Positions 1 to 52,398 of a DNA stretch of 52,398 nucleotides are shown in pieces. How positions within the stretch are numbered: the stretch's first letter is position 1; every line of letters starts with the position of its first letter. The stretch covers positions 1 through 52,398 of the forward strand of contig JAJFKF010000054.1 of NCBI GenBank assembly GCA_021773365.1, written 5' to 3'. The position numbers and the translations under genes are program-made. Under the pieces are notes generated by a model. It made no database searches. It was not told the DNA's origin and saw only the letters and a list, made by a program, of their open reading frames with translations. The stretch is from Gammaproteobacteria bacterium (GTDB taxonomy: Bacteria > Pseudomonadota > Gammaproteobacteria > Steroidobacterales > Steroidobacteraceae).

Positions 1-139
1 GCCTCAGCAACCTCCGCCGAAGATCACCGCCAGGCAGGCCGCCGAAGCCACCCCCGTGTAGTGCAGACCTGCGGGGGTGGGCCCTATGTCAATCAAGCAC
101 TTGCCGGTTCCCTACCCCTCGAATCGGCAAAGACGGGTT
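1..139. other. Unassigned left-edge segment
   Basis: No gene can be supported here. The receptor-like reading frame that follows is closed by an in-frame TAG at 59-61. The residues between that stop and about position 145 do not match the paralogous receptors elsewhere in the window. On the minus strand a short open stretch ends in TGA at 6-4 and has a small hydrophobic run, but it is preceded by a stop near 107-109 and has no visible start. The segment may be foreign sequence joined to the receptor remnant, or a decayed gene. Confidence 0.4.
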
Positions 140-523
140 AAAAACGGTCCGCTCGAGTGGCGCGGCAATGGCGGGGTGACCTGGAAGCGCGGCGCCTGGA
201 CCATGGGTTGGAACATGCAGTTCTACGATTCGTACCAGGCCTACAATGCGCTGGATTCAGCGGGCACGATCCTCCAGATAGTAGGCGCTCAGGGCTCGCG
301 CAGCATCCCCGGCCAGATGTATCACGATCTTTCGGTCCGCTACGTCGCGCCGGATGGTCCGGTTCCTTTTATGCGGATGCTGTCCGGGGCACAGATCCAG
401 CTTGGCATCCAGAATGTATTCGACACCTGGCCGCCGGTCGTGGCAAGCGGCGGCATCGGTTATTCCGGCTACGGCGACCCGCGCCTGCGCCGATACAGCC
501 TTTCATTGACCGCCAGATTCTAG
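77..523 (+). pseudogene. TonB-dependent receptor, 3' remnant
   Basis: Only the last strands of an outer-membrane TonB-dependent receptor barrel remain. From about position 145 the translation closely follows the C-termini of the receptors at 37293-40556 and 48688-51984: a WRGNGG motif, then NMQFYDSY, YHDL, a GIQNVFD motif, and the ending GDPRLRRYSLSLTARF with the terminal aromatic residue typical of outer-membrane proteins. A full receptor of this subfamily is about 1090 residues, whereas this frame has at most 148 and a TAG stop at 59-61. The first 20 or so residues after the ATG at 77 do not match the paralogues, so that ATG is probably not a real start. It is most likely a decayed gene or a recombination junction; a window-edge or assembly effect cannot be excluded. 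Confidence 0.7.
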
Positions 524-550
524 ACATCGGCTTCGGCCCCTCCCGTGTCC

Positions 551-579
551 GCGCCGCCCGGCTTCACGCCGGGCGGCGC
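551..579 (+). terminator. GC-rich hairpin after the receptor remnant
   Basis: A perfect 12-bp stem (GCGCCGCCCGGC pairing with GCCGGGCGGCGC) closes a 5-nt TTCAC loop 28 bp after the receptor stop codon. There is no T-tract, so it could be a weak intrinsic terminator or an mRNA-end stabilising hairpin. It would separate the remnant from the operon that follows. Confidence 0.5.
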
Positions 580-835
580 GCGTCTGGTGAACGTTAAGAA
601 TTCGTAATACTGTAATACGTCCATAGCAGGCTCCATTGAGTCTAATCACGCGTTGCCCGGTCACGGAGGCCGCTGGCTGCGAGATTAAGTCAATCCACGA
701 ATAGCTATGGTGCATGGTCGGGAACTCGCTCCCGGCTGATCTGACCAATACGCCCGAATGCACCCGGTGGGGTATTACATGCTGGATAAATATGTCTCTT
801 TTGCCGCGTACGGCGGTACGGTCGGAATGGGCGTG
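580..835 (+). other. Intergenic region upstream of the large operon
   Basis: This stretch lies between the receptor hairpin and the first operon gene and should hold the operon promoter, but no convincing -35/-10 pair stands out. A 7-bp direct repeat GTAATAC occurs at 604-610 and 612-618, and an 8-bp palindrome ATAGCTAT lies near 703-710. In-frame upstream starts for the next gene exist at 758 and 827, so part of this region could be translated. Confidence 0.3.
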
Positions 836-2437
836 ATGCGGCGCTGCACCGCGATACTTGCGCTGGCTGCCGTGGCGCTGTTCCTGGTGGGCGAGAGCGC
901 CCGGGCGCAGGCCACCGGTGATCTGGTCATCCCGGTCCGGGTAGTCGACGGCCATCTTATGGTCGTGGGATTCATCGCCAACCGCGCCGGCGACGTCAAC
1001 GACCTCAGCCTGGAGGTCTCCTTCGAGGATTCGGGCGTGCTGACGTTGCACGGCGACCAGCACGGGTGGCTGGACAGTCCTGCCATTGTGAAGGTCACGC
1101 TGAAGCCCGATGTGCCCCTGACGATTCCCGGCAACGAAGTGCGGGCAGATTCGCGTCAGGACCGCCAACAATGGCAGAACGCGATGACGCGTCTTCATTC
1201 CAACCAACTCGACGAGCACAAGGTCAAAGGTACGCTGGGTGCTGGCTTCCTGCGTAAGTATCGCGTGGTTCTGGATGTCGCAGCCGGCACGCTGACGCTG
1301 TCGCCGCCGGAGGTGGCTGCCCCGCTGCAGGCAGAGGTGGTGCGCGACTTCGAGCTGCGCCTTGGGCGACTCTGGCTATCGATGGACTACGCCGATAGCC
1401 GGTCTGGTGATCTGCTGCTCGGTGGTGACGCCTATGACACCTTTATAGATAGCGCTGTGGCCCGCAAGCTGGGCAAGCCGGCGGGCAATGTGGGCCCGGT
1501 GTGGCTTGGACTGCTGGCGCAGAGCGGTGGGGCGCAGGGCATCGATCTGGCGCAGCAGATGGCCTTTCGGCCCCGGGACATGGGGCAGGACGCCGACAAG
1601 GGCAACGACGCGGCGGTTTTCATCACCGGTGTCAACTTTCTGCAGGGTTTCCGTGTCGAAGTGGACTGGACGGACTCGAAGATAGGCTTTACCCGCACTA
1701 CTCGACCGGAGTACCCGCAGGCCGATTTCGCCTTTTTCCAGGCCCAACTGGACGGCGGCGCCGCGACCATGCAGGCCTATCTGGAGCAGTACCCGGATGC
1801 CCGACTGAGCCCCGATGCAGCCCGCAGCCTGATGGCGGCGCGGCTTGAACAGCCGGATGCCAGCGACGATGAGCTGATTGCGGCAATGCAATGGGTGGCG
1901 GATACCTCGCCACCGGAGCGACGAATGGAAAACTGCGTGGAATATGTGAAGCGTATCCGTCTCATGCCGGGGCGGGAGCAGGCCGTGGTGCTGGGCGGCA
2001 AGCTCGCGCTGCAGTATTCGCGCGAAGCCATCACCGTGCAGGATACCTATCGCCTGCACAACATCATCGGCGAGGCCTACATGGCGCAGGACCAGGTGAC
2101 CGAAGCCTGGAAGCACTTCCTCTCCGCTGCGTTCATGCCCCTGGATGACCGCACCGATCTGCCGCACAACATCGCCGTCAACGTCAATCTGGCCCGGGCT
2201 TACGATCGCATGGGGCGCAATACCCGCGCCTACTCGCGTTATCTGCGGGCCCAGGAAATGCTGATACCGATCAAGGATCAGGTGGAGGGCATAGACGACG
2301 CCACCGTCAACGACATGCCTGCCGCGCAGCGTGCGGAGGTACAGATGCTCAAGCAGGCCCTGATAGACATCAAAGAGGCCGTCGGACGTCTGCAGCAGCA
2401 GATACCGGCCGAAGAGCTGGAACTGCTGGAGGGCTGA
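836..2437 (+). CDS. Secreted retropepsin-like protein with C-terminal TPR-like region
   Basis: From the ATG at 836 the protein has 533 residues and begins with a clear signal peptide (MRRC, a hydrophobic core, then ARAQA), so it is predicted to be periplasmic or surface exposed. Upstream in-frame starts at 758 and 827 would put extra residues before the signal peptide and are less likely. The middle of the protein resembles retropepsin-like aspartyl protease domains. The stretch YDTFIDSAVARKLGKP is where such enzymes place their flap-proximal segment, but the catalytic Asp-Thr/Ser-Gly triad is not visible (GGDAYD occupies the place). It may be a non-catalytic binding protein. Roughly residues 330-510 are helical and TPR-like. 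The stop overlaps the next start (TGATG), which indicates translational coupling. The protease-fold assignment is tentative. Confidence 0.6.
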   Translation: MRRCTAILALAAVALFLVGESARAQATGDLVIPVRVVDGHLMVVGFIANRAGDVNDLSLEVSFEDSGVLTLHGDQHGWLDSPAIVKVTLKPDVPLTIPGNEVRADSRQDRQQWQNAMTRLHSNQLDEHKVKGTLGAGFLRKYRVVLDVAAGTLTLSPPEVAAPLQAEVVRDFELRLGRLWLSMDYADSRSGDLLLGGDAYDTFIDSAVARKLGKPAGNVGPVWLGLLAQSGGAQGIDLAQQMAFRPRDMGQDADKGNDAAVFITGVNFLQGFRVEVDWTDSKIGFTRTTRPEYPQADFAFFQAQLDGGAATMQAYLEQYPDARLSPDAARSLMAARLEQPDASDDELIAAMQWVADTSPPERRMENCVEYVKRIRLMPGREQAVVLGGKLALQYSREAITVQDTYRLHNIIGEAYMAQDQVTEAWKHFLSAAFMPLDDRTDLPHNIAVNVNLARAYDRMGRNTRAYSRYLRAQEMLIPIKDQVEGIDDATVNDMPAAQRAEVQMLKQALIDIKEAVGRLQQQIPAEELELLEG

Positions 2438-4008
2438 TGAATTCCGCTAACCAAAATCCGCAGCATGGTTACCTCGATCGGCTGGTTGCTCAGGCGCAGC
2501 GCTTCCTGCTGCGCTGGCGACTGCAGCGCGAGTTGCGTCAGGCCGCCACTACGGCATTGACGTGGTTGTTTGTTTTCCCGTTGCTGCTGCTGCTGGTACG
2601 CGTGGTCACGGGCGCATCGACGCCGGTCAATCTCTGGATGGTCGCTGCCCTTGCCCTGCTGGGGCCGGTGCTCTACGTGCTGTGGCGGGTCGCGCGCCAA
2701 TACCTGCAGTACCGTCCGGGTCGTCGCACCGGCCTTGCCCTGTTCGACAGCCAGCTCGACAGCAAGGATCGTCTGGTCACTGCCGATGAGTTCATGGATG
2801 AGGGAGCTGATGATCGATCAGCCGGCTCTTCGCATGCCTTCAAACAGGCGGCGGTCGATGATGCCGGGCAGTACGTCAATCGTGCCCTCCAGACCTCCCT
2901 TGATGCGCTGCCGATGCCCGAGTGGCGGGTACGCCCCTTGAGCTGGCTGGGTGTCCCCGCCGCTCTGGTGGTGATCGCTTTGCTGATCTGGGGAATCGGC
3001 GGTTCGGGGGCGGTCCTGCAGGATACGGATGAGGAGCGCCTGGCGTCCGCCGTGGAAGCGGATGCCGTGCCGGATACTGCCGGGCCGCAGCGCCTGGCCA
3101 TGCGGCGCGATCCGCGCCGTACGCAGGAGCCACAGCCCGATCCGCTGCTGACCACCGAACGCCCGCAGGAGCAGGCCAAACCCAGTCCGCAGCGTTCGCG
3201 CAACGAGGAGGCGGCTGAGGGGCAGTCCAACGCCGGCAGCGCCGCAATGGCGCAATCCTCCAGCAACTCCAGCAGCGCCGCCGGCCAGCCTTCCAGCCAG
3301 AAAAATGCCTCCAAGCCGGGTGAGCAGGAAGCGTCCCCCGAGGAAAAGAAGAAAAAAGACTCGGCGGCAAAGAAGCGCGCCAAACCGCCACAGCAGAATG
3401 CGCAGATGACCATGGAGGCTACTACCGGTCAGGGCAAAAGCGGTGGCTCCAGCAGCAGCGTCGCTGAGTTCGAGGTGCCGCAGCAGCCCGATCAGCTCGG
3501 CGCGGGGCTGAAGGAAGATGAACAGGCCGAGGAAACAGAAGACGAGGATGAAGAGGAGAAATCCAGCGGTGTCACCAAGCCGGGTCTGCGCGACCGCAAG
3601 GCGCCGGTGGATCGCAATGCCAGCCCCAGCCCGACCGGCAAAGAGTCACGCGATGACCTCAATGGTCGCGGTGGCCCGGGCTCGCGCAAGAAGACCCGTG
3701 GTGTGCCTTCAATGATCCTGGGCATTCCGATCGCAGACCGTGTGCAGGGTAAACCCAGTCCGGGCCGATCGAAGGTGACACAGGAGAATGCCAAGCCCAC
3801 CGCCGAATCCCATCCCTCGGCCGCCGCGCAGGAGCGCATGGCGCGCAATGAGCCGGCCGGCCATCTGGAACAGCAGCGCCTGCTGCCGTGGATGCAGGCC
3901 CTGATCCGCGACTATTTCATGAGCGTGCACGAGCAGGCCGCAGCGGCCCGGGGTGCGGACGCGGGTCCGGATGCCGGGCCGGACGAAGGCGCCGGCGGCT
4001 CGCGCTGA
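2437..4008 (+). CDS. Three-helix membrane protein with long charged low-complexity tail
   Basis: The 523-residue product has hydrophobic segments at about 39-58, 65-84 and 170-188. After these, roughly residues 200-460 form a hydrophilic tail rich in Ser, Gln, Glu and Lys, including an acidic run near residues 365-375. The segment between helices two and three (GLALFDSQLDSKDRLVTADEF) and the overall layout recall DUF4175-like membrane proteins, but this is a topology-level resemblance only. The gene starts one base inside the stop of the previous gene and is followed by a 55-bp gap before the MoxR ATPase. It is probably an inner-membrane partner of the MoxR/VWA proteins encoded downstream. 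No catalytic motif was recognised. Confidence 0.6.
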   Translation: MNSANQNPQHGYLDRLVAQAQRFLLRWRLQRELRQAATTALTWLFVFPLLLLLVRVVTGASTPVNLWMVAALALLGPVLYVLWRVARQYLQYRPGRRTGLALFDSQLDSKDRLVTADEFMDEGADDRSAGSSHAFKQAAVDDAGQYVNRALQTSLDALPMPEWRVRPLSWLGVPAALVVIALLIWGIGGSGAVLQDTDEERLASAVEADAVPDTAGPQRLAMRRDPRRTQEPQPDPLLTTERPQEQAKPSPQRSRNEEAAEGQSNAGSAAMAQSSSNSSSAAGQPSSQKNASKPGEQEASPEEKKKKDSAAKKRAKPPQQNAQMTMEATTGQGKSGGSSSSVAEFEVPQQPDQLGAGLKEDEQAEETEDEDEEEKSSGVTKPGLRDRKAPVDRNASPSPTGKESRDDLNGRGGPGSRKKTRGVPSMILGIPIADRVQGKPSPGRSKVTQENAKPTAESHPSAAAQERMARNEPAGHLEQQRLLPWMQALIRDYFMSVHEQAAAARGADAGPDAGPDEGAGGSR

Positions 4009-4063
4009 AGATTTTCAAACCCTGTGAAGATGCGAAATTCCCTTAGATAGAAAAGGTATATCC

Positions 4064-5082
<1,019 letters not shown>

Positions 5083-5083
<1 letters not shown>

Positions 5084-5997
5084 TGAACGCGGCTGCGCTC
5101 GACTTCAACGCCCTGTTCGACCCGGACTTCCTGTCCGCGCTCTCGCGCCTGAGCCTGAGTGCGCGGCGGGTGGCCGGTGGCGGGCGCCACGGCGAGCGGC
5201 TGTCGAAGGATCTCGGCAGCGGGGTGGAGTTCAAGGACTACCGTCCCTACAGCCCCGGCGACGACCTGCGTGCAATCGACTGGAACATCTATCGCCGGCT
5301 GGGCAAGTTGTCGCTGCGTTTGTTCGAGGAGCAGCAGGACCTGCCTATTTATCTGATGCCTGATTTATCCAGCAGCATGTTCCTGGAGTCCCCGCCGCGT
5401 ATTGTGGCCGGACTCCGGGCAACGTTGGCGATGGCGGCCATTGGTCTGGATCATCATGATTCGGCTGGTTTGTTTCCTTTTTCCGATCAGCTGCAGGTGG
5501 TGTTCAAGTCCAAGTCCGGTCGCGCCAGCGTGATGACCTTCGCACGCCATCTGGCGGCGCTGGTGCAGGACACACAGGACAATCCACGCCAGACGCATCT
5601 GGCCACGGCCGTGCAGCGCCTCTCGCACATGAAATTGCGCTCCGGGCTGCTGGTCATTGTCAGTGATTTCTTTGACCCGGAAGGGCTGGAGGCTCTGCGG
5701 GTGGCCATGCGCGCGGTGCGTCATCGCCTGCTGCTCATCCAGCTGACGAAGAAAAGCGATGCGGATCCGGCGTTGCAGGGCGATGTGCGTCTGCGCGACT
5801 GCGAGACCAACGAGGTGACGGATTTGACGCTCACCCCGGATGTCATTGCCCGCTACCGCGAGGCGTACAAGTCATTCAACGAGGAACTGGTGTCGCTGGC
5901 CAAGCGGCGCCGGGGTGCGGTGCTGCAGCTCGATGTGGATCAGGATCTGTTCGAGCAGCTCTCCACCCTGTTCCAGTCCGGGAGTCTGCAGGTATGA
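5083..5997 (+). CDS. DUF58 domain protein (VWA-like)
   Basis: This 304-residue soluble protein carries the DUF58 signature: residues 49-66 read EFKDYRPYSPGDDLRAIDW, followed by the conserved basic stretch to residue 80. A VWA-type MIDAS loop DLSSS is at 94-98, with all three metal-contact residues present. Proteins of this family accompany MoxR ATPases and are thought to act as their adaptor or substrate-binding partners; the precise role is unknown. The gene is coupled on both sides: it starts inside the MoxR stop codon, and its own TGA overlaps the ATG of the next gene by four bases (ATGA). Confidence 0.9.
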
Positions 5998-7724
5998 ACT
6001 TCGCCAATTTTTCGTGGCCCTGGGTGCTGGGTGGTCTGGGCGTTCTCGCCGCGGGCCTGTTCGCGCTGCAGATCCTGCGCATCCGCTACCGGGAAGTCAC
6101 GGTGGTCAGCACTCTGCTGTGGCGCCGCGCCATGCAGGAGGCGCCGGTGCGCAAATTCTGGGAGCGCTTCAAGCACCCCTGGGCGTATCTGCTGATCCTG
6201 GCGATCTGCGCAACCCTGTGGCTGGCGCTGGCCGAGCCACAGCCGGAGCGCGACAGCGATGGCAGTTTTCATGTGCTGGTGCTCGACGGATCGGCTGGCA
6301 TGGCCGCCGGGGAGCGCTATGCGCAGGCCATCGAAGCATTGAAGGATCAGGTCGGTGCACTCCCCCCGGGACAGCGTCAGGTACTGTGGAGCGGGGCGCA
6401 GGTGCGCACGCTGCTGAACCCCGGTGAAGACGAACTGCTGCTGGAACGGCGGCTCGAGAAGCTTGTCCCCCAGGCGGCGCCCGCCGGTGTGGAGAGATTG
6501 ATTGGTGAGCTGGCGATGACGCGCCACGGGCAGCAGGGTACTGAGGTGCTGATTTTCGGCGACGCGCCCGTGCGTCAGGCGGTGATCGATTCGCTTCCGC
6601 AGGGGATCAGTGTCAGAAGGGCACAGGCCATCCAGGCCCTCGAACGCAATACCGGCATTACCGCGCTGGGCGTGGCCGATGCGCAGTCGGGTATATGGGA
6701 CCGCGTGGATGTCTTCCTGCAGGTGCAGACCAGCGACGGCGCGGCCGTGGATGCGGGCGCCCTGCAAATCGATCTGGATGGTCAACCGGTGGGTGCGCCG
6801 CTGCGCGCCGCGCCTGGTGAAAGAAACGGCTGGCTGCTGCAGGACCTTCCCGCGCTCGGTGGTCTGCTCACCGTCAGGCTTGGTGCTGAGGACGAACTGG
6901 CGCTGGACAATGTAGCCAGCATTCGCCTGCCCGCCAAACCCTACATCGATGTTCAATTGTCGCCTTCGCTTGATTCGGCGCTGCGGGCCGTGCTGGAGGC
7001 CGATCCGGCGGTACGCCTGACGGACGTCAGCCCGCAGCTGGTCATCCGCCATGAGGGTGAGAGTCTAGGTGGTACGCTGCCGGCGCTGGAGTTTGTCGAT
7101 GCCGGTCGTCAGGCGCAGGCGTTTCTTCTCACTTATCCGCAGGATCTTCAAGGCGAGAACTATTTTGCGGACGCGGTCGAGGCCATCGGCCTCACCCAGA
7201 TCGATGCCATGGCGCTGGCCGATGCGGCGCAGAGGCCCATCGAGGTGAGCATGCAGTCCGGTGATGCCTGGAAACTGTCGCTGTGGCAGGAGCTGCTCGG
7301 CGAGGATTTCAACTTCACCCGTTCGCGCGCCTTCCCGCTGTTCATCGCCAACTCGGTGCGTTGGCTGGCGGGCATCCCGGCCGCCTATCCCTACGTGGCG
7401 GCGGGCCAGCCGCTGATGGCCGACGCCGCCGAGCGCACTGTGCAGGTGGTAGACGATGAGGGGCGCGCCATCGATCCGCTGGGCGTGGCGTTCGTGCCCG
7501 AACAGGCCGGAACGCTACCGCTGGCAGCGGGCGCCAGGCCACTATCGGTTTCACTGCTTGATCCGCTGACCACCACCACAGCCGCAGAGCCCACGCTGGA
7601 AGTGCCTGCCGGCGCAGTGGGTGGCGGAGCCAGTTCCAATCATGTGCTCACCGTGCTGTTGCTGCTGGCGCTGCTGCTGCTCTCTGCCGAGTGGTACGGG
7701 TATCGCAAAGGGCGTATGCCCTAA
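5994..7724 (+). CDS. BatA-like membrane protein with degenerate VWA domain
   Basis: The 576-residue protein begins with the aerotolerance (BatA) N-terminal module: a membrane helix at about 9-29, the conserved VSTLLWRRA region, and a second helix at about 62-80. A VWA-like domain follows, but its MIDAS loop reads DGSAG at 98-102 instead of DxSxS, so metal binding is probably lost. A last hydrophobic segment lies near the C-terminus (about 550-568). The domain between them is therefore expected on the periplasmic side, anchored at both ends. The ATG sits four bases inside the DUF58 stop. It presumably forms an inner-membrane complex with the double-VWA protein encoded next. Confidence 0.82.
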   Translation: MNFANFSWPWVLGGLGVLAAGLFALQILRIRYREVTVVSTLLWRRAMQEAPVRKFWERFKHPWAYLLILAICATLWLALAEPQPERDSDGSFHVLVLDGSAGMAAGERYAQAIEALKDQVGALPPGQRQVLWSGAQVRTLLNPGEDELLLERRLEKLVPQAAPAGVERLIGELAMTRHGQQGTEVLIFGDAPVRQAVIDSLPQGISVRRAQAIQALERNTGITALGVADAQSGIWDRVDVFLQVQTSDGAAVDAGALQIDLDGQPVGAPLRAAPGERNGWLLQDLPALGGLLTVRLGAEDELALDNVASIRLPAKPYIDVQLSPSLDSALRAVLEADPAVRLTDVSPQLVIRHEGESLGGTLPALEFVDAGRQAQAFLLTYPQDLQGENYFADAVEAIGLTQIDAMALADAAQRPIEVSMQSGDAWKLSLWQELLGEDFNFTRSRAFPLFIANSVRWLAGIPAAYPYVAAGQPLMADAAERTVQVVDDEGRAIDPLGVAFVPEQAGTLPLAAGARPLSVSLLDPLTTTTAAEPTLEVPAGAVGGGASSNHVLTVLLLLALLLLSAEWYGYRKGRMP

Positions 7725-7747
7725 AGGGCAAGAAGGACAGACAAGAT

Positions 7748-10312
7748 ATGTCGATCAGCTTTCTGTATCCGATTTTCCTGCTGCTTCTGCTGGCCATTCC
7801 GCTGCTGTGGTTCTATCCGCAACGGCTGGAATCCCGCACGCACGGCATCCTTCGCTCGGTGCTGGCGGCCTGCTTGATCCTGGCGCTGGCGCGTCCGGTG
7901 CTGCTGGCCAAGGAAGGCGCGCTGTTCCAGGTTCTGGTGCTCGATGAATCCGCCAGCCTTGATACACAGCGGCGCGAGCAGGCCCGTGAACTGGCTACGC
8001 GCTGGTTCGCACAGGTCGCGGACAAGGAGAAGTCCGCTGTCATTTTTGTTGGCGGCGATGCCGATGCCGGGTCCGGGACGGATGCCGCCTCGCTGGCTGC
8101 GCAGGCAGGTGTGGACGGCGCCGGCGCCTATATTCAGGTCGGAGAAGGTGGCAGCTCCGCGTTGAGCGCAGCCCTGGCCGCAGCCGAGCGGCAGATTCCG
8201 TCGGGTAGTCCGGGGTCGATTACGCTGGTGTCCGATGGTTTGTCCACCGACCGGCGCTGGGGCCCGGTGGTACAGACGCTGATCCGTCGTGGCATCGCGG
8301 TAAATGCCGCCGATCTTGGCCACGATGAAGCCGATGTGTATCCGGCCGGGCTGCGTACCGATGAAATACTGCGCGCTGGACAGACAGTGCGTGCGGAAGT
8401 GCAGCTGGTGGGTTCGGGAACAAACGTGCGCGTACGTCTGCTCGACGGCGAAGGCACGCAGCTGGCAATCTCCCAGCCCCTGGACACCGACGGACGGGCC
8501 ACCGTGGCGCTGCAGTTCGAACCGCGCCACCCGGGCTTCATGACCGTGCAGGCCGAGGTGTTGGCGGATGCGGATGCCGATCCCGGGAATAACGTTCTAG
8601 GGCGCACCCTGGCCATCCAGCCACCGGTGCGGTTGCTGTATCTCGGCGAACGCATGCAGGGCGGTTCCACGCGGCTGGGTGAACTGCTTGGCGGTGGTAT
8701 TGAGATCGAGGACGGCAGCGACTGGAATCTTGGGGATCTGCCCGACCTCACCGACTACGACCTGGTCATGGTTGATGACCGCACGGCCGCGCGCATGCCG
8801 GAGGCCTTTCAGGCACATCTGGCCACCGCGGTGCGTGAGCGCGGCCTTGGTCTGGTGTTCGCCGGTGGCAAGGCGGCCTTTGGCGCCGGTGGTTACGATG
8901 AAACCACGCTTGCCGAAACGCTGCCGGTGGACCTGCAGCAGAAGACCGAGAAGCGTGATCCCAGCACTGCGCTGGCGCTGATCATCGACACCTCGGGCTC
9001 GATGGGTGGCACCCGCATCGAACTGGCCAAGCAGGTGGCGCGCCTGGCGGTGCGACGGCTGAAGGCGCACGATCGGGTGGGTATCGTGGAATTCTATGGC
9101 AACAAACACTGGGCGCTGCCGCTGCAGTCGGCGGCCAACAAGGTCACCATCGACAGGGCCATCGGACGCATGCAGGCCATCGGCGGCACGGTGCTGTATC
9201 CGGCCATCGAAGAGGCCTACTACGGCCTGAAGAACATGGCCACCCGCTACAAACACATCATCATCGTCACCGATGCGGGCATTGAGGATTCCGACTACGA
9301 GTCCCTTATCCGTCGCATCAGCCACGACAACATCAATGTCTCCACGGTGCTGGTCGGCGCGCAGGCCCACAACCAGAGTCTCATCGACATGGCTTCGTGG
9401 GGCAACGGGCGCTTCTATTCGGCCTCCGACCGCTACAGCCTGCCGGAAGTGATTCTCAAGCAGCCCTCCACCATGAAGCTGCCGGCCTACAAGAATGGCA
9501 GTTTCTCCGTGGTTTCCCGTGGCGCTGAGGGCTGGTGGGGTGATATCGATCGCGAGCATCTGCCGGCACTGGCCGGCTATGTTGAAACAAACTCCCGGCC
9601 CGGCGCGGAAGTGCTGATCGAAGTGGAGGGCAGCGCCCATCCGGTACTGGCTACCTGGCACTTCGGTCTTGGGCGCGTGACCGCGCTGATGACCGAGCCG
9701 GTGGGCGCGGGTACGGCGAGCTGGCGTAACTGGAGCGACTATGGCCGTCTGCTGGCGCGCGTGGTGCAGCGGACTGCCGATGAGAGCCAGGCTTTCCAGT
9801 TCGCGCTGACGCGCAACGACCGGCAGGTGACGCTGATGGCCCGCCGCTACAGCGCTTCGGGCAGTCACTACCCACAGGCCAGTATTCTGCGCGAGGGTCG
9901 CGAGGCCGACAGTGAGGCGAGCGACACGCTGCAGTTCAGGCAGCTGGCGCCGGGGCATTTCGTGGCCGAGCTGATGCTCGATCCAGCAGAGGAGTTGCGG
10001 GTCAACGCCCGTGCGGTGGATGTGAGCGGCGCGACCCAGCCGCGTGGACAGATGCGGCTGATCTCGACGGCAGGCGCCGATGTGTTCGGCGAACGCCAGG
10101 TTGATCCACAGCTGGCGCTGAACCTGGAGCAGCTGGCGGCTGCCACGGCCGGTGCGTTCATCGATCCCACCGATCCGAACGCCGATTTCACCACTGCGCT
10201 GCACGAGGATATGAGTGCGCTGGAGTTGTATAAGCTGTGGTGGTACGCATTGCTCCTGGGCCTGCTGGTGTACCTGGCCGAATTGATCTGGCGGCGTTGG
10301 CCGCGAACCTGA
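7748..10312 (+). CDS. Membrane-anchored double-VWA protein with amidotransferase-like domain
   Basis: The product is 854 residues from the ATG at 7748, which has an AGAAGG ribosome site about 11 bases upstream; an earlier in-frame start at 7691 lies inside the previous gene. Two N-terminal helices are followed by a first VWA domain with MIDAS loop DESAS near residue 63. A class I glutamine-amidotransferase-like fold covers about residues 295-395 and has no obvious catalytic Cys. A second VWA domain has MIDAS loop DTSGS near residue 413. One C-terminal helix (about 830-850) re-anchors the protein. This layout is known from VWA proteins encoded in MoxR operons. It probably works with the preceding BatA-like protein. 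The 23-bp gaps on both sides suggest it belongs to the same operon. Confidence 0.85.
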   Translation: MSISFLYPIFLLLLLAIPLLWFYPQRLESRTHGILRSVLAACLILALARPVLLAKEGALFQVLVLDESASLDTQRREQARELATRWFAQVADKEKSAVIFVGGDADAGSGTDAASLAAQAGVDGAGAYIQVGEGGSSALSAALAAAERQIPSGSPGSITLVSDGLSTDRRWGPVVQTLIRRGIAVNAADLGHDEADVYPAGLRTDEILRAGQTVRAEVQLVGSGTNVRVRLLDGEGTQLAISQPLDTDGRATVALQFEPRHPGFMTVQAEVLADADADPGNNVLGRTLAIQPPVRLLYLGERMQGGSTRLGELLGGGIEIEDGSDWNLGDLPDLTDYDLVMVDDRTAARMPEAFQAHLATAVRERGLGLVFAGGKAAFGAGGYDETTLAETLPVDLQQKTEKRDPSTALALIIDTSGSMGGTRIELAKQVARLAVRRLKAHDRVGIVEFYGNKHWALPLQSAANKVTIDRAIGRMQAIGGTVLYPAIEEAYYGLKNMATRYKHIIIVTDAGIEDSDYESLIRRISHDNINVSTVLVGAQAHNQSLIDMASWGNGRFYSASDRYSLPEVILKQPSTMKLPAYKNGSFSVVSRGAEGWWGDIDREHLPALAGYVETNSRPGAEVLIEVEGSAHPVLATWHFGLGRVTALMTEPVGAGTASWRNWSDYGRLLARVVQRTADESQAFQFALTRNDRQVTLMARRYSASGSHYPQASILREGREADSEASDTLQFRQLAPGHFVAELMLDPAEELRVNARAVDVSGATQPRGQMRLISTAGADVFGERQVDPQLALNLEQLAAATAGAFIDPTDPNADFTTALHEDMSALELYKLWWYALLLGLLVYLAELIWRRWPRT

Positions 10313-10335
10313 CTGTAATTTGCAAGGTGGCAACC

Positions 10336-13300
10336 ATGAATAGCCTTCCTGATTCCCGCCGGACATGGCTGCTGCCGGTCCTGGCCCTGCTGCTGGTCGC
10401 CGCGCTTCCCGCTGTTGCCGAGGAAGGCGCAGGGGAGGCCGCTACGGCGCCAATGAACTGGCGTCCGCTGCTGACGAGCTCGCCGATTGAGTTCGCCACG
10501 GTCGATCCCCTGTATCGCGACGCTGCCCGGCGCGAGGGCGGCATCCTGAAGGTGATCGAGGAGCTGAAGGCCTACGGCGCCGACGCCGCCCAGCCCAGTG
10601 AAAAACGCGCCAATGCGCTGCTGGTGGCCAGCCACATGCAGTGGCGCTACGGGCAGCGCAAGGAAGCCGCCGAGCTGGTCGATCAGGCGCTGAAGATGGA
10701 GGTCACCGCCGACCTCGCGTTGCAGCAGGCGCGGTTGCTCGAGGCCTCCGGTGAAGTCGAGCAGGCCCAGCGCTGGTACGAGCAGGCCTTTGAATTATTG
10801 AAGGATCCGAAGCGCAGGGAGCAGGTGCGCCTGCGCATGACCTTTGTTGCCGTGGGTCAGCAGAATATCGAAGCCCTGGTACGCCTGGCGCAAGGTCGCG
10901 ACCGCGCCTTTCGCAACCGTGCCGCCGTCGCGCTGGCGGTGCTGAACTACTACGACGAGGCCACCGGTCTGTATGAGGTGTACGGGGAGGGCAGCGAGCG
11001 CTTCCGCCAGCACCTGCGTCTCTCACAGTGGGCGCTGGAAGCAGGCCATGCGCCGGGCGCGCAGGAGGAGGCATGGAAGGCCGTACAGTCCGCGCCGCTC
11101 GACCGCGACCGGCGCTACGCCCTGAGCGTGCTGGTCGATGCCCATATGCTGGACGACTCCCTGGACAAGTTACTGACGCGTTTTGAAAAGAAGGGCAGGC
11201 TCACCGAGGAAGAGCAGGATGTGCGCATCGATCTGCTGCAGAAGCTCGGTCGATACGAAGAGGCGATTCGTCTGTTCAAGGAAGGGGACCGCAGCCAGAT
11301 TACCGCCGCCTCCCGTCGGCAGCTGCTGCGCATGTACAGCGATGCGGGGCGTACCGGTGACATGCTGGCCGAGTACCGCAAGCTCATGGCCGCGGAGCCC
11401 GACGAGGTGGCCTGGCCGGAGGGTCTGAGTCAGCACCTGATGGAGCAGGGCGAGCGCGAGGAGGCTCAGGCGATGTGGCGGGAGTTCATCGCGCGCAACG
11501 ACAATGTCGGCGTGCTGCTGTCAGCCGCGCAGACCATTGCCAGCTTCGGTTTCGACGATCTGGCTCTGGAAGCCGCCGACAAGGTGCTGACGGCGGATGA
11601 GCGCTTCGCCGCTCAGGCGTTGCTGTTTCACTTCGAGTTGCACATGCGCCGGGGTCGCACAGCCGAGGCCGGGCAGGTGCTAAAAAGAATGAACGAGACG
11701 CTCGCCGCCGATGCGCCTGAGCGGGTGGAGCTGGCCGATGCCTACGAGCGGATCGAAAAACCCCTGGAAGCCCTGCAGGTACTGGAGGCGCTGGACAAGG
11801 CCCGCCCCAACGGCCTGGGCACCGATGAGCGCATGCGCCTGGCGTGGTTGTACGACTCCACCGGCAAGCGCGAGGAGGCCTTGGCGGTATGGCAGAGCAT
11901 GTGGGACGGAAAGACTACCGAGGCTTTCCGTCGCCTGATCGAGAATCGCCTGGTGAGCCTGGCCGCCGAAACCGGCAGACTCGGGGACCTGGCGGTGGAT
12001 CTGGAAACGCGTCTGGCCGATGGCACGGCGACCAAGAAGGACAGCGCACTGCTGATCCGCATCTACACAGATACCAACGATTCGGCATCGGCAGTGGAGG
12101 TCATTCGCGAGTACTTCAGGCAGGGCGATGAGGACAGGAGCGCCGACGTGGAGAGCCTGCGCGAGCAGGCCAATGTGTATCGGGCGCTGGGACGCTATGA
12201 CGCCTACAAGACCTTGACCACCCGTTTGCTGCAGAGTGATCCCGAGAACCAGGTGGACTATCTGCAGTCGCTGATTCTCAATCAGCTGGAGAACGGCGCC
12301 GGGGGCGAGGAGAAGGCCGAGGAGCTCAAGGCGTGGCTGACGCAGCTGCGAGCAACTGGCGGCGGCGCGGCCGGCGCTGAATTCGAGGCCGGCATTCTGC
12401 AACTGGCCGGCATGGAGGATCAGGCCATCGCGACCTATCGGCGGGCGCTCGCCGAGAATCCTGATCACAGCGACAACTTCCTGTTGCTGGCGGATCTGCT
12501 GAAGAAGAACTCGCGTGAAGCGGAGGCCATCGGCGCGCTGCAGTACCTGATTGAAACCGCAGACCAGGACGACGCCTTCATTGTCGGCGTTGACGGCATC
12601 CTCAACATGCGCCCGCGTGACAAGTGGATCATCGAGTGGGCCCAGCGCCGGGTGCTGGAGCGCCTCACCGCCCGCGATGACAAGCTGTACCTGTATGACC
12701 TGCTGGCTGAACTGGCCGAAGGGGCAGGAGACACCAAGGTTTATCTATCGGCGCTGGAGAACTCTCTGGCCTATGCCAACAGCCGCCGTTCCAATGTACT
12801 GCGCGAGCTGATCTCGGCCACGGGCGAGAAGAACGCCATGAGCGTCATGATGGGCGGTTCGGCGGGCGAGGCGGATCCGGAAAGAAATCTGCGCTACAGC
12901 CGCCGGCTGATCTCTCTGCAGGAGGAACTGCCGCCGGAGGTCTACACGGACATGGGCAAACTGTTCCTGGAGATGAACGATCCTGAGAGCGCTGCCGATG
13001 CATTCAACCACGCCATTGACCGTACCGGCGAGCCGCATCTGGTCGAGGAAACCGGGGATCTGTTCCGCAACCAGGGCTACAACCGCCAGGCAATGGTGCA
13101 GTATGAGAAGGCGCTGATCGCCGACACGGACAATTACGGGGTCATGCGCAAGCTCGCCGACGTGCGCGCGCGACAGGGTGCGCTGGCCGATGCCAATGCG
13201 CTGTACCTGCGCGCGATGCTGGGACTGCTGCGCAGCCTTCCGCTGGAGATCGAAAAGACCGGTGCAAACGGTGCGGCGCCCACGCTGGACAGTACAGTGA

Positions 13301-16300
13301 GCTATGCCTTCAGGGAAAACTACTGGTCACTACTGGCAGGGTTCCTGTACACGTTGCCCGAGGAATCCAGCGGACAATTTGCCGCCATCGAACAGGCCTT
13401 CGCCGAAGCGATGAACGAAGCGGTACAAAGTGCCGACGGACAGTTCTCCAAGGCGCTGGTCTACTACCCGCGGTTGAATACCACGGCGCGCATGGTGCGC
13501 GATAGCGCGCAGCGCAGCGGCAATACGGTGCTGGCCAATGAAGTGGAGCAGCAGTTGCTGCAGCACTTCGACGCCGACAAGGCGCTGGTGGCGGAGCTGA
13601 GACCTGCGGACGAGGCTGCAGACGGGGTAAGTTGGCTGCTGCCCTCCACTGCGTCCGCTCAGGCGGCGTTGGCCCGCAAACAGTATGAGCGTGCGGTGGC
13701 TATCGCGCTGTTCAATGGCGATCAGGCGCTGGCGTTGACGGCTTATCGGGACTGGGCACGGCAGGAGCTGCAGGGCAACGATGCAGGTGGCGAGCGCGAT
13801 GCCATCATGATGGCGATCATGGGCCGCCGCGGAAACATTGCAAACGTGGTGCGTCAGGCGAAGGAGAAGCTCGGTACACAGGAATTCGCCAGTCTGTGCC
13901 GCTATGTCTTCGACCTGGCCTCCGGTCGTGAGGAATACCAGCGCAAGTTCCTGTTCGCCAACCCGTACATGTTCGCGCGGGGCGGTGAGTCTCTGCTCCT
14001 CAGCATGGAGAAAGCCGCCGGTCGTCAGTTCCTTTCCAGCAGACAGCTCAAGCCGTTGCTGACCGGTGTCGGCCCGGGCTTCGATGTGGCCTACGTGATG
14101 AATCGCCTGTCGGTCGACGACGGGATTGAAATCCTGGAGCGCGAGGTGGCAGGGAGTGGTGAGAGATCCGGGGGCGTTCGAATGGCCCTGCCGGCAGTGA
14201 AGGCACTGCTGGAGCAGCGGCTCAGTGCCCGGCAGGGCGAGCGCCTGCTGGAATTGCTCAAGAAGGAAAGCCAGAAGGCCATGGGCGCCGGAGCCATGGG
14301 TAACCTGAACATGGAGATGCTTTGGGGCGCTGGTCTGACTGAAAATCTGGCCAGGGAGAATGCCGGTCTGCTGGAGCAGTTCGATGAGTTTCTTGCCGAG
14401 GCCGATGCCGATACCTTCGTGCCCGGCTTCCTCAAGGTTGATGTGCTGCTGGCCACGGGGCGGGAGCGTCAGGCATTGCCATTGCTGGTGGAGGTGGCCC
14501 TGCAGCGCCAGGGCGCGGCATCACGCCGCAATCGCGCCATGGCAGCGCTGAACCCGTTCATGCCTCCACAGGGTAATGCCGTCGCACAGTACATCCAGAA
14601 ATATGCCGGCGCGATCTATCCGCGGTACGGTGGGGAGGTCATGGCGCTGGCCATGGCCAGGCAGAAGGAACTGGGCATGAAGCCGGAGGTGTTTTCGCTG
14701 CTGTACGCCCTGCATGCCGTCGACCCGCAAATGGATCCTGCCTCTGTCGTGCACTGGCTGGAGGGCGTCGCGGCTCAGGAACCGAAAAACGAAACGGTGC
14801 TGGAAGCATTGCTCGATCAGTACACCCGGCTGGGTTACGCGGACTTGCAGCTGAAGACCCTGGACCGGCTGGTTGAGGTGGCCCCTCGCAAGGTGGAGTA
14901 CCGCAAGCGTCTGTATGGGCTGTGGCAGCAGCTGGAGAATCCCGAGAACGCGGTGAAGGCCGCCAACGGCAAGCTGGCCGAGATGGCGGTGGCGGTGGAA
15001 GTGGACCCGCGCGCCCGGGCGATACAGCGGATGGCGCGTCAGGCCGGCGGCGGTGGCGGCCCGGTGGGCAAGGCGACGGAACAAATTGTTGGCATCGAGC
15101 GTGATGGCGATGAGGAACAGGCGCGCATGGGGTTGCGCAGCCTGTGGCAGATGCTGCCGCCGTCAGGCGCCTCCCGATCCGATCTCAGGCAGCTGATGGG
15201 CGGTTCCGATGGTATGCGGGTTCTGCAGTACAACGCCCTGTTTGGACTGGGTTGGCCGGGCAGCGTGCGGGGTAGCTCCGGGCAGAGCGGCGCCGCAACC
15301 CGGGGCACCGCTGTCCCGGCTGGCGCGGTTGCCGCCACCTTGGCTGCACCGGCGGGCGCCGTGCGTGCAATCACCTTGATGCCGGCTGGTGGTAGCGCCC
15401 TCGTCGCAACGGCACGCGGAGCGCCTGGTGGCACCGCTGCGAATGCAGCTGGCACCGCCAGTATTCTGCGCGCGCTCACTGCCGAGTCTCCGCAGCCGGA
15501 TCGCTTCGATCGCGAGGACAAGCTCCTGGATGCACTCGTCAAGTACGAATTTTTTGTCGATGAGCTGGAGTCACAGGTTCGCACCCTGTCGGCCGAGGAC
15601 ATCGATCAGCACTACCTGCTGTACGAGTTGCTGGCCCGGGGATACAGCGAGCATGGTCGCCTGCCCGCCGAGCTTGAACGTCTGGGGGCGCGCGTGCAGT
15701 CACAGCAGGCCAGCGGGAAGGAAACACTGTTGTGGCTGGAGCTGGTGATGCTGCTGCCGCGCGAGCAGATCCAGCCGCTGCTGCCCCTGGTTGAGCAGGT
15801 CGCCGGCAGCATGGTCGGTCAGGACGGTTACCGGCAGATCGTGCTGGCGCGGGTGTTCGGTCGCGGAGGCCAGGATGAACGGGCCGCTGATATCTACAGC
15901 AGTATTGTGTTGTCTTCGAAGGGCGGCAACCCGATGGCGATGTTTATGGGTCGCGGGTCTTCCGCGCCTACGACGGCCACCAGTCTGTATGTCGATGCCC
16001 AGGAATATCTCGGCGAGGTGGGGCTGAACCGTTTCACCAAGGCCCTGCTGCGCATTGCCGCACCCGATGAAGAGGTGGCCGGTTCCGGGGTCTACGAGCA
16101 CTTCGTGATGTGGATGCTGGAGCGCAATCCGCAGTCGCAGCCGGCACTGCAGGAATTCCAGTCGCTGCTGAACGGACAGACCGATGTGGCCAACTGGCGG
16201 CAGGACACGGTGATACGTGCGTCCGCTCTCCTGGCGCAGCTGGGACGCAACGCCGAGGCACTGGACCTGCTGGCCGTGGCGCTGAGAGTCCCGGAGCGTT

Positions 16301-17556
16301 CACTGCCTTCCGAGGAGGATATTTTCAATCCACGCGGACAGAACCCCCGGCAACAGGCGATACAGCAGTACTTTGCCGCGCTCGGCCTGCAGGGGCAGGG
16401 CGGGAACATGCCCTGGCAGATGGAGCGGCAGCGGAGCGTAAATTCGCCTGCGGAGGCATTCAAACCGCTGTTTCCAGTCCGCGCCGATGCCTGGGCCGGC
16501 GTGCAGGCCTGGACACAGCAGGCCTGCAATGCGGTGGCCGGCTGGATAGAGCAGGGCAGTGCGCAGCGTGAGTTGGGTCTGCAGGTGATGGCATTGATGA
16601 CCCTGAGCCAGCATCAGCTCGGCGCCGCTGTTCCGGCGCAGGCCTGCGGGCAGCAGATGGCACAACTGCTTGCTCCGTATGAGTCCGCACCGTATGGCAC
16701 CGCATCGCTGGTAGTTGCCGTACTGCAGCGGGTGCAGGCGCCGGCGGATGCGCAGATGCTGCGCAGCCTGATCGCCGGCCGTCGTGTGGAGGTGAACCTG
16801 CTGGCGCCGGCCCTGCAGCGCATGTCGACGGACGATGCAGGTACGGCGCTGGAGCTGGCCGAGGCGGCACTGGCCTACACGCAGGAAGCTGAGCTGCTCA
16901 GCCTGACCCGCAAGCTGGCGGAGAGCCAGGGACGCGCCGATCTGGTGCAGCGGGTCACCGACATCCAGAAGAAGGCTGCCGACGCGCGCATGGCGATCGA
17001 GCGCGGTGAGGATGCGAAGGATTCCGCGCAGCTCTCAGGCGTGCTGGGAGAGGAAGCCGGAGCGGGCAGTGGCCCCGGGATCGGTGAGACCATCGATCTG
17101 AAGTTCACCGCCGTGGATGGGCGTGAAGTGGATCTGGCCAAGCTCAAGGGCCAGGTGGTGCTGGTGGATTTCTGGGCCACCTGGTGCGGGCCCTGTATCG
17201 CCGAACTGCCCAACGTCAAGCGCGTATATGAGAGCTACAAGGATCAGGGCTTCACCATTGTCGGCATTTCCCTGGATCGCTCCAATGCGGAACAGAAACT
17301 GATCGACTTTGTGGCCAAGAACAACATGCCCTGGCCGCATCACTTCGATGGCAAGTGGTGGGAGAATGAATTCGCCGTCAAGAATGGCGTCAAGGCCATT
17401 CCGGCAGCCTGGCTGTTTGATCAGGACGGCAAGCTGGTTACCAAGAGCGCTCGCGGACAGAAGCTGGAGGACGAGGTGCAACGGTTGCTGAGCGAGCATC
17501 AGCAGACCGCCGATGCCAGCGGTTCCACGCCGGAGGCGGGCGGCGGCGGAACATAA
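10336..17556 (+). CDS. Giant exported TPR protein with C-terminal TlpA-type thioredoxin domain
   Basis: From the ATG at 10336 (AAGGTGG five bases upstream) the protein has 2406 residues. It starts with a signal peptide (LLPVLALLLVAALPAVAEE). Almost the whole length is a helical, TPR-like solenoid with repeated pairs such as EEAIRLFKEG, EALAVWQSM and AIATYRRALAENPDH. An Ala/Gly-rich linker interrupts it at about residues 1639-1714. The last 150 residues form a TlpA/ResA-like thioredoxin domain with a WCGPC active site (Cys2284, Cys2287) and the cis-Pro segment AIPAAWL. It is predicted to be periplasmic and is the last gene of the operon. The combination suggests a scaffold that brings a thiol reductase to large envelope assemblies; this is inference. 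Its size and fusion are unusual. Confidence 0.85.
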   Translation: MNSLPDSRRTWLLPVLALLLVAALPAVAEEGAGEAATAPMNWRPLLTSSPIEFATVDPLYRDAARREGGILKVIEELKAYGADAAQPSEKRANALLVASHMQWRYGQRKEAAELVDQALKMEVTADLALQQARLLEASGEVEQAQRWYEQAFELLKDPKRREQVRLRMTFVAVGQQNIEALVRLAQGRDRAFRNRAAVALAVLNYYDEATGLYEVYGEGSERFRQHLRLSQWALEAGHAPGAQEEAWKAVQSAPLDRDRRYALSVLVDAHMLDDSLDKLLTRFEKKGRLTEEEQDVRIDLLQKLGRYEEAIRLFKEGDRSQITAASRRQLLRMYSDAGRTGDMLAEYRKLMAAEPDEVAWPEGLSQHLMEQGEREEAQAMWREFIARNDNVGVLLSAAQTIASFGFDDLALEAADKVLTADERFAAQALLFHFELHMRRGRTAEAGQVLKRMNETLAADAPERVELADAYERIEKPLEALQVLEALDKARPNGLGTDERMRLAWLYDSTGKREEALAVWQSMWDGKTTEAFRRLIENRLVSLAAETGRLGDLAVDLETRLADGTATKKDSALLIRIYTDTNDSASAVEVIREYFRQGDEDRSADVESLREQANVYRALGRYDAYKTLTTRLLQSDPENQVDYLQSLILNQLENGAGGEEKAEELKAWLTQLRATGGGAAGAEFEAGILQLAGMEDQAIATYRRALAENPDHSDNFLLLADLLKKNSREAEAIGALQYLIETADQDDAFIVGVDGILNMRPRDKWIIEWAQRRVLERLTARDDKLYLYDLLAELAEGAGDTKVYLSALENSLAYANSRRSNVLRELISATGEKNAMSVMMGGSAGEADPERNLRYSRRLISLQEELPPEVYTDMGKLFLEMNDPESAADAFNHAIDRTGEPHLVEETGDLFRNQGYNRQAMVQYEKALIADTDNYGVMRKLADVRARQGALADANALYLRAMLGLLRSLPLEIEKTGANGAAPTLDSTVSYAFRENYWSLLAGFLYTLPEESSGQFAAIEQAFAEAMNEAVQSADGQFSKALVYYPRLNTTARMVRDSAQRSGNTVLANEVEQQLLQHFDADKALVAELRPADEAADGVSWLLPSTASAQAALARKQYERAVAIALFNGDQALALTAYRDWARQELQGNDAGGERDAIMMAIMGRRGNIANVVRQAKEKLGTQEFASLCRYVFDLASGREEYQRKFLFANPYMFARGGESLLLSMEKAAGRQFLSSRQLKPLLTGVGPGFDVAYVMNRLSVDDGIEILEREVAGSGERSGGVRMALPAVKALLEQRLSARQGERLLELLKKESQKAMGAGAMGNLNMEMLWGAGLTENLARENAGLLEQFDEFLAEADADTFVPGFLKVDVLLATGRERQALPLLVEVALQRQGAASRRNRAMAALNPFMPPQGNAVAQYIQKYAGAIYPRYGGEVMALAMARQKELGMKPEVFSLLYALHAVDPQMDPASVVHWLEGVAAQEPKNETVLEALLDQYTRLGYADLQLKTLDRLVEVAPRKVEYRKRLYGLWQQLENPENAVKAANGKLAEMAVAVEVDPRARAIQRMARQAGGGGGPVGKATEQIVGIERDGDEEQARMGLRSLWQMLPPSGASRSDLRQLMGGSDGMRVLQYNALFGLGWPGSVRGSSGQSGAATRGTAVPAGAVAATLAAPAGAVRAITLMPAGGSALVATARGAPGGTAANAAGTASILRALTAESPQPDRFDREDKLLDALVKYEFFVDELESQVRTLSAEDIDQHYLLYELLARGYSEHGRLPAELERLGARVQSQQASGKETLLWLELVMLLPREQIQPLLPLVEQVAGSMVGQDGYRQIVLARVFGRGGQDERAADIYSSIVLSSKGGNPMAMFMGRGSSAPTTATSLYVDAQEYLGEVGLNRFTKALLRIAAPDEEVAGSGVYEHFVMWMLERNPQSQPALQEFQSLLNGQTDVANWRQDTVIRASALLAQLGRNAEALDLLAVALRVPERSLPSEEDIFNPRGQNPRQQAIQQYFAALGLQGQGGNMPWQMERQRSVNSPAEAFKPLFPVRADAWAGVQAWTQQACNAVAGWIEQGSAQRELGLQVMALMTLSQHQLGAAVPAQACGQQMAQLLAPYESAPYGTASLVVAVLQRVQAPADAQMLRSLIAGRRVEVNLLAPALQRMSTDDAGTALELAEAALAYTQEAELLSLTRKLAESQGRADLVQRVTDIQKKAADARMAIERGEDAKDSAQLSGVLGEEAGAGSGPGIGETIDLKFTAVDGREVDLAKLKGQVVLVDFWATWCGPCIAELPNVKRVYESYKDQGFTIVGISLDRSNAEQKLIDFVAKNNMPWPHHFDGKWWENEFAVKNGVKAIPAAWLFDQDGKLVTKSARGQKLEDEVQRLLSEHQQTADASGSTPEAGGGGT

Positions 17557-17565
17557 GTACCTGTG

Positions 17566-17593
17566 ACGCCGGCGATGAGGATGCCACCGGCGT
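17566..17593 (+). terminator. Weak hairpin at the operon end
   Basis: Ten bases after the giant gene's stop, ACGCCGG (17566-17572) pairs with CCGGCGT (17587-17593) around a 14-nt loop. The stem is short and lacks a T-tract. It lies between convergent genes and may serve as a poor terminator. Confidence 0.25.
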
Positions 17594-17695
17594 TCGTCTA
17601 TCGTGAAGTGCCCTGCCGGAACAGTCAGGTCAGATCGACGGGCACATCAGGCACGCGTACATGCGTAAATTTCCGGGCACACGCCCTCCTGGCCA

Positions 17696-18721
17696 CTAAT
17701 CCCAGGCCAGCACTACCTTGCCCGATTCTCCTGAGGCCATGGTCTCGAAACCTTCCAGGTACTGCTGTACCGGAAACCGGTGCGTGACCATGGGCGTCAG
17801 ATCCAGTCCCGACTGCACCATGGCCACCATCTTGTACCAGGTCTCGAACATTTCGCGGCCGTAGATGCCCTTGATGATCAGGCCCTTGAAGATCACCTGG
17901 TTCCAGTCGATGGCTGCCTCGCCGGGCGGGATGCCGAGCATGGCGATTTTGCCGCCGTGGTTCATCGCCTCCAGCATGCCACGGAAGGCCTGCGGCACGC
18001 CGGACATCTCCATGCCCACATCAAAGCCTTCGGTCATGTGCAGTTCGTTCATGGTGTCGCGCAGGTTTTCTCTGGCGACATTCACCGTGCGCGTGGCGCC
18101 CATCTTCTTTGCCAGGTCCAGCCGGTAGTCATTGACGTCGGTGATGACCACATGGCGCGCGCCCACATGCCTGGCGATGGCCACGGCCATGATGCCGATG
18201 GGCCCGGCGCCGGTGATGAGCACGTCCTCGCCCACCAGATCGAACGACAGAGCCGTGTGGGTGGCGTTGCCGAAGGGGTCGAAGATGGCGGCGATGTCAT
18301 CGGCGATGTCGTCGGGGATCGGGAAGGCGTTTTCAGCCGGGATAACCAGGTATTCGGCGAAGGCGCCGGAGCGGTTGACGCCTACGCCCTGTGTGTTTCG
18401 ACAAAGGTGGCGGCGGCCGGCGCGGCAATTGCGGCAGTGGCCGCAGACCAGGTGGCCTTCGCCGGAGACGCGCTGGCCTACTGTGAGGCCGCGTACTTCC
18501 TGGCCCACTTCTTCCACCGTGCCGACGTATTCGTGGCCTACGGCCATGGGGACGGGGATGGTTTTTTGGGCCCATTCATCCCACTTGTAGATGTGCATGT
18601 CGGTGCCGCAGATGGCGGTGCGATTGATTTTGATCAGGACGTCGTTGTGGCCGACTTCGGGTTTGGGGATGTCGTGCATCCAGATGCCGGGTTCGGATTT
18701 GGCTTTGACTAGGGCTTTCAT
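17696..18721 (-). CDS. tdh: L-threonine 3-dehydrogenase
   Basis: This zinc-dependent alcohol dehydrogenase-family enzyme oxidises L-threonine with NAD to 2-amino-3-oxobutyrate in the cytoplasm. The 341-residue length equals that of the E. coli enzyme, and the key positions coincide: catalytic zinc ligands Cys38, His63 and Glu64, structural zinc cysteines 93, 96, 99 and 107, and a TGAGPIG nucleotide-binding loop. The usual partner gene kbl (glycine C-acetyltransferase) is not in this window, so the following step must be encoded elsewhere. It lies downstream of the aminomuconate genes on the same strand but is separated from them by 178 bp containing a terminator-like hairpin, so it probably has its own promoter. 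Confidence 0.96.
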
Positions 18722-18821
18722 GCGTGATCCTGGGTTGCGTGAAGGGAGGCCGTGCCGGGCGGCGGGAGGGTGCGGGGAGGGACTTTCCGGGCCGCCGTGA
18801 ATACATCCCTGTAGGCTGCGG

Positions 18822-18840
18822 GAAAAACATCCTGTTTTTC
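18822..18840 (-). terminator. Terminator-like hairpin after the deaminase gene
   Basis: GAAAAAC (18822-18828) pairs perfectly with GTTTTTC (18834-18840) around a 5-nt loop. Read on the minus strand it lies 60 bp past the deaminase stop, with the T-run forming the 3' arm. It likely separates the deaminase transcript from tdh. Confidence 0.45.
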
Positions 18841-18899
18841 ACGCCCCGGAAAACCCCTTCCCCATCCGACCCCTGCCGAGAGGCTATGCCCGATAGAGA

Positions 18900-19313
18900 C
18901 TAGATGGTGGCGATGCATTTCAGTTCTATGGCTATCGGGGTGGGGAGGCGGTTGATTTCCACGGTGGTGCGGCAGGGCTGGTTGTCTTTGAAGTATTCGG
19001 CGTAGATGCGGTTGTAGGTGGTGAAGTCGGCGTGCATGTTGGTCAGGAATACGGTGACATCGACCAGGTTGTCCCAGCTGGAGCCTGCTTCTTCGAGGAT
19101 GTGGCGGACGTTGGTGAAGACCGAGTGGCACTGGGCTTCGATGTCGTAGGTGGTGATATTGCCCTGGTCGTCGAGCGTTACGCCGGGGATGTCCCTGGTG
19201 CCGCGCTGGCGCGGGCCGACGCCGGAGAGGAACAGCAGGTTGCCGACACGACGGGCGTGTGGGTAGAGGCCGACCGGTTCCGGTGCGCGCTGGCTGTTCA
19301 GTACTTCAGACAT
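18900..19313 (-). CDS. RidA-family protein, probable 2-aminomuconate deaminase
   Basis: This 137-residue cytoplasmic protein belongs to the RidA/YjgF family. It has the segment YPHARRVGNLLFLSGVGPRQRG near the N-terminus and the C-terminal Arg-containing stretch NRLPTPIAIELKCIA that lines the family active site. The chosen start (19313) places MSEVLNS ahead of the fold; longer frames would run into the neighbouring gene. It overlaps the end of the aldehyde dehydrogenase gene by 16 bp, which implies coupled translation. With that partner, the best role is hydrolytic deamination of 2-aminomuconate in the kynurenine (tryptophan) degradation route. General enamine deaminase activity is the alternative. 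Confidence 0.82.
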   Translation of the reverse strand: MSEVLNSQRAPEPVGLYPHARRVGNLLFLSGVGPRQRGTRDIPGVTLDDQGNITTYDIEAQCHSVFTNVRHILEEAGSSWDNLVDVTVFLTNMHADFTTYNRIYAEYFKDNQPCRTTVEINRLPTPIAIELKCIATI

Positions 19314-20740
19314 ACGTTTTTCGGCTCCGTAAAGAATTTCATTGCCTCGAATCCGCCTTCGCGGCCGAGGCCTGAATGTTTCGTTCCACCCATGGGCGTA
19401 CGCAGGTCGCGCAGCAGCCAGGTATTGATCCAGACCAGGCCCGATTCCAGCTGCGCCGCCATGCGGTGGCAGCGCTGCACGTCGCGGCTCCACAGTGAGG
19501 TGGCCAGCCCGAAGGCAGTGCCGTTGGCGATGGCCAGTGCCTCGGCTTCATCCTCGAAGGGCAACAGCGTGGCCACCGGGCCGAAAATCTCTTCCTGGTT
19601 GGTCTCGCAGCTTGCCGCCAGGCCTTCAATGACGGTCGGCTGCAGGAACCAGCCCTTGGCGCAGCGGGCTGCGTGCACCTGTGCCGGCTCGCCGCCGCAG
19701 AGGATTTTGCCGCCTTCCTTGCGGGCTGTGGCCACTGCGCCCATGACTTTCCCGTAATGTGCCGCGCTGACCAGTGCGCCCTGGTCGGTGTCCGGCTCCA
19801 GCGGATCGCCTACGCGCAGCGCCCGCACACGCTCGACGAACGCTTCACGGAAACGCGGATACAGGCTGCGCTCCACCAGCACGCGTGAGCTGCAGAGGCA
19901 GATTTCACCCTGGTTGGCGAAGGCCGAGCGCACCACGCCGGTTACCGCGGCCTCGAAATCGCAGTCGGCGAAGACGATGGATGGATTCTTGCCGCCCAGC
20001 TCCAGCGTGAGTTTCTTGAACAGTGGCGCGGCGGCCAGGGCGATATGCCGCCCGGTTGTGGTGCCGCCGGTGAAGGAGATGGCTCGAATCTGCGGGTGCG
20101 CCACGATGGCGCCGCCCACCGCGCCGCCGCCGTGCAGGATGTTGAGCACGCCGGCGGGAAAGCCGGCCTCGATGCTGCGTTCGGCCAGCATGGCGGCTGT
20201 GACTGGCGTGACCTCCGAGGGCTTGGCCACCACGCAGTTGCCCGCCGCCAGGGCCGGGGCGATCTTCCAGGTGAACAGATATAAAGGAAGGTTCCAGGGC
20301 GATATACAGCCCACCACGCCGTGCGGCTGGCGCAGCGTGTAGTTCACCGCGCCGTCCTCCATGGCGTGGGATTCGCTGGCGAACTGTGTGGCGGCTGCGG
20401 CGAAGAAGCGCAGGTTGGCAATGGAGCGGGGGATGTCGAGGCTGCGCGCCAGTGACAGCGGCTTGCCGGTGTCGCGCGATTCGGCGGCGGCAAAGGCTTC
20501 GAGATCACGCTCGATCAGGTCCGCCAGACGGTGCAGCAGGCGGGCGCGCTCGCTGGAGGGTGTTTCGCGCCATGTCGTGAAGGCGGTCTGGGCCGTGGCA
20601 ACAGCGGCTTCCACGTCGGCAGCGTCGGACTGCGGCGCACTGGCGTAGACCTGGCCCACCGCCGGCTCCCAGACCTCCAGTTCATGCGCGGACAGCGACG
20701 GCTGCAGGCTTCCGCCCACGAGATTGGCCAGTTTTTGCAT
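19298..20740 (-). CDS. 2-aminomuconic 6-semialdehyde dehydrogenase (aldehyde dehydrogenase family)
   Basis: This NAD-dependent aldehyde dehydrogenase has 480 residues, typical of the soluble ALDH family. Visible catalytic features are Asn150 in SPWNLP, the general base Glu247 in LELGGKNP and the nucleophile Cys281 in NQGEICLCSSR. The last motif resembles that of ALDH8-type aminomuconic and hydroxymuconic semialdehyde dehydrogenases. The overlapping aminomuconate deaminase-like gene favours 2-aminomuconic semialdehyde as substrate, placing both in late tryptophan/kynurenine catabolism. Upstream pathway genes are not in this window. A 2-hydroxymuconic semialdehyde dehydrogenase of a meta-cleavage route is the main alternative. 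Confidence 0.85.
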   Translation of the reverse strand: MQKLANLVGGSLQPSLSAHELEVWEPAVGQVYASAPQSDAADVEAAVATAQTAFTTWRETPSSERARLLHRLADLIERDLEAFAAAESRDTGKPLSLARSLDIPRSIANLRFFAAAATQFASESHAMEDGAVNYTLRQPHGVVGCISPWNLPLYLFTWKIAPALAAGNCVVAKPSEVTPVTAAMLAERSIEAGFPAGVLNILHGGGAVGGAIVAHPQIRAISFTGGTTTGRHIALAAAPLFKKLTLELGGKNPSIVFADCDFEAAVTGVVRSAFANQGEICLCSSRVLVERSLYPRFREAFVERVRALRVGDPLEPDTDQGALVSAAHYGKVMGAVATARKEGGKILCGGEPAQVHAARCAKGWFLQPTVIEGLAASCETNQEEIFGPVATLLPFEDEAEALAIANGTAFGLATSLWSRDVQRCHRMAAQLESGLVWINTWLLRDLRTPMGGTKHSGLGREGGFEAMKFFTEPKNVCLKY

Positions 20741-20783
20741 GGCGGCATTATAGGTGCAGGCCGCGGCATCTGAAAAAATCCGC

Positions 20784-21512
20784 TCAGCTCGTACGCTGCC
20801 CCGGCGCGCGCAGCATGCTGGCGATGGCCTCCTCGCCGGTGGGACCGATGTCCTTCACGCGCAGACTTTCGGCCCATTCGCGGGCGAAGTCGCGTTGCAG
20901 GCGGATGTTGATACCGGCGGTCACGCCCATGGCGATCAGCGCACCGAGACTGGCCAGCGCCATGTCCTTCTGCGCGTCCCAGATGTCGCCCTGGCTGCCG
21001 AGGTAGGCCGTGCCCAGCTCACCTCCGAAGATTGCAGCCGCGGCCCATTCGAACAGCTCGAAGAGCATCGAGGTCGACATGGTCAGGTCCAGCGGTAGGA
21101 AGTAGCCCCAGAATCCCTGCACATTGGCCACGCGCAGGAACATTTCGCGGATGGGGTAGGCCAGCAGCAGCCCGTAGCAGAAGTGCACCACGCGGTCGAA
21201 GTTGTTGCGCTCCCACCCGGCCAGGCTGTTGAAGGTGTGGCCTGTTGCGGCCTGGAACCAGGCGTCATAGGGCACTTCGGCGTAGGTGTAGTGCGCGCCG
21301 ACGGTGTGCAGGCAGAAGAACAGGAAAATGAGCGTGTAGGAAACCCGCGAGAGGCGGAAAGATTTGTAGGTCAGGACCAGGACGATTACCGCGACCAGCA
21401 GCAGGGCGTTTTCCAGCATCCAGTCGTGGCGATAGGAGGGGTCGATGGCCAGAGCTATCCACAGCACGGCGAAAGGGACGGCCAGGCAGGCGATGTACTT
21501 CAGATGTGACAT
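20784..21512 (-). CDS. YjdF/DUF2238-type inner-membrane protein
   Basis: This 242-residue integral membrane protein has about six hydrophobic segments, for example at 5-22, 33-50, 58-72, 108-122, 130-155 and 185-202. Motifs typical of the YjdF (DUF2238) family are visible: HTVGAHYTYAEVPYD, NNFDRVVHFCYGLL and GDIWDAQKDM. The conserved His, Asp and Glu residues inside these motifs hint at metal or proton chemistry, but no function is established for the family. It lies 43 bp downstream of the dehydrogenase start region, is transcribed on the same strand toward it, and diverges from the sigma factor gene at 21664. Confidence 0.85.
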   Translation of the reverse strand: MSHLKYIACLAVPFAVLWIALAIDPSYRHDWMLENALLLVAVIVLVLTYKSFRLSRVSYTLIFLFFCLHTVGAHYTYAEVPYDAWFQAATGHTFNSLAGWERNNFDRVVHFCYGLLLAYPIREMFLRVANVQGFWGYFLPLDLTMSTSMLFELFEWAAAAIFGGELGTAYLGSQGDIWDAQKDMALASLGALIAMGVTAGINIRLQRDFAREWAESLRVKDIGPTGEEAIASMLRAPGQRTS

Positions 21513-21663
21513 GCTGAATTCGCATTGACACCGGCTTCACCCCGGCGGCGGGCATTGTAGGGGGCTTTGCGGCCCGATTCGCCATCAGGCAGGTCATGGA
21601 GCCGGCGCCCCGCATGCCCGTTCCGGCAAGGCTGCCCTAAACGTCTTATGATCGAGCACCGCC

Positions 21664-22251
21664 ATGGCCACCGAACGTAAAATTCCGCCGTCCTACTCCC
21701 CCCGCAATGCAGCGGACGAGGGCGCTGCAGGGGCGACCGATCACGCCAGGCGCATCGGCGAGATTTTTCGTGAACATAATCAAAGCCTTCTGCGATTTCT
21801 GTCCGGCAGGCTGGCCTCCGAGCAGGATGCCCGTGAAGTAGCCCAGGAGGCCTATGTCCGTCTCCTACAGCTCGATCGGCCGGAGGGGGTCAGTTTCCTC
21901 AAGGCCTTCCTGTTCAAGACGGCGGCCAATCTGGCCATCGACCGGGTGCGGCGGCGACGCTTCGCCGATCACCGTGGGCACTATCTGTTCGACCTGGAGA
22001 TGGAGTCCTCGGCCGAGTCGGCCACCTCCATGGCCGAGGATGCGACTGTGACCATGGCGGCGCTGGGCGAGCTGCCCGCGCGCCATCGCATGGCCTTTCT
22101 GCTCAGCCGCCTGGATGGGTTGGGTACCAGCGAAATCGGCGCCCGCCTGGGCGTGACCGACCGGGCGGTACGCAAGTACCTCGTCAGTACGCTGTTGCAC
22201 CTGCGCAAGCGGCTGCAAAGCGCGCATGAGCCGGAGTGGCATCGTGATTAG
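21664..22251 (+). CDS. ECF sigma factor, FecI-like (module 1)
   Basis: This 195-residue extracytoplasmic-function sigma factor has region 2 at about residues 35-100 (SLLRFLSGRLASEQDAREVAQEAYVRLLQL, then a core-binding and -10 recognition stretch). Region 4 covers about 135-190 and contains the helix-turn-helix LGTSEIGARLGVTDRAVRKYLVSTLLHLRKRL. Followed directly by FecR and a TonB receptor, it fits the FecI class, which is released when the FecR regulator senses an occupied receptor and then transcribes the receptor gene. It overlaps the FecR gene by 26 bp. The divergent region upstream (21513-21663) holds no obvious palindrome, unlike the two other modules. Confidence 0.93.
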   Translation: MATERKIPPSYSPRNAADEGAAGATDHARRIGEIFREHNQSLLRFLSGRLASEQDAREVAQEAYVRLLQLDRPEGVSFLKAFLFKTAANLAIDRVRRRRFADHRGHYLFDLEMESSAESATSMAEDATVTMAALGELPARHRMAFLLSRLDGLGTSEIGARLGVTDRAVRKYLVSTLLHLRKRLQSAHEPEWHRD

Positions 22252-23176
22252 TCCGAACGCGCAGGTGCTGGAGCAGGCTGCCGAGTGGGTGGTGCAGCTC
22301 AATGATGCCGATACCACCGAAGAACAGTTTGTCGAATGGCAGACCTGGTTGCAGCGCGACCCCGCCCATGCGCGTGCCTTCCATGAAGTGCAGGATGCAT
22401 GGCGGCGGTCGGCCAGTGTGCCGCGTACCTGCATGGCCGGGGACACCCGACGCATGAGCTTTGTGCCACAGCGACCCGGCTGGCGACATGCATTTCTGGC
22501 GGCCGCAGCCGTCAGTGCTGCTGTTATCGGTGTGACCTACTGGTTGCCCGATGCGGAGGTGGTGCAGACGGCTACCGATGAACTGAGATCGCTGCGCCTC
22601 CCGGATGGATCGCGGGTGTCGCTGGGGCCTGAGACGCGTTTCGAGGTGGACTTCTCCGAGCAGGAACGGGTGCTGAAGATGCAGGCCGGGGAGGCCTTCT
22701 TTGAAGTGGCGCGCGATGCCGTGCGGCCATTCTCCGTGGATACACCGGCCGGACGGGTCACTGCGGTGGGTACGGCCTTCACAGTGCACACCATCGGCAG
22801 CCGCCTGGCGGTGTCGGTCACCGAGGGCGCGGTGCGCATCGATCCGGAGGGAGTCATCGTAGAAGCTGGCAACCGGCTGGTGCGCGATCAGGCGGAAACC
22901 CAGGTGCGGCCGCTGGCTTCGCAGGAAGAGGCGCTGTCCTGGCAGCAGGGGCGGCTGGAATACCAGAATGAGCCGCTGCGCGTGGTGGTGTCGGATATCA
23001 ACCGTTACTCGCCGGTGAAGATTCACCTGGATGACCCGGCGTTGCGTGAGCAGCGCTACACCGGTACCGTTTTCCCCGATACCCTGGAAGTGTGGCTGAC
23101 TTCGCTGGAGGGCGTGTTCCCAGTGCGGGTTGAATCCAGCGGCGCCGACCGCCACCTCAGGTCTGTGTTGAATTAA
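22226..23176 (+). CDS. FecR-type sigma regulator (module 1)
   Basis: This 316-residue inner-membrane anti-sigma/signal transducer has the three expected parts. An N-terminal cytoplasmic DUF4880-like domain (EQAAEWVVQLNDADTTEEQF ... WLQRDPAHARAFHEV) is followed by one membrane helix at about 88-108. The periplasmic FecR domain contains LRLPDGSRVSLGPETRFEV and GEAFFEVARDAVRPFSV, and a C-terminal receptor-signalling part reads LEYQNEPLRVVVSDINRYSP. It is coupled to the upstream sigma gene by overlap and sits 99 bp before a broken TonB receptor, so the signal it should receive may be missing. Confidence 0.93.
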   Translation: MSRSGIVISPNAQVLEQAAEWVVQLNDADTTEEQFVEWQTWLQRDPAHARAFHEVQDAWRRSASVPRTCMAGDTRRMSFVPQRPGWRHAFLAAAAVSAAVIGVTYWLPDAEVVQTATDELRSLRLPDGSRVSLGPETRFEVDFSEQERVLKMQAGEAFFEVARDAVRPFSVDTPAGRVTAVGTAFTVHTIGSRLAVSVTEGAVRIDPEGVIVEAGNRLVRDQAETQVRPLASQEEALSWQQGRLEYQNEPLRVVVSDINRYSPVKIHLDDPALREQRYTGTVFPDTLEVWLTSLEGVFPVRVESSGADRHLRSVLN

Positions 23177-23190
23177 CAACAGCGTTCCGC

Positions 23191-23207
23191 CGCACGCAGG
23201 GCGTGCG
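23191..23207 (+). promoter_or_regulatory. Hairpin between FecR and the receptor gene
   Basis: CGCACGC and GCGTGCG form a perfect 7-bp stem with a 3-nt loop, 14 bp after the FecR stop and about 70 bp before the receptor start. It is followed by TCTT only. It could be a partial terminator or a processing site that sets receptor expression apart from the regulator genes. Confidence 0.35.
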
Positions 23208-23275
23208 TCTTAGTGGCCAGGACCGGTCAGCTGCCTGCCCGGTGCCAGTGAAATTGGCCAGTACCAGGGGGTTTT

Positions 23276-26200
23276 ATGCGATCCAGTGTCTTCCTTGCAG
23301 CGATGACCACGGCGGCGGTGCTTCTGACCGTGCAACCGGCCACGGCCCGCGCCGATCTTGCGGTCCGCCAGTCCTTCAATATTCCGGCGCAGTCGCTTTC
23401 CAGCGCGCTGATCGCCTTCTCCAAGCAGGCGGATGTGCAGGTTGTGGGCAACAGCAATGCCGTGGCCACGCACACCACCAAGGGCATCTCCGGCGAGTAC
23501 ACCGGGCGCGAAGCGCTGCGCATGCTGCTGAAGAACAATCCCCTGGTCTTCGAGGAAGTCACCACCCGTTCGGTGCGTATCCTGCCGGCCGACGGCGAAG
23601 GCAAGGGGCCGGATGGCCGTGCCGGCGCGATGGACGTGCTCAGCAGCGCCGGGTTCCGGCTGGCGATGGCCAGCGCGCGCACTGCGGATGAAGAAGATGA
23701 GAATTCAGCCAATTCGGCAGAGGCGGATGAGAAGGAGACGGCGACTTTGACGGTGCTCGGCAGCCGCATTCGCCGCACCGACATGGAAGGTCCCTCGCCG
23801 GTCAGCGTCTACGACCGCGAATACATCCGCGCCACCGGCGCGCTCACTCTGGCAGACTTCCTCAACAGCCTGCCGCAGAACTAGGCCGGCATTTCCGCCG
23901 GTCGCGGCAGTGCGCCGAACGAGCTGAACCCTGAGTTCGGCCAGCGCACGGAGACCACCTCGCCGGCCTTCAACTTCGTGATCGGCGCCTCCGCCGCGCC
24001 GCCCGGGCAGACCGGCGTGTCCGGCGTGAGCCTGCGTGGACTGGGATCCGGTTCCACGCTGGTCCTGGTGGACGGGCGGCGCGTGGTGCAGTCCGGTTCG
24101 GGCAACCGCTCCACCGATTCCCGTCAGGGTTTCGTCGACCTGAACACCATTCCGCTGGCGATGGTCGACCGCATCGAAGTGATCACCGACGGCGCTTCGG
24201 CGCTGTATGGTGCCGACGCAGTGGCCGGCGTGATCAACATCGTCATGAAGAAGGACTGGACTGGCGGGGAGCTGACCACCAACGTGCACAGCGCCTTCGA
24301 CGGCGGCGGGCGCGAGCGCCAGGGCTCCTTCACCTATGGATTCACCTCTGGTCCGATACGCGGCAACATCTCCCTGCAGGGCTATGACCGGCTGCCGCTG
24401 AAGGCTTCCGAGCGGGATTTTTCGGCCGATCAGAATCACACCGACGTGGTGGCCGGATACAACGCCACCACTGGCGAGCCGATTTTCGGCCGCGATTTCA
24501 GGCTCAACTGGGGTTATCCGGGCGTCATACAGACCGCCTTGTTCAACGAGACGCTCAACGGCATCACCGATCCGGCTGGCAATCCAACCCGGTTTGCCAT
24601 CGTCAACCCCGGCGTGACCGGCATGCCCACGGTGAACGACTTTACCGGCATCACCGCCAACTTCGCCAGCGGCGCGGTGCGGGGCAATACGGCCGAGTTC
24701 CTCGACCTGATTCCCGAGTCGAGCCGCTGGTCGGCGTCCGGCAACCTCAACTTCAATATCAACGACAATGTCGAGTCCTACGCCACTTACACCATCAGCG
24801 ACACGCGTGGCATGTTCAACGGTCAGGCGAATGTCTCCTCGGCGGCCACCAGTAGCGGCTTCGGTAACTTTTCCACAGTTATTCCGGCCGCCTTCAATCC
24901 CTTCGGTCAGAACATTGCAGTCGGTCTGGTTCACTACGAGTTCGGTTCGACCTGGCAGAAAACCCAGACCCGGGCACATAACGCGGTGCTGGGCGTACGC
25001 GGAGTGATCGGCCAGAGCAGCTGGCAGTGGGATTCGTATGTCGGCTATCAGAAGCAGGTTTTCCACCAGCTCGGCCGGGCCTTCAACGGTGCTGCCATCA
25101 CCGCGGCGCTGTCCAATCCCGATCCGGCGATGCGGCTCAATCCCTTCATCGACGCGCGCGCGGCGGGGATCACGCAGGCGGACATTTACGAAACGATGGC
25201 TGTCTACCCGACGCTGGACACCGAGTCGGACATGAGGTCGGTGGACGTTACCGCTGATGGTGAGCTGTTCGACCTGCCCGGCGGCACCGTGCGCATGGGC
25301 GTGGGTGGATTCTTCGAGCGCAACACCAACCAGAGTTTTTCGGTGAACTATACGGCCGCCGTCACTCCGGTGCGCATCACCGACATGGTCGAAGGCGAGC
25401 GGGACAGTTACGGTGTGTTCACGGAACTATCGGTGCCGCTGATCGGCACCGACAATGCCATGCCGCTGGTGCGGCGCCTGGAATTGCAGCTGGCCGGCCG
25501 CTACGAGGATCGCGGAGATGCGGGCAGCACGACGGTGCCGAAGGTCGGCGTGTCCTGGGTGCCGGTGCGTTCCCTGCTGCTGCGCGGCAGCTATTCACAG
25601 GGCTTCCGGGCTCCGGCGCTGTCCGAGTACCAGGTGGCGGGGCAGGTATTTTCGGCGTCCATCACCGATCCGATGCGAGGCACCATCGCCGCACCAAATA
25701 CGCCGGCACCCACCAATGGCGTGCAGGTCCTGCGCGGCTCCAATCCGGACATCGAGCCGGAGACCTCGGAAACCACCTATCTGGGTCTGGTGTACGAGCC
25801 GATCTGGGTGCGTGGTCTGAACTTCGAGGTCAACTACTACGAAACCGTGCAGAAAGACGTCATCCAGGTCCTCAGTGCACAGATTATTGCCAACAACCAG
25901 TCCACATTCGGGGATCGCATTACCCGCGGTGCACAGACTCCCGATGACATCACGCTCAATCAGCCCGGACCCATCATCGAGCTGAACCAGACCCTGATCA
26001 ACTTCGGCAAGGTCACCAACAAAAGTCTGGACGTCGTGGTGAACTATTCGCTGTCCTCCTGGGCCGGCAATATGCGCATCGGCGCCAATGCCTCCCATTT
26101 GCTCGAATCCAGCCGCGAACTGCGGCCGGGCGTGGAAGCAGTGGATGACCTGGGCGATACCTTCGCTCCGCCGAAGTGGCGCTACAACGTCTTCGCTTTC

Positions 26201-26515
26201 TGGGATCGCGGACCGTGGAACGCCTCGGCATACTTCACGTACCTGAGCGCTTTCTCGACCAACCAGGCCGGCAATCTCTTTACCTCCAGCTATCCCATCC
26301 CGTCGCAGACCAAGCTCGATCTGAACGGTGGCTATGAGTTCCGGGAAGGTCTGTGGGGCGGACGCGCCAAGGGTCTGCGCGTGAGCTTCGGTATCGGCAA
26401 TGTGCTCGACGAGGAGCCGCCATTCTCTGATACGGTTTTCGGCTTTAACGGCGGTCTGCACTCGCCGCTGGGCCGCACCTGGCAGACCTCTATCCAGATG
26501 CCGTTCGGAAACTAG
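23276..26515 (+). pseudogene. TonB-dependent receptor with STN domain, interrupted by an in-frame TAG
   Basis: A single reading frame of 1080 codons encodes a complete FecA-like receptor except for one TAG at 23882-23884 (codon 203). The first part has a good ribosome site (AGGGGG), a signal peptide and an STN signalling domain (about 30-105), then the start of the plug (LTLADFLNSLPQN). After the stop the frame continues without shift: AGISAGRGSAPNELNPEFGQRTETT, the plug motif VSLRGLGSGSTLVLVDGRRV, and a full barrel ending in MPFGN. The two open parts are 23276-23884 and about 23885-26515. Reading frame, codon use and residues stay receptor-like across the stop. This could be a recent nonsense mutation, a sequencing error, or a gene needing suppression. 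Substrate is unknown. Confidence 0.85.
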
Positions 26516-26543
26516 ACCGGCCCGGATAAGGTCTCAATGTTCA

Positions 26544-26574
26544 ACTGCGATGCGGCGGGAAGCCGCATCGCAGT
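26544..26574 (+). terminator. Strong hairpin after the broken receptor
   Basis: ACTGCGATGCGGC (26544-26556) and GCCGCATCGCAGT (26562-26574) form a perfect 13-bp stem with a GGGAA loop, 29 bp past the receptor stop. No T-tract follows. It is the strongest hairpin between the receptor and the thioredoxin gene and may limit read-through or protect the receptor mRNA end. Confidence 0.55.
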
Positions 26575-26632
26575 GTCCGCTGCAGTTGCGGCGCCCAGGC
26601 GCCACATTATTCCTACTCGTCCGGATGTCCCC

Positions 26633-28393
26633 ATGAAACGCACGCAATTGTTCATTTCTCCCATTCTTTCAGGCATGGTGCTGGCCACGTTTGTTTCAGC
26701 CGGCATGGCGCAGTCTTCAGGCCAGCCTGAGGTCGTCCCCGCCGTCGAACCCGGCACAAAGCTTTCCATGCCGGCCGCCGGCACCCTGGCGCCGGACTTC
26801 ACCGTGCTGGCCCCCGACGGCAGCGAGATCAGTCTGTCCGACTACCGCGGCAGCATCGTGGTGGTGGATTTCTGGGCCACCTGGTGCGGGCCCTGCCAGC
26901 AGGCCATGCCGCACAACAACGACATGTACGAGAAATACCGTGACGATGGCGTGGTGGTGCTGGCGGTGTGCTCAAACGACACCCGCGAGGCCTACGACGG
27001 CTGGGTGAAACGCAACAGCAGGAAATATTCCTTCCTGACTGCCTTCGACCCGGCCGGCCGGGACTACGACAATTCCTTCGTGCGCAATGTGTACGGCGTC
27101 ACGGGTTTTCCCACGATGTTTGTGATTGGTCGTGACGGCCATATTGTTGGTGCGGCCAGTGGTGGCGGACCGGGTGAAAATCCACGACTGGCCCGCCTGC
27201 TGGCCAAGGCGGGCGCGCCGATAGACCTGGCCTCACTTCCGCCCGAGGAAGAACGCACCGGTCCGGCCAGCGTTCCCATGCTGGGCAAGACGCCCGCAAA
27301 AAAGACGACGGGGCTCATTGGCATGGGTGCGCCGAAATCCGACGGTGGTCCGGCGCGCTTCGGCACGCTGGAACTGGGGCAGGTCGTGCCCGATTTTTCC
27401 GCGGTGGGTGAGGATGGTTCGCAGACGAAGCTGTCTGACTATGCCGGCCGTACGGTGCTGGTGCATTTCTTCACCGGGGCCAATCCGCAGCCCTACATGC
27501 AGGACATCGCCAGCAAGTACGGTGAGGCCGGCGTCACCGTGCTCGGTATCAGCACGGCCACCGAGAAAGCCGACTTCGATGCCTGGGTAAAGGGCGGCAA
27601 GTCCGGCGTCACCTACCCGGTGGCCTGGGATCCGGTGGGCAGGGCCTTCATGGAAAGCGCGGCCTACATGGTCTTCGGCATCGGCATGTTCCCCGGTTCC
27701 GTGGTGGTCGATACGCAGGGCAAGCTGGTCGACGGTGTGATCGGCATGGGCGGCGTGGCCGAGCAGAAGGTGTATGCCATGCTGGCCAAAGCCGGAGTGA
27801 AGCTGCAGGCGGCCGACCGGCCACTGCCGCCGATGAGCAGTTTCGGCAAGCTGAAGATTGGCGATGAGGTGCCGGATTTCGCCGCCATCGGCCCGGATGG
27901 CCAGCCGGTGAAGCTGGCAGACTTCAAGGGCAGGACGGTGGTGCTCGATTTCTGGGCGACCTGGTGCGGGCCGTGCCAGAAGGCCATGCCGCATTACCAG
28001 GATATCCACAGCCGCTACGGCGGGGACAACGTCGTGGTTCTGGGCATCTGCGCCTACGACACCCGCGAAAACTACGACAAGTGGCTGGCGGAGCATCAGG
28101 GCGAGTACACCTTTGCAACGGCCTTCGATCCGGCCGGCAAACCGGCCAGGCCGGAGGAATACGCCGCGACGATTGCGCAGAGCGCATTCGGCACCACCTT
28201 CATGCTGCCCACCACGGGCGTTATTGGCCCGGACGGGCGTCTGGTGGGTGGCTATGCCGGCTACAGCGAGCGCACCACGGAGATGCTGGCGACGCTGCTC
28301 ATGCGTGCCGGCGTGAAGCTGCAGGAGCAGGATCGCCCCCGCTTCGCCGCTGCTCAGGCGTCCGGAGCGTCCGGAGTACCCGGAGGACGATAG
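26633..28393 (+). CDS. Exported protein with three TlpA-like thioredoxin domains
   Basis: The product has 586 residues from the ATG at 26633, chosen because it gives a clean signal peptide (MKRTQLFISPILSGMVLATFVSAGMAQ). Three TlpA/ResA-like domains follow, each opening with a P-DF-G-LSDY type segment. Domain 1 has WCGPC with Cys85 and Cys88; domain 3 has WCGPC with Cys445 and Cys448. Domain 2 (about 245-375) has no CxxC: its active-site loop reads FFTGANPQPYM. Two active reductase domains thus flank an inactive one, which may bind substrate. It is predicted to be periplasmic and lies directly after the receptor module. Its 3' end overlaps the convergent apaH gene by 40 bp. Substrate unknown. 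Confidence 0.85.
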   Translation: MKRTQLFISPILSGMVLATFVSAGMAQSSGQPEVVPAVEPGTKLSMPAAGTLAPDFTVLAPDGSEISLSDYRGSIVVVDFWATWCGPCQQAMPHNNDMYEKYRDDGVVVLAVCSNDTREAYDGWVKRNSRKYSFLTAFDPAGRDYDNSFVRNVYGVTGFPTMFVIGRDGHIVGAASGGGPGENPRLARLLAKAGAPIDLASLPPEEERTGPASVPMLGKTPAKKTTGLIGMGAPKSDGGPARFGTLELGQVVPDFSAVGEDGSQTKLSDYAGRTVLVHFFTGANPQPYMQDIASKYGEAGVTVLGISTATEKADFDAWVKGGKSGVTYPVAWDPVGRAFMESAAYMVFGIGMFPGSVVVDTQGKLVDGVIGMGGVAEQKVYAMLAKAGVKLQAADRPLPPMSSFGKLKIGDEVPDFAAIGPDGQPVKLADFKGRTVVLDFWATWCGPCQKAMPHYQDIHSRYGGDNVVVLGICAYDTRENYDKWLAEHQGEYTFATAFDPAGKPARPEEYAATIAQSAFGTTFMLPTTGVIGPDGRLVGGYAGYSERTTEMLATLLMRAGVKLQEQDRPRFAAAQASGASGVPGGR

Positions 28394-29202
28394 CCCGGGC
28401 AGGACAGCAGCACCGGCTCGGCGGGCTGATCGAGGCGCCACGCGCACAGGCTTCCGCCCCAGATGCAGCCGGTGTCTATGGCTGCAATGTTGTCGTCCAG
28501 GTGCAGTCCCAGTGCAGACCAGTGTCCGCAGACAATCTTCAGTGCGCCGCTGCGTCGCCCGGGCACGCGAAACCACGGCATCAGTGGCCGGACAATATCA
28601 TCCAGCCCGCCTTTGGCCTGCAGATTGATGCGGCCGTGCTTGTCGCAGGCGCGCAGGCGCGTGAGGCAGTTGATGATGAAGCGCAGACGTTCGTAACCGC
28701 TCAGGGCGGGTGACCAGCAATCCGGCTGGCTGCCGTACATGTGTTCGAACAATCCCGGCGCGTCGTCCGCCAGCGCCTGCTCGACCTCGCGGGCGGCGAC
28801 GCGCGCATCATCGAGATCCCATTGCGGCGGCAGTCCGGCATGAATCAGCGTGTAGCCGAGCGCGGCGTCGTGATGCAGCAGCGGCCGGGATTGCAGCCAG
28901 TCGAGCAGGGTTTCCCGATCGGGCGCCTGCAGTACCTCATCCAGTGTGTCGGCCTTGCGCAGACGGTGCGAAGCACAGCGGGCCACTGCCAGCAGGTGCA
29001 GGTCGTGGTTGCCCAGCACGGTGATGGCGTTGTCGCGCATTGCGTGGATGCGCCGCAGGACGGCGAGGGATTGTGGACCGCGGTTGACCAGGTCGCCTAC
29101 AAACCACAGCTGATCCCGGTCGGCGTTGAAATGGATGCGGGAGATGAGGGCGGAAAGTTCGTCGTCGCAGCCCTGGACATCGCCTATGGCGTAGATCGGC
29201 AT
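28354..29202 (-). CDS. apaH: Symmetrical bis(5'-nucleosyl)-tetraphosphatase
   Basis: ApaH hydrolyses diadenosine tetraphosphate (Ap4A) to two ADP in the cytoplasm and so controls levels of this alarmone and mRNA cap nucleotide. The 282-residue protein shows the metallophosphatase motifs in order: GDVQGCDDEL at the N-terminus, GDLVNRGPQSL and GNHDLHLLAV, then HAGLPPQWDL. The ATG at 29202 gives the standard MPIYAIGDVQG start; the frame is open further upstream but without homology. It lies 28 bp downstream of apaG, the classic arrangement. The last 40 bp overlap the convergent triple-TlpA gene. Confidence 0.95.
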   Translation of the reverse strand: MPIYAIGDVQGCDDELSALISRIHFNADRDQLWFVGDLVNRGPQSLAVLRRIHAMRDNAITVLGNHDLHLLAVARCASHRLRKADTLDEVLQAPDRETLLDWLQSRPLLHHDAALGYTLIHAGLPPQWDLDDARVAAREVEQALADDAPGLFEHMYGSQPDCWSPALSGYERLRFIINCLTRLRACDKHGRINLQAKGGLDDIVRPLMPWFRVPGRRSGALKIVCGHWSALGLHLDDNIAAIDTGCIWGGSLCAWRLDQPAEPVLLSCPGYRPPGTPDAPDA

Positions 29203-29230
29203 GACTGGATGCGGGCAGAGGGCCGGCGGA

Positions 29231-29647
29231 TCAGTGCAGCAACCCCGGCATCGCCAGTGTGAAGGCGGCGATGGGCGCCTCGAAGTGCTGGCCGTCATCG
29301 CCGAGCATGTGGTAGCTGCCATGCATGGAGCCCACCGGTGTTTCCAGCACCGCGCCACTGGAATAGCGAAACCCCTGGCCGGGCTGCAGATGTGGCTGTT
29401 CACCCACCACGCCGTCGCCGCGTACCTCCTGCACCTTGCCGTTGGCATCGGTGATGATCCAGTGTCGGCCGAGCAGGCGCGCGGCCGCGTCGCCCTCGTT
29501 GCGGATGGTGATGGTGTAGGCGAAGACGTAGCGCTCTTCCTTCGGATCCGACTGCTCATCGAGATACTCGGTCTCGACCTCAACGCAGATGCGGTGGGGC
29601 GGCAGGTCTGATTCGGTATGGGCGCCGGGCGGCGTCGTAGTGAGCAT
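29231..29647 (-). CDS. apaG: ApaG protein
   Basis: This 138-residue protein is a single fibronectin-type beta domain. Typical ApaG motifs include YVFAYTITIRNEGD, LLGRHWIITDANG, VGEQPHLQPGQGFRY and GSMHGSYHM. ApaG is a small cytoplasmic protein of uncertain biochemical role that may bind nucleotides; it is commonly co-transcribed with apaH, as here. The N-terminal 18 residues before RICVEVETEYL are an extension of low conservation, so the true start could be slightly internal. Confidence 0.94.
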   Translation of the reverse strand: MLTTTPPGAHTESDLPPHRICVEVETEYLDEQSDPKEERYVFAYTITIRNEGDAAARLLGRHWIITDANGKVQEVRGDGVVGEQPHLQPGQGFRYSSGAVLETPVGSMHGSYHMLGDDGQHFEAPIAAFTLAMPGLLH

Positions 29648-29664
29648 GTGAGCAGTTTACCTGC

Positions 29665-30099
29665 TTATCCGCGCAGCCGCACCGCCAGCACGTCGCAGGG
29701 CGCGGCGTGCAGTACGCTGTCTTCGGTGAAATTCAGCAGCATGGCCAGGCCGTGGCGCTCGCGGCTGCCGAGCACGATGAGATCGACAGCCTGCTCCTGC
29801 GCCACGCGCACGATTTCCGATTTGATATTGCCGGCTTCCACGAACCAGTCCTCCCGCGCCACTTCCAGCTCGCCGGCCAGATCGGTGAGGCGCTGGCGGG
29901 CGCGCTGCATGAGGTCCTCTTCGATCTGCACCGCCGGCAGCAGGGCATCGCCCATGGGTTCCACCGGCACGTATTCCACCACATGAAGCAGCTGCAGCCG
30001 GGCGCCGCAGCGGGTGGCGAGGGCGCGGGCGCGTTCGATAACCTTTTCGCTGTCGTCCGTGAGGTCGATGACAGCCAGGATCTTGCGGTACTCGGGCAT
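29665..30099 (-). CDS. Universal stress protein, UspA family
   Basis: This 144-residue cytoplasmic protein has the single Usp alpha/beta domain: YRKILAVIDLTDDSEKVIERARALA at the N-terminus, LQLLHVVEYVP, and near the end the segment VDLIVLGSRERHGLAMLLNFTEDSVLHAAPCDVLAVR. The ATP-binding loop pattern G-x2-G-x9-G is not intact, which places it with UspA-like rather than ATP-binding members. Such proteins accumulate in starvation or respiratory stress. It lies 17 bp upstream of apaG on the same strand and may be co-transcribed with it. An AT-rich 27-bp motif shared with two other intergenic regions lies 60-80 bp upstream of the start. Confidence 0.92.
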   Translation of the reverse strand: MPEYRKILAVIDLTDDSEKVIERARALATRCGARLQLLHVVEYVPVEPMGDALLPAVQIEEDLMQRARQRLTDLAGELEVAREDWFVEAGNIKSEIVRVAQEQAVDLIVLGSRERHGLAMLLNFTEDSVLHAAPCDVLAVRLRG

Positions 30100-30154
30100 G
30101 GTTGTGCTCCGCGGTGGGGATGAGTGGCAGTATAAGGAGTCGGCCTGTGCTTCT

Positions 30155-30181
30155 ATAAAGCAAATAAAATCAATTGCTTAT
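30155..30181. repeat. AT-rich 27-bp motif, copy A
   Basis: This is copy A of a motif with the pattern ATAAAG-N4-TAAAATCA-N3-G(C/G)TTAT. It lies between lpxH and the universal stress protein gene. The other copies are at 41512-41538 and 52102-52128. In each case the block stands out as AT-rich in a GC-rich background. Confidence 0.5.
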
Positions 30182-30218
30182 AACACATCGAGTCTGTGTC
30201 CGACCGTTGCGGGCGCGC

Positions 30219-30938
30219 TTAACGGGGCAAGCCATCCAGCCGGAACCCCTGCGCATCCCACCTGAGGACGCTGCCCTGTTCATACCAGTCCCCGAGCACG
30301 ATGCGCGTGACGTCCCTGTCGTCCAGCCTGAAGTGATGCACCGCCGGCCGGTGGGTGTGTCCATGCAGCAGGATGTCCACTCCGGTGGCGCGCATGGCGG
30401 TCTGCACCGCTGCCTGATTCACATCCATGATGCGCCCGGGGGCCTGTTCCATATGCGCCCGGCTGCCTGCCCGCGCCGTTTCCGCCAGCGACAGGCGCTG
30501 CTGCGACGTCAGCGCCAGGAATTTCTTCTGCCACCCCGGATCGCGCACCGTGGCGCGCAGATTCTGGTAGGCGTGGTCGTCCGTACACAGCGCATCGCCG
30601 TGCGTCACCAGCACCCGCTCCCCATACAGGTGAATGATCACCGGATCGTCCAGCAGCCGGCAGCCACTGTCGGCGCTGAAGCGCTCGCCGTAGAGAAAAT
30701 CACGATTGCCCTGCATGACGTAGCAGGGCACGCCCCGGTCGGTGAATGCGCGCAGCGCCGCCACGATGCGGCGTTTCTCCGGGTCGGGATCGTCGTCGCC
30801 GATCCACAGTTCGAACAGGTCGCCGAGGATGTACAGCGCATCGGCGTCGTCTGCGCCGTCGAGGAAATCGAGGAACTGGCGGCTGATCTGCGGGTGCCGG
30901 GCGTCGAGGTGCAGGTCGGAGATGAAAAGCGTCGCCAT
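30219..30938 (-). CDS. lpxH: UDP-2,3-diacylglucosamine diphosphatase
   Basis: LpxH cleaves UDP-2,3-diacylglucosamine to lipid X and UMP on the cytoplasmic face of the inner membrane, a step of lipid A synthesis. The 239-residue protein carries the calcineurin-like metal ligands: Asp8 and His10 in SDLHL, Asp40 in GDLFE, Asn78 in GNRDF, His113 in THGD, and the HGHTHRP motif near residue 190. Length and spacing match the family to within one residue. It follows the cyclophilin gene (18 bp gap) on the same strand, as in the ppiB-lpxH pair of E. coli. Confidence 0.96.
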   Translation of the reverse strand: MATLFISDLHLDARHPQISRQFLDFLDGADDADALYILGDLFELWIGDDDPDPEKRRIVAALRAFTDRGVPCYVMQGNRDFLYGERFSADSGCRLLDDPVIIHLYGERVLVTHGDALCTDDHAYQNLRATVRDPGWQKKFLALTSQQRLSLAETARAGSRAHMEQAPGRIMDVNQAAVQTAMRATGVDILLHGHTHRPAVHHFRLDDRDVTRIVLGDWYEQGSVLRWDAQGFRLDGLPR

Positions 30939-30956
30939 GGTGGCGGGCGGCGTCGC

Positions 30957-31556
30957 CTACAGCAGCTCGGCCTTCTGGACGATCACCGGCTTGATCGGCA
31001 CGCCGTCCTCGAAGGGCCCGCCGGCGTCGGTAAGCACGTTGCCGATGCGGTCGATCACGTCCATGCCCTCGATCACCTCGCCGAACACCGCATAGCCCCA
31101 GCGGGTGGGCAGGGGATTCAGTCCGGGGTTGTCAGTCATGTTGATGAAGAACTGCGAGGTGGCGGTGTGCGCGGAGCCGGTGCGCGCCATGGCCACCGTG
31201 CCGCGCTGGTTCGAAAGGCCATTGCCGGACTCATTCGGGACTGGATCGTGCGTGGGCTTTTCGACGAAGTCGACTGTGTAGCCGCCGGTCTGGGCAATGA
31301 AGTTCTGCGTCACGCGGGTGAAGATGGTGCCCTCGTAGTGGCCCTCGGCCACGTAGCGCAGGAAATTCTCCACTGTCAGCGGTGCGCGGCGGGCATCAAG
31401 CTGCAGGGTGAAACTGCCCATGGTGGTTTCGAAGCGGATGCGCGGGTGTTCGTTGACGGCAGCGGCAGCCGGGGATTCCTGGGCGAAGGCCGGTGTGCCG
31501 GCGAGTGCGCAGAGCAGCGCGATGAACAGGGGTGGCAGGAAAAACGGCCGTCTCAT
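30957..31556 (-). CDS. Periplasmic cyclophilin-type peptidyl-prolyl isomerase
   Basis: This 199-residue protein has an N-terminal signal peptide (MRRPFFLPP, a hydrophobic core, ending AFAQE), so it acts in the periplasm in protein folding, like PpiA. The cyclophilin core follows: LDARRAPLTVENFLRYV, FTRVTQNFIAQTGGYT, TVAMARTGSAHTATSQFFINM and GYAVFGEVIEGMDVID. The start at 31556 is preferred because GAGGA lies six bases upstream; a start seven codons earlier (31577) has no ribosome site. It is transcribed divergently from gltX across about 70 bp and upstream of lpxH. The cytoplasmic paralogue PpiB usually occupies this chromosomal place, so export is a small twist. Confidence 0.93.
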   Translation of the reverse strand: MRRPFFLPPLFIALLCALAGTPAFAQESPAAAAVNEHPRIRFETTMGSFTLQLDARRAPLTVENFLRYVAEGHYEGTIFTRVTQNFIAQTGGYTVDFVEKPTHDPVPNESGNGLSNQRGTVAMARTGSAHTATSQFFINMTDNPGLNPLPTRWGYAVFGEVIEGMDVIDRIGNVLTDAGGPFEDGVPIKPVIVQKAELL

Positions 31557-31626
31557 GGGGCGTCCTCGAAATGACATCGATTGCGGCCTGAATCATAACC
31601 CGTGGCCGGGCTGATTTTCGTACCAT

Positions 31627-33051
31627 ATGCGCATGTCCGCACCTGCTGTTACCCGCTTCGCACCCAGCCCCACAGGCGCCCTGCACCTGGGCAATGTGCG
31701 CACAGCGCTGTTCAATTTCCTGTTGGCGCGGCGCCTGGGCGGCAAATGGCTGCTGCGCATCGAGGACACGGACCTGGAACGCAGCAGCGAGGCGCATCTG
31801 CAGGGCCTGATGCAGGATCTGCGCTGGCTGGGGCTCGGCTGGGACGCCGGGCCCGATGCTGTCGACGCGCAGGCTGGACCGCGGGCGCAGTTTCGCCAGT
31901 CGCTGCGCGGACCGGTTTACGTGGAATTCTTCGCGCGCCTGCAAGCGCAGGGCCTGGCCTATCCGTGCTTCTGTTCGGCGCTGGAGCTGGAGCTGTCACG
32001 CAAGGCACAGCTGGCCGCCGGCCGGCCGCCGCGCTATGCCGGCACCTGTCGTGAGTTGTCGGCCGCGGCCGTGCAGGCGCGAGTGGCGCAGGGCGCCAGG
32101 CCGGCACTGCGCTTTCGTGTGCCGGTCGGGCGCGAGCTGGTTTTCGAGGACTTCGTGCGCGGGCCGCAGCGCTTCGCCAGCAATGACATCGGTGATTTCA
32201 TCATCCGGCGCGCGGACGGCGCGGCGGCGTTTTTTTTCTGCAATGCCGTGGACGATGCACTGATGGGCGTCACGGAGGTGCTGCGCGGCGAGGATCACCT
32301 CACCAATACACCGCGGCAGATCATGTTGCTGCAGGCGCTGGACCTGCAGGCGCCGCGCTACGGACATCTGTCGCTGCTCACCGGGGACGATGGTGCGCCT
32401 TTGTCCAAGCGTCATGGCAGCGTGAGTGTGCGTGAACTGCGTGAGCGCGGGTTTATGCCGCAGGCCATCGTCAATCAGCTGTTTCGCCTGGGGCATGCGC
32501 CGGAGCAGGAGGGCTGGCTGGAACTGGCGCAGATGCCGCAGCAGTTTCACCTGCAGCGCCTGGGTCGGGCGCCGGCGCGTTTCGATGAGACGCAGCTGGT
32601 GCACTGGCAGAAAGAGGCGGTGGCGCGTGCCGATGTGCCGATGCTGCTGCAATGGTTGCAGCCCTTGTTGCCGGCGACGGCTGACACGGAGCACAGGCGC
32701 GCGTTCGTCGAACTGGTGCGTGCCAACGTGGTGGTGCCGGAGGATGCGCGGCCATGGGTGGACGTGGTGTTCGGCGAACTACCGCCGCCGGGGGATGCCG
32801 AACGGCAGCTGCTTGCAGAGGCGGGCCAGGCTTTCTTTGTCGCCGCCGCTGCGGCAGCGCGCACACATGGCGCGGATCTGAAACAGCTGACGGCGGAGTT
32901 GCGCAGCGCCACCGGCCGCAAGGGCGCGGCTCTGTACATGCCGCTGCGGGTGGCGCTGACAGGACGTGCTCACGGTCCGGAGCTGGCTCCACTGTTGCAG
33001 TTGATTCCGCCGGCTGCCGTGCAGCGGCGACTTGAAGCGTGGGCACACTGA
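31627..33051 (+). CDS. gltX: Glutamate--tRNA ligase
   Basis: This class I aminoacyl-tRNA synthetase charges tRNA-Glu. The 474-residue protein has the HIGH-type motif HLGN at residues 20-23 within [19 protein letters not shown]. Zinc-site cysteines appear in YPCFCS and YAGTC. The [11 protein letters not shown] segment follows, and the KMSKS-type motif reads LSKRHG near residue 259. The C-terminal anticodon-binding domain is present, so the length is normal. The ATG at 31633 is a possible alternative start. Its TGA overlaps the ATG of cysS (TGATG), an uncommon but logical pairing of two synthetases in one operon. Confidence 0.96.
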
Positions 33052-34448
33052 TGCTGCAGATATTCAACTCATTGACCGGCCGCAAGGAACCATTCAAGCC
33101 ACTGCAGGCAGGGCGTGTCGGTATCTACATCTGTGGCGACACTGTCTATGACTTCGGCCACATGGGCCATGCGCGCTCGAAGATCGTCTTTGACGTGATT
33201 GTGCGCTACCTGCGCTACTCGGACTATGCGGTCAACTTTGTCCGCAACATCACCGACATCGACGACAAGATCATCCGGCGCGCGGCGGAGCAGGGCGAGC
33301 CCATCGGGACATTCACCGCGCGCTATATCCAGGCCATGCACGAGGACTACGACCGGCTGGGCATCCTGCGCCCCGACCACGAACCACGCGCCACGCAGTA
33401 CGTGCCGGCCATGCTGGAGCTGATCGGCAGGCTGATCGAGAAGGAATACGCCTACGTGGCGAGCAACGGCGACGTGATGTACGCCGTCGCGCGCTTTGAG
33501 CCCTACGGCCGTCTGTCAGGCAAACGTCTGGGCGACCTGCGTGCCGGCGCACGCGTGCAGGTGGATGAGGCCAAGCGCGATCCGCTGGACTTCGTGCTGT
33601 GGAAGAAGGCCAAACCGGGCGAGCCGGCGTGGCCATCGCCGTGGGGCGAGGGGCGGCCCGGCTGGCATATCGAGTGCTCGGCCATGGCGGGCAAGCTCCT
33701 CGGCACGCATTTCGATATCCACGGCGGCGGACTGGATCTGAAGTTTCCGCATCACGAGAACGAGATCGCACAGTCCTGCGCCGCCAGCGGCGACAGCTTC
33801 GCCAATGTGTGGATGCACAACGGTTTCCTCAATGTCGACAACGAGAAGATGGCCAAGTCGCTGGGGAATTTCTTCACCATTCGTGATGTGCTGAAGTGGG
33901 TGCGTGATGCGGAGGTGATTCGTTACTTTGTGCTGTCCAGTCACTACCGCGGGCCGATCAACTACACCGAGCAGAATCTGAAGCAGGCCGATGCGGCGCT
34001 GGAGCGCATCTATCTGGCATTGCGTGAGGCGCCGCTTGCGGATGAGGCGCCGGCCGGTGCCGCCACGGCACGGTTTCGTGCCGCGATGGACGATGACTTC
34101 AATACGCCGGAGGCACTGGCGGCGCTGCAGGGAGTGGCGAAGGAAATCAACATTGCGTTGTCGGCGGGCGACACTGACCGCGCCGCGACACTGGCCGCGG
34201 AACTGCGCAGCCTTGGCGCGGTGCTGGGGGTCATCACGCGCAATGCTGCGGATTTCCTTCGCGGCAACGATGTCCGGACCGGCGATGCCGATGCCGATGC
34301 CAGGATTGAAACGCTCGTGGCCCAGCGGGAAGCTGCCCGCAAGGCGAAGGACTGGAAGGCGTCTGATCGCATCCGCGATGAACTCGCGGCGCAGGGGGTC
34401 ATTCTCGAGGACAAGGCCGGAGGTCAGACCGTCTGGCGGCGTGGTTGA
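33051..34448 (+). CDS. cysS: Cysteine--tRNA ligase
   Basis: This class I synthetase charges tRNA-Cys. From the ATG at 33051, overlapping the gltX stop by one base, the protein has 465 residues; an earlier GTG at 33039 lies inside gltX. Visible features are the zinc ligand Cys28 in ICGDTVYD, the HIGH-type HMGH at 37-40, the WHIECSAMA segment, the [11 protein letters not shown] motif with further zinc ligands, and KMAKS at 266-270. The family often has Pro or Met where this protein has Asp in CGDTVYD. The gene converges on folD. Its vicinity to folD, cyclophilin and lpxH is also seen in E. coli. Confidence 0.96.
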
Positions 34449-34495
34449 GCGCCCGCAGCCTGCAGAGAGGTCGTGCCGGGCGTGAGATATGCGGG

Positions 34496-35353
34496 TCAGC
34501 GCTCCTGTCGCCGCAGCGCACTCTCCAACGTATTGCTCATCAGCATGGCCACAGTCATCGGGCCCACGCCTCCGGGAACCGGCGTGATCCAGCCTGCGCG
34601 CTGGCGTGCCGTTTCGAATTCCACATCGCCCACCAGCTTGCCGTCCGGCAACCGGTTCATGCCCACATCGATGACCATGGCGCCCTCGCGGATCCATTCG
34701 CCCTTCACCAGTCCCGGTTTACCTACAGCAACGACCAGGATCTCGGCGCGGCGGACCTGATCCTCCAGGTCAAAGGTGAAGCGATGACAGATCGTGGTAG
34801 TTGCGCCCAGCAGCAGCAGTTCCAGCGCCATGGGGCGCCCGACAATATTTGACGCACCCACGACCACTGCATTGCGACCGTAGGTATCCAGTCCCGTCTG
34901 TTCGATCAGCCGCACGATGCCCAGTGGCGTGCAGGGACGGATGAACGGCCGGCGCTGCGCCAGGCGTCCGACGTTGTAGGGATGAAAACCGTCCACGTCC
35001 TTGGTCGGATCGATGCGCTCCACCACCGCGGGCGACTCGATATGCCCCGGCAGCGGCAGCTGCACCAGGATGCCGTCGATGGCCGGATCGGCATTGAGCT
35101 GGTCGATCAGCTCCAGCAGCCGGTTCTGCGAGCAGGAGGCGTCCAGGTCATGGGCCACCGAGAGGATGCCGCATTCCCTGCAGGCATTGCGCTTGTGGCG
35201 CACGTAGATCTCCGAGGCCGGATTCGCCCCAACCATGATCACGGCCAGCCCTGGCGGGCGCAGGCCCCGAGCCACCATGGCCTCCACCTCGCCGCGTACC
35301 CGCGCCTTGGTGGCTGCTGCCAGGGACTTGCCGTCTATGAGTTTCGCCGTCAT
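34496..35353 (-). CDS. folD: Bifunctional methylenetetrahydrofolate dehydrogenase / cyclohydrolase
   Basis: FolD interconverts 5,10-methylene-, 5,10-methenyl- and 10-formyl-tetrahydrofolate in cytoplasmic one-carbon metabolism, using NADP. The 285-residue length is standard. The catalytic Lys lies in [14 protein letters not shown] near residue 52. The segments [26 protein letters not shown], the Rossmann loop [17 protein letters not shown] and the C-terminal [13 protein letters not shown] are all present. The start at 35353 gives MTAKLIDGK; upstream sequence in the same frame runs into the tRNA-Pro promoter region. It converges with cysS across 47 bp. Confidence 0.97.
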
Positions 35354-35431
35354 CGCGCCTGAACCTGCCGTTTCCCGGGGAAAACCGGGCGCGGATTGTC
35401 GCATGTCCGGCCGCTGAATTGAGAACCGAAA

Positions 35432-35461
35432 TTGACGCTCCGAGGCGCGGGCTCTTATGAT
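35432..35461 (+). promoter_or_regulatory. Promoter of tRNA-Pro
   Basis: TTGACG (35432-35437) and TATGAT (35456-35461) are separated by 18 bp and followed by a GC-rich discriminator, which is typical of growth-regulated stable RNA promoters. Transcription would begin about 19 bases before the tRNA. Confidence 0.7.
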
Positions 35462-35486
35462 GCCGGGCCGACCACGGGCGGCAGTT

Positions 35487-35563
35487 CGGGGCTTAGCGCA
35501 GTCTGGTCGCGCATCTGCTTTGGGAGCAGAGTGTCTGAGGTTCGAATCCTCTCGCCCCGACCA
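35487..35563 (+). tRNA. tRNA-Pro (anticodon UGG)
   Basis: A 77-nt cloverleaf with encoded CCA. The anticodon stem is TCTGC/GCAGA with loop TTTGGGA, giving anticodon TGG. The T-loop is TTCGAAT. Two non-pairs adjoin at the acceptor/T-stem junction: position 7 T opposite C, and the first T-stem pair T opposite T. A run of seven T (35564-35570) follows directly and could end transcription. Confidence 0.95.
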
Positions 35564-35585
35564 TTTTTTTCGGGTCCATTCCGTC

Positions 35586-36602
35586 CTAGCGTGTGCCGAC
35601 AACGGTCCCGTTACGGCCACGCTCTACTTTCAGCGTGTCCATCCGGCTTAGAAAGCGGACCAGCGACTCCGGATCGTCGGCATCGAAGATGGCTGTGAGG
35701 CGCAGGTCGCGCGCCTTGTCATCGGTCACATGGATGGGATGCAGGCTGTAACGATTGACTTCCGCGGCCACCTCTTCCAGACGATCGGCCCGGAATATCA
35801 GCCGCCGCTCGCGCCAGGCCACGGCTTTCGCCACGTCCGGCGCTGACTGCCGGGCCACGCGGCCGTCCAATGAGACCTGAGCCTCTTCTCCGGCTGTCAG
35901 TTCCGCGGATTTCGCTACGCGCACAATGCCCTCGACCACGGAGACCCTTGTTCCGTCCTGATGTCGGTACACATTGAACTGTGTGCCCAGCGCCTGAATG
36001 ATCGCGCCGCCCGCGATAACACGGAATGGGCGCTGCGAATCTCTCGCCACCGTAAAGAGTGCCTCACCTTCGAGCAGGCGAATCTCGCGACCCTTTTCAG
36101 AGAATTGCACCGCAATGCGGGTTCGGGTGTTCATATCCACGCGCGAGCCGTCCTGCAATCTGACAATGCGCTGTTCGCCCACCTCCGTTCCATAGGTGGG
36201 AGCGCCGAAGGCGGTAAACCACAGTGTCGCCGCCAGGCCGACAATGGTGAGCGCTGCGGCTGCACTGATGGCAACAGCAGGTTGCAGGCGCCGGTGGCGA
36301 GTGGCGCTGCCAGCAGGCCGCGAATCCAGGCTTTGCTGCAGCGGCACGACGTTCCCTGCATCCACAGCCGCCGCGGCAGCGATCAGCCGCTCCACCCGTT
36401 CCGGATTGTTCTGCCCGAACCCATGCAGTTTTTTCCATACCGTGGTCGCGAACAGAAATTCCTCGACGTGCCGTGGCGAGCGGCGCAGCCAGGCAAAGAA
36501 GGCCGCCTGCTGCTCCCGGTCTCCTTCGCGCAGCTCGCATAGCCAGCGCGCGGCCTCCTCGCCGATGCCGAGCTGTGGATCTGGTGGTTCCAACGATGCC
36601 AT
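35586..36602 (-). CDS. FecR-type sigma regulator (module 2)
   Basis: This 338-residue inner-membrane regulator has an N-terminal cytoplasmic domain ([21 protein letters not shown] ... [14 protein letters not shown]), one membrane helix at about 107-128 and the periplasmic FecR domain ([38 protein letters not shown]). The C-terminal part reads [18 protein letters not shown] and [13 protein letters not shown]. It is expected to pass a signal from the receptor at 37293 to the sigma factor encoded 12 bp upstream. The closest relative in the window is the FecR at 46922-47995. The gene ends against tRNA-Pro, with only 22 bp between the tRNA end and its stop codon. Confidence 0.92.
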
Positions 36603-36614
36603 GGGGTTGCTTCC

Positions 36615-37154
36615 TTACCGGTCCCGGGCCGACAGCTGCTGCCGGCAGGCATGCAGGGCACGGTACAGATGATTGCGGACGGTGCGCACGGAAATTCCGA
36701 GCGTGCTGGCTATCTGCGCATGTGGCAGATCCTGGCTGGTGGCCATCAGCAGTACCCGGCGCTGCATCGGCGGCAGCTGCGCGACCAGTTTCTCCAGCTC
36801 GCGGCCCTCGGTATGCCGGTCGATCAATGTCTCGGGCGTAGCGGAGTCGTCGCTGAGATGTTCGCCTATCTGCGCAACGCGCTCCGAGTCGAAGGCAACC
36901 GGACTGCTGGCCTCGCGGGCCCTGAACTCCTGCAATGCATTGACTGCAACGCGGTACATGTAGGCCTGCGGAGATTTCACCCGTTGGGGGCTTTCCACGC
37001 GCAGCAGACGCAGGTACACCTCCTGGGCAAGTTCCTCGGCGTTCTGGGCGTGATGTAGACGCTGCGCCAGGTACTGCTGCAACCCGGCGCGAAACTGTTC
37101 CAGTGCGGCCGTCCAGCCGCCCTGCCTGTCTGTGGAGTGTCCGGCAGCCCGCAT
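36615..37154 (-). CDS. ECF sigma factor, FecI-like (module 2)
   Basis: From the ATG at 37154 the protein has 179 residues, the usual size for FecI-type sigma factors. Region 2 is LQQYLAQRLHHAQNAEELAQEVYLRLLRVESPQ with the following SPQAYMYRVAVNALQEFRAR. Region 4 ends in LPHAQIASTLGISVRTVRNHLYRALHAC. The frame stays open to 37307, with another ATG at 37253, but that extra part reads through a perfect inverted repeat and has no sigma homology. The shorter start is therefore preferred although no good ribosome site is visible. It is divergent from the receptor at 37293 and 12 bp upstream of its FecR partner. Confidence 0.82.
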   Translation of the reverse strand: MRAAGHSTDRQGGWTAALEQFRAGLQQYLAQRLHHAQNAEELAQEVYLRLLRVESPQRVKSPQAYMYRVAVNALQEFRAREASSPVAFDSERVAQIGEHLSDDSATPETLIDRHTEGRELEKLVAQLPPMQRRVLLMATSQDLPHAQIASTLGISVRTVRNHLYRALHACRQQLSARDR

Positions 37155-37180
37155 ATCTATATAGAGTGGTGAAGAGACAG

Positions 37181-37213
37181 AAGTGACCAGCGGGCGTACC
37201 GTGCTGGTCACTT
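37181..37213. promoter_or_regulatory. 11-bp perfect inverted repeat between sigma and receptor genes (module 2)
   Basis: AAGTGACCAGC (37181-37191) and GCTGGTCACTT (37203-37213) are exact reverse complements with an 11-bp spacer, so half-site centres are 22 bp apart. The site lies 26 bp upstream of the preferred sigma start and 79 bp upstream of the receptor start. It could be an operator for a dimeric regulator or, in the sigma transcript, an RNA hairpin. A comparable repeat occupies the same place in module 3. Confidence 0.6.
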
Positions 37214-37292
37214 TCGGCAGCGCTTCCCTCTTGTATCCATAGGGGAGCGCCATCGTAGCCCCGGTGACTATAACAAGCTGGGGTACTGTGAG

Positions 37293-40200
37293 ATGAAACC
37301 ATTGCACTACGGACTATTACTGGCGGGGCTCCTGGCATTCGGCGTGGCCGCCGCCGGGCCCGATGCCGTGCAGCCCGCGTTCAAGCTGAACATCGCCGCC
37401 CAGCCGATCGATGACGCCTTGCATGAACTCGGTCGGCAGTCGGGCCTGCAGATATTCTTTGCGTCTGATGAGGGCAAGGGCATCACGACGCCCCGGCTGG
37501 TGGGTACCTTCACGGTGCGAGACGCTCTGACAAAGCTGTTGCACAAGACGGGACTGCGCTACGAGTATATCGACGAGCGCACGGTGGCGATCCGGGTTTC
37601 AAGACCGGGACTGGAAGATGGCGCCGGGGTCTCCTCCCGCTCCGGACAGGACGCGGGAGCCGGTGGTGATGCACTTAGATTGACCCGGGTTGAATCGGGC
37701 CAGCAGTCAGGCCTGGCCAGGGCTGAGGCCTCCGTGGAGGAGGCTGCGCAAGGTGCGGATACAACTGCGGGCGCAGCGGGCGGCTCCAGGGGAATTCCAG
37801 AGATGCTGGTCAAGGGCAGGCGCAGTTCCAATACCGACATCCGTCGCAGCGAAGACGATGTGCAGCCCTACGTGGTGTTCGAAGCTGAAGAGATTCAGCG
37901 TTCCATGGCGGGAGATCTTGAGGCCTTCCTGCTCAGCCGCCTGCCGATGAATGCCTCCGCCGGGACCAGCTCGCAGAGTGAGGTTTTCAATCGCGGCAAC
38001 CGCAGTTCGATCGACCTGCGCGGGCTGGGTGAGGATCAGACCCTGATCCTGGTCAATGGCCGGCGCATGCCCGGCGTTTCAACCGGATCGGATTTCAATC
38101 AGCCCGATATCAACGGCATACCATTGTCATCGGTGGAGCGAATCGAGGTACTGCCCTCCACCGCCGGCGGCATTTACGGTGGTGGCGCCACGGGCGGGGT
38201 GATTAACGTTGTGCTGAAAAGTGACTATCGCGGCATTGAAGTCAATGCCCGCTATGACAATGCCTTTAACACCGACGTGGCGCAGCGTCGCCTCGAGGGC
38301 AGTGCGGGTTTCAGTCTGGAGGGTGGCAAGACTCACATCATGTTTGCAGCCAGCCATACGGACTCCAATCTGCTGCAAACCGGCGAGCGTGATTTCCTGC
38401 AGCGTGCCCGGGCGTTGCAGCAGCAAAATAATTCTGCGGTTTTCGATGGCTTTTCTCCGCCAGCTGGAGCAACGGCCAATATCCGCAGCGCCGATGGCGC
38501 CGACCTGGTACTGGCGGCAACCGGCCAGTCCCTCGGTTCGGCCATCACCTCCGTTCCGTACGGCTATGGCGGCCCTACTGCCGATGGCGGCTCCGGTCTG
38601 CTGGCCAATGCCGGCCGCTACAACCTGGACTTGCCGGACAGCCTGCAAGGCCTGCGCAGATCACTGACCTCAAATCCGACGATTTCCTCCGCCTCGATCA
38701 ATCTGCGTCGCCGGTTCAGTGACCGGATCGAGGCCTTTGTCGACTCGGCCTACTATGGGAACAAAAGCCATTCCAACTACGGCGGTTTCCCCGTATCCGC
38801 GATCACGGTGGCGGAAGGCGCGCCCAGCAACCCATTCCAGCAGGCAATCCGGGTGCAGTTTCCGGCTTCCGATTTCAGCTACGGCGGCGATGTTGATACC
38901 GAGTCGCAGACCTTGAAGATCGGCGGCGGGGTGATGGTCCGCCTGCCGCATGAGTGGACCCTGCAGGCCGGTTACGACTGGGGGCGTTCGCGCTACCGGG
39001 ATTCCTATTCTTTGTTTGTTTTTACCGATGACGGCAGGGCAGCCCTGAGCGACGGGCGGCTGGATATTCTGCGCGATGTGGAGGCACATCCTCTGGACTA
39101 TTCGCCTTACTATTTCACGCCGTCACCCAATCAGCGTTTTCCCACGCCCAGGGAGACCGTGCTGACGGATGCGACTTTGCGACTGGCCGGGCCGGTACTG
39201 GCGTTGCCTGGAGGATCGATCGTGTTCTCCACGTTGCTGGAGCGACGCGAACAGGAGCTGCAGGCGTCAGTGCGCGAGCTGAACATATTCCCGGATACTC
39301 CGAACTACTCCTACTATCCGTCACGCGGGCAGAAGACAGACAGTGCCTACGTTGAGGTGACTGCGCCGCTGATCTCTGCGACCAACGCCCGGCGACTGGC
39401 CCGCGCACTCGATCTGCAGGCCTCCTACCGGCGCGACGAGACGTCCACCACGGCGGTTCAGGACACGTCGGTTTCCAGCTTTGGCGTGCCTTCCCCGCAG
39501 GGACCGTTTCCCGACGTTCCATATGCGGTCAATCGGGTGCAGGCCAACCAGTACACGCTGGGTTTGCGCTACCAGCCGGTGGAGTCGGCGGCGCTGCGTG
39601 TCAGCTATGGTGCTGGCATCCTGCCGCCTTCGTTGTCACATCTGGTGCCGCGCATTCAGTTCAACTATTCAGTGCCGCTCACGCTGGACCCGAAACGCGA
39701 TAACACGCCCGTGGGTGTGGTGCAGGAGTATCGATCCGGCGGCAGCCAGGATCTGGTGCCGGAGCAGTCGCGTAGCTGGTCCGCGGGCATCATATTCACG
39801 CCGGATTTCCTGCCTGGACTGAGATTGACGGCCGACTACACCCGCATCCGCAAGGCCGACGAGATCGCCAACATCGCCAGGCAGACGCTGTTTGATCTGG
39901 AGGACCGGTTTCCAGGACGCATTGTCCGCGCCGAACTGACTGCGGCCGACCAGGCGCAGGATTACACCGGTGGGGAGATCCAGTCCATTGACGCGGGTCG
40001 CGTAAACCTTGCTCACAGCGAACTGGAGGCCTGCGATATCCAGATCGACTATCGCTGGGATACGGCCTACGGAATGTTCCGCGCCAATGTCATCGCCACC
40101 TACACCTCACATTTGAAGCTGCAGGTGCTGGAGGGCTCGCCGGCAAGGGACTGGGTGGGCTTCACCGGCGGCCCGCTGCAGTGGCGGGGAAACGGTGGCC

Positions 40201-40556
40201 TGAGCTGGGATCGGGGTGCGTGGGCAGCCAGCTGGAACATGCAGTACTACGATTCGTATCTGGTCTACAGCGCCACGACCTCGGATTTCCTGCGTGACAA
40301 CCTCATTCTCAATCAGGGCTCCAGCGTCATTCCCGACCAGATCTATCATGACCTGTTCGTCAAGTACCGCTTCGACGATGCATCGGGTTTCGGAGGTGGC
40401 GTGCTGGCCAATGGCGAGGTCGCGCTGGGTATCGCCAATGTGTTCGATACCAGTCCGCCAATTCTGGCGACCTCGGCAACCATCGCGAACGGCTACAGCA
40501 CCTATGGCGACCCGCGGCTGCGGCGCTACAGCCTGGCGTTGACCCGGCGGTTCTGA
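37293..40556 (+). CDS. TonB-dependent receptor with STN signalling domain (module 2)
   Basis: This outer-membrane active transporter has 1087 residues: a signal peptide (about 1-21), an STN domain (about 30-102) that talks to FecR, and a Gly/Ser/Ala-rich linker. The plug begins near SNTDIRRSEDDVQPYVVF and contains IDLRGLGEDQTLILVNGRRMPG and the PSTAGGIYGGGATGGVINV stretch. A 22-strand-type barrel ends in GDPRLRRYSLALTRRF with a terminal Phe. The presence of STN and adjacent sigma/FecR genes predicts substrate-induced expression. It is a close paralogue of the receptor at 48688-51984 and of the remnant at 77-523. The ligand cannot be told from sequence; iron chelates, peptides and glycans are all possible. 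Confidence 0.94.
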   Translation: MKPLHYGLLLAGLLAFGVAAAGPDAVQPAFKLNIAAQPIDDALHELGRQSGLQIFFASDEGKGITTPRLVGTFTVRDALTKLLHKTGLRYEYIDERTVAIRVSRPGLEDGAGVSSRSGQDAGAGGDALRLTRVESGQQSGLARAEASVEEAAQGADTTAGAAGGSRGIPEMLVKGRRSSNTDIRRSEDDVQPYVVFEAEEIQRSMAGDLEAFLLSRLPMNASAGTSSQSEVFNRGNRSSIDLRGLGEDQTLILVNGRRMPGVSTGSDFNQPDINGIPLSSVERIEVLPSTAGGIYGGGATGGVINVVLKSDYRGIEVNARYDNAFNTDVAQRRLEGSAGFSLEGGKTHIMFAASHTDSNLLQTGERDFLQRARALQQQNNSAVFDGFSPPAGATANIRSADGADLVLAATGQSLGSAITSVPYGYGGPTADGGSGLLANAGRYNLDLPDSLQGLRRSLTSNPTISSASINLRRRFSDRIEAFVDSAYYGNKSHSNYGGFPVSAITVAEGAPSNPFQQAIRVQFPASDFSYGGDVDTESQTLKIGGGVMVRLPHEWTLQAGYDWGRSRYRDSYSLFVFTDDGRAALSDGRLDILRDVEAHPLDYSPYYFTPSPNQRFPTPRETVLTDATLRLAGPVLALPGGSIVFSTLLERREQELQASVRELNIFPDTPNYSYYPSRGQKTDSAYVEVTAPLISATNARRLARALDLQASYRRDETSTTAVQDTSVSSFGVPSPQGPFPDVPYAVNRVQANQYTLGLRYQPVESAALRVSYGAGILPPSLSHLVPRIQFNYSVPLTLDPKRDNTPVGVVQEYRSGGSQDLVPEQSRSWSAGIIFTPDFLPGLRLTADYTRIRKADEIANIARQTLFDLEDRFPGRIVRAELTAADQAQDYTGGEIQSIDAGRVNLAHSELEACDIQIDYRWDTAYGMFRANVIATYTSHLKLQVLEGSPARDWVGFTGGPLQWRGNGGLSWDRGAWAASWNMQYYDSYLVYSATTSDFLRDNLILNQGSSVIPDQIYHDLFVKYRFDDASGFGGGVLANGEVALGIANVFDTSPPILATSATIANGYSTYGDPRLRRYSLALTRRF

Positions 40557-40664
40557 TGTTGCGGCATCGTCACAACATGTTGAAAATAATAGAAAAATAG
40601 GGCGATCCGGAACAGCCGCCGCGGTCGGGGAATACCCGCGACGCATTCATGTGAGCATTGCGTT

Positions 40665-40670
40665 TATCAT
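40665..40670 (+). promoter_or_regulatory. Probable -10 element for tRNA-Arg
   Basis: TATCAT is followed by the GC-rich discriminator GCGCCCCC, and a start about seven bases on would give a 19-base leader to tRNA-Arg. No convincing -35 is visible. A near-identical block occurs at 52024-52036. Confidence 0.45.
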
Positions 40671-40695
40671 GCGCCCCCTGCACGCAGCCTGCCGT

Positions 40696-40772
<77 letters not shown>

Positions 40773-40780
40773 TTACTTTC

Positions 40781-40793
40781 CGGGTCTATTCCG
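40781..40793 (+). repeat. Post-tRNA 13-mer CGGGTCYATTCCG
   Basis: CGGGTCTATTCCG begins 8 bases after the tRNA-Arg CCA. The same 13-mer with one C/T change lies 7 bases after the tRNA-Pro CCA at 35571-35583. The rest of 40773-40915 holds no gene that can be supported. Confidence 0.45.
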
Positions 40794-40915
40794 GGCACAA
40801 GGACACTTTAGCAGCGAAGGGATTCTCTGCTCACCCTCGCTTCGTTTTGCCAACCGCGTGGCCCTTTCTAGCCACCGCGAAGCTGCCATCAATGGACAGC
40901 GCATTTCCTTTGGAT

Positions 40916-41185
40916 TCAACGGCGCTCCACCGCATGCTCTTGCAGCCAGATTTTAATTAACGACTGATACGGCACATCGCGCGAATTGGCGATCTGCCGA
41001 ATGCTATCCAGCAGATATTTCGGCAGTCGCAATGAAATGGTTTCCGTCGATGGCTTGAGCTTGGCCAGGCGCACGCGCTTGGCTGTGGACCAGTCCACAT
41101 GCTCCGTGCTGTCATGGCTGGCCCAGAAGGCTCGCTCTGCGGCCTCCGAGTTGAATTTAGGCGGGGTCTTCAGTTTGTGTTTCAT
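40916..41185 (-). CDS. brnA: BrnA-like antitoxin (ribbon-helix-helix)
   Basis: This 89-residue protein has an N-terminal segment typical of BrnA partners (FNSEAAERAFWASHDSTEHVDWS) and a C-terminal CopG-like ribbon-helix-helix region (ETISLRLPKYLLDSIRQIANSRDVPYQSLIKIWLQEHA). Such antitoxins bind and neutralise the BrnT ribonuclease and repress their own operon. The gene overlaps the upstream toxin gene by 29 bp, and the toxin-first order is characteristic of brnTA. It lies inside the segment bracketed by duplicated tRNA-Arg ends. Confidence 0.85.
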   Translation of the reverse strand: MKHKLKTPPKFNSEAAERAFWASHDSTEHVDWSTAKRVRLAKLKPSTETISLRLPKYLLDSIRQIANSRDVPYQSLIKIWLQEHAVERR

Positions 41186-41468
41186 AAATGACTCTTTCTT
41201 TGCGGTTCATGGCGCGTGCTGAAATGACGCGAATCAAGGTGCCTTCGGCCCGCAGCGTAAACGTGAGGTGTAGTTTCTTTCCTGAAAGCGTCTCTCCGAG
41301 TGCGTGAAAGCGGGGTTCCGCATCGCTGTGTCGTGCATCCGGCACGACCAGCAGATCGGGACAGAAAAACACCTGTTCGGCTTCCGCATCTGGTACGTCG
41401 TGCTTGCGGTTTTTCCCTGCATTGCCCGCGTCCCATTCAAAGCCAGTGGCGCTTTCCAGTTCCTGCAT
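41157..41468 (-). CDS. brnT: BrnT-like ribonuclease toxin
   Basis: This 103-residue protein matches the BrnT toxin pattern: FEWDAGNAGKNRKHDVPDAEAEQVF near the N-terminus, a central region ending GETLSGKKLHLTFTLRAEGTLIRVISARAMNRKERVIYE, and the conserved His, Arg and Lys residues of the RelE-like fold. BrnT enzymes cleave RNA and inhibit translation when free of BrnA. A 6-bp inverted repeat (ATGCTC / GAGCAT, 41495-41513) lies just upstream and could be the autoregulatory operator. Confidence 0.85.
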   Translation of the reverse strand: MQELESATGFEWDAGNAGKNRKHDVPDAEAEQVFFCPDLLVVPDARHSDAEPRFHALGETLSGKKLHLTFTLRAEGTLIRVISARAMNRKERVIYETQTEDPA

Positions 41469-41494
41469 GGCTGTATGGTACCAACATATACATG

Positions 41495-41513
41495 ATGCTC
41501 AAGCACAGAGCAT
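41495..41513. promoter_or_regulatory. Inverted repeat upstream of brnT
   Basis: ATGCTC and GAGCAT are separated by 7 bp, 27-45 bp upstream of the toxin start. Position and symmetry fit an operator for the BrnA/BrnT complex. No clear -35/-10 pair was assigned. Confidence 0.4.
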
Positions 41514-41538
41514 AAAGACTTTAAAATCAGCAGCTTAT
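41512..41538. repeat. AT-rich 27-bp motif, copy B
   Basis: ATAAAG, four bases, TAAAATCA, three bases, GCTTAT. It has the same spacing as copies A (30155-30181) and C (52102-52128). It lies upstream of brnT inside the bracketed segment. Confidence 0.5.
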
Positions 41539-41621
41539 CTGGGCGGCTTTCGGCGACTGGGGCTCGAGGCAGGCGCTCCAGTTGGCGAGAACGTCGAACA
41601 GGGAGTTAGAAGTTTCTCTAT

Positions 41622-41633
41622 CCGGGCGCACCA
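41622..41633 (+). repeat. Right copy of the tRNA-Arg 3'-end direct repeat (attR-like)
   Basis: CCGGGCGCACCA repeats the last 12 bases of tRNA-Arg exactly, without any other part of a tRNA around it. The distance between copies is 861 bp. Removing the segment would leave tRNA-Arg about 100 bp before tRNA-His. Confidence 0.55.
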
Positions 41634-41732
41634 CCTCCAGAGGGGAGCTTCATATATACTCCTCCGCCCCCGTGGCCGCAGGGCGGGCATCCTCTGGATG
41701 CGCTGGCAGAGGATTTGCGGCCAGGGCCAGTG

Positions 41733-41808
41733 GTGGGCGTAGCTCAGTTGGTAGAGCCCCGGATTGTGATTCCGGCCGTCGCGGGTTCGAGTCCCGTCGT
41801 CCACCCCA
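41733..41808 (+). tRNA. tRNA-His (anticodon GUG)
   Basis: A 76-nt cloverleaf including the extra 5' G of histidine tRNAs and encoded CCA. The acceptor GTGGGCG pairs with CGTCCAC with one G-U pair. The anticodon arm CCGGA-TTGTGAT-TCCGG gives GTG and the T-loop is TTCGAGT. A TATACT at 41655-41660 followed by a pyrimidine-rich stretch may be its -10 element, but it is 73 bases upstream. Confidence 0.96.
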
Positions 41809-41949
41809 CTTCTATTCACGTCATCTGAGTCATTCCTCCACCCCCGGCCTGTTGCGCTGGACTTGCGCATGGCCGCGGTGCTGTCCAGTGAGCGTGCGTT
41901 CAGCGTGAAGCTGATTCAGTAGCACGCCAAGAATCGCTGCCAATCCAGC

Positions 41950-42192
41950 TCAGCCTCGTGGCTGCCGCGGGTTGCTGCTCGCGGGTGCGGCTGTCTGCGC
42001 CTGTTTCCGGGCCTCGAGCTCGGCACGCTCACGGCGGATGGTAAGTACGACCATGCCGATGGCGAAGGAAATCAGCGCCAGCATGGCGATCATCAGGAAG
42101 GCCAGCCCGCCGGTAAGGCGGAAGGCTTCGTAAACGCCGATGCCCACCCCGATGGGTGTGATGACCAGCAGCATGGGTTTGGCGATTCTCAT
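41950..42192 (-). CDS. Small two-helix membrane protein of unknown function
   Basis: This 80-residue protein has a basic start (MRIAK), hydrophobic helices at about 7-24 and 30-50, and a charged, Ala/Gln/Pro-rich tail. No family was recognised. Codon use and the balanced hydrophobic pattern suggest a real gene. It diverges from the DsbA-like gene at 42324 and faces tRNA-His, with 141 bp between that hold no other recognisable feature. Confidence 0.6.
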   Translation of the reverse strand: MRIAKPMLLVITPIGVGIGVYEAFRLTGGLAFLMIAMLALISFAIGMVVLTIRRERAELEARKQAQTAAPASSNPRQPRG

Positions 42193-42323
42193 TGCGGCAG
42201 CATAGAGGCTGGGAGGGTCCGATAAAAGGCGCTCAATCGCGCCGCGTGCGAACCTTCGCGGCCTGACTCAGTCCAGAGGAAGCAGGTATTCTGAGCCCTG
42301 TATCAACCGCATGCGGAGAACCC

Positions 42324-43118
42324 GTGCAAACCAGCAAGATTGCAACGCTGCTTTACCCTGTTTTAGCGATGGCCGCGGCTGTCCTGCTGCTCGGCAGCCA
42401 GGCCGGCTGTGAGCGGCAGTCTGCACCTGCTGCAGGTGCGACAACGCAAACCGCAACGCAAACCGCAGTCCAGGCCGAGGCGCCTGAGCCGGAATCGTCT
42501 CTGCATTCGTCCGCAGCCGCGACTGAGACCCTGCGCTGGCAGGAGGGCAGGGACTACGTTGTGCTCAGCCCGGCGCAACCGGTTGCGCCGGGACTGCCGC
42601 AAGGCAGGATCGAAGTGCTGGAAATGTTCTGGTACGGCTGCCCGCATTGCTTCAGCCTGGAGCCGTATCTTCAGGCCTGGGAGCCGAAGAAGGCTTCATA
42701 CATCCACTTCACCCGCGTGCCGGTGACCTGGGGGCCCATCCATCAGCTGCACGCACGTCTTTTCTACGCCCTGGAAGAGTTGAATCGTTCCGATCTGCAT
42801 ATGGCGGCGTTCCGCGAGATTCAGGCGGGTGATCAGTTGCTGACCGGCCGCGACGTTCCGGAGACCGAGAACCTGCAGGTGGATTTCGCCAGGCGTCACG
42901 GCATCGATCCGGACGCCTACAGAGAGGTCTTCAACTCCAGCGAAGTCACTGAAAAAGTGCGCCACGCCGACGAGCTGGTGCGCCGCTACCGCGCCGACTC
43001 GATTCCTTTCGTATTCATTCATGGCAGGTATGCCACCGATGCTGTTCATGTCGGCAGCCAGGCCCGGCTGATCGAACTGATCGACTACCTGGCGGCGCGG
43101 GAGCACGAGGGGCAGTAG
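42324..43118 (+). CDS. DsbA-like thiol:disulfide interchange protein
   Basis: This 264-residue exported protein has an N-terminal hydrophobic signal (about 6-24) and a Cys-containing end that only loosely resembles a lipobox. A Thr/Gln/Ala-rich linker reaches to about residue 68, followed by a DsbA-type thioredoxin domain with FWYGCPHC (Cys106, Cys109) and the cis-Pro loop DSIPFVFIHGRY. It should introduce disulfides into periplasmic proteins. The start is a GTG with GGAG six bases upstream. The long linker compared with classical DsbA suggests a membrane-tethered form. It converges on hemF across 21 bp. Confidence 0.9.
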   Translation: MQTSKIATLLYPVLAMAAAVLLLGSQAGCERQSAPAAGATTQTATQTAVQAEAPEPESSLHSSAAATETLRWQEGRDYVVLSPAQPVAPGLPQGRIEVLEMFWYGCPHCFSLEPYLQAWEPKKASYIHFTRVPVTWGPIHQLHARLFYALEELNRSDLHMAAFREIQAGDQLLTGRDVPETENLQVDFARRHGIDPDAYREVFNSSEVTEKVRHADELVRRYRADSIPFVFIHGRYATDAVHVGSQARLIELIDYLAAREHEGQ

Positions 43119-43139
43119 ATCAGTGCGAAGGGCCTGAGG

Positions 43140-44099
43140 TCAGGTGCGACTGTGATGCGAGTCCGGTTGCCCGCCGATCCAGTCACGCTCGCGCAGCGTC
43201 GTCAGGTAAGGCAGTAACCGGGCGTCGAGTTCCGCATCCGGCGAGTGATAGCTCCACTGCACGGCGGGGGGCATCGACATGAGAATGGCATCGACACGGC
43301 CGCCCGATTGCAGACCGAACAGCGTGCCGCGATCGAATACCAGGTTGAACTCCACATAGCGGCCACGCCGGTAAAGCTGATAGCGGCGCTGGCGTTCCTC
43401 GTAAGGCATGTCGCGGCGTCTGTGCACGATGGCCATGAACGCCTGCAGGTACTGGCCGGCCACTGACTGCATGAAGGCGAAGCATTGTTCCCACGGCATG
43501 CCGAAATCGGGCGTGTCGGCATTCAGGTCGTCATAGAAAATGCCGCCCACGCCACGAGCCTCGTTGCGGTGGCGCAGGAAGAAATATTCATCGCAGTTGG
43601 CGCGCAGCTGCGCATACAGTTTCTCTTGAAAGGGTTCGCAGGCGCTGGCCGCGGCCCGATGCCACAGCGCCACGTCCTCTTCGAACACGATGCAAGGCGT
43701 CAGATCAAAGCCGCCGCCGAACCACCAGATGTCTCCGGCGCTGAAGAAACGCACGTTCATATGGCTGGTGGGGACACAGGGATTGCGCGGGTGCACCACC
43801 ACCGACACGCCCATGGCGCGAAAGCGCTTGCCGGCCAGATGTGGATTGCGCGCGGTGGCGGCCGGCGGCAGTCTGGTGCCGCTGACATCCGACAGCGCCA
43901 CGCCGGCGCGCTCGAACACCGCGCCGCCCTCCAGCACCGCCGTGCAGCCGCGTCCGGCTAGATCACCCGCCTGGCCGTCGCGTTCCCACGCATCGCGCAG
44001 GAAGCGATGTTCGGCTTCCTCGCCCTCAAGGGCGCTGCAGAGCTCATTTTGCAGGGAGGCCAGGTAGTGCTGAACGGATTCGGCGGGCGAGCGGTTCAT
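43140..44099 (-). CDS. hemF: Oxygen-dependent coproporphyrinogen-III oxidase
   Basis: HemF decarboxylates coproporphyrinogen III to protoporphyrinogen IX with O2 in haem synthesis. The start at 44099 (MNRSPAESVQHYL) matches the family N-terminus and gives 319 residues; an in-frame ATG at 44135 adds 12 residues without homology. Signature segments present are VVVHPRNPCVPTSHMNVRFF, WWFGGGFDLTP, the conserved RNEARGVGGIFYDDL, and YVEFNLVFDRGTLFGLQSG near the C-terminus. Presence of this enzyme indicates aerobic haem synthesis. It lies 72 bp downstream of the dimethylargininase gene on the same strand. Confidence 0.96.
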   Translation of the reverse strand: MNRSPAESVQHYLASLQNELCSALEGEEAEHRFLRDAWERDGQAGDLAGRGCTAVLEGGAVFERAGVALSDVSGTRLPPAATARNPHLAGKRFRAMGVSVVVHPRNPCVPTSHMNVRFFSAGDIWWFGGGFDLTPCIVFEEDVALWHRAAASACEPFQEKLYAQLRANCDEYFFLRHRNEARGVGGIFYDDLNADTPDFGMPWEQCFAFMQSVAGQYLQAFMAIVHRRRDMPYEERQRRYQLYRRGRYVEFNLVFDRGTLFGLQSGGRVDAILMSMPPAVQWSYHSPDAELDARLLPYLTTLRERDWIGGQPDSHHSRT

Positions 44100-44171
44100 G
44101 GCGGCTGTCTGTTCCAGTTGCGGATGCGTACCCATGCTGGCAGGCGGGTGGCAATCGGCGGCCGCGAGCCC

Positions 44172-44951
44172 TCAGTCCTGTATCACGATGCTGAGGCAGG
44201 TCAGGCCCGCCTCGGCCTTGTGCAGTTCCCCGATGCCCACCTGCCGCACGGCGATGCCGGCGGCCTGGAGTTTTTCTGCCGTTCGCGGGAAATCGGCGCT
44301 GACCAGTGTCTCTTCGCCCAGCGTCAGCGTATTGGCCGCAAAGGGCTCGGCCGGATCGATGGCGATGGGCTGCAGTTCCTGAAAGTCCGCCGGGTCGATC
44401 CACGCGGCGTTGAAAACCAGGAAATGCGGCGCCACGAAGGTCACCCCGGTTTTCAGATGCAGACATTTCGTCACCGGCACGGCACGCACCTGGTAACCCA
44501 ATGGCGTCAGGATGCGCCCGAGCTGTTCGATGCCGGCGGCATTGGTGCGCGTGGATGCGCCGACGTACACGGTGCGGCCGATGCGCAGCACGTCGCCGCC
44601 GTCGAGGCAGCCCGGGGCCACGATGCGCTGTACTGGGCGATGCCTGCTCAGTACCTGCGCGGTTGATTCGACTTCCGCCTGGCGGGAGGCGGCGCCGGGG
44701 CGCGCGATGACCGCCATTTCCGGCACCACCACCGCCGTGTCCTCGACGAACACCGAATCGGCGTGATCCGGCAGCGGTGGCAGCCAGACGATGCGGGCGC
44801 CCATGGCTTCCAGAGCCTGCGCGTAGCGTTTGTGCTGCTCGGCCGCCTCAGCGGCATCCAGTGCGCCTCGCGCCAGATGCGTAAGCTCGCACTGCGCCAG
44901 CATGGGGCTGACCTGGCGAACAAGTACTGTGATTTTATTCTTGTTGTTCAT
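44172..44951 (-). CDS. N(G),N(G)-dimethylarginine dimethylaminohydrolase family protein
   Basis: This 259-residue protein of the amidinotransferase/arginine deiminase fold matches dimethylargininases, which release dimethylamine from methylated arginine to give citrulline. Visible motifs are DSVFVEDTAVV near residue 65, PGCLDGGDVLRIG, the catalytic His region CLHLKTGVTFV, and the C-terminal nucleophile segment GLTCLSIVI. Two close starts exist; 44951 (MNNKNKITVLVR) is preferred over 44963 for its fit to the family. It diverges from the S41 peptidase gene. A related hydrolase specificity, such as arginine deimination, cannot be excluded. Confidence 0.87.
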   Translation of the reverse strand: MNNKNKITVLVRQVSPMLAQCELTHLARGALDAAEAAEQHKRYAQALEAMGARIVWLPPLPDHADSVFVEDTAVVVPEMAVIARPGAASRQAEVESTAQVLSRHRPVQRIVAPGCLDGGDVLRIGRTVYVGASTRTNAAGIEQLGRILTPLGYQVRAVPVTKCLHLKTGVTFVAPHFLVFNAAWIDPADFQELQPIAIDPAEPFAANTLTLGEETLVSADFPRTAEKLQAAGIAVRQVGIGELHKAEAGLTCLSIVIQD

Positions 44952-45041
44952 CGTCTCGCGCATCCATCGTGCAAAGCGCTACAGTACTGGATTGTGGGCG
45001 CGAGGCAAACCGTCGCCCGGCAGCGGGCGCATCTGTGGTGA

Positions 45042-45076
45042 AGGAACGTGGTGGAGGAACCGTGGTGGAGGAACGT
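45042..45076 (+). repeat. Tandem repeat in the leader of the S41 peptidase gene
   Basis: The unit AGGAACGTGGTGG (13 bp) occurs at 45042-45054, again with one extra C at 45055-45068, and partially (AGGAACGT) at 45069-45076, directly before the ATG. Each copy carries an AGGA ribosome-binding core, so the repeats duplicate the potential binding site. Slippage here could tune translation. Confidence 0.6.
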
Positions 45077-46903
45077 ATGAGCAGAAGCAGACAGTTTTTC
45101 GTGGCAATCATGTTGCACCTTGCGGCTGGCGCGGCCATCGCGAATGCCCCGGTGCCCGCTGCGCCAGCCGACTCAATGGCGGCACTGGCGCCTTCTGGGG
45201 CCTTGCCCGACGATCGTGAGCTGGCCAACCTGGTGGCCTTCACGCGCCTGATGGGCTACGTCCACTACTTCCATCCCAGCGATGCAGCTGCCGTAACCGA
45301 CTGGGCCGCTTTCGCGGTCGGTGGCATGCAGGCGGTCGAAGCCGCGCCGGATGCGCAGGCGCTGGCGGATACGCTGCGCCGGCTCTTTGCGCCGATTGCG
45401 CCAACGGTGCGGGTGTTTCGTACCGGCTACGCCGCCGGGTCGGCGTCCGCATATGTCGGGGAGGGTGAGCATCTGCGGATACGTGCATGGCGGCATGTTG
45501 GACTGCAGGCGCAGGGCCGAGGGAAGCAATATGCCAGCACTCGCGTTGCGCTCACACCGGCGGAAGCGGAGACGGACCCGGACATTGCCGATCCGCGCCA
45601 GCCATGGCTGGCGGATCTCGGTGGCGGGGTGTCCTGCGCTGTGCCGCTGTCCGTGTATGCCGATGATCAGGGGACGCTGCCGCGCACGGCGGTGCCGGTG
45701 GCCGAATCCGACTCCGGCACGTACTCGCCCGCGGATCGCGCCACACGGTTTGCCGCCATCGCCCTGCTGTGGAACATCATCCAGCATTCCTATCCGTACT
45801 TCGACGTCACGCCGGCGCCCTGGGAGGCCAGCCTGTATGCGGGACTGCGCGCGGCGGCGGCCGATGCCGATGGTGAGGAGTTTTCGATGACGCTGCGGCG
45901 GCTCATGGCGAACCTGCATGACGGTCACGGCTACGTCATCTATCGCCCGGGCGAACCAAGGCCCGTGCTGCCGCTGCGCTGGGGCTGGATGAACGGACAA
46001 CTGGTGGTGACGCAGATCCTGCGCGAAGGCGCCAGTGCGCTGGCGCCCGGTGACGCGGTTCTGTCGATTGATGGGCAGTCTGCACAGTCCGCGCTGCATG
46101 TCGCGGAAGGCCTGGTGTCGGGAGCAACGCCACAGTGGATACGGTTTGTCGCCCTGAACGAACTGGCGCGATGTCACAATGAGAGCAGTCGCCAGCTGAT
46201 GATTGAGCGCTTCGACAGACCGGGCTTTCCTGAGCAGATCAGCGTGCCTTGTGAGGTGTTGCCACGTGATCTGCCCGCAGGTGCTGCCAGGATCAGGCCC
46301 GAGGAAGTGCTACTGGAGGTGCGGCCGGGTATCCTTTACGTTGATCTCGACCGCATCAGTGAGGCTGAGCTTCAAGCGGCAATGCCGGACCTCGAGAGGG
46401 CCGAGGGTCTGGTCTTTGATCTGCGCGGGTATCCACATGTGGATCCAGAGAAATTCTTCGGCCATCTGAGCCGCATACCAATGCGCAGTGCGCAGTGGCA
46501 TCTGCCGGTCATCAGCCGGCCGGACCGCAGCGATATGTATTTCGAGCGCCAGGGAGAATGGGATCTGCAGCCGCGCACGCCCTTTCTGGATGCCCGCAAG
46601 GCGTTCATCACCGACGGGCGCGCCTACAGCTTCGCCGAATCGTGCATGGGCATTGTCGAGCACTACGGCCTGGGTGAGATCGTCGGTGAGGCAACCGCCG
46701 GCACCAATGGCAACGTCAATCTCATCTCGCTGCCCGGCGGTTACTTCGCCAGCTGGACTGGCATGAAGGTGCTCAAGCATGACGGTTCGCAGCATCACGC
46801 GGTCGGCATCCTGCCGACGATTCCTGCTCAACCCACCCGCGCCGGCGTGGCCGCGGGGCGTGACGAGTTGCTGGAGCAGGCCGTACGGGCCGTTTCTCGC
46901 TAG
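45077..46903 (+). CDS. Exported S41-family (tail-specific-protease-like) peptidase
   Basis: From the ATG at 45077 (GGAGGA just upstream) the protein has 608 residues with a signal peptide (MSRSRQFFVAIMLHLAAGAAIANA). An N-terminal domain (about 35-230) is followed by a helical cap, a PDZ-like region at about 297-345 (GWMNGQLVVTQILREGASALAPGDAVLSIDG) and the S41 catalytic domain. The latter contains EGLVFDLRGYP and the active-site segment with candidate Ser518 and Glu521 in AYSFAES, ending GILPTIPA. It should cleave peptides or protein tails in the envelope. It is tail-to-tail with the FecR of module 3 (18 bp apart), hinting at a functional link with the receptor there. Confidence 0.85.
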   Translation: MSRSRQFFVAIMLHLAAGAAIANAPVPAAPADSMAALAPSGALPDDRELANLVAFTRLMGYVHYFHPSDAAAVTDWAAFAVGGMQAVEAAPDAQALADTLRRLFAPIAPTVRVFRTGYAAGSASAYVGEGEHLRIRAWRHVGLQAQGRGKQYASTRVALTPAEAETDPDIADPRQPWLADLGGGVSCAVPLSVYADDQGTLPRTAVPVAESDSGTYSPADRATRFAAIALLWNIIQHSYPYFDVTPAPWEASLYAGLRAAAADADGEEFSMTLRRLMANLHDGHGYVIYRPGEPRPVLPLRWGWMNGQLVVTQILREGASALAPGDAVLSIDGQSAQSALHVAEGLVSGATPQWIRFVALNELARCHNESSRQLMIERFDRPGFPEQISVPCEVLPRDLPAGAARIRPEEVLLEVRPGILYVDLDRISEAELQAAMPDLERAEGLVFDLRGYPHVDPEKFFGHLSRIPMRSAQWHLPVISRPDRSDMYFERQGEWDLQPRTPFLDARKAFITDGRAYSFAESCMGIVEHYGLGEIVGEATAGTNGNVNLISLPGGYFASWTGMKVLKHDGSQHHAVGILPTIPAQPTRAGVAAGRDELLEQAVRAVSR

Positions 46904-46921
46904 AAACGATTGAATTACGGC

Positions 46922-47995
46922 TCAGCGCGCGCGGATCAGGATTTCCTGCGGCGTGGATTGCAACGTAAAGCCCTCAAGTTTTTCCAGAAACTGCACTAAC
47001 GACAGCGGATCATTCGCATCGAATACGCCGGTGAGCTCGCGGGCACGGGCGTATCCGCCTTCCACGCGCAGGCGTGGCGCACTGTTGTAGCGATTGAACT
47101 CCGCGACGATATTCTGCAGCGGCTCATCGACAAACATCAGCCGCCGCTGGCGCCAGGCGGTGACCTTTGCCGGATCGACCGGCGTGAGCTCGGTGATGCG
47201 TCCATCGGGGAGGATCTTCGCGCCCCGGCCGGCGGTCAATTTTGTTGCCGGGAGGGGGGAGGCCGGTGTCTGCGCCGCGCCGCCATCTGCCGGCTCCACC
47301 AGGGGGGTGGCGGGACTGGAAATCTGCACGGCGCCTTCGATCACCGCCACGGTGGTTTCCGATGCCCCCAGGTACACATTGAACCGCGTTCCCAGGGCCT
47401 CGATGGCCGCGGTGTCTGCATGGACCACGAACGGGCGGTTCGGATCGAGCGCGACGTTGAACAGGGCCTCACCGGACAGCAGTCGCACCGAACGCTCAGT
47501 GTCCGAGAAGCGTACCTGCACCCGTGACCGGGTATTCAGCTCCATGACTGAGCCGTCGGCCAGCTCCACCGAGCGCATCTCGCCCACGTCGGTCGTGTAG
47601 CGCGTGCCATTGCCCGCAGACACCAGCAGCCATCCGCCAAACGCCAGTCCGGCGAATGCGGCAGCCGCGGTGAGACCGACGCGCCAGCGGTGGCGTTTAC
47701 GAACTGGTGTTGCCACGGAAACCGGAGCTTCGTCCAGTGAAACAATGTTCCCCGCCGCCTCCGCGATAACCGCTTGCACATCGATCTGATGCCCGGCGTC
47801 TACGCGATCCAGCGCCTTGTACAGTGCCGAGGCCAGCAGATACTCTTCCACGTGGCGTGGGGACTCCTTCAGCCATTCGGCAAAGGCAGGCTGCGTATCG
47901 GCGCTGCCGTCGGCCAGCTCAGTCACCCAGTCGGTAGCCTGTTCGGTGACGCTGCGACGGTCGCGGCGGTGTGTGGTTACATGATCGGTGCTCAT
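46922..47995 (-). CDS. FecR-type sigma regulator (module 3)
   Basis: This 357-residue regulator starts at 47995 (MSTDHVTTHRRDRRSV). An N-terminal cytoplasmic domain (EQATDWVTELADGSADTQPAF ... LKESPRHVEEYLLA) is followed by a membrane helix at about 107-127 and the FecR domain (RSVELADGSVMELNTRSRVQV, GEALFNVALDPNRPFVV). A Pro/Ala-rich insertion of about 20 residues follows (SSPATPLVEPADGGAAQ). The C-terminal part reads LMFVDEPLQNIVAEFNRYN and FDANDPLSLVQFLEKL. It matches module 2 FecR closely outside the insertion. It lies 10 bp downstream of its sigma gene. Confidence 0.93.
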   Translation of the reverse strand: MSTDHVTTHRRDRRSVTEQATDWVTELADGSADTQPAFAEWLKESPRHVEEYLLASALYKALDRVDAGHQIDVQAVIAEAAGNIVSLDEAPVSVATPVRKRHRWRVGLTAAAAFAGLAFGGWLLVSAGNGTRYTTDVGEMRSVELADGSVMELNTRSRVQVRFSDTERSVRLLSGEALFNVALDPNRPFVVHADTAAIEALGTRFNVYLGASETTVAVIEGAVQISSPATPLVEPADGGAAQTPASPLPATKLTAGRGAKILPDGRITELTPVDPAKVTAWRQRRLMFVDEPLQNIVAEFNRYNSAPRLRVEGGYARARELTGVFDANDPLSLVQFLEKLEGFTLQSTPQEILIRAR

Positions 47996-48005
47996 CCAGC
48001 GCCTC

Positions 48006-48545
48006 CTAAACTTCCCAGCGCCCGGCGCGCAGCGCCGCCAATGCGCGGCCGACGTATTTCTTGACGGTGTGCTTTGACAGGTTGAGCCGCGTGGCCACCT
48101 CGGCGAAAGAAAAACCATCGCGCTTGTGCAGCAGGATCACCGCGCGATACGTGGCAGGCAGGCGCTTCAGCGCCCGGTCGAGTTGATGTTCCAGGTTCAG
48201 ATCCTCGCCGATCACATCCTGGTGCATCTGCGCCGGACGCTCGGTCAGCGCTTCCAGCGCATCGGAATCGAACTGCACCCGTTCGCGGCGCGCGCGTAGC
48301 TTGAACTCATACAGCACATGCGAGGCGATCCAGTACATGTAGGCCGGTGAATCGCCGGCTGCCAGTTCCGCCTTGCCGGTGCGCAGCAGCCGCAGGTAGA
48401 CCTCCTGCGCCAGGTCGCGCACATCCTGCCCGCCGCGCAGACGGCGCATGAGGTAGCGCTCCAGCGGTTTTCCATATTGCTCGGCCACCGATACCAGGGC
48501 GTCGGCAGCAGGCGAATGCGGGTCGATGTCGTGGTCGGCTGCCAT
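48006..48545 (-). CDS. ECF sigma factor, FecI-like (module 3)
   Basis: The 179-residue protein has region 2 (LERYLMRRLRGGQDVRDLAQEVYLRLLRTGKAEL ... SPAYMYWIASHVLYEFKLRARRERV) and region 4 (LKRLPATYRAVILLHKRDGFSFAEVATRLNLSKHTVKKYVGRALAALRAG). Length and motifs are those of FecI-type sigma factors. It precedes its FecR partner on the minus strand and diverges from the receptor at 48688. The divergent region carries a perfect 11-bp inverted repeat. It is the paralogue of the sigma factor at 36615-37154. Confidence 0.94.
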   Translation of the reverse strand: MAADHDIDPHSPAADALVSVAEQYGKPLERYLMRRLRGGQDVRDLAQEVYLRLLRTGKAELAAGDSPAYMYWIASHVLYEFKLRARRERVQFDSDALEALTERPAQMHQDVIGEDLNLEHQLDRALKRLPATYRAVILLHKRDGFSFAEVATRLNLSKHTVKKYVGRALAALRAGRWEV

Positions 48546-48591
48546 ATCGGGACGTAGTACCTCTCCTGTCTATAGCTGTGCCTGTGGCAAA

Positions 48592-48635
48592 AAGAGGGTA
48601 CAACAGTTATTGCGGACAGAAAAATGTACCCTCTT
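48592..48635. promoter_or_regulatory. 11-bp perfect inverted repeat between sigma and receptor genes (module 3)
   Basis: AAGAGGGTACA (48592-48602) and TGTACCCTCTT (48625-48635) are exact reverse complements with a 22-bp spacer, so half-site centres are 33 bp apart. The site lies 46 bp upstream of the sigma start and 52 bp upstream of the receptor start, as in module 2. The half-site sequence differs from that of module 2 beyond the leading AAG. Confidence 0.6.
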
Positions 48636-48687
48636 GAGGTCCCTGGGCCAGCTATGTGCAGGCAGGCACACAACGGGGAGTAGCGGC

Positions 48688-51600
48688 ATGGTCGCGATGC
48701 GCAATTTGGTTTTTGGGTGGGTGATGCTCGGGTCCATGGGGCTCGTGGCCGGCACGGTTGCAGCTGCGGAGTCAGCTCAGGTGGCCTTTGACATTGATCC
48801 CAAGCCGCTGAACCTGGCGCTGACAGAGTTCGCCCGGCAGTCCGGGCTGCAGGTGGTATTCGTTGCCGAGATTGGCCGCAATCTCACCGCGCCGCGAGTC
48901 TCGGGCAGCTACACACCCGAGGCGGCGTTGCAGCAGCTGCTGGTCAACACGCCGTTTGCCTTCGATTTCATCAATCCGCGTACGGTGACCATCCACACGC
49001 AGAAGCCGGCGGCTGACCAGGTGTTCGCGCCGGCGCGGGGTGATGCCGCAGGTGCGGGTACGATCAATCTGGCCGGCGGTCTGGCCCGCGTCGAGACGCC
49101 GCGGTCCGGCAATGCGGACCAGCAGGACGGCTCGGAGACCCCAGGTTCAATGGAGAAGGCGCAGGGCTCCGGAGCGGGCGAGGGGATGGATGGCAAAGGC
49201 ATTCCGGAAATCCTGGTGCGCGACAAACGGACCTCCAACACCGATATTCGCCGCACGGAGGACGACGTGCAGCCTTATGTGGTATTCGATGCGGAGCAGA
49301 TCGAGCAGGCCATGTCGCCGGACCTGGAGTCCTTTTTGAAGACCCGCCTGCCGATGAATCAGGTGCGTGAGACCACGCAGCAGAATATCTATGGCACGCG
49401 CGGTCATCAGAGTACCGTCAACCTGCGTGGCCTCGGCGCCAATCAGACGCTTATCCTGGTCAACGGGCGGCGCATGCCCGGCATCGCCGCGGCGGCGGAT
49501 TTTGTGCAACCGGATATCAATGGTATTCCGCTGTCCGCGGTGGAGCGCATCGAGATACTGCCGTCCACCGCCGGTGGCATCTACGGCGGTGGCGCCACCG
49601 GTGGCGTGGTCAACATCATTCTCAAGCGCAACTATTCGGATCTGGAAATGACCGTCCGCTACGACGGCAGTTTCGATGGCGGCGGCGCCCAGCGCCGCAT
49701 CGAAGCCACCGGCGGGTTCAGCCTGTTTGCGGGGCGGACCAACGTAATGGCTACGGCGAGCTACCAGGATGCCAATCCACTGTATGCCGGTGACCGCGAT
49801 TTCGCCGAGCGTTCCCGCGCCCTGCAGATCAGTAACAATCCGGGCCTGCTGTACGACGGCACCACGCCCGTGCGCGGCTACACCACCAACTTCCGCAGCG
49901 TCAGCGGCAATGATCTGGTGCTGCTTGATGGCATGCGCTCGTTGAACTCGCCTTTTGCCTACGTGCCCGAAGGCTACCCCGGGCCCGCGCTGGACAACGG
50001 TCTGGTGTTTCTGAGCACTGCCGGCCAGTACAACCTTGACCAGGCCAATGATCTGGTCGGCAGCCAGCGTGTGCTGTTGTCGGCGCCTGAAGTGAAGTCG
50101 GTGTCGATCAACGCCCGCCATGAGTTCACTCGCTGGCTGGAAATGTTTGTTGACGTCTCACGCTACGAAAACAGCGTACCGAGACTGGCGACTGTCGGCG
50201 CCAACACCTCGTACACCCTGTTCGAAGGTCCGGCCAATCCATTCACCGAATCGATACGGGTGACTGTCCCCATGCCGACCTACGACTACAACGAGCACAA
50301 CTGGGCGTCGAAGTCCGAGTCCGAGCAGGCCGCCGCCGGCTTCATCGTGCGCCTGCCGCGGGACTGGACGGCGCAGCTGGAATATGTCCACAGCCGCTCC
50401 GAGCAGACGTTCTATATTCCGTTCGCCTACGTCAACACCGATGGCTTCTTCGCGCAGGCCCTCGGCGATATCGATCCGCTGAGTGATGTCAACGCCTTTC
50501 CGGTGGACTACTCGCCGTACTATGCCAGCGTCGGCGGGGAGACCGACGCGCTTGGGGCCAACTATCCGGCCTTTCAGAACAACGCCACGCTGCGCCTCGC
50601 CGGACCGCTGCTGCGCCTGCCTGGCGGACCGCTGCGTCTCTCGGCGCTGGTGGAGAACCGTGAACAGTTCACCGATGAACAGATCGAGGGCTACTACATT
50701 CCGGGCTTTCCGGATCCCTTCTACGCCTACTATCCGGAGGTTGGTTCACGCACCAATAGCGCCTATGCGGAACTGACCGCGCCGCTGGTCGCGGCCGCCA
50801 ACGCGCGGCCCGGGCTGCTGGGCTTCGACGTGCAGATCTCCTATCGCCACGACCAGACCACCACTCGTACGCGCGAAGTGGGTCAGGACGTTATTTTTGT
50901 CAGTGACCTCAACGACCTGCCTGACGTGCCCTTCGAGAGCAACACCGTGAACGGCAACCAGTTCACCCTGGGCTTTCGCTACACGCCAGTGGAAAGCCTG
51001 GCGCTGCGGGTGAGCTTTGCCGAAGGTATCCTGCCACCCAGTTCCTTCCAGCTGTCCGAGTACATCTATCCATCGGCATCAATTGCCGACTATGGGCTGT
51101 TTGATCCGCTGCGCGGCGAAATGTACATCGACGGTACTGGCCTGCAGCGCCTGACTGACTTCGGCAATCTGCAGCTGCAGCCGGAGCATTCGCAGAGCTG
51201 GTCGGCGGGACTGATCTTTACGCCGGACACCCTGCCCGGACTACGCATGTCGCTGGACTACACCCGCATCGAGAAAACCGACGAGATCACCCCGCTCGAT
51301 GCGCAGACGCTGATCAACCTCGGCGCGGCCTTTCCCGATTCGGTGGTGCGCGATCCGCTGACGCCGGCCGATCAGGCCATGAACTACACCGGCGGGGTGA
51401 TCCGCGAACTGAACCTGGGTAATGTCAATGTGGCCGAGAGCCTGGTCGAGGCATTCGACATGCAGGCAGACTACATCTGGCAGACAGAGCTCGGCGAGTT
51501 CGGCGCCCATGCCATCGCCACCTACCAGCCACACCTGCGCCAGCAGGCCGCCGCTGGCTTCGCCGAGCTGGACTCGGTTGGCTATCTGCAAGGGCCGTTG

Positions 51601-51984
51601 AAGTGGCGCGCCAATGCCGGGTTGCACTGGACCCGCAGCGCCTGGACGCTGGGATGGAACATGCAGTACTACGACAAATCCCGCGTCTACCGCGCCACCG
51701 ATTTCCCTTTCACGCGCAACATGAACGTCCTCAGCCAGGGTGCAGAGCTGTTCGCCACGCAGACCTATCACGATGTGTTCGGGCGCTTTCGCTTCGGCAA
51801 CACAGCGGGTTTCACCGGTGGGCTGCTGGAAGACTCCGAAGTGCTGATTTCGGTGCAGAACGTCCTCAATGACAGCCCGCCCATCGTCGCCTCCGGCCGC
51901 AGCCCGTTCTACACCTCCGGTTACAGCCCCGAAGGCGACCCGCGCCTGCGCCGCTACTCCATCTCTCTGCGCGTGAGCTTCTGA
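48688..51984 (+). CDS. TonB-dependent receptor with STN signalling domain (module 3)
   Basis: From the ATG at 48688 (GGGGAG seven bases upstream) the protein has 1098 residues; upstream in-frame codons to 48526 read through the inverted repeat and are not coding. It has a signal peptide (about 1-28), an STN domain (about 33-105) and a linker. The plug contains SNTDIRRTEDDVQPYVVF, VNLRGLGANQTLILVNGRRMPG and PSTAGGIYGGGATGGVVNI, and a barrel ends in GDPRLRRYSISLRVSF. It closely parallels the receptor at 37293, so the two modules arose by duplication or share a recent ancestor. Sigma/FecR control is expected. The ligand is unknown. Confidence 0.95.
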   Translation: MVAMRNLVFGWVMLGSMGLVAGTVAAAESAQVAFDIDPKPLNLALTEFARQSGLQVVFVAEIGRNLTAPRVSGSYTPEAALQQLLVNTPFAFDFINPRTVTIHTQKPAADQVFAPARGDAAGAGTINLAGGLARVETPRSGNADQQDGSETPGSMEKAQGSGAGEGMDGKGIPEILVRDKRTSNTDIRRTEDDVQPYVVFDAEQIEQAMSPDLESFLKTRLPMNQVRETTQQNIYGTRGHQSTVNLRGLGANQTLILVNGRRMPGIAAAADFVQPDINGIPLSAVERIEILPSTAGGIYGGGATGGVVNIILKRNYSDLEMTVRYDGSFDGGGAQRRIEATGGFSLFAGRTNVMATASYQDANPLYAGDRDFAERSRALQISNNPGLLYDGTTPVRGYTTNFRSVSGNDLVLLDGMRSLNSPFAYVPEGYPGPALDNGLVFLSTAGQYNLDQANDLVGSQRVLLSAPEVKSVSINARHEFTRWLEMFVDVSRYENSVPRLATVGANTSYTLFEGPANPFTESIRVTVPMPTYDYNEHNWASKSESEQAAAGFIVRLPRDWTAQLEYVHSRSEQTFYIPFAYVNTDGFFAQALGDIDPLSDVNAFPVDYSPYYASVGGETDALGANYPAFQNNATLRLAGPLLRLPGGPLRLSALVENREQFTDEQIEGYYIPGFPDPFYAYYPEVGSRTNSAYAELTAPLVAAANARPGLLGFDVQISYRHDQTTTRTREVGQDVIFVSDLNDLPDVPFESNTVNGNQFTLGFRYTPVESLALRVSFAEGILPPSSFQLSEYIYPSASIADYGLFDPLRGEMYIDGTGLQRLTDFGNLQLQPEHSQSWSAGLIFTPDTLPGLRMSLDYTRIEKTDEITPLDAQTLINLGAAFPDSVVRDPLTPADQAMNYTGGVIRELNLGNVNVAESLVEAFDMQADYIWQTELGEFGAHAIATYQPHLRQQAAAGFAELDSVGYLQGPLKWRANAGLHWTRSAWTLGWNMQYYDKSRVYRATDFPFTRNMNVLSQGAELFATQTYHDVFGRFRFGNTAGFTGGLLEDSEVLISVQNVLNDSPPIVASGRSPFYTSGYSPEGDPRLRRYSISLRVSF

Positions 51985-52023
51985 CGGCCACCCGCGGCGG
52001 CTGCGCCCGCAGAAAAGTTGGGG

Positions 52024-52029
52024 TATCAT
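52024..52029 (+). promoter_or_regulatory. Candidate -10 element, probably of tRNA-Lys
   Basis: TATCAT followed by GCGCGCCCT nearly repeats the block before tRNA-Arg (40665-40679). Here it lies 134 bases upstream of the tRNA, with a hairpin and an AT-rich motif in between. Confidence 0.35.
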
Positions 52030-52036
52030 GCGCGCC

Positions 52037-52067
52037 CTTCGCCGGCGGCCTGCGGGCCGTGGCGAAG
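52037..52067 (+). terminator. Hairpin downstream of the module 3 receptor
   Basis: CTTCGCC (52037-52043) pairs with GGCGAAG (52061-52067), with further G-C pairing (GGCC/GGCC) inside. It is 52 bp after the receptor stop. No T-tract follows, so a weak terminator or a leader structure of the tRNA-Lys transcript is possible. Confidence 0.4.
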
Positions 52068-52101
52068 AGGAAATTGCCGGGTCGCGCCGGGCTGCCAGCC
52101 A

Positions 52102-52128
52102 ATATAGCCTTTAAAATCAATAGGTTAT
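52102..52128. repeat. AT-rich 27-bp motif, copy C
   Basis: ATATAG, four bases, TAAAATCA, three bases, GGTTAT. It lies 34 bp before tRNA-Lys. It has the same order and spacing as copies A and B, with two substitutions. Confidence 0.5.
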
Positions 52129-52162
52129 GCAGCAGTCACAGGCCCGCTTCATTTCGCAAGAC

Positions 52163-52238
52163 GGGCCGTTAGCTCAGCTGGTAGAGCAGGAGACTCTTAA
52201 TCTCTTGGTCGTAGGTTCGATCCCTACACGGCCCACCA
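52163..52238 (+). tRNA. tRNA-Lys (anticodon CUU)
   Basis: A 76-nt cloverleaf with encoded CCA, acceptor GGGCCGT/ACGGCCC, anticodon arm GAGA-CTCTTAA-TCTC giving CTT, and a TTCGATC T-loop. It is the last tRNA of the series. A partial gene with a mobile-element flavour begins about 20 bases beyond it. Confidence 0.97.
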
Positions 52239-52257
52239 AATTTCACTTATAGATCAA

Positions 52258-52398
52258 CTAGTACCTCGACGCAGTGATTTTGACCGGTTGAGCGGGCGAG
52301 AGTACCGGTAGGGATTGCGGGCTGAGGAGTAGCCTGATGCTGCGTGGAACGCCGGGCTGTCGTTGGATGAAGCCTCCCCGTTCCAAGGTGAGGATCAT
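52258..52398 (-). CDS. LexA-like winged-helix protein, C-terminal end (partial)
   Basis: The minus-strand frame runs off the right edge and ends at TAG 52260-52258. The 46 visible residues include LTLERGGFIQRQPGVPRSIRLLL, which resembles the recognition-helix/wing end of small LexA-like DNA-binding proteins that lack the peptidase domain. Such genes are often found in mobile regions. The first visible codon is an ATG, but homology suggests it is internal. Only part of the protein is seen, so the assignment is tentative. Confidence 0.5.
   Translation of the reverse strand: MILTLERGGFIQRQPGVPRSIRLLLSPQSLPVLSPAQPVKITASRY

Follow-up and report, generated by a model that had tools for sequence, protein, structure and literature searches.

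A giant, predicted exported solenoid protein with a C-terminal TlpA-type domain closes a Bat-like MoxR/VWA operon in a gammaproteobacterial genome

Gene content of the locus

We analysed a stretch of 52,398 nucleotides from Gammaproteobacteria bacterium (contig JAJFKF010000054.1), hereafter the window. Seven closely spaced genes run in the order orf559, orf523, MoxR, DUF58, BatA-N, VWA/GATase1-like and giant, the last of which closes the run and encodes the giant protein described here (Table 1). MoxR, DUF58 and BatA/VWA genes stand together, as expected of a Bat operon, and the gene order is kept in many of the giant loci found in other genomes. The run therefore resembles Bat (Bacteroides aerotolerance)/MoxR-VWA operons, in which MoxR, DUF58, BatA-N and VWA membrane proteins are found together with a TPR protein. 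It differs from them in that the TPR protein of this family is 2,100-2,400 aa long, the VWA protein carries a GATase1-like domain, TlpA is fused to the giant, and no BatD was recognised; neither orf559 nor orf523 matched a Pfam family at E 0.001, a threshold at which a distant likeness to BatD could be missed. A PADLOC search for anti-phage defence genes returned no match for the giant and only weak AAA matches for MoxR, and a defence role was set aside for want of a match to the giant.

Elsewhere on the contig, a protein with three thioredoxin-fold domains (two with WCGPC; 26537-28393) directly follows ECF, FecR, STN and TonB-receptor frames. The STN (23276-23884) and TonB receptor (23978-26515) are separate frames there, while many other receptors of this genome have both on one chain, and a split or frameshifted gene at 23276-26515 is possible. 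Two further ECF-FecR-TonB-receptor modules lie at 35586-40556 and 46922-51984. A class I (E/Q) tRNA synthetase gene and four tRNAs on the same contig speak against the modules being misbinned.

Table 1 Features of the operon and of the giant protein within the window.
Feature	Coordinates	Strand	Basis
TonB-dependent receptor, C-terminal piece cut by contig start, upstream of operon	77..523	+	phmmer match to C86 TonB receptor, E 4e-13
orf559, first operon gene; N-terminal hydrophobic stretch, no Pfam family	758..2437	+	Pfam, hydropathy, relatives in other giant loci
orf523, membrane protein; long charged low-complexity stretch, no Pfam family	2437..4008	+	Pfam, hydropathy, other giant loci
MoxR AAA+ ATPase	4064..5083	+	AAA_3 210.6 bits
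DUF58 protein	5083..5997	+	DUF58 116.2 bits
Membrane protein with BatA N-terminal domain	5994..7724	+	PF07584 29.8 bits; three hydrophobic segments
VWA + GATase1-like membrane protein	7691..10312	+	VWA 73.2, GATase1_like 32.3 bits; hydrophobic 18-46, 52-75, 848-867
Giant solenoid-TlpA protein (P0001), 2,406 aa	10336..17556	+	Translation, Pfam, AlphaFold2 models
Signal peptide, ~residues 1-28	10336..10419	+	Sequence, hydrophobic 9-33; cleavage site inferred
N-terminal TPR arm, residues 29-960	10420..13215	+	Model, helix spacing
Irregular helical solenoid, residues 961-1642	13216..15261	+	Models, helix spacing; 1553-1572 low-confidence
Disordered Ala/Gly-rich linker, residues 1643-1705	15262..15450	+	pLDDT below 50, composition
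Second helical arm, residues ~1730-2237, long helix 2201-2237 at end	15523..17046	+	Model
TlpA/ResA-type thioredoxin domain, residues 2254-2376	17095..17463	+	Pfam, ResA-like PDB chains
WCGPC motif, residues 2283-2287	17182..17196	+	Sequence

Architecture of the giant protein

Translation of 10336-17556 (+) gives one open frame of 2,406 codons plus stop, beginning at ATG 10336 and without an internal stop, in agreement with the initial annotation, which had described a single polypeptide of 2,406 residues. A frame error joining two genes, the event named there as fatal to the idea, did not occur: it is ruled out by the open frame, by GC content by codon position, which is coherent along the gene (the contrast is weaker at residues 1651-1800, adjoining the linker), and by two more co-linear copies in the same genome, both with the TlpA domain. 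The giant is thus real and not an artefact, and it is mostly as first described. The start at 10336 is favoured over an alternative in-frame GTG, possible at 10237, because the sole strongly hydrophobic segment of the giant by hydropathy (residues 9-33) fits a signal peptide, through which the protein is predicted to be exported to the periplasm. A lipobox Cys motif marks a lipoprotein signal; the signal region of the giant has no cysteine and hence no lipobox.

Two AlphaFold2 runs cover residues 29-2406 (29-1228 and 1207-2406). The first (47 sequences) consists of helical hairpins with a mean pLDDT of 85.3 and a pTM of 0.72. The second (54 rows, 7 of them separate TlpA domains; mean pLDDT 74.9, pTM 0.71) is helical to about residue 1640 and from about 1730 to 2237, with disorder in between at 1643-1705, and is thioredoxin-like thereafter; the model at residues 1553-1572 has low confidence. 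The earlier statement that TPR-like repeats run almost throughout the chain holds in part. The models do show a helical solenoid, and its first ~930 residues (29-960) have regular TPR spacing, with a median start-to-start distance between alternate helices of 35 residues and 80% of distances within 31-37 residues, so that TPR periodicity, whose absence had been named as the other refuting outcome, is clear in the N-terminal arm. Beyond it the solenoid stays helical but is irregular, with 18% (961-1228), 37% (1229-1640) and 36% (1700-2237) of distances in that range. Pfam TPR_14, TPR_1, TPR_8 and TPR_19 exceed the cut-off for the whole giant, and no single stretch passes E 0.001.

An Ala/Gly-rich linker had been placed at residues 1639-1714. 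This segment is 30% Ala and 18% Gly, lacks Glu, Asp and Lys, and contains a long stretch with pLDDT below 50 (1643-1705; blocks 24-39). In the model a helical arm lies on either side, consistent with the suggestion that the linker parts the solenoid into two arms. Between the same anchors, the region spans 111 residues in the window protein versus 24-73 in 47 other aligned giants, which makes the long Ala/Gly stretch peculiar to the window copy. Among solved structures, the N-arm model resembles many TPR/HAT solenoids, and the top-ranked ones are mostly eukaryotic (spliceosome, SKI, IFT-A); we took these matches as evidence of shape only and not as a functional clue. Similarity to LbcA (PDB 7rqf; Z 14.1, rmsd 17.8, 427 aligned) is no better than that to unrelated solenoids, so this likeness too speaks of shape and not of function.

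The C-terminal domain is of the TlpA/ResA thioredoxin-like type by sequence, with Pfam scores over cut-off for Redoxin (65.6 bits, best stretch 2257-2376), AhpC-TSA (63.4) and Thioredoxin_8 (59.6). Its best PDB sequence matches are ResA/TlpA-like proteins, and the WCGPC previously noted at Cys2284-Cys2287 is indeed intact (motif 2283-2287), so a thioredoxin-family domain with WCxxC, which defines TlpA/ResA membership, is present. The modelled domain aligns with 3fw2 (Z 10.9, rmsd 2.9, 116 aligned) in a part of the model that has low confidence (10-residue pLDDT blocks 36-81). Like TlpA/ResA reductases, the giant carries WCxxC in a thioredoxin-family domain and is exported (predicted for the giant); unlike them, its domain is joined to ~2,250 residues of solenoid. 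The domain is of the thiol-reductase type and reductase activity is predicted. For a DsbD-type electron feed, the genome shows a single match above the cut-off and another below it, which we count against a reducing scaffold.

Copies within the genome and origin of the fusion

The genome (3.97 Mb, 157 contigs) encodes three giants. The second is a complete, co-linear frame of 2,413 aa on contig C86 (P0002; 55-56% identity), and the third is broken at contig ends into a piece on C57 and another on C64, which match the query up to residue 1364 and from residue 1367. In the respective trees, the three fused TlpA domains cluster together (SH-aLRT 98), as do the three solenoids (SH-aLRT 100), with identical branching, and a single fusion followed by duplications would be the simplest history of these copies.

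The two extra giants sit in a different setting. The C86 giant is preceded by a 167-aa fragment that resembles VWA residues 706-873 (60% identity, L039:9057-9560), and the C57 giant by a 101-aa fragment resembling VWA residues 719-819 (54% identity, L040:4302-4607). The remnant at C86 retains the terminal hydrophobic segment and that at C57 is without it. Both copies lack the MoxR set and are directly preceded by ECF-FecR-TBDR genes. VWA C-terminal remnants before both giants suggest that it was the 3' end of the operon that moved behind ECF-FecR-TonB-receptor genes.

As to whether the fusion is conserved, all three copies of this genome are fused, whereas none of the 46 complete giants from other records contains WCxxC (incomplete giants left out; several loci share a genome or are almost identical), so the family as a whole is not characterised by the fusion. 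In a tree of 70 TlpA domains (42 of the genome's own 91 matches, taken from the stretches analysed, 15 near giants, 13 of relatives), the fused TlpA sits among TlpAs of its own genome (SH-aLRT 89-90, unstarred), apart from a clade of TlpAs that adjoin giants elsewhere. An origin from the latter clade is disfavoured by the tree, with a log-likelihood lower by 33.84 (AU p 0.0626, not rejected at 5%). Both this tree and that of the giants were built quickly, with SH-aLRT as the only branch support, and the latter gave a long-branch warning. TlpA and the giant thus probably came together on two occasions, in one case as adjacent genes and in the other by fusion.

The genome is rich in TlpA, with 91 Redoxin matches in 4.0 Mb versus 5-21 in 58 relatives (in that comparison the genome itself scored for 54 matches; 91 comes from the own-genome search). 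One could therefore suppose that one of these many TlpAs joined a giant by chance and was carried along, with the reductase not serving the scaffold, in line with the position of the fused domain nearest to own-genome TlpAs and with the restriction of the fusion to one genome. Two observations oppose this explanation: WCGPC is intact in all three copies despite divergence of the N-arm to 71% identity (window copy) and 85% (the other two copies), and separate TlpA genes lie beside giants elsewhere in several arrangements. We consider it quite improbable.

Distribution of the giant family

Within the order, giants occur in 9 of 396 genomes, the present one included, and in 3 of 72 genera (E 1e-30); in a sample of the class, 1 of 369 genomes has a giant, namely this one. 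A scan of a genome contig collection yielded 55 loci, of which all but L122 and L123 contain a whole or partial giant (53 loci), while a scan of genome contigs with P0001 alone as query gave no matches. The family comprises proteins of ~2,100-2,400 residues. In Gammaproteobacteria, Opitutaceae and Planctomycetota MAGs, the giant gene is often the one that ends a Bat-like MoxR/DUF58/BatA/VWA operon; 32 of 53 loci have a VWA gene no more than 3 kb from the giant, and in many the wider operon is present as well. The loci are labelled Gammaproteobacteria, Woeseiaceae, Pseudomonadales, OMG group, Parashewanella curva, Opitutaceae and Planctomycetota, and short pieces Verrucomicrobiaceae, Chloroflexi and Poribacteria. 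Many of the Gammaproteobacteria isolates are presumably sponge-derived. Two or three giant solenoid genes stand in tandem in L085, L088, L091 and L100 (Gammaproteobacteria MAGs). The Planctomycetota-labelled L086, a 3.5-kb MAG contig with 52% identity, may be a misbinned relative.

The giants of the window genome cluster with three Opitutaceae giants (SH-aLRT 99, giant tree). The window MoxR likewise matches Opitutaceae best (79-80%; L069, L070), as do DUF58, BatA and VWA (56-60%). The operons nearest to that of the window are those of the Opitutaceae MAGs L069, L070 and L080. Since the closest kin lie in Opitutaceae even though the genome's own order also holds giant-bearing Gammaproteobacteria (records of L093, L103, L116 and L119), transfer of the operon between phyla is probable, provided that the MAG labels are correct.

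Among titles and abstract openings of the open-licence literature, we found nothing on a giant TPR protein encoded in a MoxR/VWA operon or on a TPR-TlpA fusion, and the main text of PMC6793856 contains no mention of TlpA, thioredoxin, MoxR, TPR or FecR. The window protein thus belongs to a giant-solenoid family of which those titles and abstract openings gave no description.

Enzymes beside the giants

In 9 of 53 loci an immediate same-strand neighbour of the giant is a TlpA gene, upstream in L075, L077, L081, L087 and L089 and downstream in L093, L103, L116 and L119. In L079, L084 and L106 the TlpA gene lies shortly before the operon, and in L098 and L120 it is near the giant on the other strand. 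Among the eight other giant-bearing genomes of the order, five have TlpA directly after the giant, these being all five g36 genomes (four of them are already counted above as L093, L103, L116 and L119). From the 5-21 Redoxin matches per genome in relatives, about 1 of 53 loci would by rough chance expectation have a TlpA within 3 kb; given relatedness among loci, the nine adjacent cases perhaps represent three or four events. Except for that of L120, the giant-adjacent TlpAs form one clade (SH-aLRT 98), suggesting that the pairing is old and that its position shifts. Separate TlpA genes beside giants lend indirect support to a link between scaffold and reductase. No TlpA was found in those positions in 39 of 53 loci (plain phmmer; some contigs end early).

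In Woeseiaceae the neighbour is an M16 protease, directly after the giant in 4 of 6 loci (L109, L111, L112, L114) and shortly before the operon in L071, thus present in 5 of 6; in the sixth, L072, a response regulator and a histidine kinase follow the giant and not M16. The window genome has six M16_C matches (on C102, C131 and C141), none of them on its giant-bearing contigs (C107, C86, C57, C64). Neither TlpA nor M16 occupies those positions in 29 of 49 giant-tree rows, including a clade of 16 and the Opitutaceae rows (some contigs end early).

The TonB-receptor setting

Two of the three giants of this genome sit in ECF-FecR-TonB-receptor loci, and the genome has at least 116 TonB-barrel matches (two in one gene) and at least 150 FecR matches, versus 0-13 of the latter in 39 relatives. 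On the same strand and within 3 kb 3' of a TonB barrel lie 40 of the 91 Redoxin matches, while 2 lie 5' and 5 within 3 kb on the other strand (counted with 115 of the 116 barrel matches, the second piece of one gene being dropped). TlpA directly follows a TonB receptor in 18 of 20 chosen stretches around Redoxin matches, mostly with ECF and FecR genes. In other genomes, a TonB receptor lies within 3 kb of the giant on either strand in 9 of 53 loci; ECF-FecR-TBDR genes directly precede the giant, without MoxR, in L092, L094 and L097 (STN unmatched in L097 and L092), and a TonB receptor gene lies upstream in the Woeseiaceae loci L109, L111, L112 and L114.

ECF-FecR-TBDR genes upstream of two copies, together with the abundance of FecR, could be read as signalling, the giant, TonB receptor and FecR forming a sensor arm that informs ECF sigma factors of cargo or redox state. 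We regard this as very unlikely: ECF-FecR-TBDR-TlpA modules are common in this genome without any giant, and no ECF or FecR gene lies directly beside the window operon, whose upstream side is cut by the contig start.

The main rival to the reading that we favour below gives weight to the operon instead. A Bat/MoxR-VWA maturation platform without a role in uptake would have the scaffold hold an envelope protein or complex during its remodelling by MoxR and VWA, with TlpA maintaining its cysteines in the reduced form so that a metal or cofactor can be inserted. The frequent proximity of VWA genes to giants and the position of the window giant at the end of MoxR-DUF58-BatA-VWA are in line with this, as are the three Opitutaceae loci, the nearest kin, which have the operon and near which no TonB receptor was seen. 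Precedents exist as well. An extract of PMC9976466 describes the MoxR/VWA pair NorQ/NorD as needed for iron insertion into nitric oxide reductase, and one of PMC5700661 notes TPR proteins in the Bat operons of further bacteria and, for Borrelia BB0173, three TM segments and a VWA domain facing the periplasm; the window VWA protein similarly has two N-terminal hydrophobic regions and one C-terminal. Against a maturation platform stand the two extra copies and L092, L094 and L097, which lie behind a TonB receptor without the MoxR set, and the protease neighbour in Woeseiaceae. On balance we find a maturation platform somewhat doubtful.

Proposed function

We tentatively favour, at a little below even confidence, a periplasmic docking scaffold that would hand cargo, perhaps TonB-imported, to a reductase, which accounts most simply for the fusion and the adjacent TlpA genes, for M16 in place of TlpA, and for the TonB-receptor setting. 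This is close to the docking frame first proposed, an interpretation that is partly supported. The two solenoid arms, joined by the flexible linker, would bind polypeptide cargo and partner proteins, and the C-terminal TlpA domain would reduce disulfides in the cargo held by the arms. Where the full operon is present, MoxR as the ATPase and VWA, BatA and DUF58 at the membrane may drive or gate loading or release, following the Bat precedent and that of NorQD, a MoxR/VWA couple of the kind that remodels client proteins. Because TlpA follows a TonB receptor in the two extra copies and in the 40 Redoxin matches above, mostly under ECF/FecR, the likeliest cargo would be a disulfide-containing polypeptide taken up through a TonB-dependent receptor. 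Against the docking scaffold stand the restriction of the fusion to one genome, the many loci and tree rows with neither TlpA nor M16, the Opitutaceae kin with neither enzyme and no TonB receptor seen, the regulators that follow the giant in L072, and the low model confidence of the TlpA domain. The domains, modelled fold, copies, operon and neighbours are observations; from them we infer the location of the giant, its cargo, the redox direction and the role of ATP hydrolysis. A more ambitious version, which we hold unlikely in its entirety, is a TonB-linked import-and-processing machine: the receptor would import a folded polypeptide, a two-arm solenoid, maybe spanning the periplasm, would capture it, an exchangeable enzyme (TlpA here, M16 in Woeseiaceae) would dismantle it and MoxR/VWA would power release, the scaffold having been redeployed into ECF-FecR-TonB-receptor loci.

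Parts of the docking scaffold have counterparts in known systems. LbcA of Pseudomonas aeruginosa is described in an extract of PMC8764530 as a TPR spiral that might wrap its substrate and deliver it to the protease CtpA; like it, the giant would be an exported TPR spiral delivering substrate to an enzyme. LbcA is, however, an outer-membrane lipoprotein with 11 TPRs that serves a protease, whereas the giant has no lipobox, is far longer and carries its enzyme, a thiol-reductase-type domain, on the same chain. In protease-associated import, FusC is an M16 protease acting on TonB-imported ferredoxin, according to extracts of PMC6071955 and PMC6793856, and the Woeseiaceae giant loci with M16 resemble such Fus systems, L109, L111, L112 and L114 also in an upstream TonB receptor gene. 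Unlike Fus systems, the giant-bearing contigs of the window genome lack M16, a scaffold and a MoxR/VWA set are added, and TlpA replaces the protease.

The MoxR/VWA operon and the TonB-receptor setting, both absent from the initial annotation, bear most on function. An extract of PMC3557215 reports Bat deletion in Leptospira biflexa without a phenotype, and Bat protein function is therefore unsettled. The expansion of ECF-FecR-TonB-receptor-TlpA modules in this genome is striking in its own right. Across lineages, a giant exported solenoid goes with a reductase or a protease, as a neighbour or as a fused domain, and the fusion is a natural 'Rosetta stone' that links TlpA to the scaffold. For MoxR/VWA (Bat) operons, the variant with the giant solenoid gives a testable hint at what such an operon may act on.
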